Shown piece by piece: positions 1-62,858 of a stretch of 62,858 nt of DNA. The stretch covers positions 1 through 62,858 of the forward strand of contig CANRLC010000010.1 in NCBI GenBank assembly GCA_947631405.1. The letters are read 5' to 3'. The DNA is from an uncultured Clostridia bacterium (GTDB lineage: Bacteria > Bacillota > Clostridia > Christensenellales > Aristaeellaceae). A program made the translations under genes and the position numbers. Under the pieces are notes generated by a model, which worked only from the letters and a program-made list of their open reading frames with translations, ran no database searches and was not told the DNA's origin. Numbering within the stretch: position 1 is the first letter of the stretch; each line of letters begins with the position of its first letter.

Positions 1-113
1 GCTTGCGATTCCCCGCTTCCGCCTCGCTGTTTCGGCCACTGGCCGCGCTCGGCTCCAGCGCCAGACCCCATCCTGTGTTTCGCAACATACTATGGTTTTA
101 TCTGAGAAAAGTA

Positions 114-638
114 TCATCCCACCTCGGCCTCGTCCTCGGGCGCGGCCTGCGTGTCGAGCACATCCATGGAATCGAGCATCGGCTGGAGCAACGCGTCGAT
201 GGCGTCCTGCCCCATCTCCTGCGGGAACACCGCCTGAAGCAGCAGCGTCTGCTCCCCCACCGAGACGCGCACCATCGTCACGTCCACGGCGGCGTCCTCC
301 TGCGTCCACGCGAAGCGGATGCCCTGCGCCGGATACCCGCCGACCTGCGTCAGCGGCAGCGCCGCGATCTCGCCGTGCCCGGTGCGTTCGCTCTCGGCCA
401 GCTCCTCGAGCGTCATATCAAAGGACGCATAGCGCAGCAGCTGCACCGTCGCGCCGCCCTCGATCTGATACGTCTGGATGAAATCGCCGTCCTCAAAGGC
501 GACGTCCTCGATGAGCTGCGCCGACTGCGGCAGCTCCACCAGCAGCAGCGGATCCGCCGGGGCGCTCTCCCCCAGCGCCGCGGCAAACATAAGGCAGCAA
601 AGCAGCGCCAGCGCCGCGGCAAGCCCTTTCTTCATCAT
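114..638 (-). CDS. Small secreted protein of unknown function
   Basis: A 174-residue protein that I do not recognise. Residues 1-23 form a typical signal peptide (MMKK, then a long Ala/Leu/Cys-rich hydrophobic core, with likely cleavage near ALGES), so it should be exported. The mature part is acidic, with alternating beta-type stretches and no cysteines or obvious catalytic motif. The start is chosen because a GAGGAGG ribosome binding site lies just upstream on the minus strand. It is transcribed divergently from scfA and has its own promoter. No function is inferred from the neighbourhood. Confidence 0.7.
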   Translation of the reverse strand: MMKKGLAAALALLCCLMFAAALGESAPADPLLLVELPQSAQLIEDVAFEDGDFIQTYQIEGGATVQLLRYASFDMTLEELAESERTGHGEIAALPLTQVGGYPAQGIRFAWTQEDAAVDVTMVRVSVGEQTLLLQAVFPQEMGQDAIDALLQPMLDSMDVLDTQAAPEDEAEVG

Positions 639-679
639 GGCAACTCCTCCTCACAGGCGGCCGGGCCGCCGTATGCTCT

Positions 680-708
680 ATTATAGCATCCCTGCGTCCC
701 GCCGTCAA
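680..708 (-). promoter_or_regulatory. Promoter of the small secreted protein
   Basis: On the minus strand there is a -35 TTGACG (703-708), a 17-bp spacer and a perfect TATAAT (680-685), about 40 bp upstream of the start codon at 638. Confidence 0.7.
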
Positions 709-721
709 ACGGCGATTCTCC

Positions 722-750
722 TTGACTTCCCCTGCGTGCTGTGCTATACT
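722..750 (+). promoter_or_regulatory. Promoter of scfA/scfB
   Basis: TTGACT (722-727), a 17-bp spacer and TATACT (745-750), about 75 bp upstream of the scfA start and back to back with the minus-strand promoter at 680-708. Confidence 0.65.
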
Positions 751-823
751 GTCTGCGTGCATGAACCGCCCGGCTTTCCGGCGCGGCAAAGGGCCAAAGA
801 ACTTGCAGAGGAGAGAGACCGAT

Positions 824-964
824 ATGCAGAGAATCAAGACGCTCGAGACCCGCGATCTGTGCGAGAGCGCAAAGAACGGCGGCTGCGGCGAGTGCCAGAC
901 CTCCTGCCAGTCCGCGTGCAAGACGAGCTGCGGCGTGGCCAACCAGAAGTGCGAAAACGAGTGA
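824..964 (+). CDS. scfA: SCIFF (six-cysteine-in-forty-five) ranthipeptide precursor
   Basis: A 46-residue precursor peptide. It begins MQRIKTLETR and carries the hallmark core with CGECQTSC, SACKTSC and a C-terminal NQKCE segment, the most conserved part of the SCIFF family found across Clostridia. Cysteines are at residues 13, 21, 24, 28, 32, 36 and 43: the six usual core cysteines plus one extra at 13. Known members are converted by a partner radical SAM enzyme into thioether-crosslinked ranthipeptides, with proposed roles in quorum sensing or stress. The ATG at 824 follows a GAGGAGAG ribosome binding site; an in-frame extension further upstream has no support. The maturase gene lies directly downstream. 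Confidence 0.95.
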   Translation: MQRIKTLETRDLCESAKNGGCGECQTSCQSACKTSCGVANQKCENE

Positions 965-973
965 AGATTCCCC

Positions 974-1006
974 GAAAAAGCCGCCGCCTGACTGGCGGCG
1001 CTTTTT
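974..1006 (+). terminator. Intercistronic terminator/attenuator between scfA and scfB
   Basis: A GC-rich stem (CCGCCGCC pairing with GGCGGCG, TGACT loop) flanked by AAAAAG and CTTTTT. It sits in the 75-bp gap between the peptide gene and its maturase, so it probably makes most transcripts end after scfA and keeps the peptide in excess. Confidence 0.75.
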
Positions 1007-1039
1007 CTGTCCCCGTCCTTCGGGCGGCTTGGAGGCATC

Positions 1040-2437
1040 ATGGTACATCAGTATAAGCTGGGCGGCTACAACATCGTGCTGGATAGCTGCTCCGGCTCGA
1101 TTCACGTCGTGGACGACGTCGCCTACGACGCCATCGCGCTCACCCCCGACCACACGCGCGAGGAGATCGTGCGCACGCTGCTTTCGCGCTACGCGGATCG
1201 CGCGGACGTGACCCGCGAGGATCTTGACGCCTGCCTGGGCGATATCGAGGCGCTCGTGCGCGCGGGCAAGCTCTATTCGCCGGATACGTTCGCGCCCATC
1301 GCGGGCACGCTCAAGGAGCGCTCGGGCGACGTGGTCAAGGCGCTGTGCCTGCACGTCGCCCACACCTGCAACCTGAACTGCGCCTACTGCTTCGCCAGCC
1401 AAGGCAAGTATCACGGCGACCGCGCGCTGATGTCCTTCGAGGTCGGGAAGCAGGCGCTCGATTTCCTGATGGATCACTCCGGCGCGCGCCGCAACCTCGA
1501 GGTGGACTTCTTTGGCGGCGAGCCGCTGATGAACTGGGACGTCGTCAAGCGCCTCGTCGCCTATGCGCGCGAGCAGGAGGGCCGGCGCGGCAAGCGCTTC
1601 CGCTTCACGCTGACGACCAACGGCATGCTCATCGACGACGACGTGATCGACTTCTGCAACCGCGAGATGAGCAACGTCGTGCTCAGCCTCGACGGGCGCA
1701 AGGAGATCCACGACCGCCTGCGCGTCGATCACGCGGGGCGGGGCAGCTACGACCGCATCGTGCCGAAATTCCAAAGGCTCGTCGCGGCGCGCGGCGGCAA
1801 AAACTACTACATGCGCGGCACGTTCACCCATCAAAACCCGGATTTTCTCAAGGACGTGCTGCACATGGCCGACCTCGGCTTCACCGAGCTGAGCATGGAG
1901 CCGGTCGTCTGCAGCCCCTCCGACCCCGCCGCGCTGACGGCTGAGGACATCGAGATCGTCAAAGCCCAATACGAGCAGCTCGCCTTTGAGATGCTGCGCC
2001 GCGCGCGCGAAGGCCATCCCATCACGTTCTACCACTACATGCTCGACCTGACCGGCGGCCCGTGCGTCTACAAGCGCGTCTCCGGCTGCGGCTCCGGCAC
2101 CGAATACATGGCCGTGACGCCGTGGGGCGACCTCTACCCCTGCCACCAGTTCGTGGGCGAGGAGGCCTACAAGATGGGCGACGTGTGGCAGGGCGTCACG
2201 AACGCGGCGCTGCGCGAGCAGTTCCGCGCGTGCAACGCCTATTCCCGCCCGGAGTGCGCAAGCTGCTGGGGGCGGCTGTACTGCTCCGGCGGCTGCGCGG
2301 CCAACGCCTACCACGCCACCGGCTCCATCGGCGGCGTGTACAAGCCCGGCTGCGAGCTGTTCCTCAAGCGCATCGAGTGCGCGATCATGCTACAGGCGGC
2401 GCTCGCCGAGGACAAGGAGCGGGAGGCGGACGCGTGA
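1040..2437 (+). CDS. scfB: SCIFF radical SAM maturase
   Basis: A 465-residue radical SAM/SPASM enzyme that installs thioether bonds in the SCIFF peptide. The N-terminal ~95 residues (GGYNIVLDSCSG onward) match the peptide-recognition region of this family. The [4Fe-4S]-SAM motif CNLNCAYC gives Cys110, Cys114 and Cys117. FFGGEPLMNW follows, then NGMLIDDD. The C-terminal SPASM region has YPCHQFVGEE and a cysteine cluster CASCWGRLYCSGGC for auxiliary clusters. Length and architecture match family members. The start at 1040 follows a GGAGGCATC site. Its stop overlaps the next gene's GTG start (GTGA), showing translational coupling. Confidence 0.93.
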   Translation: MVHQYKLGGYNIVLDSCSGSIHVVDDVAYDAIALTPDHTREEIVRTLLSRYADRADVTREDLDACLGDIEALVRAGKLYSPDTFAPIAGTLKERSGDVVKALCLHVAHTCNLNCAYCFASQGKYHGDRALMSFEVGKQALDFLMDHSGARRNLEVDFFGGEPLMNWDVVKRLVAYAREQEGRRGKRFRFTLTTNGMLIDDDVIDFCNREMSNVVLSLDGRKEIHDRLRVDHAGRGSYDRIVPKFQRLVAARGGKNYYMRGTFTHQNPDFLKDVLHMADLGFTELSMEPVVCSPSDPAALTAEDIEIVKAQYEQLAFEMLRRAREGHPITFYHYMLDLTGGPCVYKRVSGCGSGTEYMAVTPWGDLYPCHQFVGEEAYKMGDVWQGVTNAALREQFRACNAYSRPECASCWGRLYCSGGCAANAYHATGSIGGVYKPGCELFLKRIECAIMLQAALAEDKEREADA

Positions 2438-3786
2438 GCACGCCCATCGCCGACTTCGTGCGACGCTACGCCGCCTCCGGCACCTCCCGGCTGCACATGC
2501 CCGGCCACAAGGGCGCGCCGCAGCTCGGCTGCGAGCCGTTCGATCTGACGGAGATCGCCGGGGCGGATTCGCTCTACGAGGCGAGCGGCATCATCGCGGA
2601 AAGCGAGCGGCAGACCGCCGCGCTCTTCGGCGCGCGGCGCACGCTCTACGGCGCGGAGGGTTCCAGCCAGTGCATCCGGGCGATGCTCTTTCTGCTGACG
2701 GCGGGCAAGCGGCCCCGCGCGCGCCGGGCGACCGTTCTGGCCGGGCGCAACGCGCACAAGGCGTTTTTATCCGCCGCGGCGCTGCTCGATCTCGACGTGC
2801 GCTGGCTCTACCCGGACGGCGGCCCCGGCTCGATCTGCGCCTGCGCCGTCTCTCCGGACGCGCTCGCGCGGGCGCTGGACGCGCTTCCCGAGCCGCCCGA
2901 CGCCGTGTACCTCACCTCGCCGGACTATCTGGGCGGCGTCGCCGACATCGCGCGTCTGGCGCAGGTCTGCCACGCGCGCGGCGTGCCGCTGGCGGTGGAC
3001 AACGCGCACGGCGCGTACCTGCGCTTTTTGCCGTCGCCGCTGCATCCGCTTGGCCTCGGCGCGGACATCTGCTGCGATTCTGCGCACAAGACGCTGCCCG
3101 TGCTGACGGGCGGCGCGTACCTGCACATCGCGCAGCGCGCCCCGCAGGCATGGGACGAGCGCGCGCGGCAGGCGATGGCGCTCTTCGGCTCCACCAGCCC
3201 GTCGTATCTGACGCTCACCTCGCTCGACCTGTGCGGCGACCGGCTCTCGCGGGACTACCCTTCCCGCATCGCCGAGGCCTGCGCGCGCGTGGACGCGCTC
3301 AAGGGCGCGCTCGCCGATCGCGGCTGGGCCGTGTGCGACAGCGACCCGCTGCGCCTGACGCTGGACGCCTCGGCGCGCGGCGTCACGGGCACGGCGCTGG
3401 CCGAGCGGCTGCGCCAAGGCGGCGTGGAGTGCGAATACGCCGACCCCGATTACGCCGTGATGATGTTCACCCCGGAGAACCCGGAGCGGGACTACGCGCG
3501 CGTCTTGCAGGCGCTGGGCGCTTGCGAAAACCCGCCGTGTACGCGCGCGCCGCTGCCCATCCCTCGCGGCGAGGCCGCGATGTCCATCCGCGAGGCGATG
3601 TTCGCCCCGCGCGAGAGCGTCCCCGTCGAGCGGGCGGCAAGGCGCATCTGCGGCGCGCCGACGGTCTCCTGCCCGCCTGCCGTGCCCATCGCGGTCTGCG
3701 GCGAGCGCATCACCGAGCCGATGCTCGCGCTGCTGCGCCGCTACGGCGTAGAGCGCGTGGAGGTCGTGCGGGAAGGCGAGGCGTGA
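2434..3786 (+). CDS. PLP-dependent Orn/Lys/Arg decarboxylase-family (aminotransferase-fold) protein
   Basis: A 450-residue fold-type I PLP enzyme related to Orn/Lys/Arg decarboxylases. It opens with the family signature RLHMPGHKG, then GADSLYEASGII and a GSSQCIRAM segment. VDNAHGAYLRF supplies the cofactor-ring Asp/His, and the Schiff-base lysine is K219 in DSAHKTLPVL. The C-terminal third is shorter than in classical decarboxylases and resembles the standalone Firmicutes version often seen near tmk. The start is the GTG at 2434, overlapping the scfB stop by four bases; a longer reading frame upstream only shadows scfB. The substrate cannot be told from sequence. A role in ranthipeptide biology is possible but unsupported beyond the coupling. 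Confidence 0.82.
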   Translation: MSTPIADFVRRYAASGTSRLHMPGHKGAPQLGCEPFDLTEIAGADSLYEASGIIAESERQTAALFGARRTLYGAEGSSQCIRAMLFLLTAGKRPRARRATVLAGRNAHKAFLSAAALLDLDVRWLYPDGGPGSICACAVSPDALARALDALPEPPDAVYLTSPDYLGGVADIARLAQVCHARGVPLAVDNAHGAYLRFLPSPLHPLGLGADICCDSAHKTLPVLTGGAYLHIAQRAPQAWDERARQAMALFGSTSPSYLTLTSLDLCGDRLSRDYPSRIAEACARVDALKGALADRGWAVCDSDPLRLTLDASARGVTGTALAERLRQGGVECEYADPDYAVMMFTPENPERDYARVLQALGACENPPCTRAPLPIPRGEAAMSIREAMFAPRESVPVERAARRICGAPTVSCPPAVPIAVCGERITEPMLALLRRYGVERVEVVREGEA

Positions 3787-3913
3787 GAGCGGACGGCGGG
3801 GCGAGAAGCTGGATAAAGATAAAATAGAAAATAAGAAGCCCGAACGGCTTCCCCCGAAATGGTATAAAGATGGCAGACATGGAAACCCGCGTCTGCTATT
3901 TCTACATCGTTTC

Positions 3914-3939
3914 AGCTTGACTTTATTCGCAATCAAGCT
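3914..3939. promoter_or_regulatory. Inverted-repeat probable operator within the cassette promoter
   Basis: AGCTTGA (3914-3920) and TCAAGCT (3933-3939) form a 7-bp inverted repeat with half-site centres 19 bp apart, covering the -35 box and the spacer up to the -10. The first downstream gene encodes a small HTH protein, so autoregulation is a natural inference. Confidence 0.5.
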
Positions 3940-3945
3940 TATAAT
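3917..3945 (+). promoter_or_regulatory. Promoter of the four-gene AAA+ cassette
   Basis: TTGACT (3917-3922), a 17-bp spacer and perfect TATAAT (3940-3945), about 25 bp upstream of the first gene's GTG. Confidence 0.75.
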
Positions 3946-3969
3946 TGAATATAAAGTTTTTAATAGGGA

Positions 3970-4221
3970 GTGGTGAAGACGCAATACCTTTCGATACGAC
4001 AAACCGCTGAAAAATGGGGGCTATCCAAAAGGCGCGTTCAGGTATTATGCGCCGAAAAGCGCATACCGGGCGCTGTGAAAGTGGATTCCTCGTGGGTAAT
4101 CCCCGCAAACGCTGAAAAGCCAAAAGATGCGCGAATTAAGTCGGGGCGATATGTCAAAATGGCCAACAGGTCGGATTTTCAAAATCTGACTGGGCCATTT
4201 AGCAACGGAGGCGGGCAATGA
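3970..4221 (+). CDS. Small helix-turn-helix DNA-binding protein
   Basis: An 83-residue basic protein. The segment LSIRQTAEKWGLSKRRVQVL is a MerR/excisionase-like helix-turn-helix, followed by a wing-like IPGAVKVDSSWVIP. This pattern is common in small regulators of mobile or accessory loci. The start is GTG (3970, with a second GTG directly after) behind a weak GGGAG site. Its end overlaps the next ATG by four bases (ATGA). Together with the inverted repeat in the promoter this suggests it controls its own operon. The last ~20 residues are not part of the recognised fold. Confidence 0.75.
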   Translation: MVKTQYLSIRQTAEKWGLSKRRVQVLCAEKRIPGAVKVDSSWVIPANAEKPKDARIKSGRYVKMANRSDFQNLTGPFSNGGGQ

Positions 4222-4871
4222 CATACAAAGATTTTGTTGTAGCGACAATCTGTAATCTGAGCGAGTCCGCGTTTGAAGAGCTTAAAAGATTGTTGCTTGG
4301 AGAATACATATCTTTCTCCATCATAGACCACACGGATGTCACCATAGATATTCTCGCCGAGAAGGTCTGCGATTACTTTGGCACGCTTGAAATCAAAACA
4401 GATAAGGCGTTCGATAAGCTTATTGAGTCCTATCTGAGCGACTTGGATTCCATTGTGGGGCCGCATATTGCCAAAACACCGCAGGCAAAAAAGGGCGACA
4501 AGACGCCCGTTGCCGTTCCCCGGTCAAGAAGGTATTACGAGAAGGCTATGGCTATCAAAGGGGTGAAAAAGCCGTCCCTGCCTCAGATGATTGATTATTC
4601 CCGGATTATGATGTGCCTGTACGCTGCGGCAATCCAAAACGAAGGGAAACCGATCGATAATTTCAATTATGCTGCGGAATGTCTCCTTCCGGCAAATATC
4701 GTTGACGCCCTGAAAAATGAGAAGGTTTCGATTGCATTCCCTCCTTTCAAAAAGAAGCGTTTTGACGCGAAGGCGCTATATGGCGACGACATGTGTACGT
4801 TGATTCTGTCGATTTTGATCCTCTGCTCAATTATCAGTGAAGAAGTGGAAGGAGAAACCGATCATGAGTGA
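4218..4871 (+). CDS. Unknown protein, cassette gene 2
   Basis: A 217-residue protein that I do not recognise. Residues 1-90 look alpha-helical and acidic (start MTYKDFVVATICNLSE). The middle has a lysine-rich linker (QAKKGDKTP) and a segment with conserved-looking RYYEKAMAIKG. The last ~25 residues before the acidic tail are strongly hydrophobic (TLILSILILCSII), a possible membrane-associated helix. Coupled to both neighbours by overlaps of 4 and 8 bases. Codon use is clearly AT-richer than the flanking chromosome. Confidence 0.7.
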   Translation: MTYKDFVVATICNLSESAFEELKRLLLGEYISFSIIDHTDVTIDILAEKVCDYFGTLEIKTDKAFDKLIESYLSDLDSIVGPHIAKTPQAKKGDKTPVAVPRSRRYYEKAMAIKGVKKPSLPQMIDYSRIMMCLYAAAIQNEGKPIDNFNYAAECLLPANIVDALKNEKVSIAFPPFKKKRFDAKALYGDDMCTLILSILILCSIISEEVEGETDHE

Positions 4872-5895
4872 TGCAGTAGTCATAGAAACGTTAGAACAAA
4901 TGAAAAAGTTCCTGAATGAAAAAGGCGTGCTGGAAATTGTGATCAGAAACCAGAAAAAACAGATCGATACCATTCTAAAGGTTATTATCGACAATCTTCC
5001 GGAAACGCAAGAAAAAGATCTTATTGAAAAAGTCATTCATACGCTCAATGAGAAAGTGCATTTGATTAAACGAAAACTGAAGCTTCTGGGTAATGTGGCA
5101 CAGCTGGAAAAAATCGGAATGCTGCTAAACGGCCTGAACCTGTGCTCTACCTGCGCCGGTTTTGCAACGATGTACGCGAAGCTGGATGCAATGAGCGCAG
5201 AAATCAATCAGCAGCTTTACCAGCTTCAGAAAACAGCAAAGCAGACTCAGGATGTCCAGAATGAATACGAGTTCAATAAAGTGCTTGCAGAGCATACGGA
5301 TATGCTAGACAGCCAGCGCAAGCAGCAGCCTTACTCCGAAGGGAAAATGCGCGAGCTTGTCGATCGAGAGTATAATGTCCTGACGCTTCTGATCAGCTCT
5401 TTTCAAAAGGACATCTCAGGAGATCGAAGCGCATTGATCTTTTCGATCTTTTCTATGCTTGCGATGTTCACCGTGTCCTTGCGCAGTTTTGACGAGCTGT
5501 ATTATTTCAATAATCGTCGGGCGCTGGAAAAAGACGTATGGCATCTGTCTCATGAAAAATGGATGAGCGTATATGACACTTTATCCTCCGAATGGTTTAT
5601 CGAAAAGTTACAGGACTATGGAACGTTTGAAACAACGCTGTCGACGCAGGGCGTTGACGTTTACTACACGAGCCTGCTGGAACAGGTGAACGATTTGAGA
5701 AGCGAAATTGAAGACAATCAGGCGTTGTTGATTGCCATAGGAGACGCCGAGCTTTTCAGGAAATATAAAGAAATGAGCGCGAAGGAAGTTGCGGATTCCA
5801 TTGAGTCGGCGTACAGAGAGGCCGGCCGCGATTTGGATGAGGAGACCGTCACAGCGGCATATCAGAACGCAATGCGGCAGGCGGCGATGGCATAA
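4864..5895 (+). CDS. Unknown coiled-coil protein, cassette gene 3
   Basis: A 343-residue protein of unknown function. The N-terminal 90 residues are long charged helices ([28 protein letters not shown]). They are followed by a short hydrophobic patch ([20 protein letters not shown]) and a coiled coil ([17 protein letters not shown]). A second hydrophobic segment is [15 protein letters not shown], and the C-terminal half is helical and acidic. Two hydrophobic patches joined to coiled coils suggest membrane or large-assembly association. The start ATG at 4864 follows GGAG and overlaps the previous gene by 8 bases; an in-frame ATG upstream lies inside that gene and has no ribosome site. Confidence 0.72.
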
Positions 5896-5906
5896 GGGGA
5901 AAGGCT

Positions 5907-7319
5907 ATGGATATTTCCGTCAAGAATGCTTTTGAGAAGCTCACAAAAGCATGTGAGCGAGTAGACGCTCTCCGGCAAAAACAGAATCATGGATTACCCT
6001 TGAAAGGGCTTCTTGCGGCGGATATTCATGCCTTTATATGTCTGATTTCAAAATCCGGGGCCGAGGAAAGATATAGCTACTTTGATGAAGTGTATCAGGG
6101 AGGAGCCTACCCGCTTTCTGAATTGGATTGCACTGCAGGAGACGACTTGCCCAAAGCGTTTGTCGCTTTGAATCAATTTGATCGCTCTGTACAAAACAAG
6201 GTTGCGGTGCAAACGGCGGGCCTGTTTGTGGTTTTCATTTCCGAATTGGGGAAATCCTATCTGCTCAGCAGATTTGATAAAAAAGACATTGACGCCAAGA
6301 AATACATAGACTATATCCGGTCTTTACAAGCCGCGCTGCCTCGACAGGATGAAAATCACGCCAACGATCATGCAAAGGCCGCAACAGACGCGGCGCCACA
6401 AAAAAAGCCGTCACAGCGGACGGATTTAGCGGCGAGCGAGAACGGCGAAGAGTCCACGGGAAACACACAGGAGGACGTATCGGAAGAAACCTTAGAGGAA
6501 CTGCTGGAAAAGCTGAACGCTTTAATCGGGCTGGCGGGCGTAAAGCAGGAAGTCGCGACGCTAATCAATATGATCAAGATAAAGAAGATTCGCGATTCAC
6601 GCGGGTTGGAAACCGCCAGCGTATCCAAACATCTGGTTTTTCTTGGCAATCCCGGAACAGGGAAAACAACGGTCGCAAGGCTGCTATCCAAGATTTATAA
6701 GCAGCTCGGCGTTCTCGAAAAAGGACAGCTGGTGGAGGTTGACCGCGCAGGTCTGGTTGCCGGATATGTTGGTCAAACAGCGCTTAAGACCAAGGAAAAG
6801 ATCGATGAAGCGATGGGCGGCATCCTGTTTATTGACGAGGCCTATACGCTGGCAAAGGGCGGTTCGGACTTTGGACAGGAAGCCATCGACACGATTCTGA
6901 AAGCGATGGAGGATAATCGGGAGAACTTTGTCGTCATTGTCGCCGGGTATCCAGAGCCAATGGAACAGTTTCTGGGATCAAATCCGGGCCTCAAATCCCG
7001 CTTCAATAAAAACATCATGTTCGATGATTATACTGAGGATGAACTGTTGCATATCCTTCATGCGTTCTGTAAACCGTTCAGCATGAAGCTCAGCGAAGAG
7101 GCAGAGCGCTGCGTCAAGACGTACTTGCACTGGCTCGTCCAAAACAAATCAGAGAATTTTGCAAATGGGCGTGAGATGAGAAATCTGTTTGAATTGGCGC
7201 TCTCAAATCAAGCAAACAGACTGGCCGAAAAAGCGGATATTTCAGACGAAGAGTTAAACGAAATCGCCAAGGAGGATCTTCCCGCATGGGTAGTCCATCC
7301 GCAGAGCAATGAGTCGTAA
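5907..7319 (+). CDS. AAA+ ATPase, CbbX/SpoVK-like
   Basis: A 470-residue ATPase. Residues 1-145 form an unrecognised N-terminal domain, 145-195 a polar low-complexity linker, and 195-460 a CbbX/SpoVK/EccA-type AAA+ module. It opens with [11 protein letters not shown], then Walker [10 protein letters not shown] (247-255), the pore-region GYVGQT (286-291), Walker B ILFIDEAY (306-313) and an arginine-finger region SRF near 365. All catalytic residues appear intact. Relatives remodel protein complexes (Rubisco activase CbbX, type VII secretion EccA). Here it is the last gene of a compact operon, 11 bp after gene 3, so genes 2 and 3 are likely partners or substrates. Confidence 0.85.
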
Positions 7320-7440
7320 TTCTGCGATAACCGGGCATGGAACGCCAAGGGTGTGGCCCGTCCGTAAAGTCTTTGCTTCTAAAATGTGGCAATGAAAACA
7401 AAAGGGAGAAAACCTCTTCTCTTCGCCAACCCCGCGACAA

Positions 7441-7480
7441 AAGCGAGGGCCAAGGCTTTGCACCTTGGCCCCCCGCTTTC
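7441..7480. terminator. Strong hairpin between the cassette and ssrA
   Basis: AAAGCG and CGCTTT enclose GGCCAAGG...CCTTGGCC with a short loop. It lies 75-110 bp past the 3' end of ssrA and about 120 bp past the cassette, and could end transcription from either side. The rest of 7320-7551 holds no gene. Confidence 0.5.
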
Positions 7481-7551
7481 TGCTGACATCAGAGCCGCAC
7501 CAGAGCGGCGAAGCCGCCGCTAAAAAAGTAGGTGTTCGTCCAATGTCCGTT

Positions 7552-7899
7552 TGGTGGAGGTGAGGAGAATCGAACTCCTGTCCGAAAAAGCGACTACCGG
7601 GCTTTCTCCGAGCGCAGTCTGTGATTTAACATTCCCTCTCCCAGACGCCCGCAGACAGGCTTAAGGGTTCAGTAGCTTCATGATGTGGCCCTGCCGCAAA
7701 GCTTAAACAGGGTCATGGCCCGCTTGTTTGACGCCGGCGCCCGGCTAAGCGGGGTCACCGGACCGACGCGCAGCCTAATTAGGCCGCGAAAGCGTATTCG
7801 CTGTTGTCAGTTCAATTGATTTTCCCGTTTTTATCGTGGTACGGGGCCACGGCTCGCTTACCCGGCAACCCACAATCCCGTCGAAACCAGTACACCCCC
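7552..7899 (-). ncRNA. ssrA: tmRNA (transfer-messenger RNA)
   Basis: A 348-nt tmRNA. The 5' end GGGGGUG (7893-7899) pairs with CACCUCC before the encoded ACCA 3' end (7552). The 3' TPsiC arm GGUUCGAUUCUCC and the 5' GUUUCGACGGGAUUGUGGG are clear signatures. The tag reading frame ends ...DNSEYAFAA followed by two in-frame-neighbour stops (UAA UUAG) near 7775-7812. The codon directly before the Asp is ACT, where most tags start with alanine. The gene sits immediately downstream of smpB, so the two partners of trans-translation are linked. Confidence 0.95.
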
Positions 7900-7912
7900 A
7901 TGAATCGCACGG

Positions 7913-8386
7913 TCATTCGCCGCGGTTGCGCTCGCGCAGCGCGCGCTGGATGTCCCGCTTGGCGTCGCGCTCCGCGATGTCCTGCCGCTTGTCGTGCAGC
8001 TTCTTGCCCTTGCAAAGGCCCAGCTCCATCTTGAAGCGGCCGTCCTTCAAATAGACCGACAGCGGCACCAGCGCGTAGCCCATCTTGGCCGCCTCCTGCC
8101 CGAGATGGCGGATCTCGCTCTTGTGTAGCAGCAGGCGCCGCTCGCGCAGGGGATCGCTGTTGAAGCGGTTGCCCTGCTCGTAGGGGCTGACGTGCATGCC
8201 GTGGACGAGGATCTCGCCGCCGCGCACATAGGCGTAGCTCTCCTTCAGGTTCATGCGACCCTGCCGCATGCTCTTGACCTCGGTGCCCTTGAGTTCCATG
8301 CCGCACTCGACGCGCTCCTCGACGAAGTAATCGTGGAACGCCTTTTTGTTGCTGGCCATGGGCTTGACGCCCCGCGCGCGCGCCAT
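7913..8386 (-). CDS. smpB: SsrA-binding protein SmpB
   Basis: A 157-residue RNA-binding protein that delivers tmRNA to stalled ribosomes. Family motifs are [22 protein letters not shown]-like (here [15 protein letters not shown]), [37 protein letters not shown] and the C-terminal basic tail [11 protein letters not shown] that monitors the empty mRNA channel. The start at 8386 follows GGAGGCGATCGT; the internal Met nine residues later has no ribosome site. It directly precedes ssrA. Confidence 0.97.
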
Positions 8387-8416
8387 ACGATCGCCTCCCC
8401 GAGCCTCGGTCTTCCC

Positions 8417-8584
8417 CTAGTATAGCACAGAGGCGGCCAGCTCACAAGGGTCTTCGCGGGAAAAAACCTCCCGCCCGGGAACGCTCCCCTCCCCGCGCGC
8501 AGCCGCGAGCAGAACGCAGACCAACAGCAGCGCCAGAAACAGCGCGAGCAACCGCCCGTCCTTGATGCCCCTCATCTTGTTCAT
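8417..8584 (-). CDS. Small single-span membrane protein
   Basis: A 55-residue protein with basic N-terminus (MNKMRGIKDGR), one hydrophobic helix (LLALFLALLLVCVLLAAA) and a short polar, glycine-rich tail. The start is set by GGAGGGG seven bases upstream. It could be a membrane peptide or a cleaved secreted peptide. It lies just upstream of smpB on the same strand. No family recognised. Confidence 0.5.
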   Translation of the reverse strand: MNKMRGIKDGRLLALFLALLLVCVLLAAARGEGSVPGREVFSREDPCELAASVLY

Positions 8585-8668
8585 CCTATGCCCCTCCGTT
8601 CTGATCTTTTGCGCCCGCTTCTTGCGGTCATATGAATCATACGGCGGCGGCGTAAAATGTGCGGCCAT

Positions 8669-8916
8669 CGGCGGTAAAGCGCGCGTAAAACCGATGCAAA
8701 ATCGCGCGACCGGACTTTTCGCCCGGCCGCGCTCAGTCTGTCAAAAATCTGCTTCCTTATTGTTTGATGCCCGATTTCGCATAGCAGAAAAAACTCAACA
8801 ATCATTGAAATGATAAGAGGCGTTCTTCCTCCCCCTGCTGGGGGGAGGAAGAACCTCTTTGACAAGCTAGCGGCCGGGCTTTCGCCCGGCCGCGCTGCGC
8901 TCGTATTGCCTGATTG
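8669..8916. repeat. Intergenic region with a divergent copy (A) of the dispersed palindromic repeat
   Basis: No gene. The core at 8804-8863 has the same plan as the copies at 19.9, 20.05 and 26.9 kb: ATTGAAATGAT, then a long hairpin CTTCCTCCCCC-TGCT-GGGGGAGGAAG, then CTCTTTGACAAGC. Upstream sequence (CGATTTCGCA...) also aligns loosely. A further perfect hairpin GCGGCCGGGC...GCCCGGCCGC (8870-8893) may terminate the transaldolase transcript or the small gene. Confidence 0.55.
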
Positions 8917-9576
8917 TTACTTGCCAAACACGCTGATGTAGTCCTTCTTGAACTTCTCGATGCCCGCGTCCGTCAGGGGATGCTTGGTCATCTGCTCGAT
9001 GACCTTGTAGGGCACGGTCGCGATGTCGGCCCCGGCGAGCGCGCAGTCCGTCACATGGATGGGATTGCGCACGCTGGCGGCGATGATCTCGGTGGTGATG
9101 TCCGGGTAGTTGTCAAACATCGCGCTGATGTCGCGGATGAGGTCGATGCCCGGCTGGGAGATGTCGTCCAGACGCCCGAGGAACGGGCTGACGTAGGAAG
9201 CGCCCGCGCGCGCGGCGAGCAGCGCCTGATTGGCGGTGAAGATCAGCGTGCAGTTGGTCGGGATGCCCTCGGCGGAGAGCACCTTGATCGCCTTGAGGCC
9301 CTCGACGGTCATCGGGATCTTGACGACCATGTGCTCCGGGCAGAGCTTGTAGATCTCGCGGCCCTCGGCGATCATCCCGGCGGCGTCCTCGGTGGTCGCC
9401 TTCACCTCGCCGGAGATCGGGCCGTCCACGAAGGAGGCGATCTCCGCGAGGGTCTCGGCGTAGTCCCGGCCCTCCTTGGCGATCAGGCTGGGGTTCGTGG
9501 TCACGCCCGCGATCACGCCCATGTCGTTGGCGGCGCGGATCTCGGCGACGTTTGCGGTGTCGATGAAGAGTTTCAT
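8917..9576 (-). CDS. Transaldolase / fructose-6-phosphate aldolase family (TalC/MipB type)
   Basis: A 219-residue TIM-barrel aldolase of the short transaldolase family, which moves a dihydroxyacetone unit between sugar phosphates in the pentose phosphate pathway. Motifs: [22 protein letters not shown], the Schiff-base lysine K86 in [23 protein letters not shown] and [10 protein letters not shown]. Full family length. It is the third gene of a minus-strand lacI-uidA-transaldolase run, consistent with channelling pentose or hexose phosphates from uronic acid breakdown. Transaldolase versus F6P aldolase specificity is not settled by sequence. Confidence 0.92.
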
Positions 9577-9666
9577 GTCAAAAACCTTCCTTTCTGCCTT
9601 TCGGCTGCGCGGTGTGATGTATGCGTTCGCGCCCGGCGGCGAGGCTCGCCCGGCGCGTGATCGCCG

Positions 9667-11418
9667 TCATTCGCCCTTGTGAAAATCCTTCCAGCGTTCC
9701 CTAAAGTAGTGCGCCGCCAGCTTGGGACGGCGGTCGCGCGTGAAGAGGCCCTTGCGGTTCCCGCCCGCGCGCATCGGCCCCTGCTGCGTGCCGAAGTCCG
9801 CGAAGTTCCACGGCGTCTCGCCAACCACAAAGGGCCGCTCGTCGAGGCACGCGTTGATCGCCTTGTAATACTCCGCCTGAAACTCCTCGGTGAACATCTC
9901 CGGCGCGGCGGCGTGCAGCCCGGCGACGGTGTCCGCGCCGTACTCGGAGAGGATGAGCGGCTTGCCCAGCTTCTCCCAGTAATCCAGCTCCATCCGCATC
10001 GCGTACTGCGCGGCGGGCAGATCGCCCGAGAGGTTGTACCAGCCGTAGTAGCGGTTGACGCTCACCACGTCCATCGAGGGCACGGCGAGGTCGCGCGTGT
10101 AGTCGTTCTGGCAGCCGACCAGCGTCACCGGGCGGTTTTGCGGGTCGAGCCGGTGCGCCAGCTCGTAGAGCGGATGCCAGTAATCGTAGGCCTCCTGCGG
10201 GAGGGCCTCGGTGTTCGGCTCGTTGCCCAAGCTCCACATCACCACGCAGGGGTGGTTCTTGTCCCGCGCGATCATGTCCGCGAGCACCTGCCGGTGATAC
10301 GCCGCCAGCGCCCAGCCATACGGCTCGCCCTCCCCCGGCGCGCCGATGCCCACGGCGGGCGTCTCCGCGATCACCACGATGCCCTCGCGGTCGCACAGCG
10401 CGAGCATCTCCTCCGCGTAAGGGTAGTGGCTGGTGCGGAAGGCGTTGGCGTTCAGCCAGTGAAACAGGTTGATGTCCGTCACGTTCACGCAGTCGTCCGT
10501 GCCGCGCCCCCTAAAGGGGGAATCCTCGTGCTTGCAGGGGCCGTGGAAGTGGAAGGGCTTGCCGTTAAGCAGCACCTTCGCGCCCTCCACGCGCACCTCG
10601 CGCACGCCGAAGCGCAGCTCGTAGACGTCCTCGCCGAAGGTCGCGCGCGCGGTATACAGGTACGGCGTACCCGGCCACGGCTCCCAGAGCTTCGGCTGCG
10701 GGATGGAAAGCGTGCCCCGCTCCCCCTCCGCCTCGGCGACGGGCGCGCCGTCCGCGTCGAAGATCTGCACGCGCGCGCTGCCCTCGCCCGCCGCGGCGAT
10801 CTCGTAGCGGACGCGCCCGTCCAGCGACGGCACGAGCGTCACGTCCTCGATGTGCGCGCGCGGCATGGCCAGCAGGCGCACCGGCCGGGTGACGCCCGCG
10901 TAGTTGAAAAAGTCGAAGTTGGGCAGGTTGACGCCGCGCTCCCGCTGCAGGCGCTTGCCCGCCTCTACGCTGGGGATGCCGGGGTTGTCCGAGCCGAAAA
11001 ACGCCGTGCCGCCCTCGTTGCCCACGGGCAGCGTGTGGTGGCCGATGCGGTTGTCCACCTCGATCTCAAGCCACGCGCTCTCGCCCGGCGCGACGAGGTC
11101 GGTGATCTCCGCCTCGAAGGGCAAAAAGCCGCCGCGATGCGCGCAGAGCGGCGCGCCGTTCAGCGACACGCGCGCGTCGTGCGTCACCGCGTCAAAGCGC
11201 AGCGATACGCGCTTGCCCGCGAACGCGGCGGGCACCGTGAAGCGCGTGCGGTAAAACGCGAGGCCGACATGCGCGCGATACGCGGGGTCGGCGGACTGAT
11301 CGTTGTAGGACGCGGGCACGGCGATGGGCTGCCAGCGCTCCTGCCCGTCCAGCCGGAAATCCCACACGCCGGACAGGTCGATCGCGGCGCGGGCCGCGTT
11401 GGTCTGCGGATAAAGCAT
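9667..11418 (-). CDS. uidA: Beta-glucuronidase, glycoside hydrolase family 2
   Basis: A 583-residue GH2 enzyme releasing glucuronic acid from beta-glucuronides. The N-terminal sugar-binding jelly roll (DLSGVWDFRLDG) and Ig-like domain are followed by the TIM barrel. The acid/base is E400 in SLGNEPNT and the nucleophile E492 in LSEYGAD. The N-x-K carboxylate-recognition motif (N554, K556 in GGNRKGLFTR) separates glucuronidases from galactosidases. The region between VIAETPAVG and the HPCVVMWS strand is short, so this is not a loop-1 enzyme of the E. coli type. No signal peptide: cytoplasmic. Start follows AAAGGAGG. Lies 13 bp after lacI. Confidence 0.95.
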   Translation of the reverse strand: MLYPQTNAARAAIDLSGVWDFRLDGQERWQPIAVPASYNDQSADPAYRAHVGLAFYRTRFTVPAAFAGKRVSLRFDAVTHDARVSLNGAPLCAHRGGFLPFEAEITDLVAPGESAWLEIEVDNRIGHHTLPVGNEGGTAFFGSDNPGIPSVEAGKRLQRERGVNLPNFDFFNYAGVTRPVRLLAMPRAHIEDVTLVPSLDGRVRYEIAAAGEGSARVQIFDADGAPVAEAEGERGTLSIPQPKLWEPWPGTPYLYTARATFGEDVYELRFGVREVRVEGAKVLLNGKPFHFHGPCKHEDSPFRGRGTDDCVNVTDINLFHWLNANAFRTSHYPYAEEMLALCDREGIVVIAETPAVGIGAPGEGEPYGWALAAYHRQVLADMIARDKNHPCVVMWSLGNEPNTEALPQEAYDYWHPLYELAHRLDPQNRPVTLVGCQNDYTRDLAVPSMDVVSVNRYYGWYNLSGDLPAAQYAMRMELDYWEKLGKPLILSEYGADTVAGLHAAAPEMFTEEFQAEYYKAINACLDERPFVVGETPWNFADFGTQQGPMRAGGNRKGLFTRDRRPKLAAHYFRERWKDFHKGE

Positions 11419-11431
11419 GGGGCGCCTCCTT

Positions 11432-12481
11432 TTACACTTCCCGTTCTGCGCGCACGAGGGACGCGCCGCAGCTCTCCCGGACGATCAGCGAGGATTCGCG
11501 GGTGCGGCTGTAATGGAAGGTGCTGCCGCCGTTGACGGCGCTGACCAGCTCGCTGACGGCGGCCTGTCCGTGCTCGTAGGCGTGCAGATCGACGGTCGTC
11601 AGCGGGGGATTCAGATATGGAGCGAAGAACAGGTTGTCGCAGCCGACGAGCGCGACGTCCTCCGGCACACGCAGGCCCTCCCGTTGCAGCTGGCAGAGCA
11701 CGCCGAGGGCGACCATGTCGTTGAAGGCGATGACGGCGGTGGGCCGCTCGTCCGGCGCGTAGGCGGCCAGCAGGCGCGCCACGCCGACCTCGCCCGACTG
11801 GGGCGTGAAGCCCGTGGAAAACAGGCCGCGGCTCTGCAGGGGCAGGCCGAGGCGCTCCAGCTCCTCGTAAAAGCTGTCCCGGCGCACGGATCGGAAGCGC
11901 TCGTTCGGGCCGCCGCCGATGAGCACGATGCGCCGGTGTCCCAGCCGCACCAGATGCGCGACGCTCTTGCGCGTGGCCGTGGAGGGATCGGAGGTGATGT
12001 TGATGCCGCCCATGCCCTCCACGCGCGGGCAAAGCGTGACCACGGGCATCTCCCGCAGCAGGCGATCGACGCTGCGCGAGAGCAGCTCCGGCTCGCCGTC
12101 CTCCACCATCGAGCCGACCAGCACCGCGCCCTCCGGTGCGTGGGCAAGGATGCGCTGCGTCAACTCCTCGCCGCCCTCTCCCTCGAGGTGGTCGCTCGCG
12201 TAGATTTGCAGCGCGTAGCCCGCGCGCGCCGCCTCGGCGGCCGCGCCGTCGGCAAGCGCGGTATAATAAGGATTGGACAGGTCGGTGACCGCCAGCGCCA
12301 GCGCGCCGCGATGCCTGGGGCGGTCTGCGGCGTGGCGATAGCCCAGCGCCGCCATCGCCTCCTCCACCTTGCGGCGGGAGGCGGCGGAGACGACGCCGCC
12401 GGAGGTCGTGCGCGACACCGTGGCGATGGACACGCCCGCCAGCTTCGCCACGTCGTAGATGGTCGGGGCCTTGCCCTGCAT
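11432..12481 (-). CDS. LacI-family transcriptional regulator
   Basis: A 349-residue repressor. The N-terminal HTH TIYDVAKLAGVSIATVSRTTSG is followed by the hinge and a periplasmic-binding-like effector domain (ALAVTDLSNPYYTALADG, VIAFNDMVALGVL, DVALVGCDN). ATG at 12481 is preferred, 10 bases behind AGGAAGG; a GTG three codons earlier sits on top of that site. It heads the lacI-uidA-transaldolase operon and diverges from the sugar importer. It most likely represses both, with a glucuronide-derived sugar as inducer; this is inferred from context. Confidence 0.93.
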   Translation of the reverse strand: MQGKAPTIYDVAKLAGVSIATVSRTTSGGVVSAASRRKVEEAMAALGYRHAADRPRHRGALALAVTDLSNPYYTALADGAAAEAARAGYALQIYASDHLEGEGGEELTQRILAHAPEGAVLVGSMVEDGEPELLSRSVDRLLREMPVVTLCPRVEGMGGINITSDPSTATRKSVAHLVRLGHRRIVLIGGGPNERFRSVRRDSFYEELERLGLPLQSRGLFSTGFTPQSGEVGVARLLAAYAPDERPTAVIAFNDMVALGVLCQLQREGLRVPEDVALVGCDNLFFAPYLNPPLTTVDLHAYEHGQAAVSELVSAVNGGSTFHYSRTRESSLIVRESCGASLVRAEREV

Positions 12482-12514
12482 GCCGCTCACCCCTTCCTGC
12501 GATCTTTAACTTTT

Positions 12515-12542
12515 ATTATACCAGATTCTGTGCCGCTTACAA
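12515..12542 (-). promoter_or_regulatory. Promoter of the lacI-uidA-transaldolase operon
   Basis: On the minus strand: TTGTAA (12537-12542), a 16-bp spacer and perfect TATAAT (12515-12520). The -35 overlaps one of the TTACA/TTTACAG motifs, which fits autoregulation by the LacI protein. Confidence 0.6.
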
Positions 12543-12713
12543 TACGTTTACAGTAGATTTTGAAAAAAATAGGGCAGTTTGCCGGAATCTCTTCCAAAAC
12601 TTTGCGCAAAACCGTTGACGTTCCGCCCCGCAAGTTGTATAATCATGACGATAGAAATCCGATGTCGACTTTCATTGCTGTAAATCGCTGTAAGAAGCTT
12701 CCATCGCTTACAG
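12536..12713. promoter_or_regulatory. Cluster of CTGTAA/TTACAG motifs, candidate LacI-family operators
   Basis: Motifs: CTTACA (12536-12541), TTTACAG (12547-12553), CTGTAAA (12678-12684), CTGTAAG (12688-12694) and CTTACAG (12707-12713). The last two form an inverted repeat. One group overlaps the lacI promoter; the other lies 35-70 bp downstream of the importer promoter's -10, allowing roadblock or looping repression. The five repeats in under 180 bp stand out from the surrounding sequence. Confidence 0.5.
12615..12643 (+). promoter_or_regulatory. Promoter of the sugar ABC importer operon
   Basis: TTGACG (12615-12620), a 17-bp spacer and perfect TATAAT (12638-12643). The leader to the first gene is about 135 nt and carries the candidate operators. 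Confidence 0.8.
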
Positions 12714-12786
12714 TGCAGGCCCTATCTCACAAGCGTATCGAGCGGGCCGCGGGCCCGTTCAGATAAATTAAAAAGGAGGAAACCCC

Positions 12787-14037
12787 ATGAAGAAACTGCT
12801 CTGCCTGGCGCTCGTCGCGCTGATGGCGCTGTCCATGGCCGCCATCGCGTCCGCTGAGGGCACGACCGTCTCCATCGCGACTTGGGACGTCGGCACCACC
12901 CCCTATCTGAAAGCCCAGAAGGATGCCTACGAGGCTTCCCATCCCGACGTGACCATCGAGTACATCGATCTCGCGTCGCAGGATTATCCCACCAAGGCCG
13001 CCGCGATGCTCGCCGCCAACGACACCACCGACATCTTCATGGTCAAGGAGATCCTCGACCTGCACAACTGGAATGAGGCCGGCTACGTCGAGAACCTGAA
13101 CGACTACATCGCCTCCAGCAACTACGACCTGAGCGGCTTCGTCGGCATGGACGCCAACTACGCCATCGACGGCAATCAGGTCGCTCTGCCCTTCCGCTCC
13201 GACTTCTGGGTTCTCTTCTACAACAAGGACATCTTTGATGCCGCGGGCGTCGAGTATCCGACCAACGACATGAGCTGGGAGGAGTACAAGGAGCTGGCCA
13301 TCAAGCTGACCGATGCTGAGAAGGGCATCTACGGCACGCACTATCACACCTGGCTCTCCGCTGTGGTCAATCACTCCGTGGCCGACGGCGTGAACACGCT
13401 GATCGACGGCGAATACTCCGATCTGGCGTACTTCTATCAGCTGGTTCTCGACCTCGAGGACGCGGGCGCCTGCATGGCGTACCCCGAGCTGAAGGCCTCC
13501 GGCCTGCACTACTCCGGCGCGTTCGGCAACGGCAACATCGCCATGATGCCGATGGGCTACTGGTACGTCGCCACGATGATCTCCAGCATCGCGGACGGCA
13601 CCTATGACGTGGGCAACTGGGGCATCGTCGCGATGCCGACCAAGGACGACGTCGCCGCCGGCTCCACCTTCGGCAACCTGACCGGCGTGGCCATCAACGC
13701 CAAGTCCGCCAACAAGGACGCCGCGTGGGATTACATCGCGTGGCTTTGCGGCCCCGAGGGTTCCGCCGCGACCGCCTCGACCGGCAGCCGTCCGGCGTGG
13801 GTCTCCGATGACGTCGCCGACGTCATGGCTTCCGTCGAGGGCTTCCCGACCGACGACGCCAGCAAGGCCGCGCTGCTGCCGACCTACGTCGGCGTCGAGA
13901 TCCCCGGCACTGACAAGTCCGCGGACATCTCCACCGCGCTCAACGAGGTTCACACCGAGATCATGACGCGCAACCTCACCGTCGAGGAAGGCATCGACGA
14001 GATGAACCTGCGCGTGGCCGAGATTCTGGCCAAGTAA
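12787..14037 (+). CDS. Extracellular sugar-binding protein of an ABC importer
   Basis: A 416-residue solute-binding protein of the carbohydrate uptake transporter-1 (MalE/UgpB-like) type. Residues 1-22 form a signal peptide ending in an AxA-type site (ASAEG) rather than a lipobox cysteine, which is unusual for a Gram-positive binding protein and leaves its membrane anchoring unexplained. The mature part has DIFMVKEILDLHNW, LPFRSDFWVLFYNKDIF and GNGNIAMMPMGYW, typical of the fold. A strong AAAAAGGAGGAA site precedes it. Two permeases follow; no ATPase gene is present, so it probably uses a shared MsmX-type ATPase encoded elsewhere. Confidence 0.93.
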   Translation: MKKLLCLALVALMALSMAAIASAEGTTVSIATWDVGTTPYLKAQKDAYEASHPDVTIEYIDLASQDYPTKAAAMLAANDTTDIFMVKEILDLHNWNEAGYVENLNDYIASSNYDLSGFVGMDANYAIDGNQVALPFRSDFWVLFYNKDIFDAAGVEYPTNDMSWEEYKELAIKLTDAEKGIYGTHYHTWLSAVVNHSVADGVNTLIDGEYSDLAYFYQLVLDLEDAGACMAYPELKASGLHYSGAFGNGNIAMMPMGYWYVATMISSIADGTYDVGNWGIVAMPTKDDVAAGSTFGNLTGVAINAKSANKDAAWDYIAWLCGPEGSAATASTGSRPAWVSDDVADVMASVEGFPTDDASKAALLPTYVGVEIPGTDKSADISTALNEVHTEIMTRNLTVEEGIDEMNLRVAEILAK

Positions 14038-14064
14038 TTTCGGGTATCTGCGCTTGGATCACCG

Positions 14065-14098
14065 GGGCGGGGACGGCGAACGCTCGCCGTCCCCGCCC
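14065..14098 (+). terminator. Intercistronic hairpin after the binding-protein gene
   Basis: A perfect 15-bp stem (14065-14079 with 14084-14098) and 4-nt loop, followed by TTCTTTCT. Its place between binding protein and permeases suggests partial termination or mRNA stabilisation giving binding protein in excess. Confidence 0.7.
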
Positions 14099-14162
14099 TT
14101 CTTTCTCCGTCTTCGATCATCCCGGGGCGGGCGCTCCGCCTCCCCGAAAGGAGCGTTCAGTC

Positions 14163-15149
14163 ATGACCTATTTTCCGGGCGACCCCAAGCCGAAGAAGCG
14201 CATGAGCAGGCTGGAGCGCAAAAACACGCTGATCGCCTACTCCTTCCTCGCGCCCAACTTCATCGGCTTCGCGGTCTTCACGCTCGTCCCCGTCGTGCTC
14301 TCCGTGCTGATGTCCTTCTCCGAGTGGAAGGGCGGCGCGCTTTCGAGCATGAAATTCATGGGCCTTGCCAATTATGCGAACATCTTCAGCACCACCCGCG
14401 TCGGCATGACGATGGCGGACAAGGGCTTCCTCGCGGGCATCGCCTACTTCTTCAATCGCGTCGATCTGGGCATCGCGCTCAAAAACACCGTCTTTTACAC
14501 GGTCGTCACCGTTCCGCTGACGCTGGTCTGCTCCGTCGCGCTGGCGATAGCGCTCAACAAGAGCGTGCGCGGCGCGGTGGGATTCAGAGCCGTGTTCTTC
14601 TTCCCCTACGTCGCCTCGATGGTCGCCATCTGCGTCTGCTGGAACTTCATGCTCATGAAGGACGGCCCGATCAACCAGCTCATCATGGCGCTGGGCATCA
14701 ATTTCAACAAGAGCTGGACGGCGGACAACACCATGGCCATGTGGTCGATCATCCTCGTGAGCGTATGGCGCAATATGGGCTACTACATGGTCATCTATCT
14801 GGCCGCGCTGCAGGGCATCCCGCGGGAACTGTACGAGGCCGCCACCGTGGACGGCGCGAACAAGTGGCAGCAGTTCACCAACATCACCCTGCCGCAGCTC
14901 AGCCCCACGACGTTTTTCGCCTCGGTCATGCTGATGATCAGCTGCTTCAAGATCTACGACACCGTCGCCATCATGACGGGCGGCGGCCCGGGCCGCGCGA
15001 CGAAGATGCTGGTCACCTACATCTACGACACGGCCTTCGTCAGCTATGAGTACGGCACGGCGAGCGCCATCGCGATGATCCTGCTGGTGATCGTGCTGGC
15101 GGTGACGATCGTGCAGTTCAGCATGGAAAAGAAATTCGCCAACGACTGA
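14163..15149 (+). CDS. Sugar ABC transporter permease (MalF-type)
   Basis: A 328-residue membrane protein with about six hydrophobic segments, beginning near residue 22 (TLIAYSFLAPNFIGFAVFTL). The EAA loop that docks the ATPase is ELYEAATVDGANKWQQFTNITLP. It forms the transmembrane channel together with the following permease. Start ATG at 14163 after GAAAGGAGCG. Confidence 0.94.
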   Translation: MTYFPGDPKPKKRMSRLERKNTLIAYSFLAPNFIGFAVFTLVPVVLSVLMSFSEWKGGALSSMKFMGLANYANIFSTTRVGMTMADKGFLAGIAYFFNRVDLGIALKNTVFYTVVTVPLTLVCSVALAIALNKSVRGAVGFRAVFFFPYVASMVAICVCWNFMLMKDGPINQLIMALGINFNKSWTADNTMAMWSIILVSVWRNMGYYMVIYLAALQGIPRELYEAATVDGANKWQQFTNITLPQLSPTTFFASVMLMISCFKIYDTVAIMTGGGPGRATKMLVTYIYDTAFVSYEYGTASAIAMILLVIVLAVTIVQFSMEKKFAND

Positions 15150-15166
15150 GAAAGGAGGAAAGATTC

Positions 15167-16036
15167 ATGTCACAGGCTGTTGCGAGCAAGGGCGCGATCC
15201 GGCAGGACAGCAAGGCGGCGCATATTATCGGACAGATCGTCGTCTACGTCGTGCTGATCGCCATCGCGCTGTTCACGCTGATCCCGTTCGTGTGGATGCT
15301 TTCCGCCTCGCTCAAGCTCGACCGCGAGGTCTTCAGCTATCCGATCCGCTGGATTCCCGAGACCTTCCACTGGGAAAACTACTCCCTCATCTGGACGAAG
15401 GTGCCGATGCTCACCTACGCCAAGAACACCGCCATCGTGGCGGTCGCGGTCACGTTCATCCAGACGCTGACCTCCTCCTTCGCCGCGTATGCGTTCGCCA
15501 AGCTGCATTTCAAGGGCCGCGACGTGCTGTTCATGGCCTACATCGGCACCATCGCCGTGCCGTGGCAGGCGTACATGCTGCCGCAGTTCATCCTCATGCG
15601 CTCCATGGGCCTGTACGACAGGCTGCTGGCGATCATGGTGCTGCAAGCGTTCTCGGCGTTCGGCGTGTTCCTGATGCGCCAGTTCTACCAGAACATCCCC
15701 ACGGAGCTTTGCGAGGCCGCGCGCATCGACGGCCTGTCGGAGTACGGCATCTGGTTCAAGATCATGCTGCCGCTCTCCAAGGCCGCCATCGCGACGCTGG
15801 TCATCTTCACCTTTGTGGGCACATGGAACGACTACATGGGGCCGATGATCTACCTGACGCACGACGCCAACAAGACCATTCAGGTCGGTCTGCGCCGCTT
15901 CATTCAGGAGAATTCGAGCGACTACCACCTCATCATGGCCGCGTCCGTCGTCTCCCTGATCCCGGTGTCGATCGTCTTCCTCGCGCTGCAAAAGTACTTC
16001 ATCGAGGGAATCGCCACCTCCGGCCTCAAGGGCTGA
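15167..16036 (+). CDS. Sugar ABC transporter permease (MalG-type)
   Basis: A 289-residue partner permease with about six membrane segments. The N-terminal signature is ALFTLIPFVWMLSASLK, and the EAA loop ELCEAARIDGLSEYGIWFKIMLP. It lies 17 bp after the first permease with a GAAAGGAGG site, so the two are co-translated at similar levels. Confidence 0.94.
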   Translation: MSQAVASKGAIRQDSKAAHIIGQIVVYVVLIAIALFTLIPFVWMLSASLKLDREVFSYPIRWIPETFHWENYSLIWTKVPMLTYAKNTAIVAVAVTFIQTLTSSFAAYAFAKLHFKGRDVLFMAYIGTIAVPWQAYMLPQFILMRSMGLYDRLLAIMVLQAFSAFGVFLMRQFYQNIPTELCEAARIDGLSEYGIWFKIMLPLSKAAIATLVIFTFVGTWNDYMGPMIYLTHDANKTIQVGLRRFIQENSSDYHLIMAASVVSLIPVSIVFLALQKYFIEGIATSGLKG

Positions 16037-16070
16037 TCTTGACAGGACGATTCTTCCATCGTATCCTAGA

Positions 16071-16108
16071 GGCTGCCCGCGACGCCGGCCGCGGGCAGCC
16101 CGTCTTTT
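16071..16108 (+). terminator. Hairpin between the importer and the DUF2264 gene
   Basis: GGCTGCCCGCG pairs with the CGCGGGCAGCC half ending at 16100, followed by CGTCTTTT. It probably reduces, without abolishing, read-through into the downstream enzymes. Confidence 0.6.
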
Positions 16109-16122
16109 GAGGAGGCTTTCGC

Positions 16123-17928
16123 TTGAACGACCTGTCGCAAAACCCGCTCGTCACCCGGCAGGACATGGTGCGCGCCGCGCTCGCGCTGCTGACGCCCGCC
16201 GCCGCGCGCCTGACGCCGGGCAAGGCCCGCATGATCGCGGGCCACGGCTCCGCGCACTACTCCGAGGACGTCGCGGGCATGGAGGGCTTTTCCCGCGCGC
16301 TCTGGGCGCTCATGCCGATGCTCGTCGGCCGCTGCCCCGAGGCCGAGCCGCTCTGGGCGCTCTGGCGCGAGGGCATCGTACACGGCACCGACCCCGAGCA
16401 CGAGGAATACTGGGGCGACATCGGCGACAGCGACCAGCGCATGGTCGAGATGGCCGTGCTGGGCGCGGGGCTGTGCTTCGCGCCGGAGCGGTTTTACTTT
16501 GAGCTTTCGCCCCGCCAGCGGGAGAACCTTGCGCGCTGGCTGGGCCAGATCAACCGTTTCGGCATGCCGCCCACCAACTGGCGCTACTTCCGCATCCTCG
16601 TCAACCTCGGCCTGCGCCGGGTGGGCCTGCCCGCAGACGAAGCGCGCCTTGCCGAGGATCTCGCACTGACCGAGAGCCACTACGAGGGCGACGGCTGGTA
16701 CTTTGACGAGGGCGAGCAGCGCGATTACTACACGCTCTGGGGCTTCCAGTATTACAACCTGCTCTACGCCGCCGCGATGCGCGAAAATGACCCCGAGCGC
16801 TGCGCGCTGCTCGTGCGCCGCGCGCAGGCAATCGCGCCGCGCTTTGCCTGTTGGTTTGACGGCGAGGGACGCGGCCTGCCCTACGGCCGCAGCCTGACCT
16901 ATCGCTTCGCGCAAGGCTCGTTCTACGCGGCGATGGCGTTCGCGGGCGTCACGGCGGAGGGCGTCGGCTGGGGCGAAATGAAGGGCCTGCTGCTGCGCAA
17001 CCTGCGCGCGTGGCTGCGCCTGCCGATCTTCGACGCGAGCGGGCTGCTCACGGTCGGCTACGGCTACCCCAACCTCTGCGCGAGCGAGGGCTACAACGCG
17101 CCCGGCTCGCCCTACTGGGGGCTGAAGGCGTTCCTCGTGCTGGCGCTGCCGGAAGGGCATCCCTTCTGGCAGGCGAAGGAGGCGCCCTTCCCCGCGCCGC
17201 TTACCTTCCTCGACCCGCATCCGCGCATGCTGCTCACGCGCGACGAAGGCAACCGTCAGGTCGTCGCCTACACGGCGGGCAACCACAACGACTGGGCGAT
17301 GCACGCCGACGCGAAATACGAGAAATTCTGCTACTCGACGCAGTTCGCCTTCTCCGTCGTCAAGGAGGCCGGCACGCTGCAAAAGGGCGCATATGACTCC
17401 ATGCTCGCCGTCAAGCGCGCCGGAAAGGATCTCTGGCACGCGCGCAGCGGCTGCGATTCCTTCTCCCTCTCGCCCGACCGCGTGCGCTTCACGTGGCGGC
17501 CCATGGAGGGCGTCACGATCGACACGGTGATCGCGCCGCTGGGGATGTGGCACATTCGCCGCCACATCGTCCGCTGCGACTGCGCCGTCGAGGCGGCGGA
17601 GGGCGCGTTCGCCGTCTGCCGGGACTGGGCGGGCAAGCGGCCCTGCGACCGCGTCCGGACGGCGACGGCGCAGGGGGCGTCCTTCGCGTCGGCGCACGGC
17701 GCGCGCGGGACGAGCGCGATCTACGCGCTCTCCGGCTACGAGCGCGGCGAGGTCGTCATCCCCGAGTGCAACACGAACCTGATGGCGCCGCGCACGGCGC
17801 TGCCCATGCTCCGCGCGACGCTCGCGCCGGGCGAGCATACGCTGTGCTGCGCCGTCTTTACCGACGCGGGCGATCGCCTGCCGGACGAAATCCCAAAGGA
17901 GGTATGGAGCCTTGCCGCAGCGCTATGA
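16123..17928 (+). CDS. DUF2264 domain-containing protein, probable polysaccharide-processing enzyme
   Basis: A 601-residue protein of the DUF2264 family. The N-terminal two thirds are helical, of (alpha/alpha)-barrel type (FSRALWALMPML, WLGQINRFGMPPTNWRYFRILVNLGL, YYTLWGFQYYNLLYA). This resembles GH88/GH105 and heparinase-type barrels. The C-terminal part is beta-rich. No signal peptide. The start is TTG at 16123, set by GAGGAGGC eight bases upstream. It overlaps the GH88 gene by 17 bases. Family members sit next to uronic acid catabolic genes; an exact reaction is not established, and a lyase or hydrolase role is inferred from fold and context. Confidence 0.85.
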   Translation: MNDLSQNPLVTRQDMVRAALALLTPAAARLTPGKARMIAGHGSAHYSEDVAGMEGFSRALWALMPMLVGRCPEAEPLWALWREGIVHGTDPEHEEYWGDIGDSDQRMVEMAVLGAGLCFAPERFYFELSPRQRENLARWLGQINRFGMPPTNWRYFRILVNLGLRRVGLPADEARLAEDLALTESHYEGDGWYFDEGEQRDYYTLWGFQYYNLLYAAAMRENDPERCALLVRRAQAIAPRFACWFDGEGRGLPYGRSLTYRFAQGSFYAAMAFAGVTAEGVGWGEMKGLLLRNLRAWLRLPIFDASGLLTVGYGYPNLCASEGYNAPGSPYWGLKAFLVLALPEGHPFWQAKEAPFPAPLTFLDPHPRMLLTRDEGNRQVVAYTAGNHNDWAMHADAKYEKFCYSTQFAFSVVKEAGTLQKGAYDSMLAVKRAGKDLWHARSGCDSFSLSPDRVRFTWRPMEGVTIDTVIAPLGMWHIRRHIVRCDCAVEAAEGAFAVCRDWAGKRPCDRVRTATAQGASFASAHGARGTSAIYALSGYERGEVVIPECNTNLMAPRTALPMLRATLAPGEHTLCCAVFTDAGDRLPDEIPKEVWSLAAAL

Positions 17929-19021
17929 GGACGCCTTTGCCCGGGCGGCGGACAAGTTCAGGCGCTCCGCGGCGGCCGCCGCCGCCGAGGGCGTCATTCC
18001 CTACAGGAGCGAGGGCGGGCGGTGGATCGCCTCGCCCTTCGACGGAAACAGCTGGTGGACGGGCGGCTTCTGGCCCGCGCTGATGTGGCAGTTCTACGCC
18101 GCCACGCGCGAGGAGGCGTTCCTCGCCGAGGCCCGGCGCGTGGAGGCGCTGCTCGCGGCGGAGCTTCGCCGCTTCACCGATCTCAACCACGACGTGGGCT
18201 TCATGTATCTGCTCTCCAGCGGGGCGGACTACAAGCTGACGGGCGACGCGCAAGCGCGCGTGGACGCGCTGCACGCCGCCAGCCTGCTGATGGGCCGCTA
18301 TAACCCCGTCGGGTTCATCCGCGCGTGGAACGCGCCGCAGCAGCGCGGCTTCGCCATCATCGACTGCATGATGAACCTCTCACTGCTCTTCTGGGCCTCC
18401 CGCCAGACGGACGACCCGCGCTTTGCCAAGGTCGCCACGGCGCACGCGGACACGACGCTGCGCGCGTTCGTGCGGCCGGACGGCTCGGTTTGCCACATCG
18501 TCGAATTCGACCCGGAGACGGGCGAGCGCGTGCGCGAGCATGCCGGGCAGGGCTACGCGCTGGGCAGCAGCTGGAGCCGCGGACAGGCGTGGGGCCTGTA
18601 CGGCTTCACGCTGGCGCACATGAACACGGGGCTTGCGCGCTACCTCGACGCGGCGACGCGCATCGCCGACCGCTTTGTCTCCCGCATCCGCGCGGACGGC
18701 CTGACCGACTGCGACTTTGACCAGCCCGAAACGCCCGAGCGCATCGACAACATCGCGGGCGCGGTGGCGGCCTGCGGCTTGATGGAGCTGTCTAAGCTCG
18801 CAAACCGCCCCGATTACCGCGACGCCGCGCTGCGGCTGGTCGATGGATTGCTCGATCTCTGCTGCGACTGGACGGACGCCTCGCGCGGCCTGCTCACCCG
18901 CTGCACCGCCAGCTACCACGACGACGCGGCGGGCGTACACACGAACATCACCTACGGCGACTACTTCCTCATCGAGGCGCTCGCCAAACTCTGCGGCAGC
19001 GACCCGATGCTCTGGCGCTGA
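17912..19021 (+). CDS. ugl: Unsaturated glucuronyl hydrolase, GH88
   Basis: A 369-residue (alpha/alpha)6-barrel enzyme that removes the unsaturated uronic acid left at the non-reducing end by polysaccharide lyases. The two key aspartates are D94 in TDLNHDVGFMY and D151 in AIIDCMMN, corresponding to the catalytic pair of characterised Bacillus GH88. SSWSRGQAWGLYGF is also typical. TTG at 17912 is chosen because AAGGAGG lies nine bases upstream, inside the end of the DUF2264 gene; a nearby ATG is in another frame. No signal peptide, so it acts on imported oligosaccharides. Confidence 0.93.
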   Translation: MPQRYEDAFARAADKFRRSAAAAAAEGVIPYRSEGGRWIASPFDGNSWWTGGFWPALMWQFYAATREEAFLAEARRVEALLAAELRRFTDLNHDVGFMYLLSSGADYKLTGDAQARVDALHAASLLMGRYNPVGFIRAWNAPQQRGFAIIDCMMNLSLLFWASRQTDDPRFAKVATAHADTTLRAFVRPDGSVCHIVEFDPETGERVREHAGQGYALGSSWSRGQAWGLYGFTLAHMNTGLARYLDAATRIADRFVSRIRADGLTDCDFDQPETPERIDNIAGAVAACGLMELSKLANRPDYRDAALRLVDGLLDLCCDWTDASRGLLTRCTASYHDDAAGVHTNITYGDYFLIEALAKLCGSDPMLWR

Positions 19022-19043
19022 AGCCCGCCGCGACGCAAATCGA

Positions 19044-19075
19044 CCCGCTCCGACGCATCAACGGAGCGGGTTTTT
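19044..19075 (+). terminator. Terminator of the importer-DUF2264-GH88 operon
   Basis: A perfect 9-bp stem CCCGCTCCG / CGGAGCGGG (19044-19052, 19062-19070) followed by TTTTT. Confidence 0.9.
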
Positions 19076-19124
19076 GATATTCATCAAACCACCCGCGACT
19101 TAGGCAAAGCGCCGGCCGCGGGCG

Positions 19125-19853
19125 TCATCTTTTCTTTTTCCGCTCGAACCGCTCGCGCAGCGGCAGCGCGTCCCGAAACTCGAACGCCGCCTCGAGGCCC
19201 CGGCTGCACAGGCCGATCAGCGGGCCGTTGACCAGCGCGCAGAGGATCGTGCCCAGCTTGACGCCCTCGAAATGCCCCACCCCGAAGAACGCGAAGGACA
19301 GCGCGACGCCGACGGCGCAGCTCGCGCAGTCATACGCGGTCTTCACGGCGTGGATGTTCGCTCCGGTGCGCGCCGCGATCTCCTTGACGAACAGCTCGTA
19401 GGCCTCCGGCGGGATGTAGGTGTGGAACAGCAGCGACACGCCCACGGCGCACAGCGGCAGCCCCGCGAGGTAAAACGCCGCGCGCGCCGCAAAGCCGCCG
19501 CCGGGCAGCAGCGCGACCAGCGCCATCGAGGCGTCGAGCGTCAGCCCGTAGACGACCGCCGTGATAAAGGAAAACAGATACGCCCGCTTGGGCCGCCGCA
19601 GCGCCAGCGTCAGCGCGAGCAGCAGCGCGGCCTGCAGCGCGTATTCCGCCATGCCGAAGGTGAACGCGGGGAACGCCCGCGACAGCCGCAAGTGCAGCAG
19701 ATACGCGGGCGCGACCACCATCGACAGCCCGAAGTCGGCCCGCTCCATCAGCGCCGTGCCCAGCGCCAGCGCGACGATGCCCAGCGCATACGCCGCCTCG
19801 CTGTACAGCGTCCGCCTGCGGGCGCTCCAACTTGTCGAAAAACCCATAAGCAT
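19125..19853 (-). CDS. YczE/YitT-like integral membrane protein (DUF6198-type)
   Basis: About 242 residues with five hydrophobic segments (AYALGIVALALGTALM, FGLSMVVAPAYLLHL, ALQAALLLALTLAL, LFSFITAVVYGL, AAFYLAGLPLCAVGVSLLF) and a basic tail ERKKKR. The pattern matches the YczE/DUF6198 family of putative transporters. The start is uncertain. The first ~17 codons are encoded by the dispersed repeat (unit 1), where GAGAAGG lies six bases before the ATG at 19853, so the repeat seems to supply the ribosome site and start. A full-length frame could begin at 19874. Confidence 0.7.
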   Translation of the reverse strand: MLMGFSTSWSARRRTLYSEAAYALGIVALALGTALMERADFGLSMVVAPAYLLHLRLSRAFPAFTFGMAEYALQAALLLALTLALRRPKRAYLFSFITAVVYGLTLDASMALVALLPGGGFAARAAFYLAGLPLCAVGVSLLFHTYIPPEAYELFVKEIAARTGANIHAVKTAYDCASCAVGVALSFAFFGVGHFEGVKLGTILCALVNGPLIGLCSRGLEAAFEFRDALPLRERFERKKKR

Positions 19854-20119
19854 CAAAATCCTTCTCGATTTCATTCAAAATCTAAGCAATTATCGAAAGA
19901 ATGGGATCGTCTTTTCTCCCCCATCCGGGGGAGAAAAGCCTTTTTTGACAGCTGCAGCGTCCGCTTGCGGGCGCTCCAACTTGCCGAAAAACCCATAAGC
20001 ATCAAAATCCTTCTCGATTTCATTCAAAATCTAAGCAACTATTGAAAGAATGGGATCGCCTTTTCTCCCCCTCTGGGGGGAGAAAAGCCTTTTTTGACAG
20101 ACTGCAGCGTCCGCCTGCC
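19806..20119. repeat. Tandem pair (copies B and C) of the dispersed palindromic repeat
   Basis: Unit 1 (19806-19954) and unit 2 (19955-20104) are about 149-150 bp each and nearly identical, with a 15-bp start of a third unit (20105-20119). Each contains CAGCGTCCGC, a 30-bp conserved stretch starting CGAAAAACCCATAAGCATC, then ATTGAAAGAATGGGATCG. A hairpin CTTTTCTCCCCC...GGGGGAGAAAAG and TTTTTTGACAG follow. Hairpin cores lie at 19892-19950 and 20041-20099. Unit 1 overlaps the 5' end of the minus-strand membrane protein gene. Confidence 0.85.
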
Positions 20120-20139
20120 CTCGCTTCCTTGCGCCATGC

Positions 20140-21957
20140 CTATTCCTCCTCCGCGCGCTCAAAGGTCATGCGCTGGTCGTGGCTTGCGGCGGGCGCGGCG
20201 GTCAGCGTGAGCCGCCAGAGCGTGCCCGGGAAATTGCGCGCCATGCGCTCGTCTGTGACGGGATACGCCTCGGCGCGGCAGGCAAGCGCCGGGTCGAACG
20301 TCAGCCGCAATTTTCCCAGATGCGCCGCTCCCGGCGAGCACATGGGCTTTTCGCGCAGCATGAAGACCCACGTCACCTCGCGCGGCGCGTCCAGCGTCAG
20401 GGTATCGCGCAGCGCGAAGCCCGCGTCCGTGAGCGTCAGCGCGCGGGTGTAGCGCTCTGCGCCCGCCTCGCGCGGGTACGCGCCGGAAAGCTCCATCGAC
20501 GCGCCATCCGCGTCCGCGCGCGCCTCGCGCGCCGCGTGCTCCCGGCCCGGGGCCTGCTCCGCCCCGCCGATCAGCGGCACGTTGTGGTTGCGCGAGCGCG
20601 TGTTGTCCAGCGTATAGCGCTCCGGGCCGAAGGTCTTGGCGGTGTACACGCGGTTGCCCATGTCCACCACGCACGGCTCGCCGTCCACATAGGCGACGAC
20701 GCTGCCCACGTCGTTGTGGTTGTGGTTTTCGCCGTTATGCCCGCCCTTGAAGGCGAGCGTCAGGCCGTTCTTTCGCCAGACATAGATCTGCAAGCCGTCC
20801 ATCGCCTCAAAGGGCGGCGGCGGCACGCTCGCGCAGGGCGCGACCCGCGAAAACAGCGCCGAGAGCACGCGGCTCGTCTGCGGCACGTCCGCCGGGCGGA
20901 AGCCGCCCGGCTCTCTTGCGCGCCGCGCGCAGATCGCCGCGCCCAGCGCCATCAGCCGCGCGTTGTCCGTGCGCGCGCCGTAGACGTAGAGGCGGTCGCC
21001 GTCAAGCCTCGGGCGGGCGTCGCAGTCCGCGAAGTTCAGGAACAGGTCGTCCTTCACCCACATGCGCGGCGGGAATTCGCCGATCTTGCGGATGAGCGGC
21101 TCGGCGTAAAAGTCGGCCTGTCCGTCCGTCGCGGCGAGAAGCTGCTCGAGGCAGTCCAGCAGCGCCGCGCCCGCCATGTTGAAGTAGCCGACGCCCTCGT
21201 CGCAGCCTCCGTCCGGCGGCAGCACGGCCAGATAGCGATCCAGCATGCGCATGCCGCGCGCGAGGATCTCGGAAAGCCTCGCGCGGTCGCGCCCGAGCAG
21301 CAACGCCGCTTCGAACACGTTGGAGACGATCCACGGCGTCCAGTTATTGACGTCGCTGCGGATCATGCCCATCCACCAGAAGTCGTCGTGATCCATGAAC
21401 GGCGCGATCACGCGGCGCTCGATCTGCGCGCGGGCGCGCCGGGCGATCAGCGGGCTGACCGCGTCCAGCTCGTCGCCCAGCAGGTACAGGATGTCGGCGA
21501 GCGTCGCCGCCGTCTGCGCCGCGAAGAGATCGACGTAGGGGTTGCCCTCGTCCGGCAGGGGTTTGCGCTCCGCGCCCGGGTGATCGCTGCCGTTGTGCGC
21601 GCTGATGACCCAGCTCGTCTCCTCCATCACGCACCACAGCCCGTCGATCACCGCGTCCAGATGCGCGCCGTCTGCGAGCACGCACTCCGCCAGCGCCGCG
21701 CCGAGCAGCTTCTTGCGCCGCTCGAAGTACGGCCCCTCGTAGGCCTGCCGGTCGCCCGTGCGCGTGAACGCCAGAAACTGCGTCGCGGTGAGCATCGGAT
21801 AGCCCGCGAGCGCCTCGTCGCCCCAGCGGACGATCTCCTCGCGTGTCTCGGGCGGCAGGCCTATCCACGCCGCGCGGTCGCCCTTGGGCGGGCACGGGCG
21901 ATACGCGCCCGTCAGCATTGCGCGCAGGTCATGCGATCTCAAAAACTCGTCAAACAT
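20140..21957 (-). CDS. Heparinase II/III-family polysaccharide lyase-like protein
   Basis: A 605-residue protein with an N-terminal (alpha/alpha) toroid (PYVDLFAAQTAATLADILYLLG, DFWWMGMIRSDVNNWTPWIVSNVF, GGCDEGVGYFNMAGAALLD) and a C-terminal heparinase II/III-like beta-sandwich. The latter contains the diagnostic GGHNGENHNHNDVGSVVAYVDGEP run, shown in part as HNHNDVGS. This layout suits lyases cleaving uronate-containing polymers. No signal peptide, so it is intracellular and probably acts on oligosaccharides. ATG at 21957 is chosen after GGGGAGG. With GH88 and glucuronidase nearby it fits glycosaminoglycan or similar uronic acid glycan use; the substrate is not determined. Confidence 0.88.
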   Translation of the reverse strand: MFDEFLRSHDLRAMLTGAYRPCPPKGDRAAWIGLPPETREEIVRWGDEALAGYPMLTATQFLAFTRTGDRQAYEGPYFERRKKLLGAALAECVLADGAHLDAVIDGLWCVMEETSWVISAHNGSDHPGAERKPLPDEGNPYVDLFAAQTAATLADILYLLGDELDAVSPLIARRARAQIERRVIAPFMDHDDFWWMGMIRSDVNNWTPWIVSNVFEAALLLGRDRARLSEILARGMRMLDRYLAVLPPDGGCDEGVGYFNMAGAALLDCLEQLLAATDGQADFYAEPLIRKIGEFPPRMWVKDDLFLNFADCDARPRLDGDRLYVYGARTDNARLMALGAAICARRAREPGGFRPADVPQTSRVLSALFSRVAPCASVPPPPFEAMDGLQIYVWRKNGLTLAFKGGHNGENHNHNDVGSVVAYVDGEPCVVDMGNRVYTAKTFGPERYTLDNTRSRNHNVPLIGGAEQAPGREHAAREARADADGASMELSGAYPREAGAERYTRALTLTDAGFALRDTLTLDAPREVTWVFMLREKPMCSPGAAHLGKLRLTFDPALACRAEAYPVTDERMARNFPGTLWRLTLTAAPAASHDQRMTFERAEEE

Positions 21958-21980
21958 GCGTCTTTCCTCCCCTTTGCGCC

Positions 21981-22159
21981 TCACGGGCGGCAGGGCTTTT
22001 CGATGTGTACCAGCTCTTCGAGCCGCAAAAAGCGCTCGCCGTCAAAGTCCATGTTACACGATGTCGGGCGTCCGGTCGATGATGCGCACGCCGAGGGCGG
22101 CGCCGTGCGCAGCGCACAAAATAGACGCGCGTCGCCTCGCGCCGGACGCCGCTCTCCAT
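21981..22159 (-). pseudogene. Possible frameshifted small gene upstream of the heparinase gene
   Basis: A start ATG at 22159 sits well behind AGGGAGG, and its frame opens MESGVRREATRVYFV. The protein-like sequence then continues in a second frame (AALGVRIIDRTPDIV) and ends in a third (MDFDGERFLRLEELVHIEK, stop at 21981). The 179-nt span is not a multiple of three. This looks like a short gene of about 60 codons broken by small indels, or a coincidence of frames. No family recognised. Confidence 0.35.
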
Positions 22160-22264
22160 GGCGATTCCTCCCTGTTTTTCTTGCAGTATAGCACAACCGC
22201 GCAGGAAAGTCCACCGCCCCGCGCGAGCGCGCCGGGCTTGGCGAAAAAATGTGCGGTTTGCCCC

Positions 22265-22293
22265 TTGACAGATACCCTGTTGGGGTATATAAT
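22265..22293 (+). promoter_or_regulatory. csoR-copA promoter with embedded CsoR operator
   Basis: Perfect TTGACA (22265-22270), 17-bp spacer and TATAAT (22288-22293). The spacer is an inverted repeat ATACCC-TGTTG-GGGTAT (22272-22288), the G/C-tract form bound by CsoR. Apo-CsoR would block RNA polymerase and Cu(I) would release it. Confidence 0.85.
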
Positions 22294-22316
22294 GCGATCG
22301 AAAGCGAGGGATCATC

Positions 22317-22667
22317 ATGGGTGAGACGGACGAGGCGAAGCGCGCGGCTTGCGCGCAGGCGGAAACGGAGGGCGGCTGCGCACACTGCCACCGCACGAAG
22401 GAGCGCAGCGCCGAGGAATACCGCGCGCTGCAAAACAGGCTGTTGCGCATCGAGGGACAGGTGCGGGGCATCCGCGGGATGCTCGAGCGGGGCGCGTACT
22501 GCACGGACATCCTGATTCAGGTATCCGCGGCGAACGCCGCGCTGAGCAGCTTCACGCGGGAGCTGCTCTCCGATCACATCCGCACCTGCGTCGCGCGGGA
22601 CATCCGCGAGGGCAAGGAGGAGACGATCGACGAGCTGCTCGCCACCCTCCAAAAACTGATGCGATAG
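22317..22667 (+). CDS. csoR: Copper-sensing transcriptional repressor, CsoR family
   Basis: A 116-residue all-helical DUF156 protein. The Cu(I)-binding Cys-His-Cys set is present: C62 (GAYCTDIL), H87 and C91 (LSDHIRTC). [15 protein letters not shown] is the family DNA-binding helix. The N-terminal extension carries an additional CAHCH. It autoregulates from the promoter above and is co-transcribed with the copper ATPase 91 bp downstream. Confidence 0.93.
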
Positions 22668-22758
22668 CAGACTGTGCCCGCACCCACTTCCGAACTGGAT
22701 TCTGGATCGGCCTACTTCTGCGCACGAGGCCGAAGGTTACCTCAAGGGAGGTCTTCTG

Positions 22759-25272
22759 ATGGAACAATATCTCGTCACGGGCATGAGCTGCGCCGCGTGC
22801 AGCGCGCGGGTGGAAAAGGCCGTCGCGGCGGTGCCGGGCGTGCAGTCGGTGTCGGTGAGCCTGCTCACGAACTCGATGGGCGTGGAGGGCACGGCCTCGC
22901 CGCAGGCGGTGGTCGCGGCGGTGCAGGCGGCGGGCTACGGCGCGCGGCCCAAGGACGCGCAGGCGTCCGCCCCCGCGCAGGCCGACGCGCTGGCCGACAC
23001 CGAGACGCCCAAGCTCCGGCGGCGGCTGATCGCGTCGCTGGCGTTTTTGCTGGCGCTCATGTACGTCTCGATGGGCGCCATGATGTGGGGCTGGCCGCTG
23101 CCCGCCTTCTTTGCGGGCAACCACGTCGCGGTGGGGCTGCTGGAGATGCTGCTCTCCGCGATCGTGATGGTCATCAACCAGCGCTTCTTTATCAGCGGCT
23201 TTCGCGCGCTCGCGCATCGCGCGCCGAATATGGATACGCTGGTCGCGCTCGGCTCCTCGGCGGCCTTTGGCTACAGCGCCTACGCCCTCTTCGCGATGAC
23301 GGGCGCGCAGGCGCGCGGCGACATGGCGGCCGTGATGGCGCTGATGGATGAGTTTTACTTTGAATCCGCCGCGATGATCCTCGCGCTCATCACCGTGGGC
23401 AAGATGCTGGAGGCGCGCTCCAAGGGCCGCACGACCGACGCGCTGCGCGGCCTGATGAACCTCGCCCCGCAGACGGCGACGCTCGTGCGCGGCGGCGAGG
23501 AGGTCGAGGTGCCCATCGCGCAGGTGCGGCGCGGCGACGTGTTCGTCGTGCGGCCCGGCGAGCATGTGCCGGTGGACGGCGTCGTCCTCTCCGGCGAGAG
23601 CGCCGTGGACGAATCCGCGCTCACCGGCGAGAGCGTCCCCGTGGACAAGGCCGCGGGCGACGCGGTCTCCGCCGCGACGGTCAACCGCTCGGGCTTCCTG
23701 CGCTGCGAGGCGACGCGCGTGGGCGAGGACACGACCCTCTCCCAGATCATCCGCATGGTCAGCGACGCCGCGGCGACCAAGGCCCCCATCGCCAAGCTGG
23801 CCGACCGCGTGTCGGGCGTGTTCGTGCCGGCGGTGATCGCCATCGCCGCCGTCACGGTGTGCGTCTGGCTGCTCGTCGGGCGCGGGGCGGGCTTCGCGCT
23901 CGCGCGCGGCATCAGCGTGCTGGTCATCAGCTGCCCGTGCGCGCTGGGGCTGGCCACGCCCGTGGCGATCATGGTTGGCAACGGGCTGGGCGCGCGAAAC
24001 GGCATCCTCTTTAAGACCGCCGCCGCGCTCGAGCAGGCGGGCAAGACCGAGATCGTCGCGCTCGACAAGACCGGAACGGTCACCCAAGGGGCGCCGCGCG
24101 TGACCGAGCTGCTGCCCGCGCCGGGCGTGGACGAAACGACGCTGCTCTCCCTCGCCTGCTCGCTCGAGGCCGGGAGCGAGCATCCCCTCGCCCGCGCCGT
24201 GATGGAGCGCGCGCGGGAGGCGGGCGTGGAGCCGCAGCCCGTGCAGGCGTTCGCCGCGCTGCCGGGCAACGGGCTGCGCGCGGAGCGGGACGGCCGCGCG
24301 CTGCTGGGCGGCAGCCTGTCCTTCGTCGCCTCCCAGTGCGAGGTGCCGCAGGCCGTCGCCGCGCGCTGCGAGGCGCTTTCCGGCGAGGGCAAGACGCCGC
24401 TGCTCTTTTGCGAGGACGGCAAGGCGCTGGGCGCGATCTTCGTGGCCGACGTCATCAAGGAGGACAGCGCCGCCGCCGTGCGCGCGCTCGAGGGCATAGG
24501 CGTTCGCGTGACGATGCTCACGGGCGACAACGAGTACACCGCGCGCGCCATCGCCCGGCAGGCGGGCATCGGCGAGGTCGTCGCGGGCGTTCTGCCCGAC
24601 GGCAAGGAGGCCGTCGTGCGAGCGCTGCGCGAACAGGGCCGCGTCGCGATGGTCGGCGACGGCATCAACGACGCCCCGGCGCTCACCCGCGCGGACATCG
24701 GCGTCGCCATCGGCGCGGGCGCGGACGTCGCCATCGACGCCGCCGACGTGGTGCTCATGCACAGCGCGCTCTCCGACGTCCCGGCGGCCATCCGCCTGAG
24801 CCGCGCGACGCTGCGCAACATCCGGCAAAACCTCTTCTGGGCGTTCTTCTACAACGTCATCGGCATCCCGATCGCCGCTGGCGCGCTGATCGGCCCGCTC
24901 GGCCTCACGCTGAACCCCATGATCGCCGCCGCCGCGATGAGCCTGTCCAGCTTCTGCGTCGTCACCAACGCGCTGCGGCTGAACCTCTTCGACCCGCACG
25001 ATCCATCCCATGACCGCAAGCGCGCGGCCCGCAAGGCCGCAAAACATAAGGAGGGAAAGACCATGAACAAGACCCTGAAGATCGAGGGCATGATGTGCCC
25101 CCACTGCGAGGCGACCGTGAAGGCCGCGCTCGAGGCCGTCGCGGGCGTGGAGTCCGCGCAGGTCAGCCACAAGGACGAAAGCGCCGTCGTGACGCTCCGC
25201 TCCGCCGTCTCCGACGACGCGCTGCGTCAGGCCGTCGAGGCCAAGGACTACAAGGTCGTCTCCATCGCGTGA
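22759..25272 (+). CDS. copA: Copper-exporting P1B-type ATPase with C-terminal CopZ-like domain
   Basis: An 837-residue Cu(I) efflux pump. One N-terminal metal-binding domain (GMSCAACSA) is followed by eight membrane segments. CPC is at 392-394 ([11 protein letters not shown]), actuator TGES is in LTGESVPV, phosphorylated D436 in [11 protein letters not shown] in EHPLARA, and GDGINDAP. Instead of stopping, the frame runs through a Lys-rich linker into a second complete HMA domain (residues 769-837, MMCPHC). This is normally a separate CopZ chaperone. The junction contains AAGGAGGGAAAGACC before an in-frame ATG (25063), so free CopZ may also be made by internal initiation. Confidence 0.93.
25063..25272 (+). 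CDS. CopZ-like copper chaperone, possible internally initiated product of copA
   Basis: A 69-residue HMA domain ([15 protein letters not shown] start, ferredoxin-like fold, CxxC) encoded in frame at the 3' end of copA. A canonical AAGGAGG lies 8-9 bases before ATG 25063, which is stronger than needed for a mere linker. Whether it is made separately, only as the fusion, or both, is not decidable from sequence. Confidence 0.5.
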
Positions 25273-25285
25273 CGATCTCCGCACG

Positions 25286-25319
25286 GCGGCCCGCGAAAAG
25301 ATCGCGGGCCGCTTTTTTT
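25286..25319 (+). terminator. Terminator of the csoR-copA operon
   Basis: An 11-bp perfect stem GCGGCCCGCGA / TCGCGGGCCGC followed by seven T. Confidence 0.95.
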
Positions 25320-25353
25320 CTAGTCAAATTGGGCTGTTCCTTGCTTGCTCAGC

Positions 25354-25382
25354 TTGACAATCGCGCGCGGGCGCGCTAAACT
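25354..25382 (+). promoter_or_regulatory. pepC promoter
   Basis: TTGACA (25354-25359), 17-bp spacer made of alternating GCGCGC, then TAAACT (25377-25382). Confidence 0.65.
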
Positions 25383-25432
25383 GAAGGCGCGGGCGACGCC
25401 CGCCAAATCCCGAGCGAAAGGAAGTCCTCACC

Positions 25433-26770
25433 ATGCAGCCCAGCCCCATCACGGACGCGCAGCTCGCGCGCTGGTCCGACGCCTATCAGGGCAGCGCCGA
25501 GCGCCGCCTCGCCACGCGCGCTCTCTCCAAGGCCGAGCTGGCCGACGTCGCCTTTGTGCCGGGCGCAGCGGCGGCGATGCGCCAGAAATTCTCGCTGGAG
25601 ATCCCCGCGCTGGAGGTCGCCAACCAGAAGCAGAGCGGCCGCTGCTGGCTCTTCGCCGCGGCGAACGTGCTGCGCGAAAACATCGCCAAGGAAAAGAACC
25701 TCGAAAAGTTCGAGCTGTCCCAAAGCTTTCTGGCCTTCTGGGATAAGTTTGAGCGCGCCAATTACTTCCTGGAGACCATCCTCCAGCTTCGCGACCGCCC
25801 GACGGACGACCGCGAGATGATGCATGTGCTGCAGACGGGCGTTCACGACGGCGGCCAGTGGGATATGTTCGCCAACATCGTGCGCAAGTACGGCATCGTG
25901 CCCAAGGACGTCTACGACGAGACCGCGCAAACCGGCGCGACCCGCCCGATGAACGGCCAGCTCAACCGCGCGCTCAAGGCCGGGGCCGCGAAGCTGCGCG
26001 CCTTGGCCGCCTCCGGCGCGGGCGAGGACGAATTGTCCGCCTGCAAGGAGGAGCTGCTTTCCCGCGTGTACGGCTTCTTGTGCAGCTGCTACGGCGGCGA
26101 GCCGCCCAAGCGCTTCGATTTTGAATACGTCGATAAGGACGGCGAATACCACGCCGAGCGCGATCTGACGCCCGCGTCCTTCCGCGACCGCTACGTCGGC
26201 GACCTGCTCGAGCGGATCGTCAGCATCATTAACGCGCCCACGGACGACAAGCCGTATCACAGGACGTTCACCATTCGGCTGCTGGGCAACGTCGTGGGCG
26301 GGCGCGCGGTCAAGCACCTGAACCTGCCGATGGACGAGTTCAAGGCCGCCATCCTGCGCCAGCTGCAGGACGGCAAGGTCGTCTGGTTCGGCAGCGACGT
26401 GGGTCACTTCGGCGATCGTGCCGCGGGCATCTGGGATGACAAGTGCTTCGACTACGAGCTGCTCACCGGCCTTCCGCTGACCGTGGGCAAGGAGGACGCG
26501 CTCAACTACGGCCTCTCCGCGATGAACCACGCGATGGTGCTCACGGGCGTGCATCTCGTGGACGGCAAGCCCACGCGCTGGAAGATCGAGAACAGCTGGG
26601 GCGACAAGGGCGGCGAGAAGGGCTACTACGTCTGCTCCGACAGTTGGTTCGATCTCTACGTCTATCAGGCCGCCGTCGAGCGCGCGTATCTGGGCGACCT
26701 CGCCGCGCTCTACGAGCAGCAGCCCATCGAACTCGCCCCGTGGGATCCGATGGGAACGCTGGCGCGCTGA
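25433..26770 (+). CDS. pepC: Aminopeptidase C (bleomycin hydrolase family, C1B)
   Basis: A 445-residue cytoplasmic cysteine aminopeptidase of the papain clan that trims peptides and forms hexamers in known homologues. The catalytic Cys is C71 in QSGRCWLFAA, with His H366 in MNHAMVLTGVH and Asn N387 in KIENSWGDKGGEKGYY. FSQSFLAFWDK-like and GGQWDMFANIVRKYG segments are also typical. Full length. Single gene with its own promoter; followed by copy D of the palindromic repeat, which may serve as its terminator. Confidence 0.96.
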   Translation: MQPSPITDAQLARWSDAYQGSAERRLATRALSKAELADVAFVPGAAAAMRQKFSLEIPALEVANQKQSGRCWLFAAANVLRENIAKEKNLEKFELSQSFLAFWDKFERANYFLETILQLRDRPTDDREMMHVLQTGVHDGGQWDMFANIVRKYGIVPKDVYDETAQTGATRPMNGQLNRALKAGAAKLRALAASGAGEDELSACKEELLSRVYGFLCSCYGGEPPKRFDFEYVDKDGEYHAERDLTPASFRDRYVGDLLERIVSIINAPTDDKPYHRTFTIRLLGNVVGGRAVKHLNLPMDEFKAAILRQLQDGKVVWFGSDVGHFGDRAAGIWDDKCFDYELLTGLPLTVGKEDALNYGLSAMNHAMVLTGVHLVDGKPTRWKIENSWGDKGGEKGYYVCSDSWFDLYVYQAAVERAYLGDLAALYEQQPIELAPWDPMGTLAR

Positions 26771-27081
26771 GGCGGCGCGCCAGCTCGCCTTTTGATGCAT
26801 CGTTCATTCCTTTACCGCCCGCTTGAAGCGGGCGGGCAGCTTGTCGAAAAACCCATATTCAGCGTCAAAAGCCTTTTTAATTTCAATTCAAAATCCAAGC
26901 AGATATTGAAGGAATTGGATCGCCTTTTCTCCCCCCCTCCGGGGGAGAAAAGCCTTCTTTGACGAGCTTTAATCCCCGCTTCATGCGGGGCTTTTGCGCT
27001 TTTGCGCGTTTTTTCGCGCGCGAAGCCCAAAAAAGCGCGCCGCAGCGCGCGCTTGCACTGGCATTCTTCTGCGGGATATGG
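26771..27081. repeat. Intergenic region with copy D of the dispersed palindromic repeat
   Basis: No gene. 26840-26962 matches the tandem copies at 19.8-20.1 kb: TTGTCGAAAAACCCATA, TTTCAATTCAAAATCCAAGCA, ATATTGAAGGAATTGGATCG, and the hairpin CTTTTCTCCCCCCC...GGGGGAGAAAAG with CTTCTTTGACGAGC. A second hairpin CCCCGC-TTCAT-GCGGGG lies at 26974-26990. The remainder is GC-alternating spacer. Confidence 0.75.
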
Positions 27082-27087
27082 TATAAT
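27082..27087 (+). promoter_or_regulatory. Extended -10 promoter of the dlt-like operon
   Basis: TGGTATAAT has a perfect -10 and an extended TG motif; no well-spaced -35 is seen. It lies about 78 bp upstream of the first operon gene. Confidence 0.6.
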
Positions 27088-27164
27088 CGCTGTTGGGCTA
27101 TGCCCTGCGCAGGCTCGCCCACGCGGGCGCCGCGCTCCATTTTTTGCAACGGAAGGCTGATCGC

Positions 27165-28700
27165 ATGTCCCTGTCCGCTCTGATCGCTGTCGCCCTCCTT
27201 GGCGCCGGGCTGTATTACCTGTGCCCGCCCAAGGCGCGCTGGGCGCTGCTGCTCGCGGTCAGCTATGCCTTCTACGCCTATTGCGGCCTGTACGCCCTGC
27301 CCTATCTGCTCGCCACGACGGCGAGCACATGGGCGGGCGCGCTGCTGCTCGCGAAGCTGGACGCGCGCCTGTCCGCGCGCCTGTCCGCGGAGCAGATCGC
27401 GCGCGAGGACAAGCGCCGCCTGCGCGCGGCGACAAAGCGGACAAAGCAAGCCCTCCTTTGGGGCGTGCTATCGCTCAATCTGGGGCTGTTGTGCCTCGTC
27501 AAGTACGTCGCGCCCGCGCTGCCGCGCCTGTCGCTGCTCATGCCGCTGGGCATCTCCTTTTACACGTTTCAGTCGATCGCCTACCTGCTGGACGTCTACA
27601 ACGGCAAGCTCGCCCCGCAGCGAAACCCGCTGCGCTACGCGCTGTTCGTCTCCTTCTTCCCGCAGCTGATTCAGGGGCCGATCGCCCGCTACGACCAGCT
27701 CGCAGGTCAGCTCTACGAGCCGCACCGCTTCGATTTCGCCGCGCTGGAGCGCGGCGCGATGCTGATGATCTGGGGCCTGTTTAAGAAGAAGGTCATCGCC
27801 GACCGCGCGCTGCCGCTCGTGGAGGGCGTCTTCTCCCAGCCCGGCGCACACGGCGGCGCGGTGATCGCCGTCGGGGTGCTGTTTTACTCCCTGCAGCAAT
27901 ACGCCGATTTTTCGGGCGGCATCGACCTCGCCGCGGGCATCGCCGAGCTGTTCGGCATCCGCCTCGCGCCGAATTTCAAAAGGCCGTACTTTTCCGTCTC
28001 GCTGGGCGATTTCTGGCGGCGCTGGCACATCAGTCTGGGCAGCTTCATGCGCGATTACGTCTTCTACCCCTTCGCGCTCTGTCGCCCCGTCACGCGCGCG
28101 GCCAAGGCGCTCAAGGCGCGCTTCGGCCCCGCCGTCTCGCGCGCCTTCCCCGCCGCCATGGGCAACGTGCTCGTGTTCCTGCTGGTCGGCGTGTGGCACG
28201 GGGCGACCGCCAATTACGTCCTCTGGGGGCTGTATAACGGCGTGATTCTGGCCGTGAGCGCGTATCTGGAGCCGGCCTATCGCCGCTTCGGCGAAAACCA
28301 CGCCCGGCTCGTCGCCACGCGCGGCTTCCACGCCCTGCGCGTGCTGCGCACGTTTTTGATCGTCAACATCGGCTGGTACTTTGACCGCAGCGCGCGCGCC
28401 TCGCAGGCGCTGACGCTGCTCTGGCACACCGTGGCGCAGCCGCGCCTTAGCGAACTCGCGAGCGGCGCGCTGCTTGGCTTCGGCCTCGATGGGCGGGATT
28501 TCTTCCTGCTCGCCGTCGCCACCGGCCTGCTCTTCGCCATATCGCTGCTGCAGGAGCGCGGCGTCGCCGTGCGCGAGGCGGTCATGGCCCGCCCGCTGCC
28601 CGTGCGCTGGGCGCTGCTGCTGGCGTTCGCGCTGCTGCTGCTCTCCGGCGCCGTCACGGGCGGCGGATACGAGAGCGGCTTCCTCTACGCCGTATTCTAA
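27165..28700 (+). CDS. MBOAT-family O-acyltransferase 1 (DltB/AlgI-like)
   Basis: A 511-residue polytopic membrane acyltransferase. Family hallmarks are PLGISFYTFQSIAYLLDVY, SFFPQLIQGPIARYDQL, the first conserved His (H288) in DFWRRWHISLGSFMRDYVFYP and the catalytic His (H345) in GVWHGATANYVLWGLYNG. In dlt and alginate systems such proteins carry acyl groups across the membrane to a surface polymer. ATG at 27165 is favoured by GGAAGG upstream; an earlier in-frame ATG has no site. First gene of a seven-gene operon with a dedicated SGNH partner directly behind it. Confidence 0.9.
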   Translation: MSLSALIAVALLGAGLYYLCPPKARWALLLAVSYAFYAYCGLYALPYLLATTASTWAGALLLAKLDARLSARLSAEQIAREDKRRLRAATKRTKQALLWGVLSLNLGLLCLVKYVAPALPRLSLLMPLGISFYTFQSIAYLLDVYNGKLAPQRNPLRYALFVSFFPQLIQGPIARYDQLAGQLYEPHRFDFAALERGAMLMIWGLFKKKVIADRALPLVEGVFSQPGAHGGAVIAVGVLFYSLQQYADFSGGIDLAAGIAELFGIRLAPNFKRPYFSVSLGDFWRRWHISLGSFMRDYVFYPFALCRPVTRAAKALKARFGPAVSRAFPAAMGNVLVFLLVGVWHGATANYVLWGLYNGVILAVSAYLEPAYRRFGENHARLVATRGFHALRVLRTFLIVNIGWYFDRSARASQALTLLWHTVAQPRLSELASGALLGFGLDGRDFFLLAVATGLLFAISLLQERGVAVREAVMARPLPVRWALLLAFALLLLSGAVTGGGYESGFLYAVF

Positions 28701-28722
28701 ACCGCACCTCGGAGGTGAAGGC

Positions 28723-30066
28723 ATGAAAGCGACCGCGTGCGCCGTCTTGCGCCTGCTCGGCTTTCTTCTCGCGCTCGCGCTGCTCGTCGCCCTGGCCAAC
28801 ACCGTGCTCGTGCGCATGGACGCGGTCACGGCGATCACGATGCACGAGATGAAGACGCGCAGCGACATCGAGCTGTGCGCCGTCGGCTCCTCCCTCTCGC
28901 AGGATCACTTCAACGCCGCGCTCATCAGCGAGGCGACCGGAAAGCGCGCGTTCTCCGCGTCGGTCAACGCGGCGTCGCTGCAATCGGCCATCGCCGTGAC
29001 GCAGGAGCTGCTGCGCACCAACCGGCCGGAGTGGATCGCGCTGGTGCTGGACACCTACAACCTGAGCACCGCCAAGGAGGACATCTACGCCGAGTGCCGC
29101 CTGATGCCGCACCTGACGGGCCTGCGCACCAAGCTCGATTACTACCTGCGCCTGTGCCGCGCGGACGGGGATTACCTCAACCGCCTGCTGCTCTTTCGCC
29201 CCTTCGGCGTCACGTCGCTGTCCGACGTCGTCAAGAACATCCGCCTGCGCATCGACTCCGAGGCGGCCTTTGCCGACGCCGCGCGGGACATGCCGCCGGA
29301 CGTGACCTACATGGGCTGCGGCTACCTGCGCTACACGACGCCCGCGGGCGTGGAGGATCTGGTACGCCGCCAGCTCATCCGCGAGCCGGATCCCTATGTC
29401 GGCTACAATTATCCGCTCCTGCCGCAGACGCGCGAGATGCTCGGCGACTATTTCGCCCTGTGCGAGGAGGCGGGCGTTCATCTCATGGTCGTGATCGCCC
29501 CGGCGCTGACGGCGCACGCGCTGGCCGAGCCGGACTTTCTGCCCTACGCGGACAACCTCTCCGCCTTCTGCGCGGAGGCGGGCGTGCCCTGCTTCAACTT
29601 CACCTACGCCAAGCCCGAGCTTCTGCCCCACCTCGACGACACGTTCTTCGACCTGCACCACATGAACGCGGACGGCGCGGATCGCTTCAGCGCCGCCTTT
29701 GCCGAGCTGTTTAACCGCTACACCGCTGGCGAGGACGTGAGCGGGCTATTCTACGCCACGCGCTGGGAATACTTCGCCTCCTTGGATTTCATCACCAACG
29801 TGTGGCTGAAGCCCGACGGGGACGGCTTCACGGCGGACTGCAACCGCGGCAGCGAGGTGACGCCGCTCTACCGCTACAGCCTGCTGGACGCCGGCGGGCG
29901 GGAGGAGCTGCTGCTCGACTGGTCTGCGCAAGTACACGTCAGCGTGGCCCTCGCGCCGGGCGAAACGCTGCGCGTGTACGCGATGCCGCAGGGCGGCGCG
30001 CAGGATGAACGCGTGTACTTCGATTATCCCGACGACGACAGTTCCGCCGCCCCGGACGCGGCGTAA
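28723..30066 (+). CDS. Membrane-anchored SGNH-like (DltD/DHHW-type) protein 1
   Basis: A 447-residue protein with an N-terminal membrane anchor (residues 8-30) and an extracellular domain. SGNH-type elements are GSSLSQDHFN (nucleophile-region serines 56-57) and a C-terminal FFDLHHMNADGADRF carrying the Asp/His pair. A beta-rich tail of ~110 residues follows, ending in Asp/Ser-rich sequence. SGNH partners of MBOATs (DltD, AlgJ/X) finish acyl transfer on the outer face. It begins 22 bp after MBOAT 1 with GGAGGTG. The exact family is uncertain. Confidence 0.75.
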   Translation: MKATACAVLRLLGFLLALALLVALANTVLVRMDAVTAITMHEMKTRSDIELCAVGSSLSQDHFNAALISEATGKRAFSASVNAASLQSAIAVTQELLRTNRPEWIALVLDTYNLSTAKEDIYAECRLMPHLTGLRTKLDYYLRLCRADGDYLNRLLLFRPFGVTSLSDVVKNIRLRIDSEAAFADAARDMPPDVTYMGCGYLRYTTPAGVEDLVRRQLIREPDPYVGYNYPLLPQTREMLGDYFALCEEAGVHLMVVIAPALTAHALAEPDFLPYADNLSAFCAEAGVPCFNFTYAKPELLPHLDDTFFDLHHMNADGADRFSAAFAELFNRYTAGEDVSGLFYATRWEYFASLDFITNVWLKPDGDGFTADCNRGSEVTPLYRYSLLDAGGREELLLDWSAQVHVSVALAPGETLRVYAMPQGGAQDERVYFDYPDDDSSAAPDAA

Positions 30067-30076
30067 AGGAGCAAGC

Positions 30077-31603
<1,527 letters not shown>

Positions 31604-31621
31604 CGCGGCGGGAGGAACTGC

Positions 31622-32800
31622 ATGGACAACGAACGCCTCTACGCCCTCGCCCAGCGCTTCGGCACGCCCTGCTTCGTCTTCGACGAGACGGCGCTCGCCG
31701 GGCGCATGCGCCGCGCCCGCGCCCTCGTCGGGGAGCGCGTGCGGCTGTGCTACTCCATCAAGGCGAACCCGTTCCTCATCCCCGCGATGCTGGAGCTGAC
31801 CGATCTGCTCGAGGTGTGCAGCCCCGGCGAGCTGGCCGTGTGCAAGGCGCTTGCCGTACCCGCGGACGCGGTGCTCTTTTCCGGCGTCAACAAGACCGCC
31901 GAGGACGTCGCCCACGCGATGGACGCGGGCGTGACCCGCTTCACGGCGGAGTCGCCCCTGCACGTCGAGCTGCTGCAAAGCGCGGCCGCCGCGCGGGGAA
32001 TCTCCGTGTCCGTGCTGCTGCGGCTGACCGCCGGGACGCAGTTCGGCATGGACGAGGGCGACCTGCTGCGCGCCATCGATCATCGAGGCCTCACGCCGAA
32101 TTTGCGCATCGAAGGGCTGCACTTTTTCGCGGGTACCCAGCGCAAGAAGCTCTCTGAGCAGCGCGAGGAGCTGGCGATGCTCCGCCGCTTCATGGACATG
32201 CTGCGCGCGGAGCACGGCTTTGAGACGCTCAAGCTCGAGTACGGCCCGGGGCTTTACTTCCCCTACTTCGCGAACGAGGACGACGCCGACACCCTCGCGC
32301 CCCTGCGCGAGCTGGCGGATGATTTGAAGCGCATGGCCGAGGCGACCGAGCTGACCGTGGAGATGGGCCGCTTCTTCGTCTCCCCGTGCGGGACGTACCT
32401 CACGCGCGTCGTCGATACGAAGGTGAACCGTGGGCAGGCCTACGCGATCGTGGACGGCGGCATCCATCACGTCAACTATCTGGGCGGGATGATGGGCATG
32501 CGCGCGCCGCGCATCGATCACCTGCACGCCGGGCCGGTCGCCGGCGGCGAGCCGGTGGACACCATGCTCTGCGGCAGCCTCTGCACGACGGCGGACGTGC
32601 TGGTGCGCCGCCTGCCGCTTTCCAATCTCGCGCGCGGGGACGTGCTGGCCTTCCGCGACATCGGCGCGTATTCCGTCACCGAGGCCCCGGCGCTCTTCCT
32701 GAGCCGCGACCTGCCGCGCGTCGTGCTGCTGCGGGAGGACGGCGCGCATCTGGCGCGGGACGCCGTGCGCGCAAGCGACCTCAACACGCCCCGCCTGTAA
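31622..32800 (+). CDS. Type III PLP-dependent decarboxylase (LysA/ornithine decarboxylase-like)
   Basis: A 392-residue fold-type III (alanine-racemase-type barrel) enzyme. The PLP lysine is K47 in CYSIKANP. HFFAGTQ, EYGPGLYFPYF and EMGRFFVSPCGTYL follow, and the C-terminal active-site Cys is in CGSLCTTADVL, followed by GAYS. These mark the diaminopimelate/ornithine/carboxynorspermidine decarboxylase group, and family members such as BtrK decarboxylate amino acids bound to a carrier protein. It is placed between ligase and carrier protein, 18 bp after the ligase, in an operon unrelated to lysine synthesis. I infer that it acts in the same envelope pathway, not as LysA. Confidence 0.85.
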   Translation: MDNERLYALAQRFGTPCFVFDETALAGRMRRARALVGERVRLCYSIKANPFLIPAMLELTDLLEVCSPGELAVCKALAVPADAVLFSGVNKTAEDVAHAMDAGVTRFTAESPLHVELLQSAAAARGISVSVLLRLTAGTQFGMDEGDLLRAIDHRGLTPNLRIEGLHFFAGTQRKKLSEQREELAMLRRFMDMLRAEHGFETLKLEYGPGLYFPYFANEDDADTLAPLRELADDLKRMAEATELTVEMGRFFVSPCGTYLTRVVDTKVNRGQAYAIVDGGIHHVNYLGGMMGMRAPRIDHLHAGPVAGGEPVDTMLCGSLCTTADVLVRRLPLSNLARGDVLAFRDIGAYSVTEAPALFLSRDLPRVVLLREDGAHLARDAVRASDLNTPRL

Positions 32801-32858
32801 ACGCTTTCCCGTCCCACGGCGGACTGACCCAACACAACGACCAAAGGAGTGATCCCCC

Positions 32859-33089
32859 ATGAGAGAAACGATCCTTTCCATCCTGCAGGACATCGCCGAC
32901 GGCGTGGACTTTGAGACCTGCCGCACCCTGATCGACGACGGGCTGCTCTCCTCGCTGGACGTATTGCAGCTCATCGGCGCGCTGAACGACGAATTCGATC
33001 TGTCCATCCCCGCCGCGGAGATCGTGCCGGACAACTTCAACAGCGTGGACGCCATCGAGGCGCTCGTGCGCAGGCTGTCCGACGAGTAA
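32859..33089 (+). CDS. DltC-like acyl/aminoacyl carrier protein
   Basis: A 76-residue acidic four-helix carrier protein. The phosphopantetheine serine is S32 in DDGLLSSLDVLQL. FDLSIPAAEIVPDNFNSVDAIEALV closely follows the DltC pattern rather than fatty acid ACP. It would hold the amino acid loaded by the upstream ligase as a thioester on the cytoplasmic face. Strong AAAGGAG site; between the decarboxylase and MBOAT 2. Confidence 0.92.
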   Translation: MRETILSILQDIADGVDFETCRTLIDDGLLSSLDVLQLIGALNDEFDLSIPAAEIVPDNFNSVDAIEALVRRLSDE

Positions 33090-33137
33090 GCCGCAAAACC
33101 TTCTGCCGCCACATCACTACGACACTAGGGAGCACTT

Positions 33138-34565
33138 ATGATCTTCAATTCCTTTTCCTTTCTTGTCTTCTTTCCGATCGTCACGCTGATCTACTTCCTC
33201 ATCCCGCGCCGCGTGCGCTGGGTCTGGCTGCTGGTCGCCAGCTATTACTTCTACATGAACTGGCACGCCGAATACGCGCTGCTCATGGCCGCCAGCACGA
33301 TCATCACCTATGTGTGCGCGCTGTTCGTCCACCGCGTACAGGAGAAAAAGCGGCGCAAGCTCGTGCTCACGCTGGGCATCGTCGCCAACATCGGCATGCT
33401 CGGCTACTTCAAGTACACGGGCATGCTGCTGGACGTGCTGGGCCGAATCAGCGATTTCTTCGGCCTCGGCTTCACGCCGCCGCGCGTGAGCATCCTGCTG
33501 CCCGTGGGCATCAGCTTCTTCATCTTCCAGGCGCTCGGCTACATGATCGACGTCTACCGCGGCGACATCGAGCCGGAGCGCAATCTGTTCAAGTACGCGC
33601 TGTTCGTCTCGTTCTTCCCGCAGCTCGTCGCTGGCCCGATCGAGCGTTCCAAGAACCTGCTGCGTCAGGTCTCCGAGCCGCACGATCCCGACGCCAAGCG
33701 CATCCGCGACGGACTGCTCATCATGATGCTGGGCTTCTTTGAAAAGATGGTCATCGCCGACCGCGCCGCCGTCTATGTGGACGCGATCTTTTCCAACTGG
33801 GCGCAGGCGTCCGGCTGGCAGATCGCGCTCTCGACGCTCGTCTTCTCCGTTCAGGACTTGGGCGACTTCGGCGGGTACAGCCACATCGCCATCGGCGCGG
33901 CGAAGGTGCTGGGCATGACGCTGATGACCAACTTCCGCCAGCCCTACTTCGCCACCTCCGTGCGCGAGTTTTGGGCGCGCTGGCACATCAGTCTGGCGAC
34001 GTGGTTCCGCGATTACATCTATTTCCCGCTCGGCGGCGGCCGCGTCTCCAAGCCGCGCAAGGCGTTTAACACCATGGTCGTCTACACCGTCAGCGGCCTG
34101 TGGCACGGCGCGGCGCTCAAGTTCGTCTTCTGGGGCATGCTCAACGGCGCGCTGCAGGTGATCGAGAGCTTCTTCCCCAAGCGGGAGCACAAGCATCCCC
34201 GGCTGCATCACGCCAAGAGCCTGCTGTGGACGCTGTTCCTCATCAACATCACCATGCTCATCTTCCGCGCCAATTCCATGCGCGCGGCGCTGGGCATGCT
34301 CTTGCGCATCCCCATGGCGTGGGGCGCGCCCGCCTTGGCCACGGGCTTCTCCGTGGCGCAGGCTGTGGCGCTGAGCGTCTTCATCGTCGTGCTGTTCATC
34401 TTTGAGCTGCTGCACGAGCGCAACATGACCGTCACCGAGCTGACCGACCGCCTGCCCATTCCCGCGCGCAGCCTGCTCTATGCGGCCGCCGTGCTGGTCA
34501 TCGCCGTCTTCGGCATCTGGGGGCCGGGATACAGCGCGCAGGCGTTCATCTACTTCCAGTTTTAA
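33138..34565 (+). CDS. MBOAT-family O-acyltransferase 2 (DltB/AlgI-like)
   Basis: A 475-residue polytopic acyltransferase, closer to the classic DltB/AlgI length. PVGISFFIFQALGYMIDVYRG, FFPQLVAGPIERSKNLL, H283 in EFWARWHISLATWFRDYIYFPLGG and the catalytic H323 in SGLWHGAALKFVFWG are present. It differs clearly from MBOAT 1 (for example LGGG motif, loop lengths), so this is an old duplication or two specificities, not a recent copy. Followed 15 bp later by its own SGNH-type partner. Confidence 0.92.
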   Translation: MIFNSFSFLVFFPIVTLIYFLIPRRVRWVWLLVASYYFYMNWHAEYALLMAASTIITYVCALFVHRVQEKKRRKLVLTLGIVANIGMLGYFKYTGMLLDVLGRISDFFGLGFTPPRVSILLPVGISFFIFQALGYMIDVYRGDIEPERNLFKYALFVSFFPQLVAGPIERSKNLLRQVSEPHDPDAKRIRDGLLIMMLGFFEKMVIADRAAVYVDAIFSNWAQASGWQIALSTLVFSVQDLGDFGGYSHIAIGAAKVLGMTLMTNFRQPYFATSVREFWARWHISLATWFRDYIYFPLGGGRVSKPRKAFNTMVVYTVSGLWHGAALKFVFWGMLNGALQVIESFFPKREHKHPRLHHAKSLLWTLFLINITMLIFRANSMRAALGMLLRIPMAWGAPALATGFSVAQAVALSVFIVVLFIFELLHERNMTVTELTDRLPIPARSLLYAAAVLVIAVFGIWGPGYSAQAFIYFQF

Positions 34566-34580
34566 GGGGGGCGGCAGAGC

Positions 34581-35597
34581 ATGAAAAAGACGTTTGCAGC
34601 CATTGCGATCTTCTGCGTCGCGCTCGCCGTCGGCCTGTTTGCCGCCGACCGCTGGACGCGCCGCGACGACGGCGCGCGCAAGTACGGCCTGTTCTTCGAG
34701 AGCGAGCGCGAGGACGAATTCGACGTCCTGTTTTTCGGCACGAGCCATGTGCTCAACTCCATCTTCCCCATGGAGCTGTACCGCGATTTCGGCATCGCCT
34801 CCTATAACATGGGCAACAATTCCGAGCAGCTCGGCGTCACGGAGCAGGTGATGCGGCTCGCCTTCCAGTATCACAAGCCGAAGGTCGCGCTGATCGACGT
34901 GTTCTACATCGACCGCCGCGACGACCTCGAATGGACATACGGCTATCGGCACATGTTCCTCGACGAGATCCCGCTCTCGCCCGCGAAGGTACGCGCGGTC
35001 ACGAGCACCCTGCCCAAGGATTACTGGGGCGAGTTCTTCGTGCCGTTCACGCTCTATCACGGGCGGTGGGAGGAGCTGCTCACCGGAAACATCATCAAGC
35101 AGGTGGACACCGAGCCTGTGATGATGGGCGCGGAGCCGCGCGTGGGCCGGGAGGTTCCGCAGCCCTACGAGCGCACGCACGAGGCGACGCAGACCGAGCT
35201 GCCCGGCACGCAGCCGCTCATAGACATGGCGAATTTCTGCCGGGAAAACGGCGTGGAGCCGGTGTTCCTGTGCATCCCCTCTCCGGCGACGCAGGAGGAG
35301 CAGATGAACTGCAACAGCGTCTATGCGCTCTCCGAGCAGCTGGGCGTGCCGTTCCTCAACCTGCTGGATACCGATCCGCTCGTGGTCGATTTTGACACGG
35401 ACTGCTACGACACCTTCTCCCACCTCAACCCCGACGGCGCGCGCAAGGTGACGCGCTATATCGGCGCGTGGCTGAGCGAGCATTACGACCTGCCCGACCG
35501 CCGGGAGGACGCCGCCTACGCCGATTGGGGGATGCGTTTGCCCGAGTACGACGCGTACCTTGACGAGCGCTGGGGCGAAATGTCCCTGCTCGACTGA
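34581..35597 (+). CDS. Membrane-anchored SGNH-like (DltD/AlgJ-type) protein 2
   Basis: A 338-residue protein with an N-terminal anchor (residues 4-22). The outer domain starts DVLFFGTSHVLNS (nucleophile S55 within GTSH), has ASYNMGNNSEQLG and KVALIDVFYIDRR, and ends with DTFSHLNPDGARKVTRYIG for the Asp-His pair. These are the elements of SGNH hydrolase-like partners of MBOAT proteins. It is the final gene of the operon; its anchor and order mirror the MBOAT 1 - SGNH 1 pair. Confidence 0.8.
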   Translation: MKKTFAAIAIFCVALAVGLFAADRWTRRDDGARKYGLFFESEREDEFDVLFFGTSHVLNSIFPMELYRDFGIASYNMGNNSEQLGVTEQVMRLAFQYHKPKVALIDVFYIDRRDDLEWTYGYRHMFLDEIPLSPAKVRAVTSTLPKDYWGEFFVPFTLYHGRWEELLTGNIIKQVDTEPVMMGAEPRVGREVPQPYERTHEATQTELPGTQPLIDMANFCRENGVEPVFLCIPSPATQEEQMNCNSVYALSEQLGVPFLNLLDTDPLVVDFDTDCYDTFSHLNPDGARKVTRYIGAWLSEHYDLPDRREDAAYADWGMRLPEYDAYLDERWGEMSLLD

Positions 35598-35628
35598 CGG
35601 CCGCGCCTCAAGAAAGGAGACGGTTCGC

Positions 35629-36882
35629 ATGCCCGAGAGGGTCTTTATCGTCGCCGCCAAGCGCTCGGCGATCGGGCGCTATCTCTGCTCGCTCGCCCAA
35701 GCGGACGCCGACGACGTCTGCGCGCAGGTGATTCGGGGCGGCTTCCCGGAGGCGCTGCTGCGCGATGTGCGCAGCGTGATCGTGGGCAACGTGCTTTCCG
35801 CCGGGTTAGGCCAAGGGCTTGCGCGGCAGATCGCGCTGCGCGCGGGTCTCGACGAGCGCACGATCGCGTATGCGGTGAACATGGTCTGCGGCTCCGGCAT
35901 GCAGGCGATCCGCTGCGCCGCGAACGAGGTGCGGCTGGGCGGCGGGCCTGTGCTCTGCGGCGGCGTGGAGCTGATGTCGCGCGCGCCGTTCGCCGCGCCC
36001 GCGTCGCTGCGCACAGGCCGCAAGCTGGGCGATCTGACGCTCACCGACCTGCTCGTTCACGACGGGCTGACGGACGCCTTCAGCGGCGTTCACATGGGCG
36101 TGACGGCGGAGAACGTCGCCAAGGCGTGCGGTATCACGCGCGAGGAGCAGGACGCCTACGCCACCGAGACGCTGCGGCGCGCGATTGCCGCGGTGGATTC
36201 CGGCATATTCCGGGAGGAGATCGTGCCGGTGCGCGTGCGGGACGCGAAGGGGCGGGAAATCATCTTTGACACGGACGAGCAGCCCAACCGCGCCTCGACG
36301 CCGGAGAAGGTCGCCTCGCTGCGGCCGTCGTTCCTGCCGGACGGCACGGTGACGGCGGCGTCCTCGTCGGGGCTGAACGACGGCGCGGCGTTCCTCGTGC
36401 TGGCCTCGGAAAGCTACTGTGAGGCGCACGGCCTCACGCCGCTCGCGGAGCTGCTCGCGGATACGGCGGTCGGCTGCGACCCGCAAACGATGGGCTTGGG
36501 GCCGTACTACGCCATCCGGCAGCTGCTTACCGATTCGGGCGTGGCGTTTGACGCCATCGACCGCTTTGAGATCAACGAGGCGTTCGCGGCGCAGGCGCTG
36601 GGCTGCTATCGGCTGCTGGCGCGTGAGTATGGCGTCAGCGAGGAGGCGCTGCGCGCGCGCACGAATCTCTACGGCTCCGGCATCGGCCTCGGGCATCCGC
36701 TCGGCGCGACGGGCGCGCGCATCGCGGTCACGCTCGCACACATGCTCGCGCGCGGCGAGTGTTCTCTCGGCGTCGCCTCGCTCTGCATTGGCGGCGGCAT
36801 GGGCGCCGCCCTCTTGGCAGGGCGGGCGGTGCCCGCACCCATCTCCGGCGGGCAGGGCCAGCGCCCATCTCCGAATGAGTGA
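35629..36882 (+). CDS. Thiolase (acetyl-CoA acetyltransferase family)
   Basis: A 417-residue thiolase condensing or cleaving acyl-CoA units. The acyl-carrying Cys is in NMVCGSGMQAI, ELMSRAPF is typical, and the catalytic His/Cys are in NEAFAAQA, GSGIGLGHPLGATGARI and SLCIGGGMGAAL. The C-terminus has about 15 extra Gly/Pro/Gln residues. ATG at 35629 follows GAAAGGAG. It lies 31 bp behind the envelope operon on the same strand; this may be accidental read-through. No other fatty acid or butyrate genes are nearby. Confidence 0.92.
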   Translation: MPERVFIVAAKRSAIGRYLCSLAQADADDVCAQVIRGGFPEALLRDVRSVIVGNVLSAGLGQGLARQIALRAGLDERTIAYAVNMVCGSGMQAIRCAANEVRLGGGPVLCGGVELMSRAPFAAPASLRTGRKLGDLTLTDLLVHDGLTDAFSGVHMGVTAENVAKACGITREEQDAYATETLRRAIAAVDSGIFREEIVPVRVRDAKGREIIFDTDEQPNRASTPEKVASLRPSFLPDGTVTAASSSGLNDGAAFLVLASESYCEAHGLTPLAELLADTAVGCDPQTMGLGPYYAIRQLLTDSGVAFDAIDRFEINEAFAAQALGCYRLLAREYGVSEEALRARTNLYGSGIGLGHPLGATGARIAVTLAHMLARGECSLGVASLCIGGGMGAALLAGRAVPAPISGGQGQRPSPNE

Positions 36883-36948
36883 GCGGTGAGCGAGGGTTGG
36901 GCGCACGAGGCCGTTGTTGGGGTTTTGGGCGTTTTGCAAGGCAAAAGA

Positions 36949-36985
36949 TCAGGACGGCGTGGCCGATGCCATGCCGTCCTTTTGT
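36949..36985. terminator. Terminator between thiolase and metK (convergent)
   Basis: AGGACGGCGTGG pairs imperfectly with GCCATGCCGTCCT, followed by TTTTG; it faces both converging genes. Confidence 0.7.
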
Positions 36986-37006
36986 TGCGGTTTTACGATC
37001 GCCCGC

Positions 37007-38182
37007 TCACATCTCCGCCGCCGCCGCTTTGAGCGCGTCCACGCGGTCTAGGCGCTCCCACGGCAGATCGACGTCGGTGCGGCCGAAGTGGCCGAAGGCC
37101 GCCGTCTGGCGGTAGATGGGTCGGCGCAGGTCGAGCATCGCGATGATGCCCGCCGGGCGCAGATCGAAGCAGCGGCGCACCAGCTCGGCGAGCTTCTCGT
37201 CCGGCAGCGCGCCCGTGCCCTGCGTGTCCACCACCAGCGACACGGGGTGCGCGACACCGATGGCATAGGCGACGGCGATCTCACAGCGGCGCGCCAGCCC
37301 CGCCGCGACGATGTTCTTCGCCGCGTAGCGGCAGGCGTAGGCGGCGCTGCGATCGACCTTGGTCGGATCCTTGCCGCTGAACGCGCCGCCGCCGTGGCGC
37401 GCGTAGCCGCCGTAGGTGTCCACGATGATCTTGCGGCCCGTCAGGCCGGAGTCGCCCATCGGCCCGCCGATGACGAACTTGCCCGTCGGGTTGATGAGAA
37501 AGCGCGTCTGCTCGTCGATCAGCGCGGCGGGCACGGCCTTGTACACGACGCGCTCGATGATCTCGCGAGAGAGCGTCTCGTGGTCGATCTCCGGCGCGTG
37601 CTGGGTGGAAACGACGACCGTGTGTACGCGCACAGGCCCGTCCCCCTCGTATTCCACCGTCACCTGACTCTTGCCGTCCGGGCGCAGCCACGGCAGTTCG
37701 CCGCTGCGGCGGGCCTGCGAAAGTCTGCGCGTGATGCGGTGCGCCAGCGCTATGGGCGCGGGCATCAGCTCCTCCGTCTCATCGCAGGCGAAGCCGAACA
37801 TCATGCCCTGATCGCCCGCGCCGATGTCGCTCTCGCCCTTGTCGCGGCCTTCCAGCGCGGCATCCACGCCCTGCGCGATGTCGGGGCTTTGCCCGTGCAG
37901 CGCGGTCAGCACGGCGCAGGTGTGGCCGTCGAAGCCGTACTTGGCGCGGTCGTAGCCGATGTCGCAGACGACCTCGCGCACGATGTCGTCCACGGCGATG
38001 CGCGCGGTGGTCGTCACCTCGCCCATCACCATGACGATGCCCGTCGTGGCGCAGGTCTCGCAGGCGACGCGGGCGTTCGGGTCCTGCGCCAGAATGGCGT
38101 CGAGCACAGCGTCGCTGATCTGGTCGCAGATCTTGTCGGGATGTCCCTCGGTCACGGATTCGGAGGTAAACAGTCTTCTCAT
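37007..38182 (-). CDS. metK: S-adenosylmethionine synthetase
   Basis: A 391-residue enzyme making SAM from methionine and ATP. Signatures: [33 protein letters not shown], the [19 protein letters not shown] loop and the [24 protein letters not shown] stretch (cited in part). Full length. ATG at 38182 after AAAGGAAAG. Its leader carries an S-box riboswitch with terminator, so it is switched off when SAM is plentiful. Confidence 0.97.
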
Positions 38183-38223
38183 GTCTTTCGTCTTTCCTTT
38201 CTCGCGTGTCAGCCTCGTGTGCA

Positions 38224-38366
38224 GGAAAAAACCGCGCTGGCGATGCAGCGCGGTCGATCTTCGTTGCCACACCTCATCTGCCGACATTGCTGTCGTAGGA
38301 TTTAGCACCGGGTCTACCGGTTGCCGGGCTTCATCGGGCCTATTCCCTCCGCCGCTCGTGATAAGG
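38224..38366 (-). ncRNA. SAM-I (S-box) riboswitch with terminator upstream of metK
   Basis: On the minus strand the aptamer starts CCTTATC (38360-38366) and closes with GATGAGG (38272-38278). It contains the S-box signatures GAGCGGCGGAGGGA, GGCCCGATGAAGCCCGGCAACC (in part) and GGTGCTAAATCC. A terminator hairpin ACCGCGCTG-CATCGC-CAGCGCGGT plus T-run (38224-38255) follows. SAM binding favours the terminator. Confidence 0.95.
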
Positions 38367-38427
38367 CTTTATATGCGGTTGTGTGGATAGGATACCAGCT
38401 TTTCGCGCGTCTGTCAAGCCCTTGCGC

Positions 38428-39282
38428 TCATTCTCCACCCAATTTGTAGGCGCAGGCGAATCCGGCGGCCAGCAGCGCGATGCCGGCGGCCCACGAGAGC
38501 AGCGTCGCGCCGGAGAGGTCGGTCGCCATCAGGATGGCGACGGGCGACGCGGCGACGAGGCCGAGGATGGCGCAATAGGTCGGCCCCTTGTAGCGGCGCA
38601 GCAGCGTCTCGATCAGCCGGGCGATCGCAAAGATGCCCACGACGACGCCGAGGCCGAAGGGCACGAGCACGCCGCAGCAGGAGAGGATCTCGCCCATGTT
38701 GAGGTGCGCGAGCGCGTCGGCGAAGCGGCTCACCGTGCCGACGATGGGGTTGTAATAGCCCAGCAGCATCAGCATCATCGAGCCGCTGACGCCGGGGATG
38801 ACCATCGTCGCCGAGGCGATGACGCCCATGACAAACAGCACGCACACCTGCCCCACGCTCAGCGTGAGCGCGGCGTCGCGGCCGTCCCCCTCGCCGAGCA
38901 GCTGCAGGCCGATCACCAGCGCGAACGCCGCGATAAACGCGACCGCACCGGGCAGGCCCTTCTTGTCCCCCTTGGTCTGGCTCAGGATGGCGGGCAGGCC
39001 GCCGAAGATGAGGCCGATGAACGCGAGGTTGGTCTGCAGCGGGTACGTCGCCAGCAGGAATGTGAGCAGCTTGGAAAGGCCCACGATGCCCAGCGCCATG
39101 CCCAGCACATAGGGAAGCAGTGTCTTGACGCAGCGCTTCAGATCCTTAAACAGGCCGTTGATGCAGCCGATGACCGTGTCGTAGATGCCCATGGAGACCA
39201 TCATCGTGCCGCCGCTGACGCCGGGGATGATGTTGGCCACGCCGATGACGACGCCGCGCAGGATGTCCTTGATGAGCCGCAT
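38428..39282 (-). CDS. DUF368 membrane protein (polyprenyl-phosphate translocase, PopT-type)
   Basis: A 284-residue protein with about eight membrane segments and two inverted copies of the family signature, ANIIPGVSGGTM (near residue 17) and ATMVIPGVSGSMML (near 163). DUF368 proteins have been reported to flip undecaprenyl phosphate back across the membrane for wall and teichoic acid synthesis. Start after AAGGAGGAA. Next to envelope-related genes. Confidence 0.92.
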   Translation of the reverse strand: MRLIKDILRGVVIGVANIIPGVSGGTMMVSMGIYDTVIGCINGLFKDLKRCVKTLLPYVLGMALGIVGLSKLLTFLLATYPLQTNLAFIGLIFGGLPAILSQTKGDKKGLPGAVAFIAAFALVIGLQLLGEGDGRDAALTLSVGQVCVLFVMGVIASATMVIPGVSGSMMLMLLGYYNPIVGTVSRFADALAHLNMGEILSCCGVLVPFGLGVVVGIFAIARLIETLLRRYKGPTYCAILGLVAASPVAILMATDLSGATLLSWAAGIALLAAGFACAYKLGGE

Positions 39283-39336
39283 AGAATTCCTCCTTGGCCG
39301 TAAACAGCCCCATTGTATCAGCTTCGCGCGCGGGCG

Positions 39337-40083
39337 TCAAGCGCGGGCGTCGTCCGCCTTCGCCGCGCCCGCGCCGAGCAGCTCGTCCGCGCGCTGGCGG
39401 ATGCGGCTGCGCAGCACGCTCTGCCCGAGCAACTGCAACTCCTTCGCGTCAAAGAGCACGATCGACCCAAACGGCGCGAGCAGCACGCGCTCGATCGCCG
39501 TGCGATACGCGCACAGGCTGGAGACCATCGCCTCGGCCATGCGCTCCTCGCTCTCCTCCTGCGCGAGCAGGAAGGCGATCTCGTCGGCGAACTGCATGTA
39601 CAGCCGCAGCACCACCGACGCGCACGCGGGCACGTCGCTCACGAAGAACTCGCGCGTGTGTACGCCCTCGCGCAGCACGCCCTCCAGCACGTCGCGCATG
39701 CCCTCGCGCTGGCATTGCTCCATCTTCTCGCGCATCAGCGCGCCGTCCTCGCGGTAGGCCGCCTGAATGAGCAGCGCCACGAAGCCGGGGTTGTCGCTCT
39801 GCCAGAGCGCGGCGCTGTGGAACAGCGCGTTGAGCTTCGCGCAGGCGGAGTCCGTCTCCCCCAGCACGCTCGCGCGGGCGCGCGCGCAGTTTTCCTGCGC
39901 CCGCCGCTCGCAGATGGCCTGCAGCAAGGCGAACTTGCTGTCGAAGTGGTGGTAAAAGCCGCCCTTGGAGTAGCCCATCTGCGTGAGGATGTCCTGCACG
40001 CTGGTGCGCTCGTAGCCCTTGCTGTAAAACAGGCGCTCCGCCGTGGCCAGCAGCTCGTCCCGCCGCTCGTCTCCCTTTTTCAT
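39337..40083 (-). CDS. TetR-family transcriptional regulator
   Basis: A 248-residue regulator with an N-terminal TetR HTH (LLATAERLFYSKGYERTSVQDILTQ in part, then GYSKGGFYHHFDSK). The ligand domain is long and helical, and the C-terminus is Ala-rich. It may control the DUF368 gene 55 bp downstream or its own synthesis; ligand unknown. Start after GGAAGGAG. Confidence 0.92.
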   Translation of the reverse strand: MKKGDERRDELLATAERLFYSKGYERTSVQDILTQMGYSKGGFYHHFDSKFALLQAICERRAQENCARARASVLGETDSACAKLNALFHSAALWQSDNPGFVALLIQAAYREDGALMREKMEQCQREGMRDVLEGVLREGVHTREFFVSDVPACASVVLRLYMQFADEIAFLLAQEESEERMAEAMVSSLCAYRTAIERVLLAPFGSIVLFDAKELQLLGQSVLRSRIRQRADELLGAGAAKADDARA

Positions 40084-40140
40084 GCCGTCTCCTTCCCGCG
40101 CGCTTCGCCGCGCCGTTTTGCCGCGCGTCCCTGCGCGCCG

Positions 40141-41643
40141 TCAGTTGTAGAGGATCTCCTGCTGGGTTGCGGGATAGGTGGTCGTCCAGAGCTTTTCGCT
40201 GCGGATTTCGTTGCCCTCGGCGTCGCTGTACACCTTGTAGGTGTCCACGACGTAACCGGTGCGCTTCTGCCGCCCGGCCTTGCGCGTGCCCGCGGGCAGC
40301 GTCTCATCCTGCGTGTAGAGCACCTCGTCGGAGGGCTTGATCGTGCGCGTGGTCTCCGAGCGCAGGTCGATGGTCACGCCGTCGTCGAGCAGCTTGCCGT
40401 AGATCTCCACGGTCACCTGCCGGTCGGCATACCACGCGACCACGAACACCGGGAACTCGCCGTTGTTGCGGAAAACGAAATCGAGGGACGGCCAGTTGAC
40501 CGTCGCGTCCTCGCCCTTGTTGACGTAGCTGGACGGCCAGCTGTGCGCCGAGCGCTCCACGATCTGCAGGTCGGCGCGGATGACCGCGTTGAAGAGCGTC
40601 GAGGAGGTCTGGCACACGCCGCCGCCCGTGTCGTCCACCAGCACGCCGCCCGCGATCGCGCCCGCCTCGCGGTAGCCCTTCGCGCCCGTGCGCTGACCGG
40701 TGCAGCTGTTGAAGGAGAGCGTCTCGCCCGGCAGCACCACGCGCCCGTTGAGCGCCTCCGCCGAGAGGGCGATGTTCGTGTTGCGGTCGCGGTCGGCGGT
40801 CGTCTGCGTGGAGAAGGACGATATGCGGCCGAACAGGCCCTGGAGCTGCGCGAGGGTGACGCGCGGGGCAACCGTCTCGCCCTCGGGGACGATCACGCGG
40901 TCGTAAGCGCGCTCGTCTAGCGCGGCGAGGATGTCGGTTTTAAGCTTGTCGCGATCGACCCGGTAGCCCGGCGTCGCCTCGGTGAAGGTGAAGGTGCGGT
41001 TGGTCACGTCGAACGCGTCCAGCGTGGCGTCCGCCGCCTCGACGTCCAGCGCGTCCGCCACGGCGTCCGCCAGCGCGCCCACGGCGTCGCGGTCGTAGGA
41101 AAAGCCCGTCGTGAACGCCGCGCCCTCGCGCGCCACGCGCTCGATCTCGGCGTAGCGCTCCTCCAGCGAACCGGCGCGGCCCACGGCCCACGCCTGCTGC
41201 AGCACGGTCTGCGCGTCGGAGGTGACGGGCACCTCCTGCGAGGTGATGCGCCAGCGGCGCTCCCCGGCGGCGACCACGAGCGAGAAGGCCTCCGCCTGCT
41301 CCTGCTCGCGGCCCGCGTAGAGCGCGCTCGCCTGCTCGAAGGTCATGCCGCTCAGGTCGGCGCCGTCCACTGTGACGCCGGGAAAGAACGTATCTCGGGA
41401 GACGGCCTTGCGCACGGCGGCATACGCCTCGTACTCGGCCATCTGGTCGGAGTAGACCTTCGCGCCGAAGACCCAGACGAGCGCGCAAAGCGCGAGCACC
41501 AGCAGCGTCCAGAACGGGAAGAGCCTGCGCTCCTCCCGCGCCTTAGCCTTGCGCGGCGCCCTTTTGCGCGTCAGGTCGATCTGGCCGACCTGCCCGTCTT
41601 CGCCTGTGCGGCCCTCAGGCCCGCGGCGCTCGTCCTCTGACAC
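40141..41643 (-). CDS. VanW-family cell wall protein with G5 domain
   Basis: A 500-residue, single-pass membrane protein. The N-terminal ~40 residues are charged and cytoplasmic, followed by a membrane helix (FWTLLVLALCALVWVFG). Outside are two PG_binding_4-type repeats and a VanW domain (NGRVVLPGETLSFN, GAIAGGVLVDDTGGGVCQTSSTL in part, ERSAHSWPSSYV). A C-terminal G5-like module follows (DEVLYTQDETLPAGTRK). GTG at 41643 is preferred because GGAGG lies eight bases upstream, just past the rex stop; an in-frame ATG lies inside rex. Likely wall-associated; precise role unknown. Confidence 0.85.
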   Translation of the reverse strand: MSEDERRGPEGRTGEDGQVGQIDLTRKRAPRKAKAREERRLFPFWTLLVLALCALVWVFGAKVYSDQMAEYEAYAAVRKAVSRDTFFPGVTVDGADLSGMTFEQASALYAGREQEQAEAFSLVVAAGERRWRITSQEVPVTSDAQTVLQQAWAVGRAGSLEERYAEIERVAREGAAFTTGFSYDRDAVGALADAVADALDVEAADATLDAFDVTNRTFTFTEATPGYRVDRDKLKTDILAALDERAYDRVIVPEGETVAPRVTLAQLQGLFGRISSFSTQTTADRDRNTNIALSAEALNGRVVLPGETLSFNSCTGQRTGAKGYREAGAIAGGVLVDDTGGGVCQTSSTLFNAVIRADLQIVERSAHSWPSSYVNKGEDATVNWPSLDFVFRNNGEFPVFVVAWYADRQVTVEIYGKLLDDGVTIDLRSETTRTIKPSDEVLYTQDETLPAGTRKAGRQKRTGYVVDTYKVYSDAEGNEIRSEKLWTTTYPATQQEILYN

Positions 41644-41659
41644 GGTGCGTTCCTCCGTT

Positions 41660-42325
41660 TCAGGCGTCCCTGCCCGCGTGAAGCTCGGCGAACAGGTCCT
41701 TTTCATTCATGCGATAGGAGAGGATGTGCAGGCTGTCGGACAGGTGTACGTTGTTGACCGCGACGCCCTGCGGCAGCGTGAGATCGACCGGGGCAAAATT
41801 CCAGATGCCCCGCACGCCGCCCGCCACCAGCGCGTCGGCGATCGGCTGGGCGACGGCCGCGGGTACCGCCAGCACGGCGATGTCCACCGCGTGGGCGGAA
41901 AGCCAGCCCTCCAGCTTCTCCATCGGCTGCACGAGGATGCCGTGTACGTCCACGCCCACCAGCGCGGAGGAGACGTCGAACATCGCCTGGATGTGGAAGC
42001 CCTCGCGCTCAAAGCCCGCGTAGTTGGCGATCGCGCGGCCGATGTTGCCCGCGCCGATCACGATGACGTGATACGCGTGCTGCAGGCCCAAGATCGCGCC
42101 GATGCGCTCCTTGAGGTTGGAGACGTGATAGCCGTAGCCCTGCTGGCCGAAGCCGCCGAAGCAGTTGATGTCCTGCCGAATTTGCGAGGCGGTCAGGTTC
42201 ATGCGCTCGCCCAGCTCCTGCGAGGAGATGCGCACGACGCCCGCCTTTTCCAGCTCGCGCAGGTGACGGTAATACATCGGGAGCCGGCGCACCACCGCGT
42301 CGGACACCCTCGATTTGAAAGCCAT
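41660..42325 (-). CDS. rex: Redox-sensing transcriptional repressor Rex
   Basis: A 221-residue regulator reading the NADH/NAD+ ratio. The N-terminal winged helix has RRLPMYYRHLRELEKAGV and ISSQELGERMNLTASQIRQD. The C-terminal Rossmann domain has VIGAGNIGRAIANY, and NFAPVDLTLP and NVHLSDSL are typical. It usually represses fermentation genes; no Rex site was clearly identified in this window. Confidence 0.96.
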   Translation of the reverse strand: MAFKSRVSDAVVRRLPMYYRHLRELEKAGVVRISSQELGERMNLTASQIRQDINCFGGFGQQGYGYHVSNLKERIGAILGLQHAYHVIVIGAGNIGRAIANYAGFEREGFHIQAMFDVSSALVGVDVHGILVQPMEKLEGWLSAHAVDIAVLAVPAAVAQPIADALVAGGVRGIWNFAPVDLTLPQGVAVNNVHLSDSLHILSYRMNEKDLFAELHAGRDA

Positions 42326-42435
42326 AAGCGTCTTGCTCCTGTTTTTTCTCGCGGCGCGTCAACGTCGGCGCGCCAACCATCAGTATACCAGCATTGGCGA
42401 AAAGACGCAAGCGGAACTTCCCGCGAGCGGCCCCG

Positions 42436-43392
42436 TCAGAACTCGCGCTTGACGCTGCGGGTCAGCAACCCGCCCAGCGCCTCGCGGGCGTCTCGCCCCT
42501 CGTAGAGGACGGCGTAGACCGCCTCGCAGATGGGCAGCTCGACCGCGTTTTTCTGCGCCAGCGCGCGCAGCGCCCGCACGGTATAGTAACCCTCGGCCAG
42601 CTCGTTATACGCCTCGCCGCGCACGAACGCCTCGCCGAAGCGGCGGTTGTGGCTGTACGGCGAAAAGACCGTCGCCTCGTAATCGCCCAGATGGCAAAGG
42701 CCGTAGGCCGACAATTCGCTGCCGCCCAGCGCGCCGATCAGTCTCGCGATCTCGCGCGTGCCCCGGCTCATCAGCGCGCCCTTGAGCGAGGAGACGCCCA
42801 TCGCGTCGAGCATGCCCGCGGCGATGCCGATCACGTTCTTGGACGCCGCGCCGATCTCGTTTCCGATCAGGTCGGCCCCGTAGTAGAAGCGGATCAGCCC
42901 GCCGGAGAGCGCGCCGACCAGACGGCGCTTGACCGCCTCGTCCCGCGCGTCGATGACCATGCAGTTGGGCACGCCCGCGACGAACTCCTGCACATGCCCC
43001 GGCCCCAGCCAGACCGCGACGTCGTTTTCCTCCCCCACGGCCTGCTCGGCGATCACCGACAGGCGCTCGCCCGTTCCGATCTCCAGCCCCTTCATGCACA
43101 GCGCGAACGTCTTGCCGCGCGGCGCGAGCTTGGCGATCTCGCCCATCAGCGCGCGCAAGCTCTGCGAGGAGACCGAGACGCACACAAGCTCCGAGGCCAG
43201 CGCCTCGCTCAACTCGCTCGTCAACCGCACGTCGGGCGCGAACGTCACCAGACCGTTGCCGCCCGTCCTTTGAATCTCGCGAAGATGCGCGCTGCCCTCG
43301 CGCCCGTAGAGCGTCACCTCGTGCCCGATCTCATGCAGATACCACGCGATGAACGCGCCCCAGCGCCCGCAGCCGATCACTGACGCCCTCAT
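42436..43392 (-). CDS. gpsA: NAD(P)H-dependent glycerol-3-phosphate dehydrogenase
   Basis: A 318-residue enzyme making sn-glycerol 3-phosphate for phospholipids. The nucleotide-binding loop is GCGRWGAF, where GxGxWG is usual. The catalytic lysine is in AASKNVIGIAAG, and ARLIGALGGSELSAYGLCHLGD and SHNRRFGEAF match the family. A few bases behind rnr with an AGGAGGG site. Confidence 0.93.
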   Translation of the reverse strand: MRASVIGCGRWGAFIAWYLHEIGHEVTLYGREGSAHLREIQRTGGNGLVTFAPDVRLTSELSEALASELVCVSVSSQSLRALMGEIAKLAPRGKTFALCMKGLEIGTGERLSVIAEQAVGEENDVAVWLGPGHVQEFVAGVPNCMVIDARDEAVKRRLVGALSGGLIRFYYGADLIGNEIGAASKNVIGIAAGMLDAMGVSSLKGALMSRGTREIARLIGALGGSELSAYGLCHLGDYEATVFSPYSHNRRFGEAFVRGEAYNELAEGYYTVRALRALAQKNAVELPICEAVYAVLYEGRDAREALGGLLTRSVKREF

Positions 43393-43410
43393 GCGCCGTC
43401 CCTCCTTCGT

Positions 43411-45444
43411 CTATCGCCTGCGCCGCCCGCGGGCGTCGCGCCTTCCCTCATGCGATCTGCCGTGTGCGCGGCCCCGGTCTTCCCCGCGCGCGGCGGAGTC
43501 CTCCTCGGCCAGATCGATCTCCCCGGCGATCGGCCGCACCCCGGTCACGATCACGCGCAGCGCCTGACCGACCCGCAAAACGCGGCCCGTCGCCTCGCCG
43601 CGCAGCTCCATGCGCCGCTCGTCCAGCGCGAACCACTCGCCAAGCGAGCGCGTGGAGAGCAGCCCCTCCGCGCCGCAGGGCAGCGCCACATATGCGCCGG
43701 ACGCGCTCACGCCCGCGATCACGCCGTCAAACGCCTCGCCGACGCGGTCGGACAGGTAGTGCGCCGCCATCACGCGGTCGCCCATGCGCTCCGCCTGCGC
43801 CGCGACGCGCTCCCGCTCGGAGCTTTGCGCCGCCGCCTCGGCGAGCGCTTCGCCCGTGAGCGCCGGCATGTTGCCCGTGAGCGCGGCGGTCAGCGCGCGG
43901 CTGACGACCAGATCGGGATAGCGCCGGATCGGCGAGGTAAAGTGGCAATAGTCGGAGAGCGCGAGCGCGTAGTGCCCCAAGGGCTTCGCGTCGTAGCGCG
44001 CCCGCTGCATGCTGCGCAGCGCCATCGCCGCGATCGCCGGGTATTCCTCCCGGCCCTGCGCGGCCGCAAGCGCCTCCCGCAACGCGGCGCTCCTCGCGTC
44101 CCGCGCGCGCAGGCCGCGGCTCGGCAGCGCCAAGGCGTCCAGCGCGTCCGCCAGCGCGGACAGCTTGTCCGGATCCGGCGTCTCGTGGACGCGGTAGAGC
44201 AGCGGCAGGCGGCGCTCGCGCGCAAAGCGGGCCACGCTCTCGTTCGCCGCGAGCATGAAGTCCTCGATCATCCGCTCGGCCTCACCCCGCGCGCGCACCG
44301 CCATCGCGACCGGCTGGCCCTGCACATCCAGCGCAAACTGCGGCTCGGGCAGTTCAAAATCCACGCAGCCCGCCGCCTCGCGCCGCGCGCGGATCCTTCC
44401 CGCCAGCGCGCGCATCGTATGCAGCGCGTCCGCCACGCCCTGCGCCTCCATTCGCGCGCGCTGCCCGGCGTCGCCCGCAAACATCGCGTTCACATCCGCG
44501 TAGACGAGCCGCGCCCGCGAGCGGATGATCGTGCGCGCCAGCCGCAAACGCCGCACCTCTCCGGCGGCGTCCACGTCCATCAGCGCGCTCAGGGCGAACT
44601 TATCCTCGCCCGGGCGCAGCGAGCAGACGCCGTCCGAGAGCGCGTGCGGCAGCATCGGCAGCACGCGCCCCGGCAGGTAGACGCTCGTGCCGCGCGCCCA
44701 TGCGGCCCGGTCGAGCGGCGTTCCCTGCGGCACATAGTGCCCCACGTCTGCGATGTGAACGCCCAGCCGCGCGCAGCCGCCCTCGAGCGGCTCCACGCTC
44801 ACCGCGTCGTCAAAGTCCTTCGCATCCGCGCCGTCGATGGTAAAAAGCGTCAGCGCGCGCAGGTCTTCCCGCTCCGGGTCGTCCCGCAGGTCGGCAGCTC
44901 GGCAGGCGTCCGCCTGCGCGAGCGCCTCTTCGTCGAACGCCTGCGGCAGGCGCTCGGTGAGGATCAGTGCGTCCAGCGAAGCCTGCGCGTCGTCCGCATC
45001 GCCCAGCCGCTCCTCCACCTGCGCGAGCAGGCCACCCTCCCAGCGGACGACCCGCGCGCAGACCGCGTCGCCGGGGCGCGCGCCGCACAGCGGCCCGCCG
45101 ATCGCCACGCGCCGGGGAAGCTGCCGCGAGGCCGGGCGCAGCGTAAGGCCGCGCGGCCCCTCTTCGAGCACGCCGCAAAGGCGCTCGTGGGCGCGCGCGA
45201 GCACGCGCTCCACCGTCGCGTATTCGCCGCCCGCGCGCCGCGCGCTCACGCGGTCGCCGGGCAGCGCGCCCTTGGCGCGGGCGCGCGCGCAGAGCAGGCG
45301 CTCGCCGTCGTCCGTGAGCAGCGGCACAAAGCCGCCGCTGCGGGGCTGCGCCGTCGCCTCAAACAGCCCGCCCGACGGGGACGCCTTCCGCTTTCCCTTG
45401 GGCAGGCGGCTTCTCGCCCCGCCCGGGGCCGATCTGCGTTTCAT
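43411..45444 (-). CDS. rnr: Ribonuclease R
   Basis: A 677-residue 3'-5' exoribonuclease. The N-terminal region has an OB/cold-shock-type domain. The RNB domain has the metal-binding aspartates in TIDGADAKDFDDAV and HIADVGHYV, and TSPIRRYPDLVVSRAL. The S1 domain is near residues 580-650. The C-terminal ~30 residues are an Arg/Gly/His-rich basic tail. RNase R works with SmpB-tmRNA in trans-translation. In many Firmicutes secG, rnr and smpB are adjacent; here secG-rnr are together but smpB-ssrA is 35 kb away. Confidence 0.96.
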   Translation of the reverse strand: MKRRSAPGGARSRLPKGKRKASPSGGLFEATAQPRSGGFVPLLTDDGERLLCARARAKGALPGDRVSARRAGGEYATVERVLARAHERLCGVLEEGPRGLTLRPASRQLPRRVAIGGPLCGARPGDAVCARVVRWEGGLLAQVEERLGDADDAQASLDALILTERLPQAFDEEALAQADACRAADLRDDPEREDLRALTLFTIDGADAKDFDDAVSVEPLEGGCARLGVHIADVGHYVPQGTPLDRAAWARGTSVYLPGRVLPMLPHALSDGVCSLRPGEDKFALSALMDVDAAGEVRRLRLARTIIRSRARLVYADVNAMFAGDAGQRARMEAQGVADALHTMRALAGRIRARREAAGCVDFELPEPQFALDVQGQPVAMAVRARGEAERMIEDFMLAANESVARFARERRLPLLYRVHETPDPDKLSALADALDALALPSRGLRARDARSAALREALAAAQGREEYPAIAAMALRSMQRARYDAKPLGHYALALSDYCHFTSPIRRYPDLVVSRALTAALTGNMPALTGEALAEAAAQSSERERVAAQAERMGDRVMAAHYLSDRVGEAFDGVIAGVSASGAYVALPCGAEGLLSTRSLGEWFALDERRMELRGEATGRVLRVGQALRVIVTGVRPIAGEIDLAEEDSAARGEDRGRAHGRSHEGRRDARGRRRR

Positions 45445-45556
45445 CGCTCACCCACCTCGCACGCGCGCCTCGCCGGGGCGCAGTCTGCGCGCATACGCCC
45501 CGCTTCATACGAAAGGAGGCCAAAGCGCATCGCTTCAGCCTCCTCATGGGTTCCGA

Positions 45557-45793
45557 TTAGCCGATCACGGCGATAACCAGCGCGCAGACGATGAACACGC
45601 CCGCGGAGATCTTGGTCGCCAGCGCGAGCTTGCCTTCCATCGTCTTGGCCTTGTTCTTGCCAAAGAAGGTCTCCGCGCCGCCCGCGATCGCGCCCAGGCC
45701 GTTCGATTCGCCCGGCTGCAACAGCACCGTGGCGATCAGCACGATCGCCGCAGCGACCAGAAGCACGGTGATCAACACGTTCAAAACTGCCAT
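45557..45793 (-). CDS. secG: Preprotein translocase subunit SecG
   Basis: A 78-residue protein with two membrane helices (LNVLITVLLVAAAIVLIATVL and ALATKISAGVFIVCALVIAVIG, in part), joined by the signature LLQPGESNGLGAIAGGAETFFGK (in part). Stimulates SecYEG transport. GGAGGAG ribosome site. Confidence 0.95.
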   Translation of the reverse strand: MAVLNVLITVLLVAAAIVLIATVLLQPGESNGLGAIAGGAETFFGKNKAKTMEGKLALATKISAGVFIVCALVIAVIG

Positions 45794-45815
45794 CGCTACT
45801 CCTCCTAAACTCCAA

Positions 45816-46208
45816 TCAGCGCTTGGAGAACTGCGGCGCGCGGCGGGCGGCCTTCAGGCCGTACTTCTTGCGCTCCTTCATGCGCGGGTCGCGCGTGAGG
45901 AAACCGGCCTTCTTGATGGCGGGACGAAGCTCCGGGTCGGCCTTCACCAGCGCACGGGCGATGCCGTGGCGGATGGCGCCGGCCTGTCCGGCGAGGCCGC
46001 CGCCGTAGACGTTCACCAGCACGTCATAGCGCCCCTCCAGCGAGGTGAGCGCGAGCGGCTGGCGGACAGTCATCTTGAGCGTCTCCAGACCGAAGTAGTT
46101 GTCGATCTCGCGACCGTTGATCGCGATCTTGCCGTCGCCGGGAACGAGGCGGACGCGGGCGATGGCCTTCTTGCGGCGGCCGACCGCCTGATACTGAACC
46201 TGTGCCAT
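45816..46208 (-). CDS. rpsI: 30S ribosomal protein S9
   Basis: A 130-residue ribosomal protein: [19 protein letters not shown] at the start, [20 protein letters not shown] in the middle and the conserved C-terminal tail SKR that contacts P-site tRNA. ATG at 46208 is chosen behind GGAAGGAG. Downstream of rplM with a 21-bp gap. Confidence 0.98.
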
Positions 46209-46229
46209 GAGGTCAAACACTCCTTCCGA

Positions 46230-46667
46230 TTACTTCTTCACCAGTTCGAGCGCGACGGGCTGCTGCGCCGTGTGCTCGTGCTCGCTGCCCGCGTACACGC
46301 GCAGCTTGCGCAGCATCTGGCGGCCAAGCGGGCCTTTGGGCAGCATGCCCTGCACGGCGTGCTTGACGGCGAACTCCGGCTTCTTGGCGATGAGATCGCG
46401 ATAGCGGGTCTCCTTCAGTCCGCCCGGATAGCCGGAATGATGGTAGTAGACCTTCTGATCGAGCTTCTTGCCGGTCAGAACGACCTTGGCCGCATTGACG
46501 ACGATCACATGGTCGCCGGTATCGACGTGGGGCGTGAAGGTCGGCTTGTTCTTGCCGCGCAAAATCGCGGCCACCTGGCTGGCCAGACGGCCGAGCGGCA
46601 TGCCGTCGGCGTCCACGATATACCACTTGCGCTCGACGGTCTGGGCGTTTGCCATAAACGTTTTCAC
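46230..46667 (-). CDS. rplM: 50S ribosomal protein L13
   Basis: A 145-residue ribosomal protein: [47 protein letters not shown] and [19 protein letters not shown]. Start is GTG at 46667, seven bases behind GGAGG; a Met four codons in has no site. The 46668-46900 leader is GC-rich with short hairpins; I cannot assign a known L13 leader. Confidence 0.97.
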
Positions 46668-46901
46668 GTCAATTTCCTCCTCGTGAGAGCTGGATGTTTG
46701 CGCGCGGGACGCAAGGCCCTGCGCTGCGCGGGCCGCTGGTCGGACGTCCCGCAAGGCGTCGCCGCGCCCGGGGCTAATCAGGCGCGCGCATACGCACAGG
46801 ATATTTTACCCTTTTTGATGCGGGCTTGTCAAGCGTTTTTTCGCCCGTTTCCCGATTTTTTGGCGAAAAAGGCGCGCCCTTTCCCGCGCCCCGCGCCTCG
46901 C

Positions 46902-46930
46902 TTGACAGCGCGCGCGGGCGATGCTAGAAT
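46902..46930 (+). promoter_or_regulatory. Promoter of the membrane acyltransferase
   Basis: TTGACA (46902-46907), 17-bp spacer of GCGCGCGCGGG type, TAGAAT (46925-46930). Confidence 0.75.
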
Positions 46931-46958
46931 GGGAAAAACCGCTTCGGGAGGGAGAGCC

Positions 46959-48008
46959 ATGCGCGGGCGCAAAGCGCTCAACGGCGAGATCGAGCTTTTG
47001 CGGCTGCTGATGGCCGCCGAGATCGTCCTCTTTCACGGCGTCGGCGGCGGCGGGTATCTGGCCGTCGATTTCTTCTTCATGCTCTCCGGCTGCTTCGCCG
47101 CGCGCAGGGCCGCGCGCCATCCGGGCGCGGGCTGCCGCGAGGCGGCGGCGTGGACGCTCGCCAAGTTTGCGCGCATCTATCCCTATGTGCTGCCCGTCTG
47201 CGCCGTCCACCTGCTCCTGCGCGGCGCGATCGCCGGGCTGGGCGCGGCGGGAACGCTGCGCTCGCTTCTCTACGAATCCTTTCAGATCGGCCTGCTCAGC
47301 GCGAGCGGCCTGTTCTCCGGCTCGCACAATTTCCTCTCCCACCTGTGGTATCTCTCCTGCCTAATGATGCTGCTGCCCGTGTTTTACAGCCTGCTCCTGC
47401 GGCGGCGCGAGGCGTTTTTGTATGTGCTCGCCCCGCTGTGCGCGCTGTTTTGCTACGGCTACTGCGCGCGCGCCTACGGCAACATCCTGCTCTCGCACGA
47501 GTGGAACGGCTTCCTGCTGCTGGGCATGATTCGCGCGTGGGCGGGCCTGTGCATGGGCGCGTGCGTCTCCCTCGCGGCGGATCGCCTCGCCGCCCTGCCG
47601 CCGCTCACGCGGGCGGGTCGCGCGCTGCTCGCGGCGATCGAGCTATGCGGCCTCGCCGGCGCCTGCGCCTACATGGCCTCCGACGCGATGGGCATGCTCG
47701 ACTTTTTGGCGATCGCGCTGCTCGCGCTTCTGGCGGCGATCGCGCTGTCCGCCCGCTCCGCCGTTCACGCGGCGCTCGACCGCGCCGGCCGCCTCTTCCC
47801 CTTCGGCGAATTCTCCCTCGCGCTGTACGCGAGCCACTGGACGATCCCGATGCTGATGCGCGCCCGCACGCCGGAAGCGCCCCTTCCGGCGCTCCCCTAC
47901 CTGCTGTGCTGCCTCGGCTACGCGCTATTGTGGATGCTTCTGGTGCGCCTGATGCGCGGGCTTCATCTGGGACGGCGGCTGCGCGCCCTGCTGTTTTTGC
48001 CGAAATAG
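46959..48008 (+). CDS. Acyltransferase family 3-type membrane protein
   Basis: A 349-residue polytopic protein with about ten hydrophobic segments. It starts with NGEIELLRLLMAAEIVLFHG and VDFFFMLSGCFAARRA, the arrangement seen in acyltransferase-3 (OafB/WecH-like) proteins. There the His of the LFHG element and the FFMLSGF-type motif belong to the active region. Such enzymes acetylate or succinylate surface polysaccharides. ATG at 46959 follows GGGAGGGAG. Stands alone, diverging from rplM. Confidence 0.82.
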   Translation: MRGRKALNGEIELLRLLMAAEIVLFHGVGGGGYLAVDFFFMLSGCFAARRAARHPGAGCREAAAWTLAKFARIYPYVLPVCAVHLLLRGAIAGLGAAGTLRSLLYESFQIGLLSASGLFSGSHNFLSHLWYLSCLMMLLPVFYSLLLRRREAFLYVLAPLCALFCYGYCARAYGNILLSHEWNGFLLLGMIRAWAGLCMGACVSLAADRLAALPPLTRAGRALLAAIELCGLAGACAYMASDAMGMLDFLAIALLALLAAIALSARSAVHAALDRAGRLFPFGEFSLALYASHWTIPMLMRARTPEAPLPALPYLLCCLGYALLWMLLVRLMRGLHLGRRLRALLFLPK

Positions 48009-48036
48009 CGCCCGGAAGTTTTTTTCACATTCCCGC

Positions 48037-48065
48037 TTGACAAGCGCGCGCGCGTTCGCTAGAAT
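48037..48065 (+). promoter_or_regulatory. Promoter of the leuA T-box transcript
   Basis: TTGACA (48037-48042), 17-bp alternating GC spacer, TAGAAT (48060-48065). Confidence 0.8.
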
Positions 48066-48084
48066 AAGGGCAAGTCCATATTCT

Positions 48085-48358
48085 CCCCTGTTGGGAAAAG
48101 ACGATGATGGGAACAAATCGACGGATCCCCTCCGCTCAGAGAGGCGGCGCTCGGTGCGAGCCGCCCGGAGGCCGTTTGAAAGCTCCTCCCGGAGTCGCGC
48201 GGGCGAACGGCAGTAGTCCGCGACGGTTGACCCCGTGAACGGTCGGGCCTTGTTTGAGGCCGCGAGGGCTGCGCAAGCAGCCGAAATAGGGTGGTACCGC
48301 GCTGAAACCATGCGCCCCTATGCCGCAATGCCGCGGCTGGGGGTTGTTTTTTACCCCC
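48085..48358 (+). ncRNA. T-box leader of leuA
   Basis: Signatures in order: GACGATGATGGGAACA at the base of stem I, the AGAGAGGCGGCGCTCGGTGCGAG region (AG bulge and distal loop, given in part), the stem II AGTAG...GACGG element, then the T-box AGGGTGGTACCGCG (48287-48302). A terminator CCCC...GCCGC...GCGGC...GGGG with T-run (48311-48354) follows. Uncharged tRNA would stabilise the antiterminator. A leucine specifier is expected from the gene; CTC at 48183-48185 is a candidate I could not confirm. Confidence 0.93.
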
Positions 48359-48384
48359 GGCGAACCGAGCGAAAGGAGAACGCC

Positions 48385-50073
48385 ATGAATACCGGCTGCA
48401 AGAAGTACGTCCCCTTTACCCCCGTCTCCCTGCCCGACCGCATTTGGCCGGACAAGCGCATTGAGCGCGCGCCCGTCTGGTGCTCGGTCGACCTGCGCGA
48501 CGGCAATCAGGCGCTGGTGACGCCGATGAACGTCCAGCAGAAGCTGGAGTTCTTCAAGCTGCTCGTCGATCTGGGCTTCAAGGAGATCGAGGTCGGCTTC
48601 CCCTCCGCCTCCGAGACGGAGTACGAGTTCCTGCGCGCGCTCATCGACGGGCATCACATCCCGGACGACGTGACCATTCAGGTGCTGGTGCAGGCGCGCG
48701 AGCACCTCATCCGCAAGACGTTCGAGGCCGTGCGCGGTGCGAAGAACGTCATCTTCCACTTCTACAACTCCACCTCCGCGCTCCAGCGCAAGGTGGTCTT
48801 TAAGAAGGACATGCAGGGCATCACCGACATCGCCGTGACGGCGGCGAAGCTCATCCGCCAGCTCACCGACGAGTTCGAGGGCGACACGCGCTTCCGCTTT
48901 GAGTATTCGCCCGAGTCCTTCTCCGGCACGGAGACGGACTTCGCCGTGGACATCTGCCATCAGGTGATGGTCGCCCTCGGCGCGACGAAGGAGGATCCGA
49001 TCATCCTCAACCTGCCCAACACGGTCGAGCTGAACACGCCCAACACGTTCGCCGACCAGATCGAATACTTCATCCGTCACCTGCCCGACCGCGAGGCCGC
49101 GATCATCTCCGTCCATCCGCACAACGACCGCGGCACCGGCGTCGCGGCGACGGAGCTGAGCCTGATGGCCGGGGCCGAGCGCGTGGAGGGTACGCTCTTT
49201 GGCAACGGCGAGCGCACCGGCAATCTGGACATCGTGACCGTGGCGCTGAACATGTACACGCAGGGCATCGACCCCGGCCTCGACTTTTCGCACATCGACC
49301 ATGTGCGCGACATGTGCGAGCAGTACACGCGCCTGCAGGTGCCCGAGCGCTGGCCCTACGCGGGCAAGCTGGCCTTTACCGCGTTCTCCGGCTCGCATCA
49401 GGACGCGATCAACAAGGGCCACGAGTACATGCGCGAGTCAAAGTCGCCCTACTGGGAGATCCCGTATCTGCCCATCGACCCCGCCGACGTCGGGCGCGAA
49501 TACGAGCCGATCATCCGCATCAACAGCCAGAGCGGCAAGGGCGGCGCGGCCTTCATCATGGATCACAACTACGGCTACCACCTGCCCAAGGCGATGCACC
49601 CGGAGTTCGGCGCGGTCGTTCAGCTCGAGTGCGATCGCACGGGCCGCGAATTGCAGGCCGAGGAGGTGCTCGCGCTCTTCACCCGCGAGTTCCTCAACAT
49701 CAGCGAGCCTTACGCGCTCTCGCGCGCCAAGTTCTACGAGGAGGCCGTCGCGGGCAGCTCCGCCAACATCACGCACTTCTCCGGCGTTCTGAGCATGCGC
49801 GGCAAGTTCGTGCAGCTCGAGTCGCGCGGCAACGGCCCGATCGACGCCTTCTTTGGCGCGTTGGGGCAGGCGGGCATCGAGGGCTACTCCTTCATCACCT
49901 ACTCCGAGCACGCGATCTCGATGGGTTCCGACTCGCAGGCCGTCGCCTACATCCAGCTGCGCGCGCCCGGCGGGCGGCGCATCTACGGCGTGGGCACCGA
50001 GCACAACATCAACTTCGCGTCGGTCAAGGGCATCCTCAGCGCCATCAACCGCTTTGAAAACGGCAAGTTCTAA
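48385..50073 (+). CDS. leuA: 2-isopropylmalate synthase
   Basis: A 562-residue enzyme condensing 2-oxoisovalerate with acetyl-CoA, first step of leucine synthesis. It is the longer (LeuA2) type: WCSVDLRDGNQALVTPM, EVGFPSASETEYEF, the metal-binding HPHNDRGTGVA, GTLFGNGERTGNLDI, and a C-terminal regulatory domain from about residue 430. ATG at 48385 after GAAAGGAG. Preceded by the T-box leader; no other leu genes follow. Confidence 0.96.
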   Translation: MNTGCKKYVPFTPVSLPDRIWPDKRIERAPVWCSVDLRDGNQALVTPMNVQQKLEFFKLLVDLGFKEIEVGFPSASETEYEFLRALIDGHHIPDDVTIQVLVQAREHLIRKTFEAVRGAKNVIFHFYNSTSALQRKVVFKKDMQGITDIAVTAAKLIRQLTDEFEGDTRFRFEYSPESFSGTETDFAVDICHQVMVALGATKEDPIILNLPNTVELNTPNTFADQIEYFIRHLPDREAAIISVHPHNDRGTGVAATELSLMAGAERVEGTLFGNGERTGNLDIVTVALNMYTQGIDPGLDFSHIDHVRDMCEQYTRLQVPERWPYAGKLAFTAFSGSHQDAINKGHEYMRESKSPYWEIPYLPIDPADVGREYEPIIRINSQSGKGGAAFIMDHNYGYHLPKAMHPEFGAVVQLECDRTGRELQAEEVLALFTREFLNISEPYALSRAKFYEEAVAGSSANITHFSGVLSMRGKFVQLESRGNGPIDAFFGALGQAGIEGYSFITYSEHAISMGSDSQAVAYIQLRAPGGRRIYGVGTEHNINFASVKGILSAINRFENGKF

Positions 50074-50095
50074 GAAAATACGCCGGAGCCTTTGC

Positions 50096-50126
50096 GCCCT
50101 CCCCTGTCGCCGGGGAGGGCTTTTTC
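50096..50126 (+). terminator. leuA terminator
   Basis: GCCCTCCCC / GGGGAGGGC stem followed by TTTTT. Confidence 0.93.
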
Positions 50127-50144
50127 CTCTGCGCACGATTTCCA

Positions 50145-50174
50145 TTGGACAAATCCCGCGCGCGCATGTATAAT
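50145..50174 (+). promoter_or_regulatory. Promoter of the phospholipase C-like gene
   Basis: TTGGAC (50145-50150), 18-bp spacer, perfect TATAAT (50169-50174), 30 bp before the start codon. Confidence 0.6.
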
Positions 50175-50204
50175 GACGGCATCCCACCGCATCGAGGTGA
50201 TCCC

Positions 50205-51188
50205 ATGCCCGCATCCTATGTACACCAAAGCGTGGCGCTGCGCGCGCTGACGCCCGGCCTCGTGCCGGACGACGGCGGTGCATTGACCATGGCGGCGCTG
50301 GCCGGGGCCGAGGGGCCGGATCCGATGTTCTTCTCCTTCGCGCCGAACCCGGGCGGGCCGTACCCGCCGAAGGTGGGCAGCCTGATGCACACCCGCCGGA
50401 CGGACGAGTTCCTCGCGGCGCTGTGCGAGGCGTGCGCGGGGAGCGAACTCACGCGCGCCTATGCGCTGGGCTTCATGACCCACTACGCGACGGACACGAC
50501 CTTCCACCCGTTCGTGTACGCCCGCTCGCTCGACGGCCGCGGCGCATACTCCTCCAGCGCACACTGCACGCTGGAGCACGGCTGGGAGACGATGCTCTAC
50601 CGCCGTCAGGGGCACGAGACGGGCCTGCCGCGCCAGATGGCGGGCTTCGCGGGGCTGACCGCCGCCCAGAAGGACGAAATCGCCCGGGCGCTCGCCGCGG
50701 CGATCGCGAAGATCTTCCCGGAGAGCGCGCTCTCGCTGCGGCGCACGCGGCAGAGCTTTGACGACGCGGTGGGCGTGTGTGACCTGCTGCGCTCGCAGAG
50801 CGGGCGCAAGTATCGCCTGCTGGGCGCGGCGCTCTCGCCGCTGCGGCTGGACGTGCCGCTGCACGCGCACATGATGCCGCCCGAGCCGCCCGAGGGGGAC
50901 GCCGCCAACGACGCACACGCCCCTTGGGCCTCGCCGTGGGCGCCGGACGAGCCGCGCACGGAGGGCTTTGGCGAGCTGTATGATGCGGCGGTTTCCCGCG
51001 CGGGCGAGCTGGCGGAGTGCGCGCGGGGCGCGATGCAGGGCCGCGTGTCGCGCGCGAGCCTGATTTCCCTTACGGGCGGCAAGAGCTACGACTCCGGCCT
51101 GCCGTGGCAGGAATCCGTTCCCGTGGAGCGCTCGCCGGGCGCGCTGCGCGCGGCGCAGGCGGCCGCGAAGGGATCGGATAAACGATAA
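50205..51188 (+). CDS. Zinc-dependent phospholipase C-like protein
   Basis: A 327-residue protein. MPASYVHQSVALRAL at the N-terminus and ALGFMTHYATDTTFHPFV in the middle place histidines and aspartates as in the Zn_dep_PLPC (phospholipase C / S1-P1 nuclease-like) fold. THCTLEH-like (AHCTLEHGWETML) supplies further ligands. No signal peptide, so it is likely intracellular, unlike secreted phospholipases. Substrate unknown. ATG 50205 follows GAGGTGATCCC. Confidence 0.75.
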   Translation: MPASYVHQSVALRALTPGLVPDDGGALTMAALAGAEGPDPMFFSFAPNPGGPYPPKVGSLMHTRRTDEFLAALCEACAGSELTRAYALGFMTHYATDTTFHPFVYARSLDGRGAYSSSAHCTLEHGWETMLYRRQGHETGLPRQMAGFAGLTAAQKDEIARALAAAIAKIFPESALSLRRTRQSFDDAVGVCDLLRSQSGRKYRLLGAALSPLRLDVPLHAHMMPPEPPEGDAANDAHAPWASPWAPDEPRTEGFGELYDAAVSRAGELAECARGAMQGRVSRASLISLTGGKSYDSGLPWQESVPVERSPGALRAAQAAAKGSDKR

Positions 51189-51214
51189 AATTTGACGCCA
51201 TCCATTAAAACGCC

Positions 51215-51243
51215 TTGCAATCGCGCGTCTCTTGCCGTATAAT
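51215..51243 (+). promoter_or_regulatory. Promoter of the ECF S component gene
   Basis: TTGCAA (51215-51220), 17-bp spacer, perfect TATAAT (51238-51243). No THF riboswitch was recognised in the short leader. Confidence 0.65.
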
Positions 51244-51289
51244 GCTCATAAATGCGCGCCCAACGCGGGCGACATCCGGAGGTGATCGC

Positions 51290-51859
51290 ATGGCGTCCTC
51301 TTCCCTTTCCTTCGTGCGCGAGCAATTTGTCAGCTCGGCGCGCGCCCTTCGGCGCACGCGCACCCTCGCGCTGACGGGCGTTCTGCTCGCCGCGCAGATC
51401 GCGCTCGCCTCCTACGGCTCCCTGCGGCTGACGGACAGCCTGTGGGTGTCGCTCTCGCATCTGGCGCTCGCGCCAACGGCGATGCTCTTTGGCCCGGTGG
51501 TCGCCGCCGTGCAGGCCGCCGCGAGCGACATCCTGAGCTTTCTCATTCGCCCGAGCGGGCCGTACTTCCCGGGCTTTACGCTCACGGCGCTGCTCTCCGG
51601 GGTGATCTACGGCGTGGCGCTCTACCGCACGCGCTGCACGCTCGTACACATCGTGATCGCGCGCGCGGCGATCGTCGTGCTGCTCAACATCCTGCTCAAC
51701 ACGCTCTTTCTGACGATGCTCTACGGCCCGTCCTACTTTGCGACGATGCCCGCGCGCGCGCTCAAGAGCCTGATCCAGTGGCCCATCGACTGCGCGCTGC
51801 TCGCGGTCGTGCTGCGGCTGGTGCGGCGCATCCCGCTGCCTCCGGACACGCGGGGATAA
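51290..51859 (+). CDS. ECF transporter S component, folate (FolT)-type
   Basis: About 189 residues with six hydrophobic segments. The N-terminal ALTGVLLAAQIALASYGSLRL carries the A-rich motif that binds the ECF T subunit, and LWVSLSHLALAPTAMLFGPVVAA and FFPGFTLTALLSGVIYGVALYR (in part) are typical of the folate-type S component. The shared ATPases and T protein are not in the window. ATG 51290 follows CCGGAGGTG. Confidence 0.85.
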   Translation: MASSSLSFVREQFVSSARALRRTRTLALTGVLLAAQIALASYGSLRLTDSLWVSLSHLALAPTAMLFGPVVAAVQAAASDILSFLIRPSGPYFPGFTLTALLSGVIYGVALYRTRCTLVHIVIARAAIVVLLNILLNTLFLTMLYGPSYFATMPARALKSLIQWPIDCALLAVVLRLVRRIPLPPDTRG

Positions 51860-52135
51860 CCGCATGTAATACTTTGCCGTGGAGCACAGGATGGGGTCTG
51901 GGGACAATGTCCCCAGACAGGGTTTGGGGCGGTAGCCCCAACGTTCCCCAAATCGCGAAGCGATTGTAAAGAGTAGCCCGGAAGCGAAGCGATCCCGGGC
52001 GGGCGGATTATGAAAAGTTACTTTATCCAGCTTTTGCTTGTCCGGCGTAATCCAATGTCGGAGTGTGTGTAGATCACTCGATTTGAGAATAGTAAAAGGC
52101 GATCACGGCGTCGTGACCGCTTTTTTATTGGCGCT
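51860..52135. other. Intergenic region with several palindromes
   Basis: No gene. Contains a perfect 10-bp stem GTCTGGGGAC-AAT-GTCCCCAGAC (51897-51919), then TTGGGGC-GGTA-GCCCCAA (51924-51941), then TCGCGAAGCGA and CCCGGAAGCG...CCCGGG near 51952-52000. The last 40 bp hold the terminator listed next. Series of different hairpins within 110 bp suggest a REP-like composite element. Confidence 0.6.
52098..52130. terminator. Terminator downstream of the peptidoglycan-binding protein gene
   Basis: GCGATCACG-GCGT-CGTGACCGC hairpin with a T-run on the plus strand; as a hairpin it also lies at the 3' end of the minus-strand gene. Confidence 0.65.
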
Positions 52136-53992
52136 TCAAAGCATCTTCTGCGTTTCCTCCCAGCCCTCGGAGAGCACCTTTTGAAAGGCGACCGCGTTGG
52201 GGCCGATGCTCTCCGCCTTCTCCATCGAGATCGGGAAATGGACGCACAGGTGGCCCTTGAAATCGTTGGTGGTGATGTGCTGCGAGCTGTGCGGCGCGCT
52301 CGCCGTTGAGGCCATGTACGTCTTCCCGTCGGCAAACGTCACCCAGACGGGCTTGCGCGTCCAGTCCTGCTTGCCGCCGAACGCCTGCGTCATCGCGGCG
52401 GTGTCCTGCTTGGTCAGCGGCTCCGCGTCCATGTGCGCGTCCTTGGTCATGATGCGCAGCGTCCACGAGATGCCCGTGGAATAGTCGTACACGGTGCAGT
52501 GTTCGCCGTTCGCGTAGTTCCTGCGCCAGCCGTAGAAGTCGGCGTAGATCACGTTGCCCGCCTTTGCAGACGCGGTCGGCACGGCGGAGGCCGCCGTGCC
52601 GTTTGCAAGATCCGCGTTGATCGCCGAGAGCGTGTTTCGCCCCGCGATGCCGTCCGCCGTCAGCCCCTTGGCCGACTGATACGCCTGCACCGCCGCCGTC
52701 GTCTGCGTGCCATAGTAACCCGTCGCCGTCCCGGCGAAGTAGCCCAGAGCCGCGAGCGCGTTTTGCAGGCGCTTCACGTCCTCTGAGCGGCTGCCGTAGC
52801 GCAGGGTGCGCGTCGTGTCGAGCTGGCTTGAGGCGTGCGCCGCCGTCGTTCCCGGGGCCGCCGTCGCCCCCGGAGCGGGCGTCGCGCCGGGCGCGGGCGT
52901 TTTCCCGCTCATCTCCTCAAAGATCTTGTCCAGCGTCCTCGGCCCCGCGACGCCGTCCGCCGAGAGACCGTGGTCGCGCTGGAAGAGCCGCACCGCTTCC
53001 TTCGTCAGCCGCCCGTAGCTGCCGGTGACCGTGCCGGTGTAGTAGTCGAGCGTCTTCAAATTCTCCTGCAGCGCACGCACAGCGTCGCCGCTCATCCCCT
53101 CCTTGAGCAGCGTCGCCGAACCGTCCGCCGGGGCCGCCGTCGTCCCCGCTGTCGTCGTCCCCGGGGAGGCCGTCTGCGCGCCGCCGCTCATCACCGCAAA
53201 GAGCTTGTCCAGCGTGCGCGGCCCGGCCACGCCGTCCGCGGAGAGGCCGTTCTTCTTCTGGAACTGCCGCACGGCCTCCTTCGTCAGCCGCCCGTAGCTG
53301 CCGGTGACCGTTCCAGTGTAATAGCCCAGCGTCTTCAAATTCTCCTGCAGCGCACGCACCGCGTCGCCGCTCATCCCCTCCTTGAGCAGCGTCGCCGAGC
53401 TATTCGACGGGTTAATCGTCGTCCCCGCAGCCGGCGCGCCGCCCAACAGCGCCGCAAGCTGGGAAAGCGTCCTCGGCCCCGCGACGCCGTCCGCAGAGAG
53501 GCCGTATTTCTTCTGAAACCTGCGCACGGCCTCCTTCGTCAAATCGCCGTAATGCCCGGTCGCCGTGCCCGTGAAATAGCCCAGCGCCTTCAAGTCCTCC
53601 TGAAGCCGCTGCACGGCCGAGCTTTGCATGCCGCTGCGCAGCACGGTCGAGCCGTCTGCATACGCGCCGACCTGCGCGGCGGTTCCGCCCGTCAGCGCGA
53701 TCTCCACGCCCGACTTCTCCGCGATCCAGCGGAGGGTGTCCTCGTCCGCCACGCCCGTCTGCGGCAGGCCGTAGCGCTTTTGGAATTTCTTGACCGCGGC
53801 CTGCGTCTTCTCGCCGAAGCTGCCGGTGATGTCCGCGTAGTAAAAGTTCAGCTCGGTCAGCGCCGTCTGCATCTGCGCGATCGCATCCGCGCTGTCGCCG
53901 ATGCGGTAGCTCTGCGCCCGCGCCGGAACGCCCGCGGCGAGCATCGCCCCCGCCAGCGCCAGCGCGCACGCCCTTCTCCTGCGCCTGTCCAT
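52136..53992 (-). CDS. Secreted protein with five peptidoglycan-binding repeats and an unassigned C-terminal domain
   Basis: A 618-residue exported protein. After a basic signal peptide (residues 1-26, AGVPARAQ) come five PG_binding_1 repeats at about 30-95, 112-182, 200-270, 295-360 and 395-460. Each has the pattern L..LGY(Y/F)TGT.TG.YG..T..AV..FQ...GL..DGVAG..TL. The middle repeats are near-identical, so recently duplicated, and are joined by Ala/Pro/Gly/Thr linkers. Residues 480-618 are a distinct domain with YDYSTGISWTLRIMTKDAHMD, H520 and GHLCVHFP (580-587), not matching the L,D-transpeptidase SHGCxR motif that I know. Likely wall-bound hydrolase or binding protein. Confidence 0.85.
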   Translation of the reverse strand: MDRRRRRACALALAGAMLAAGVPARAQSYRIGDSADAIAQMQTALTELNFYYADITGSFGEKTQAAVKKFQKRYGLPQTGVADEDTLRWIAEKSGVEIALTGGTAAQVGAYADGSTVLRSGMQSSAVQRLQEDLKALGYFTGTATGHYGDLTKEAVRRFQKKYGLSADGVAGPRTLSQLAALLGGAPAAGTTINPSNSSATLLKEGMSGDAVRALQENLKTLGYYTGTVTGSYGRLTKEAVRQFQKKNGLSADGVAGPRTLDKLFAVMSGGAQTASPGTTTAGTTAAPADGSATLLKEGMSGDAVRALQENLKTLDYYTGTVTGSYGRLTKEAVRLFQRDHGLSADGVAGPRTLDKIFEEMSGKTPAPGATPAPGATAAPGTTAAHASSQLDTTRTLRYGSRSEDVKRLQNALAALGYFAGTATGYYGTQTTAAVQAYQSAKGLTADGIAGRNTLSAINADLANGTAASAVPTASAKAGNVIYADFYGWRRNYANGEHCTVYDYSTGISWTLRIMTKDAHMDAEPLTKQDTAAMTQAFGGKQDWTRKPVWVTFADGKTYMASTASAPHSSQHITTNDFKGHLCVHFPISMEKAESIGPNAVAFQKVLSEGWEETQKML

Positions 53993-54206
53993 AAGGTCGC
54001 TCCTTTCCCCATCCCGCCGGGCGGGACGCGTTTGCCCTGTGTAGGGATATGCCGCCAGCGCGGCGCATCCTCACGCGTTCGCCTCAATTCGGGGATTTTT
54101 TTGTCCTTCCCTTATATAGACGCGCGAAGCGGAGGAAAATTTCACCTTTTTTGCAAAAAATGGGTTATTGGAAAAGCGCGCGCCAATGGGAGACGCCAAG
54201 GACGAA
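53993..54206. other. Divergent intergenic region
   Basis: No gene. It separates the peptidoglycan-binding protein (minus) from the alpha/beta hydrolase (plus). AT-rich stretches near 54105-54165 may hold the minus-strand promoter (TATATA near 54114), but no clear pair of boxes is seen. Confidence 0.4.
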
Positions 54207-54235
54207 TTGACAGCGTGGCAAAAAACGGATATAGT
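54207..54235 (+). promoter_or_regulatory. Promoter of the alpha/beta hydrolase
   Basis: TTGACA (54207-54212), 17-bp spacer, TATAGT (54230-54235), 60 bp before the start. Confidence 0.75.
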
Positions 54236-54295
54236 TTCCTTAGCGCCGGCGCGAACACGCCGCGCGTTTAAGACGAAAAAGACGGGGAGGGCGTC

Positions 54296-55102
54296 ATGCT
54301 TTACAATGCGCGCAATGGAAGCGTCCGCGTCGGGGACTCCGAGATGGATTATGTTTCCTTTGGCTATGGAAGCCAAAATCTCGTCATGCTGCCCGGCCTT
54401 GGGGACGGGCTTTCCACGGTCAAGGGGACGGCCTTGGTTTTCGCGCTGATGTACAGGCGTTTCGCCAAGGCGTTTACCGCGTATGTCTTCAGCCGGAAAA
54501 ATCCTCTTCCGGAGGGCTACTCCACAAGGGACATGGCGAGGGATCAGGCGCAGGCGATGGCCCTTCTCGGCATCCCAAAGGCGGACGTGATCGGCATATC
54601 GCAGGGCGGCATGATCGCGCAGTATCTGGCAATCGACCATCCGGATCGGGTCGATCGCCTCGTGCTGGCGTCCACCTGCGCAAGCCCCAATGAAACCCTG
54701 CAAGAAGCGGTCGGCGCGTGGATCGAAATGGCGAAGCGGGGAGATTATCGCGGGCTGATGATCGACACCGCGGAAAAATCCTATTCGCGGGCGCGCCTCA
54801 AAACGTACCGCCTGCTCTACCCATTCATCGGAAGGATGGGAAAGCCAAAGAGCTTTCAGCGCTTTCTCGTTCAGGCGGCCTCCTGCCTGCGGCACGACGC
54901 TTACGATGAGCTTGGCAAGATCGCCGGCCCCGCGCTGGTGATCGGCGGGAACCTCGACCGGATTGTGGGCGCCGCCGCGGCCCCGGCGATCGCCGAGCGA
55001 ATCGCCCATAGCGAGCTGTTCCTCTATCCGGGCCTCGGCCATGCGGCGTATGAAGAGGCCAAGGATTTTAACGAACGGGTCTTGCGCTTTCTGGCTCGGT
55101 GA
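54296..55102 (+). CDS. Alpha/beta hydrolase
   Basis: A 268-residue alpha/beta-hydrolase. The strand-3 motif LPGLGDGLSTVKG is the oxyanion region, GISQGGMIAQYLAIDHPDRVDRL the nucleophile elbow (Ser in G-x-S-x-G), VIGGNLDRIVG carries the acid Asp, and LGHAAYEEAKD the catalytic His. No signal peptide. Its codon use is less GC-biased than the neighbours, a mild hint of acquisition. Substrate unknown; esterase, lactonase or C-C hydrolase are all possible. Confidence 0.88.
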   Translation: MLYNARNGSVRVGDSEMDYVSFGYGSQNLVMLPGLGDGLSTVKGTALVFALMYRRFAKAFTAYVFSRKNPLPEGYSTRDMARDQAQAMALLGIPKADVIGISQGGMIAQYLAIDHPDRVDRLVLASTCASPNETLQEAVGAWIEMAKRGDYRGLMIDTAEKSYSRARLKTYRLLYPFIGRMGKPKSFQRFLVQAASCLRHDAYDELGKIAGPALVIGGNLDRIVGAAAAPAIAERIAHSELFLYPGLGHAAYEEAKDFNERVLRFLAR

Positions 55103-55130
55103 CAAGGCCCGATGCCGCGCAAAGACAGGT

Positions 55131-55175
55131 GATCCCCACGGGGCGGCTTTCTTGCCCCGTGGGGATCGCGTTATT
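55131..55175. terminator. Terminator between the convergent hydrolase and NUDIX genes
   Basis: A perfect 14-bp stem (55131-55144 with 55154-55167), starting GATCCCCACG, followed by GCGTTATTCTTT. Confidence 0.85.
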
Positions 55176-55206
55176 CTTTGTTCGGTTGCTTCCGTCGTTT
55201 GCGCGG

Positions 55207-55707
55207 TCAACGCCCTTCCCGCGCCTGGTCGCCCTCGCCCAGCACGAGTTCTTCTCCGTCCAGCACGGCGCGCAGCAGGCGCTCGCCGCGCTCGTCGTAG
55301 ACGAGCGAGAGGCGGAAAAACGGCCGCCCCTCGCGCAGCAGGCGTAAAAAGATGCGGTCGCCCTCCCACAGGGGCAGCGATTCGATCTCGCGCGCGGGTA
55401 CCCAGCGCAGCGTGCCCTCGTCGCAGTCGGTCGGCTCGCCCTCCGGTGCGTCGGCGGTGAACAGGTGCATGTCCTCGTTCCAGTCGCCGCTGTGAAAGGC
55501 GACGATCCCGCGATACGCCCAGCGCGTCAGGCGGTAGCCGGTCTCCTCGTACACCTCGCGCAGCATGCACGCCTGCGGGGTCTCCCCCGGCTCCATCCTG
55601 CCGCCCACGCCGAGCCACTTGCCCGCGTTCCCGTCGTCCTTCTTCTTGTCGCGGTAGAGCATCAGCGTGTGCTCCCCGCGCGAGATGTAGCAAAGCGTCG
55701 TCTCCAT
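55207..55707 (-). CDS. NUDIX hydrolase (8-oxo-dGTP diphosphatase-type)
   Basis: A 166-residue pyrophosphohydrolase. The full NUDIX box is GGRMEPGETPQACMLREVYEETGY, cited here as G-x5-E-x7-REVYEETG, with all metal-binding glutamates. The YISRGEHTLMLYRDKKKDD start is typical of the MutT/YjhB group that cleans oxidised nucleotides. Specificity is not certain. Single gene. Confidence 0.9.
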   Translation of the reverse strand: METTLCYISRGEHTLMLYRDKKKDDGNAGKWLGVGGRMEPGETPQACMLREVYEETGYRLTRWAYRGIVAFHSGDWNEDMHLFTADAPEGEPTDCDEGTLRWVPAREIESLPLWEGDRIFLRLLREGRPFFRLSLVYDERGERLLRAVLDGEELVLGEGDQAREGR

Positions 55708-55794
55708 ATCGTGCCTCCCCCGGTCTTTGGGCGGGGCCGCGCGGCCCGCCCGCCGCGCCCATTATAGCGCCGCGCGGGGAGGCGCGTCAAGGCG

Positions 55795-56553
55795 TCATTC
55801 CCGCCAGAGGAAGCGCATGAACTCCGGCGCCTGCGCGCTCCAGTCCGCCTCGCAGTGCCTGCCCTCGGGGAGGATGCGGCTCTCCACGCGCGCGCCCCGG
55901 CGCATGAGCGCGTTCGCCAGCTCGAGCAGGCCGCCCGCCTCGCGCGCCAGCGCGCGCCGGTCCCGCGGCTCCGCGCCGCCCAGCGACAGGTACACGCGCG
56001 TGTCCGGCGAGATCGCCGCCTCCCCGGCGAGGGCGAGCATCTCCCCGCGGCACTCGCCCAGCGCGGGCGACGGGCACGCCGCCTTGGAAAACACGTCGTT
56101 TCGGGCGATCACCGCGTACAGGCTCATCAGCGCGCCCATCGAGCCGCCGAGTGCGCCCGTACACGCGCGGTCAGGCAGCGTGCGAAAGCGCGCGTCGATC
56201 ACGGGCTTGAGCTTGTCCGCCACAAAGGCGAGCGTCTCGCTCCCCCGCGCCTGCAACCCCGCCCAGCGCGAGGCCGCCAGCGGAAACGGGCTGTACTCGG
56301 CCATGCGCCGGTCGCCCTCGCCGCTGCTCTCCAGCGCGGCGACGATCATCGGCTTGTCCCAGCGCATGAGGAAGCGGTGCAGGTTCCAAGTGCCGCCGCA
56401 GTCGTCGCCCAGCGACTCAAAGGCGCTCTGCCCGTCGAACATGTACATGACGGGATAGCGCTCGTCCGTCTCCTCGTAATCCTCCGGCAGGTGGACGCTC
56501 ACGACGCGCTCCTCCATCCCCGGATCAAAGTCCATCCCAAAACGCTCGATCAT
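55795..56553 (-). CDS. Esterase of the Fes/esterase D family
   Basis: A 252-residue alpha/beta-hydrolase: RVVSVHLPEDYEETDERYPVMYMFDGQ (in part) at the N-terminus, nucleophile Ser in GALGGSMGALMSLYA, and His in LPEGRHCEADWSAQ near the end. This is the pattern of enterochelin esterase-like and acetyl-xylan-type esterases. No signal peptide. ATG 56553 is chosen where the homologous segment starts; the upstream in-frame stretch lacks coding character. Confidence 0.85.
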   Translation of the reverse strand: MIERFGMDFDPGMEERVVSVHLPEDYEETDERYPVMYMFDGQSAFESLGDDCGGTWNLHRFLMRWDKPMIVAALESSGEGDRRMAEYSPFPLAASRWAGLQARGSETLAFVADKLKPVIDARFRTLPDRACTGALGGSMGALMSLYAVIARNDVFSKAACPSPALGECRGEMLALAGEAAISPDTRVYLSLGGAEPRDRRALAREAGGLLELANALMRRGARVESRILPEGRHCEADWSAQAPEFMRFLWRE

Positions 56554-56686
56554 GCGTGCCCCCGTATTCTCGGCGCGTGCGCCTTCGCTGTTATCCTCTA
56601 TGCGCGCCGCGCGCAAAATATGACGGCTTTTCGCCGGCGCTCGCGTGTGGTATAATAGATAAAAATGCCGGAAAGGAGGGGCTGCG

Positions 56687-57910
56687 ATGGACTGCGTGAT
56701 CTTGGGCGGCGGCGCGGCGGGGCTGACGGCGGCGGCGGCGCTCTCGCGGCGCGGCGTCCCGGTGACGCTCGTGGAGCGGCTGCCGCGCGTGGGCAAAAAG
56801 CTGCTCGCCACCGGAAACGGGCGCTGCAACCTCTCCAACCGCGACATGCGCGCCGAGTTCTACGGGGACGCCGCGCCGTTCGTCGGCGCGCTCTACGAGG
56901 CCGTGCCGCCCGCGCGCGTGCTGGGGTTTTTGAGCGAACTGGGCCTGCTCTTCGCCGAGGAGGAGGGCCGCCTCTACCCGCGCACAATGCAGGCGGCCTC
57001 CGTGCTGGACGCGCTGCGCGGCGCGTGCGCGCGCGGCGGCGTGCGGGTGGAGACCGGCGTCGAGGCGACGCGCATCCGCCCCTCGCGCCACGGCGGCTTC
57101 GCCGTGGAGACGAGCGCGGGCAAGACGCTGCGCGCCGGCGCGCTGCTCGCGGCGATGGGCGGCAGCGCCGCGCCGCAATACGGCACGGACGGCGCGGGCG
57201 CGCGTCTGCTGGCCGAATTGGGGCACACGGTCGCCCCGGCGCTGCCCGCGCTGGTGCAGCTTCGCTGCGAGCATCCGGCGCTGCGCGCGCTCGCGGGCAT
57301 CCGCGCCCGCGCGGCGCTCACGCTGACGGTGGACGGAAGGCCCGAAGCGCGCGAGGCGGGCGAGGTGCTCTTCGCCCACTACGGCGTCTCCGGCGTGTGC
57401 GTCTTCCAGCTCTCGCGGATGGCCTCGCCCGCGCTGGCGCGGGGCCGGGACGTGCGGCTTGCGCTCGACCTGCTGCCGGAGCTGCCGCCGGATGAATCAT
57501 GGCTGCAAGCGCGCGCACAGGCGATGGGCGGCGCCGAGGCCGCGGCGCTGCTGACGGGCGCGCTGCCGAGGCTGCTTTCGCAGGCCGCGCTGGACGAGGC
57601 GGGCGTGCCCCGCGCCGCCGCCTGCGCCGCGCTGACGGCGCGGCAGATTGCCGCCCTGTGGCGGGCGCTGCGCGCGTTCCCGCTGCGCGTCGCCGGGACG
57701 CTGGGGCTGTCCCACGCGCAGGTCACGCGCGGGGGCGTGGCGCTGCGCGAGATCGACCCGCACACGATGGCCTCGCGCCTGTTCCCCGGGCTGTACGTCG
57801 CCGGGGAGCTGCTCGACGCGGACGGCCCGTGCGGCGGCTACAACCTGCACTTCGCCTTCGCCGGGGCCTTGGCTGCGGCGGACGCCATCGCGAGCGCGCC
57901 CGGCGCGTGA
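56687..57910 (+). CDS. Flavoprotein of the HI0933/YhiN family
   Basis: A 407-residue FAD-dependent oxidoreductase: dinucleotide-binding GGGAAGLTAAAALSRRG, the family motif LLATGNGRCNLSNRD, and the C-terminal GLYVAGELLDADGPCGGYNLHFAFAGALAA (in part) that closes the FAD site. Function of the family is not defined. AAAGGAGG ribosome site; followed by a second flavoprotein gene 10 bp later. Confidence 0.92.
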   Translation: MDCVILGGGAAGLTAAAALSRRGVPVTLVERLPRVGKKLLATGNGRCNLSNRDMRAEFYGDAAPFVGALYEAVPPARVLGFLSELGLLFAEEEGRLYPRTMQAASVLDALRGACARGGVRVETGVEATRIRPSRHGGFAVETSAGKTLRAGALLAAMGGSAAPQYGTDGAGARLLAELGHTVAPALPALVQLRCEHPALRALAGIRARAALTLTVDGRPEAREAGEVLFAHYGVSGVCVFQLSRMASPALARGRDVRLALDLLPELPPDESWLQARAQAMGGAEAAALLTGALPRLLSQAALDEAGVPRAAACAALTARQIAALWRALRAFPLRVAGTLGLSHAQVTRGGVALREIDPHTMASRLFPGLYVAGELLDADGPCGGYNLHFAFAGALAAADAIASAPGA

Positions 57911-57920
57911 AAGGAGCCGT

Positions 57921-59531
57921 ATGCTTCGCCTGACCGACCTTCGCCTGCCGCTGGATCACGAACACGACGCGCAGGCGCTCACGCAGGCCGCCGCGCGGCG
58001 GCTGGGCGTGCGCGCCGCGCAGATCGAAAGCTGCCGCCTCGCGCGCAGGAGCGTGGACGCGCGCAAAAAGGACGACGTCCACTTCGTCGTCTCCGCCGAC
58101 GTGACGCTTTCCGACGCGCGGGAGGAGCGCCGCGCCGCCGCGCGTCTGGGGGCGGGCTGCGCCGTACCCGCGCCGTATGCGCCGCCGCGCTTTTCCGCCC
58201 TGCGCCTTTCCTCCCGGCCCGTCGTCGTGGGCTTCGGCCCGGCGGGGCTGTTCGCCGCGCTCACGCTGGCGGAGGCGGGCGCGCGCCCGCTGGTGCTCGA
58301 GCGCGGGCAGGACGTCGAGACCCGCGCGCGCGACGTGCGCCGTTACTGGGAACGGGGCGACGCGGCGCTGAATCCCAACTCCAACGTGCAATTTGGCGAG
58401 GGCGGCGCGGGCGCCTTTTCGGACGGCAAGCTGAACACCGGCACCAAGGATCCGCGCGGCGAGTACATCCTGCGCACGCTCGTGCGCTTCGGCGCGCCGG
58501 AGGACATCCTCGTGGACGCCAAGCCGCACATCGGCACGGACAAGCTCGCGCCCGTGGTCAAGGCGATGCGCGAGGCGATCCTCTCGCTGGGCGGCGAGGT
58601 ACGCTTTGGCGCGCGGTTGACGCGCGTGGAGATCGCGGGCGGCCGGGTGCGCGGCGTCGTCTGGGAGGACGCGCAGGGTTCGCACGAGACGGCCGCCGAG
58701 CGCGTGATCCTCGCCGTGGGCCACAGCGCGCGCGACACGTTCCTCTCGCTCTACGAGGACGGCCTCACGATGGCGCAAAAGCCCTTCTCCCTCGGCGCGC
58801 GCATCGAGCACCCGCAAGCCCTCATCGACCGGGCGCAGTACGGCGCGGCGGCAGGCCATCCCGCGCTGGGCGCGGCGGACTACAAGCTCGCCGTTCACCT
58901 GCCGGGCGGGCGCGGCGTCTACACGTTCTGCATGTGCCCCGGCGGCACGGTCGTCGCTGCCGCGAGCGAGCCGGGCGGCGTCGTCACCAACGGCATGAGC
59001 GTCTACGCGCGCGACGGGCAAAACGCCAACAGCGCCCTGCTGGTGAGCGTCGCTCCGGAGGACTTTGGCGGCGATCACCCGCTGGCGGGCATGTTCCTGC
59101 AACGGGAGATCGAGCGGCGCGCGTTCCTCGCGGGCGGCGGCGACGGCCGCGCGCCCTGCCAGCGCGTGGGCGACCTGCTCGCAGGGCGCGCGAGCGATCG
59201 CGTGGTGCCGCTTACGCCCAGCTACCGCCCCGGCGTGACGCCGGGCGATCTGGCCAGCGTGCTGCCCGATTACGTCGCCAAGGCGATGCGCGAGGCGCTG
59301 CCGCTGCTGGGCCACCGCCTGCGCGGGTTCGATTCCCCCGACGCGCTGCTCACCGCGCCGGAGACGCGCTCCTCTTCCCCGGTGCGCCTGCCGCGCGGCG
59401 ACAGACTTCAAAGCGTGGACGCCGATGGACTCTACCCCTGCGGCGAGGGCGCGGGCTACGCGGGCGGCATCGTCTCCGCCGCCGTGGACGGCGTGCGCTG
59501 CGCCGAGGCCGCGCTCTCCTCGCTTGCCTGA
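57921..59531 (+). CDS. FAD-dependent dehydrogenase (YtfP/COG2509-like)
   Basis: A 536-residue flavoprotein. The first ~95 residues form an accessory domain (RLPLDHEHDAQAL, SCRLARRSVDARKK). The FAD site is VVVGFGPAGLFAALTLAE, then NVQFGEGGAGAFSDGKLNTGTKD (in part), VYTFCMCPGGTVVAAASEPG and the end GLYPCGEGAGYAGGIVSAAVDG. All are characteristic of the uncharacterised NAD(FAD)-utilising dehydrogenase family. ATG 57921 follows AAAGGAG. Its last 76 bases overlap the convergent SPOR gene. Confidence 0.92.
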   Translation: MLRLTDLRLPLDHEHDAQALTQAAARRLGVRAAQIESCRLARRSVDARKKDDVHFVVSADVTLSDAREERRAAARLGAGCAVPAPYAPPRFSALRLSSRPVVVGFGPAGLFAALTLAEAGARPLVLERGQDVETRARDVRRYWERGDAALNPNSNVQFGEGGAGAFSDGKLNTGTKDPRGEYILRTLVRFGAPEDILVDAKPHIGTDKLAPVVKAMREAILSLGGEVRFGARLTRVEIAGGRVRGVVWEDAQGSHETAAERVILAVGHSARDTFLSLYEDGLTMAQKPFSLGARIEHPQALIDRAQYGAAAGHPALGAADYKLAVHLPGGRGVYTFCMCPGGTVVAAASEPGGVVTNGMSVYARDGQNANSALLVSVAPEDFGGDHPLAGMFLQREIERRAFLAGGGDGRAPCQRVGDLLAGRASDRVVPLTPSYRPGVTPGDLASVLPDYVAKAMREALPLLGHRLRGFDSPDALLTAPETRSSSPVRLPRGDRLQSVDADGLYPCGEGAGYAGGIVSAAVDGVRCAEAALSSLA

Positions 59532-60283
59532 GCGAGCAGCACCTCGCGCAGCTCCCGGCAGAGCGTCGCCATCGTCAGCGCCGCATAGCGCCGGGCGGCG
59601 GGCGCATCCAATTCCGCGCTCGTTCGCTCGATCAGCGCGCGCCAGTCTTCAAGGCTTTGCCTCAGCTGCGTACACAGCTCGTTTTGCGGCGTGCGCGCCG
59701 CAGCCGCTTCCCCCGCGCGCGCGAGGACGCCGGAGAGCGGCTCCTCCGCCTCCGGGCGGCAGAGCGCCCAGAAGAGCGCGTCCGGCGTCTCGAGCAGAGT
59801 ACACACGGCCTGCGCGCCGTCCTCGCTCGCGCTGACGCGCAGGCGCGCCTCGCGCCACACGTCCTCGTAGACGTAGCTCTCCCGGCCCGGCGCGGCGTCC
59901 TCCAGCGCGTCCGGCGTGGCCGCCGCCGCGCAGACGATGCGCATGCGCTCCCCCTGCCAGATCACGCACGGCACGCCCGCCGCGGTCAGCCGCTGCTGCT
60001 CCGCCTGCGCCAGCTCGCCGCTGTCGTAGACGCCCAGCTGCAGCGCGTAGACGCGCCGCTCGCCCAGCGTGAGCAGCCGCTGCGTGCGCGCCTGACCGAG
60101 CAGCAGCGCGCGCGCCGCGCGCAGCCCGTCCTGCGCCGCGTTCGCCGCCGCCGTCCGCGCGTCCGGCGAGGCCGCGAGCGCGCACAGCGCCGCCACGCAT
60201 GCGGCCAGCGCGAGCCGCGCGCCCAAGCGTCTGGCGCGCTCGCGTCGCCTCCTGCCGCTCAGGCGGCTTCGCCTCCTGCGCAT
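59456..60283 (-). CDS. SPOR domain-containing membrane protein
   Basis: A 275-residue protein: Arg-rich cytoplasmic N-terminus, one membrane helix (LALAACVAALCALAAS), then a SPOR-like segment (RVYALQLGVYDSGELAQAEQQRLTAAGVPCVIWQG in part) that in related proteins binds denuded glycan strands at division or spore septa. The C-terminal half is helical. The Arg-rich start and ATG at 60283 follow a GGGGGG stretch. The 3' end overlaps the flavoprotein gene convergently. Confidence 0.72.
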   Translation of the reverse strand: MRRRRSRLSGRRRRERARRLGARLALAACVAALCALAASPDARTAAANAAQDGLRAARALLLGQARTQRLLTLGERRVYALQLGVYDSGELAQAEQQRLTAAGVPCVIWQGERMRIVCAAAATPDALEDAAPGRESYVYEDVWREARLRVSASEDGAQAVCTLLETPDALFWALCRPEAEEPLSGVLARAGEAAAARTPQNELCTQLRQSLEDWRALIERTSAELDAPAARRYAALTMATLCRELREVLLAQASEESAASAQRTPSTAAETMPPA

Positions 60284-60365
60284 CCCATCCCCCCGTTCCG
60301 CCTTCGAGCCTATGAACCGCGCGGCGCGATTATCCCTCGCCGCCAGACCAGAACCGAGGTGCCTT

Positions 60366-61127
60366 ATGAAGTACACGCTGGATACCATCCCCGTCCTCGA
60401 CGCCTACCGCGAGGACTGCGAATGTCCCCTGTGCCGCCTGCGCATCCGCTGCGAGGATCAGTATGTGGACAGCATGCTCGGCGCGGCCTACATGGAGCCG
60501 GACTGCCGCGTGAAGACCAACGAGACGGGCTTCTGCACGCGCCACTTTTCGCTCATGTACGAGCGGCGCAACCGCCTCGGCCTCGCGCTGATGACGCACA
60601 CGCACATGCTCGAGGTCATCAAATCCATGGAAAAGCTGCTCGCCGGGGACGGCGGCGCATCCCGGGGCGGGCTGCTCTCCTCGCTGCGCGGCGGCGCGTC
60701 CTCGGGCGGGACGCCGCAGGCCATCCGCACGCGCATCGGCGGGTGCGTGATCTGCGAGCAGGTGGACGCCTCCATCCGCCGCTACGCCTACACGATCGCC
60801 CAGCTCGCCTTCACGAACGCGGAGTTTCGCGGGATGCTGGAAAAGTCGAAGGGCTTCTGCCTGCCGCATCTGGCGCTGGTGCTCGAGATGAGCGAGCAGA
60901 CGCTCTCCGCCAAGCAAGCGGCGGAGTTCAAAAAGCTGGTGGGTGAGCTGTCGCTTGCCAACCTGCGCCGCGTCGCCGGGGAGCTGGAGTGGTTCACGCT
61001 CAAATTCGATTACCGCAATCAGGACAAGCCGTGGGGCAACAGCCGCGACGCCGTGGAGCGCGGCATCAACAAGCTGATGGGCGCGTGCGTCGGCGAAGAG
61101 GCGCAGATGCCCCCGCACAACGACTAG
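60366..61127 (+). CDS. DUF6062-type cysteine-rich cytoplasmic protein
   Basis: A 253-residue protein starting KYTLDTIPVLDAYRED, with paired cysteines CECPLCRLR, GFCTRHFSLM, GCVICEQVD and GFCLPHLALV. The spacing suggests two zinc- or cluster-binding CxxC/CxxxH sites arranged as a repeat. It matches the DUF6062 family of Clostridia, whose function is unknown. No signal peptide. ATG 60366 follows GAGGTGCCTT. Confidence 0.8.
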   Translation: MKYTLDTIPVLDAYREDCECPLCRLRIRCEDQYVDSMLGAAYMEPDCRVKTNETGFCTRHFSLMYERRNRLGLALMTHTHMLEVIKSMEKLLAGDGGASRGGLLSSLRGGASSGGTPQAIRTRIGGCVICEQVDASIRRYAYTIAQLAFTNAEFRGMLEKSKGFCLPHLALVLEMSEQTLSAKQAAEFKKLVGELSLANLRRVAGELEWFTLKFDYRNQDKPWGNSRDAVERGINKLMGACVGEEAQMPPHND

Positions 61128-61139
61128 CGAAGGCAGAAA

Positions 61140-61178
61140 AAAAGAGGCTCCCCCCCTTGTGAGAGGAAAGCCTCTTTC
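61140..61178. terminator. Bidirectional terminator between the DUF6062 and GT8 genes
   Basis: AAAAGAGGCT pairs with AGCCTCTTT across a C-rich loop, with A-run before and T-run after, serving both convergent genes. Confidence 0.8.
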
Positions 61179-61189
61179 TTTGCCTTTTT

Positions 61190-62017
61190 CTATTGCCGCT
61201 CCCCCGCGTAGCGCGCGGCGAGCGCGGCGTAGTGCTTGTAGAGCGCGGCGAAGCGGCCCATGTGGGCGTTCCACGGCTTTCTCTTGCCGCAGAAGTGCAA
61301 GATCGACGTGTGGGTCATCACCCAGTCCATATCCCGCTCCCCTTGGCTGGCGAGCAGGTATTCCCTGAACTTTCGCGCGTCGTAGTTGTAGAGCGTCTCG
61401 TCGATGGGCGCGATGCGCTCGCCGTAGAGGCCGTTGAGGATGTCCTGATCGGGCAGCAGCAGCATGCTCTTGTTTTCGCGCACGAAGCGGAAGATGTCCT
61501 CCGGCTTCATCTCGCGGCGCGCGCGCTGCAAATCCATCAGCAGTACGCCGGAGTTGAAGTAGCCGTCCGATTCGTAGGCCGCCAGCCGGATGCGGTTTAC
61601 CGGGCCGGACAGGTCAATGATGCCCTTGTGGATGGCCGCGGCGAACAGGCGGTCGCCCAGCGGCATCCCGTAGAGCGCCGCGAGCGGGCCGATCACCAGA
61701 ATGTCGGGGTCGAGGTAGAGGATGCGGTCAAGCTCCTGCGGCAGCACCTGCCACGCGAGCAGGCGGTAGTACATCGCCCGGCTGTAATAGCGCATCGTCG
61801 GCGCGTCCAAAAACCAGTCCGCGTCCACATGCAAAAGGCGCGCCGTCGCGCCGAAGGCGTCGCACACGCGGCGAAGCGGCGCGAGATCGTCCTCCTGCAC
61901 GTCGTCGGAGATCAGGTAGAGGCAAACGCGCTCCCCCGGGTTGTTGACCAGCAGCGAAAACAGCATGACCTGCGCGTGGCGCAGATAGTTTTGATCCAGC
62001 GTGACGAGGATGTTCAT
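61190..62017 (-). CDS. Glycosyltransferase family 8 protein
   Basis: A 275-residue GT-A retaining glycosyltransferase: NILVTLDQNYLRHAQVMLFSL start, YYRLLAWQVLPQELDRILYLDPDILV with the metal-binding DxD (DPD), GYFNSGVLLMDL, DQDILNGLYG and ILHFCGKRKPW. These are typical of GT8 (LgtC/general stress protein A-like) enzymes that add glucose or galactose to surface glycans. Single gene. Confidence 0.93.
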   Translation of the reverse strand: MNILVTLDQNYLRHAQVMLFSLLVNNPGERVCLYLISDDVQEDDLAPLRRVCDAFGATARLLHVDADWFLDAPTMRYYSRAMYYRLLAWQVLPQELDRILYLDPDILVIGPLAALYGMPLGDRLFAAAIHKGIIDLSGPVNRIRLAAYESDGYFNSGVLLMDLQRARREMKPEDIFRFVRENKSMLLLPDQDILNGLYGERIAPIDETLYNYDARKFREYLLASQGERDMDWVMTHTSILHFCGKRKPWNAHMGRFAALYKHYAALAARYAGERQ

Positions 62018-62164
62018 GGCGCTTCTCCCGTACTTTTAGGCTTGGCGCTATGATTATACAGGATTTTTCGCGCCGCGTAAAGGCGGTTTTTTTCGCGCGT
62101 GGAGCAAGACGCGCTGAAAAGGCGGGGCAACCCGCCCGACTTAGATCACTGACAAACCCTGCAT

Positions 62165-62720
62165 TCAAAAGAGGATGCAGGGTTTGCTGCGTGTTAAGAG
62201 GAACAATAGCGAGGCAACCAGCCTCTTGATGTTTTGAACCGCGGCGGTCAGGAAGCACTGCTCGCGCATATTCCGGATTCCGAGCATGCGAGCATAGCGG
62301 AGACCGTGATTGACTTTGGCCTCCGCGAAGGAACGTTCAATGGTCTGCTTTCTCCATGCGTAGATGCGACTGCCGACACCAGTCTTTGTAAAAGCAATGA
62401 CAGCATCCAAAGCATCCTGCCAAACATGTCTGTCCACCATCCTTCTGCTCATACTCTTACCGAAGCACTCTGCTCGTCGTGGACAAGCGGCGCAGGTTTT
62501 GCTGTCGCAGAAGTATTATCCGAAAAAGTATCTCCGGGTCGATGGCCGGTCGTCCGTTGTCCGCACAATACAGCGGCGCGCACAGATCATAGATAAAGCT
62601 AAAATCGACTGCTCTATCCACTTTCCGAAGCAGATGATCCTCCGGTATCATCTGCTCCATGATGACCAAGCTTATCTCCTGCTGCTTTTCTCGCTGCTGC
62701 CTCAGCATTTCAAACACCAC
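62165..62720 (-). pseudogene. Decayed IS1182-family transposase
   Basis: The N-terminal part (62457-62720) has IPEDHLLRKVDRAVDFSFIYD and DNGRPAIDPEILFRIILL. The C-terminal part (62165-62452), in another frame, has YAWRKQTIERSFAEAKVNHGLRYAR (in part) and MREQCFLTAAVQNIKRL. These are the two ends of an IS1182 transposase of about 450-550 residues; most of the catalytic middle is missing and the frames no longer join. A hairpin AAACCCTGC...GCAGGGTTT (62155-62182) lies at the 3' end. The remaining 138 bases of the window show nothing. Confidence 0.88.
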
Positions 62721-62858
62721 CCGTGTTTATTACTGCATTATATATTCGACATTACCCCCTGTTTTCCCTTTTGGTTTCTCGCTCCCTGTTACAATATATT
62801 TGCCTCACGGATGCGGCAACCAGTCGCAGACGCGAGACATCTCGTTGCCCAAGCTGTA

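Follow-up and report, generated by a model that had tools for sequence, protein, structure and literature searches.

The D-alanine system of Gram-positive walls, DltABCDX, combines a ligase, a carrier, the MBOAT DltB, and an SGNH-type transferase, and an FxYxxF hexapeptide with the role of an acyl shuttle has been described for its DltX peptide as well as for PatA (PMC12148441). O-acetylation pairs of the PatA-PatB type likewise join an MBOAT with a C-terminal FxYxxF to an SGNH partner, but they use acyl-CoA and no carrier; the same source describes MBOAT-SGNH pathways other than Dlt as lacking a carrier, evidently because acyl-CoA is used (PMC12148441). Adenylation, a carrier, and decarboxylation are combined in vicenistatin biosynthesis, where 3-methylaspartate is activated by VinN as a beta-amino acid and transferred to a stand-alone ACP, after which a PLP enzyme decarboxylates it (PMC11284099). 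Two further systems are relevant, namely BtrK-BtrI of butirosin biosynthesis, in which a type III PLP enzyme decarboxylates a carrier-bound amino acid, and the exosortase-A triad (TIGR03098/TIGR03099), whose ligase, decarboxylase, and carrier genes lie side by side near polysaccharide genes on Sinorhizobium and Paracoccus plasmids.

The locus analyzed here unites features of these systems. On balance, we favor the reading that a five-gene cassette serves to attach a decarboxylated amino acid to an envelope polymer, that Asp or Glu is loaded via its side chain and decarboxylated on the carrier, and that export occurs via MB1 and SG1, while a second pair, MB2-SG2, is separate. The cassette is related to the D-alanine system but probably confers a different chemical tag. 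It shares with DltABCDX the ligase, the carrier, the DltB-like MBOAT, and the putative SGNH-type transferase, and acyl-Tyr shuttle chemistry is expected; it differs in a ligase pocket that is not of the D-Ala type, in the additional decarboxylase, and in a hexapeptide that is fused to the MBOAT rather than located on DltX.

Organization and conservation of the locus

The locus comprises positions 27165..35597 of the window, i.e., the whole analyzed stretch of 62,858 nt of contig CANRLC010000010.1 (assembly GCA_947631405.1). The coordinates of its seven open frames, all on the plus strand and separated by 22, 10, 18, 58, 48, and 15 bp in this order (Table 1), agree with the initial annotation, which had described seven same-strand genes with gaps of 10-58 bp. 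The promoter-like site is weak, because two such sites were seen in the scanned region versus 1.0 expected in shuffles. Terminator-like sites numbered 20 in the region versus 6.9 expected.

Table 1. Features of the locus and its surroundings (window positions).
Feature	Position	Strand	Basis
Promoter-like site, TG before -10	27058..27087	+	consensus match only
MB1, DltB-like MBOAT, 511 aa, WHG at 344, C-terminal hexapeptide FLYAVF	27165..28700	+	Pfam MBOAT, motifs
SG1, putative SGNH-type transferase, 447 aa	28723..30066	+	invariant G, S, D, H; without own Pfam match
LIG, amino-acid adenylating ligase, 508 aa	30077..31603	+	Pfam AMP-binding and AMP-binding_C
DEC, type III (alanine-racemase fold) PLP decarboxylase, 392 aa, BtrK-like	31622..32800	+	Pfam Orn_Arg_deC_N and Orn_DAP_Arg_deC
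ACP, carrier protein, 76 aa, phosphopantetheine Ser expected in LSSLD	32859..33089	+	Pfam PP-binding
MB2, second MBOAT, 475 aa, C-terminal FIYFQF	33138..34565	+	Pfam MBOAT
SG2, putative SGNH-type partner of MB2, 338 aa	34581..35597	+	conserved catalytic-type residues
Thiolase (acetyl-CoA C-acyltransferase), eighth gene	35629..36882	+	starts 31 bp after SG2
Terminator-like hairpin 3' of thiolase, 13 pairs	36951..36980	+	hairpin scan

The conserved unit is formed by five genes, encoding MBOAT, SGNH, LIG, DEC, and ACP. Among loci that were picked by DEC alone, LIG adjoins DEC in 66 of 70, ACP is adjacent in 71 of 79, and a same-strand MBOAT is present within 6 kb in 34 of 43; the exceptions are loci without adjacent LIG (4/70), without adjacent ACP (8/79), and without a near same-strand MBOAT (9/43). 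The initial annotation had proposed a search for the gene order across genomes; the search revealed that the adjacency of LIG, DEC, and ACP is conserved in the DEC-selected loci, and so is the MBOAT. The cassette occurs in Clostridia, Erysipelotrichia, and Coriobacteriia. The first five genes recur as a group in record titles from three classes of bacteria, and because of this joint recurrence the grouping exceeds chance. About 24 of 80 loci stem from the genus of the window, and therefore the loci are not independent. Named cultured strains that contain the cassette belong to Gemmiger formicilis, Eubacterium ramulus, and Butyrivibrio, and the cassette is therefore directly testable. A literature search for this gene combination yielded no description of it, and the few matches listed looked unrelated by their entries.

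The ligase pocket and the loaded substrate

The pocket of LIG consists of D201, V202, K205, V244, L271, S273, L297, C305, N306, and K490, matching positions 235-236-239-278-299-301-322-330-331-517 of GrsA. In the resulting pattern, DVKxxS[LV]CNK, the residues D, V, K, S, C, and N show no variation in any LIG that is aligned there (72 to 74 of 74, with gaps in the remainder). The pocket of a near-DltA reference, which scores 544.7 bits versus the DltA cut-off of 559.85, is DLLILCLVAK. Changes are seen at positions that contact D-Ala in DltA (PMC11253843); L198, C269, and V301 of Bacillus cereus DltA correspond to V202, S273, and C305. The pocket comparison with DltA suggested in the initial annotation thus revealed differences at the D-Ala contacts, which fits a decoration other than D-alanine, and because LIG lacks these contacts the cassette is not a dlt operon. 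Scores of the window LIG with two DltA models were below the respective cut-offs (270.7 bits versus 559.85 and 278.1 bits versus 476), and no ligase exceeded the DltA cut-off in any of 60 genomes, including the window's own.

The view of the locus as an ordinary D-alanine dlt operon next to which a decarboxylase gene lies by chance is therefore hardly credible. DltA models do reach 270-278 bits and the DltB model reaches 162-164 bits, all under the cut-offs; however, the D-Ala contacts are changed, the position of the decarboxylase is conserved, and the shuttle motif is located on the MBOAT. A plain dlt operon was rejected on the basis of the pocket, the cut-offs, and the conservation of the decarboxylase.

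Compared with GrsA, LIG retains D235 and contains V236 and S301. VinN has F at 236 and S at 301, and an engineered beta-Phe domain carries A236V. The VinN-type residues (D235, a residue larger than the Ala of GrsA at 236, and Ser301) are present as D201, V202, and S273; this match is a weak one, as DltA too has residues larger than those of GrsA at these sites. The third VinN-type feature, a beta13-beta14 loop shortened by one residue, is lacking in LIG, the loop of which has the normal length. Because the loop is not shortened and V236 and S301 are no bulkier than Leu and Cys of the DltA reference, the pocket argues only weakly for a beta-amino acid. As a counterpoint to side-chain loading, a basic residue at 239 is also found in ordinary alpha-activated Glu ligases, and an alpha-thioester could not undergo alpha-decarboxylation.

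When loci across the taxonomic order were picked by LIG only and DEC was scored within the stretch examined, D[VI]K..SLCNK pockets accompanied DEC in four loci and a GNAT in two, and DEC was absent from the examined stretch in all 10 loci with other ligase pockets (Fisher p 0.008 for pocket type versus DEC presence). At the two same-pocket loci the GNAT stands in the place of DEC. A literature search for ligase pocket codes gave no source holding the codes among the matches listed.

These data bear on the order of the reactions. In an alternative order, DEC might decarboxylate a free amino acid before LIG loads the resulting amine (beta-alanine, GABA, or a similar compound), which would need the same gene set. 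Decarboxylases of type III that act on free amino acids are common (PMC7857480), and the incednine PLP decarboxylase acts on a free amino acid that is loaded afterwards (PMC11284099). However, the same-pocket ligases that occur with a GNAT, DEC being absent from the stretch, argue that LIG needs no decarboxylated substrate, and the invariant pocket Lys fits a substrate still bearing a second carboxylate. In addition, BtrK acts on BtrI-bound Glu (PMC7857480), and the thioester forms before decarboxylation in vicenistatin biosynthesis (PMC11284099). We thus regard decarboxylation before loading as unlikely; of the two orders offered by the initial annotation, loading followed by decarboxylation on the carrier is favored.

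A BtrK-like decarboxylase

The best PDB match of DEC is BtrK (1e-31). The signature CE, which follows a conserved Gly-x-x in LysA, is CT in the window DEC; Cys-Thr or Cys-Ser is present in 82 of 82 DECs at the site of Cys-Glu in five of five LysA rows. RPxxY, found in three of five LysA rows, is missing in DEC, and the lysA model scored 173.7 bits versus a cut-off of 297.9. In the decarboxylase tree the DEC clade (100/100) is apart from LysA (100/99), while the join to BtrK is not resolved (73/79); long-branch warnings apply to the genome's own LysA, Paracoccus, and L063. A second LysA was rejected as an identity of DEC on the basis of the signature and of a separate LysA-type gene in the same genome (G000:C2). 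By its closest solved relative, the CT signature, and its place beside LIG and ACP, DEC is predicted to be a BtrK-like rather than a LysA-like enzyme for a carrier-bound amino acid, in line with the initial annotation.

The similarity to the known systems has limits. A BtrK loop of about 15 residues is absent from DEC in 71 of 75 matched rows (of 82 rows, seven were unmatched by the loop pattern and four had a long match), and BtrK-BtrI feeds an antibiotic, not the envelope. Loading in the Btr system is performed by an ATP-grasp enzyme. VinN-VinL-VinO has in common with the proposed pathway an adenylation enzyme, a stand-alone ACP, and subsequent PLP decarboxylation, VinO being comparable to DEC in its predicted role; it differs in that the product is a polyketide starter unit, and the LIG loop is of normal length. 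Membership in the exosortase-A families was rejected, since LIG and DEC score under the cut-offs (232.7 bits versus 592.35 for TIGR03098 and 182.7 versus 478.45 for TIGR03099) and the ligase of the triad has a different pocket and a shorter, VinN-like loop. The Sinorhizobium and Paracoccus triad stretches contain no annotated MBOAT; one Paracoccus gene is called lipase there.

A further substrate to be considered is meso-diaminopimelate, with LIG activating its L-centre and DEC acting on the D-centre of the carrier-bound form to yield lysyl-ACP. DEC and LysA belong to one superfamily, as the sub-threshold lysA score illustrates, and alpha-activation would suit D235 and the normal loop length. 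Nevertheless, DEC lacks both LysA motifs mentioned above, and free lysine could be loaded directly, so that this route appears very unlikely.

MBOAT shuttle motif and putative SGNH partners

Among solved structures, the MBOAT profile has no relatives at E 0.001 other than DltB entries. Both window MBOATs end in FxYxxF, which forms the C-terminus of 65 of 78 MBOATs, the Tyr being present in 77 of 78. The PatA-type shuttle features, a conserved His and the C-terminal FxYxxF, are thus both present, whereas a ligase and a carrier set the cassette apart from PatA-PatB. There is no room for a separate DltX peptide between the genes of the locus, consistent with its absence from the initial annotation. 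Its absence from the locus would be explained by the FxYxxF at the C-terminus of both MBOATs, which, judged from the motif, would replace DltX.

G, S, D, and H are invariant in 24 of 24 SG1-type and seven of seven SG2-type rows; the SG1 reference in the alignment and in the comparison of relatives began 3 codons upstream of the called start. Some relatives have weak GDSL or ALGX matches. The catalytic-type residues, these weak matches, and the position beside an MBOAT suggest that SG1 and SG2 are SGNH-type proteins, as initially proposed; neither has a Pfam match at E 0.001, and PDB profile searches with the SGNH alignments returned chance-level matches that give no support.

A probably separate second pair

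The initial annotation had proposed that one pathway exports via two MBOAT-SGNH pairs. The short gaps and the lack of a terminator-like site between ACP and MB2 in the scan of the region are compatible with a single pathway of all seven genes, in which both pairs would deliver one and the same acyl group to either one or two polymers. At least two same-strand MBOATs are present near the cassette in seven of 43 loci, including four loci of the Olsenella type in which the cassette has an MB1-type MBOAT on both sides. However, 26 of 28 congeneric genomes have their MB2 orthologs on other contigs, and neither ACP nor DEC flanks them in any of 27 loci within the up to 1.5 kb covered (one locus lacked an upstream flank and one had about 0.8 kb). 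In the DNA examined downstream of ACP, MB2-SG2 was found at none of 26 congeneric loci. In the MBOAT tree, in which row L170 is a junk wrong-strand translation, the window's MB2 is the only member of the MB2 clade that has a cassette on its strand at a distance of up to 1.7 kb. A seven-gene pathway is therefore improbable, and the seven genes as one conserved unit were rejected on the basis of the MB2-SG2 distribution.

MB2-SG2 thus looks like a separate genus-wide unit that lies downstream of the cassette in this genome. It would probably be an O-acetylation pair fed by CoA. The thiolase gene is also found directly 3' of the pair in six of 27 relatives' loci. The two-pair proposal has less support for MB2-SG2, yet a second carrier-fed pair is possible because of the seven multi-MBOAT loci and because a paralogous MB1-type pair on contig 3 of the window's genome has relatives (72% for the MBOAT, 52% for the SGNH) directly upstream of the ligase in genome G018. 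The contig 3 pair is a better candidate than MB2-SG2.

Proposed pathway and implications

In the pathway that we infer, LIG would first adenylate an acidic amino acid and load it on ACP; the substrate is probably Asp or Glu, activated at the side-chain carboxylate. DEC would strip the alpha-carboxylate on the carrier, yielding beta-alanyl-ACP or GABA-ACP. MB1 would then take over the acyl group and transfer it through the membrane to the Tyr of its own C-terminal FLYAVF, and from there SG1 would place it on a hydroxyl group of a polymer outside the cell. The pocket, the type of DEC, and its conserved place support the initial proposal of carrier-based envelope acylation other than D-alanylation. 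Regarding the acceptor, no neighbor family recurred in more than eight of the 64 loci compared (45 clusters, unannotated), and the sole sulfatase-fold gene found in the genome scored 157.6 bits as phosphoglycerol transferase I and 31.7 as LtaS, both under the cut-off.

We tentatively suggest that the cassette belongs to a broad class of envelope acylation systems, apparently undescribed so far, in which a carrier feeds an MBOAT-SGNH pair, with the shuttle Tyr built into the MBOAT, lineage-specific ligase pockets, and remodeling on the carrier by decarboxylation (beta-alanyl or GABA) or by a GNAT before export. The window's cassette would represent the decarboxylating branch, common to commensal Clostridia, Erysipelotrichia, and Coriobacteriia. 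If this is true, envelopes bear amino-acyl esters beyond D-alanine and glycine, and antibiotic-style carrier chemistry has been joined to cell-wall export. The cassette loci look like exceptions to the carrier-less MBOAT-SGNH pathways other than Dlt. A surface tag with a positive charge would be relevant to the sensitivity to cationic peptides of the host. The cassette is carried by gut bacteria.

Locus architecture

The seven genes that the initial annotation had described as a dlt-like operon are real and lie in the order given there, all on the plus strand and separated by gaps of 22, 10, 18, 58, 48, and 15 bp. Pfam identified the two MBOATs (MB1 and MB2), the ligase (LIG), the PLP decarboxylase (DEC), and the carrier (ACP). 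The two proteins of SGNH type (SG1 and SG2) had zero Pfam matches at E 0.001, and they are taken as putative SGNH proteins from conserved catalytic-type residues and their position, the fold not being part of the basis. Long antisense open frames are expected in high-GC coding DNA and were not counted as genes.

Positions of features in the window and in related loci
Feature	Sequence	Position	Strand	Basis or remark
MB1, MBOAT	window	start 27165	+	Pfam
SG1, SGNH-type	window	start 28723	+	catalytic-type residues, position
LIG, ligase	window	start 30077	+	Pfam
DEC, decarboxylase	window	start 31622	+	Pfam
ACP, carrier	window	start 32859	+	Pfam
MB2, MBOAT	window	start 33138	+	Pfam
SG2, SGNH-type	window	start 34581	+	catalytic-type residues, position
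Thiolase, eighth gene	window	35629-36882	+	31 bp past SG2
Promoter-like site	window	27058-27087		consensus match only
Terminator-like hairpin	window	36951-36980		consensus match only
Antisense open frame	window	31457-33112	-	551 aa, opposite cassette
Antisense open frame	window	33117-35660	-	847 aa, opposite cassette
tmRNA	window	7552-7899	-	
SAM riboswitch	window	38271-38367	-	directly 5' of minus-strand gene resembling S-adenosylmethionine synthetase
T-box leader	window	48095-48322	+	
GNAT-like gene	L217	5856-6728	-	in place of DEC
GNAT-like gene	L194	6959-7834	+	in place of DEC
MB1 paralog and SGNH	L065 (contig 3, genome of the window)	9934-13024		
MBOAT-SGNH pair and LIG	L196 (genome G018)	4482-8858		
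Acyltransferase-3 locus	L096 (Roseburia)	6344-10227		
Plasmid triad	L149 (Paracoccus)	6169-9215		
Plasmid triad	L150 (Sinorhizobium)	6316-9445		

A conserved cassette around a BtrK-like decarboxylase

The best solved match of DEC is BtrK, which is described as acting on glutamyl-BtrI (PMC7857480). A role as a plain LysA was rejected: all 82 DEC sequences have Cys-Thr or Cys-Ser where 5/5 LysA rows have Cys-Glu, DEC forms a fully supported clade separate from LysA, and the genome carries a separate LysA-type gene of its own. Cys-Thr is also present in BtrK, in two exosortase-type rows, and in a Streptomyces homolog that adjoins a carrier; the tree, which has some long branches, joins the DEC clade neither to BtrK nor to the exosortase types with clear support. 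About 15 loop residues kept by the other types are absent from 7/7 DEC rows, compared with three LysA rows, and this shortening was found in 71 of 75 rows matched by pattern, with seven more rows unmatched.

To follow the cassette of MB1, SG1, LIG, DEC, and ACP, relatives were selected by DEC alone. The search covered 150 related genomes and found DEC in 26 of the 29 genomes of the genus, own genome included (53-72% identity for the others), and in one genome from another family of the order (40%); further matches among the 150 had only 29-33% identity. LIG adjoins DEC in all 26 congeneric loci; 21 of them have an identified carrier and 17 have MB1 upstream; seven of the nine loci without MB1 are at contig ends, two (L038 and L052) are not. 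In a named genome collection 435 stretches encode a DEC relative, and the best 80 of these 435 were used. They are assigned to Clostridia, Lachnospiraceae, Oscillospiraceae, Erysipelotrichaceae, and Coriobacteriia, many of gut or rumen origin, and they are not independent, because about 24 of the 80 appear to belong to the genus of the window. Within this set LIG is adjacent to DEC in 66 of the 70 loci with sufficient upstream DNA, as is the carrier in 71/79, and thus the place of the decarboxylase is conserved. For the 43 loci with enough DNA on both sides, a same-strand MBOAT lies within 6 kb in 34, an MBOAT on either strand within 8 kb in 38, and at least two same-strand MBOATs near the cassette in seven. 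DEC itself is rare in the phylum (4/398 sampled genomes at E 1e-70, own included). In a Roseburia stretch that yielded no MBOAT, an acyltransferase-3 gene lies 5' of the ligase and decarboxylase genes.

Substrate pocket and order of the reactions

LIG scored above the cut-off of the amino-acid adenylation domain, and no other model passed among the best 25 of 103 NCBIfam models. Its pocket positions were located by aligning it with LgrA and a protein close to DltA and are given in GrsA numbering; the code is D-V-K-V-L-S-L-C-N-K. Among 74 LIGs chosen through DEC, the D, V, K, S, C, and N of the code (D201, V202, K205, S273, C305, and N306 of LIG) do not vary in any aligned row, while L or V occupies position 322. 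The D-Ala contacts of DltA are L198, C269, and V301 (PMC11253843); V, S, and C stand at these places in LIG, and the pocket is thus not of the D-Ala type. The beta-amino-acid ligase VinN keeps D235, has F at 236, S at 301, and a loop shorter by one residue, and an engineered beta-Phe domain has V at 236 (PMC11253843). LIG has D, V, and S at 235, 236, and 301, but its loop is of normal length, and neither V nor S exceeds in size the L and C that DltA has there; therefore, the pocket only weakly suggests a beta-amino-acid ligase. We argue for a probably acidic substrate, because the pocket Lys is invariant and the code holds no acidic residue beyond D201. Lys at 239 is found in Glu-activating domains.

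Both orders of loading and decarboxylation have precedents. In vicenistatin biosynthesis VinN accepts 3-methylaspartate and rejects the decarboxylated acid, and the thioester is formed before VinO decarboxylates, whereas incednine biosynthesis starts with decarboxylation of the free acid (PMC11284099). The coupling of DEC and LIG was checked by a search of the order with LIG only, which yielded 16 loci in 16/247 genomes. The pocket D[VI]K..SLCNK is present in six, and four of these contain DEC (the window, L063, L216, and L218), while in L217 and L194 its place between ligase and carrier is taken by a GNAT-like protein about 290 aa long. The other ten loci have other pockets and, within the stretches at hand, DEC in none (Fisher p 0.008, with small numbers and kinship ignored). 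A DEC search in one of the two GNAT genomes, which is 74% complete, gave only a 25-bit match. A LIG with the same pocket in a locus without the decarboxylase would need no decarboxylated substrate, which favours an order in which the amino acid would be loaded on the carrier before decarboxylation. The initial annotation had left this order and the loading of the amine product side by side.

Sets of carrier, ligase, and MBOAT with other pockets, most with an SGNH protein, occur in relatives from the order; no decarboxylase was found in these stretches, and all their MBOATs have the C-terminal Tyr. The pockets are DAKC[AC]GLGMK (L219, L221, L223, L227, L228), DNLF[FL]CMDVK (L193, L222, L224, L225, each with a second ligase), IAKLFSLTNK (L226), and AGRIHGGCSK (L195).

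A probable shuttle built into the MBOAT

Both MBOATs of the window end with an FxYxxF motif, FLYAVF in MB1 and FIYFQF in MB2. The strict motif is present in 65/78 MBOATs and its Tyr in 77/78, the sole exception being a broken frame. The LIG-selected loci contain a carrier (16/16), an SGNH-type frame (14/16), and an MBOAT (15/16; split over two frames in L217), with the strict motif in 13/15 and the Tyr in 15/15. PatA acylates the Tyr of this motif, which in Dlt sits on DltX, and MBOAT-SGNH pathways other than Dlt are said in the same source to be without a carrier (PMC12148441). Here carrier and MBOAT-fused motif occur together, and therefore the DltX peptide reported as missing would not be needed.

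The second MBOAT-SGNH pair

The view that all seven genes form one system with two export pairs is unlikely to hold for MB2 and SG2. Within the downstream DNA at hand they follow the carrier in none of the 26 congeneric loci, and 26 of the 28 other members of the genus carry an MB2 ortholog (59-75% identity) on a contig different from that of DEC. SG2 follows MB2 in 25 of 27 MB2 loci, in six together with the thiolase, and neither carrier nor decarboxylase was found beside MB2 in these 27 loci (flanks of up to 1.5 kb). In the MBOAT tree, which has one mistranslated row outside this clade, MB2 falls in a clade of 12 rows with support of 99/98, and the MB2 of the window is the only one of the 12 to have a same-strand cassette within 1.7 kb. 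The place of its orthologs on other contigs, with no carrier or DEC found in their flanks, and this separate clade indicate that the seven-gene layout is two units joined.

Loci with two pairs next to a single carrier are seen repeatedly, however, with MB1-type copies, as an MB1-type MBOAT flanks the cassette on both sides in Olsenella-type loci. Contig 3 of the window's genome also carries an MB1 paralog with its own SGNH gene. In G018 LIG is directly preceded by relatives of this pair (MBOAT 72%, SGNH 52%), and this LIG, at a contig end, has 17 residues identical to a LIG fragment 5' of DEC and ACP on another contig; MBOAT, SGNH, LIG, DEC, and ACP are thus probably one operon split over two contigs. 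A second carrier-fed pair is therefore possible in the window's genome, and the contig 3 pair is a better candidate for it than MB2-SG2.

Relation to known systems

We rate the cassette as one conserved unit that unites three features of known systems: the proposed loading step resembles Dlt, the proposed on-carrier decarboxylation BtrK or VinO, and the probable shuttle built into the MBOAT resembles PatA. In the open-licence literature we found no evidently related paper on an MBOAT with decarboxylase, carrier, and DltA, or on D-alanylation with a PLP decarboxylase. No recurrent neighbour family that could name the acceptor occurred in more than eight of the 64 loci compared. The genome yielded a single sulfatase-fold gene, which scored 157.6 bits for phosphoglycerol transferase I and 31.7 for LtaS, both below the cut-off.

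Exosortase-type ligases have the VinN-like shorter loop, and among solved stand-alone proteins the Sinorhizobium representative matches VinN best. These ligases belong to related triads of ligase, decarboxylase, and carrier on two alphaproteobacterial plasmids, from Paracoccus and Sinorhizobium, where polysaccharide genes, among them sugar and glycosyltransferase genes, lie nearby.
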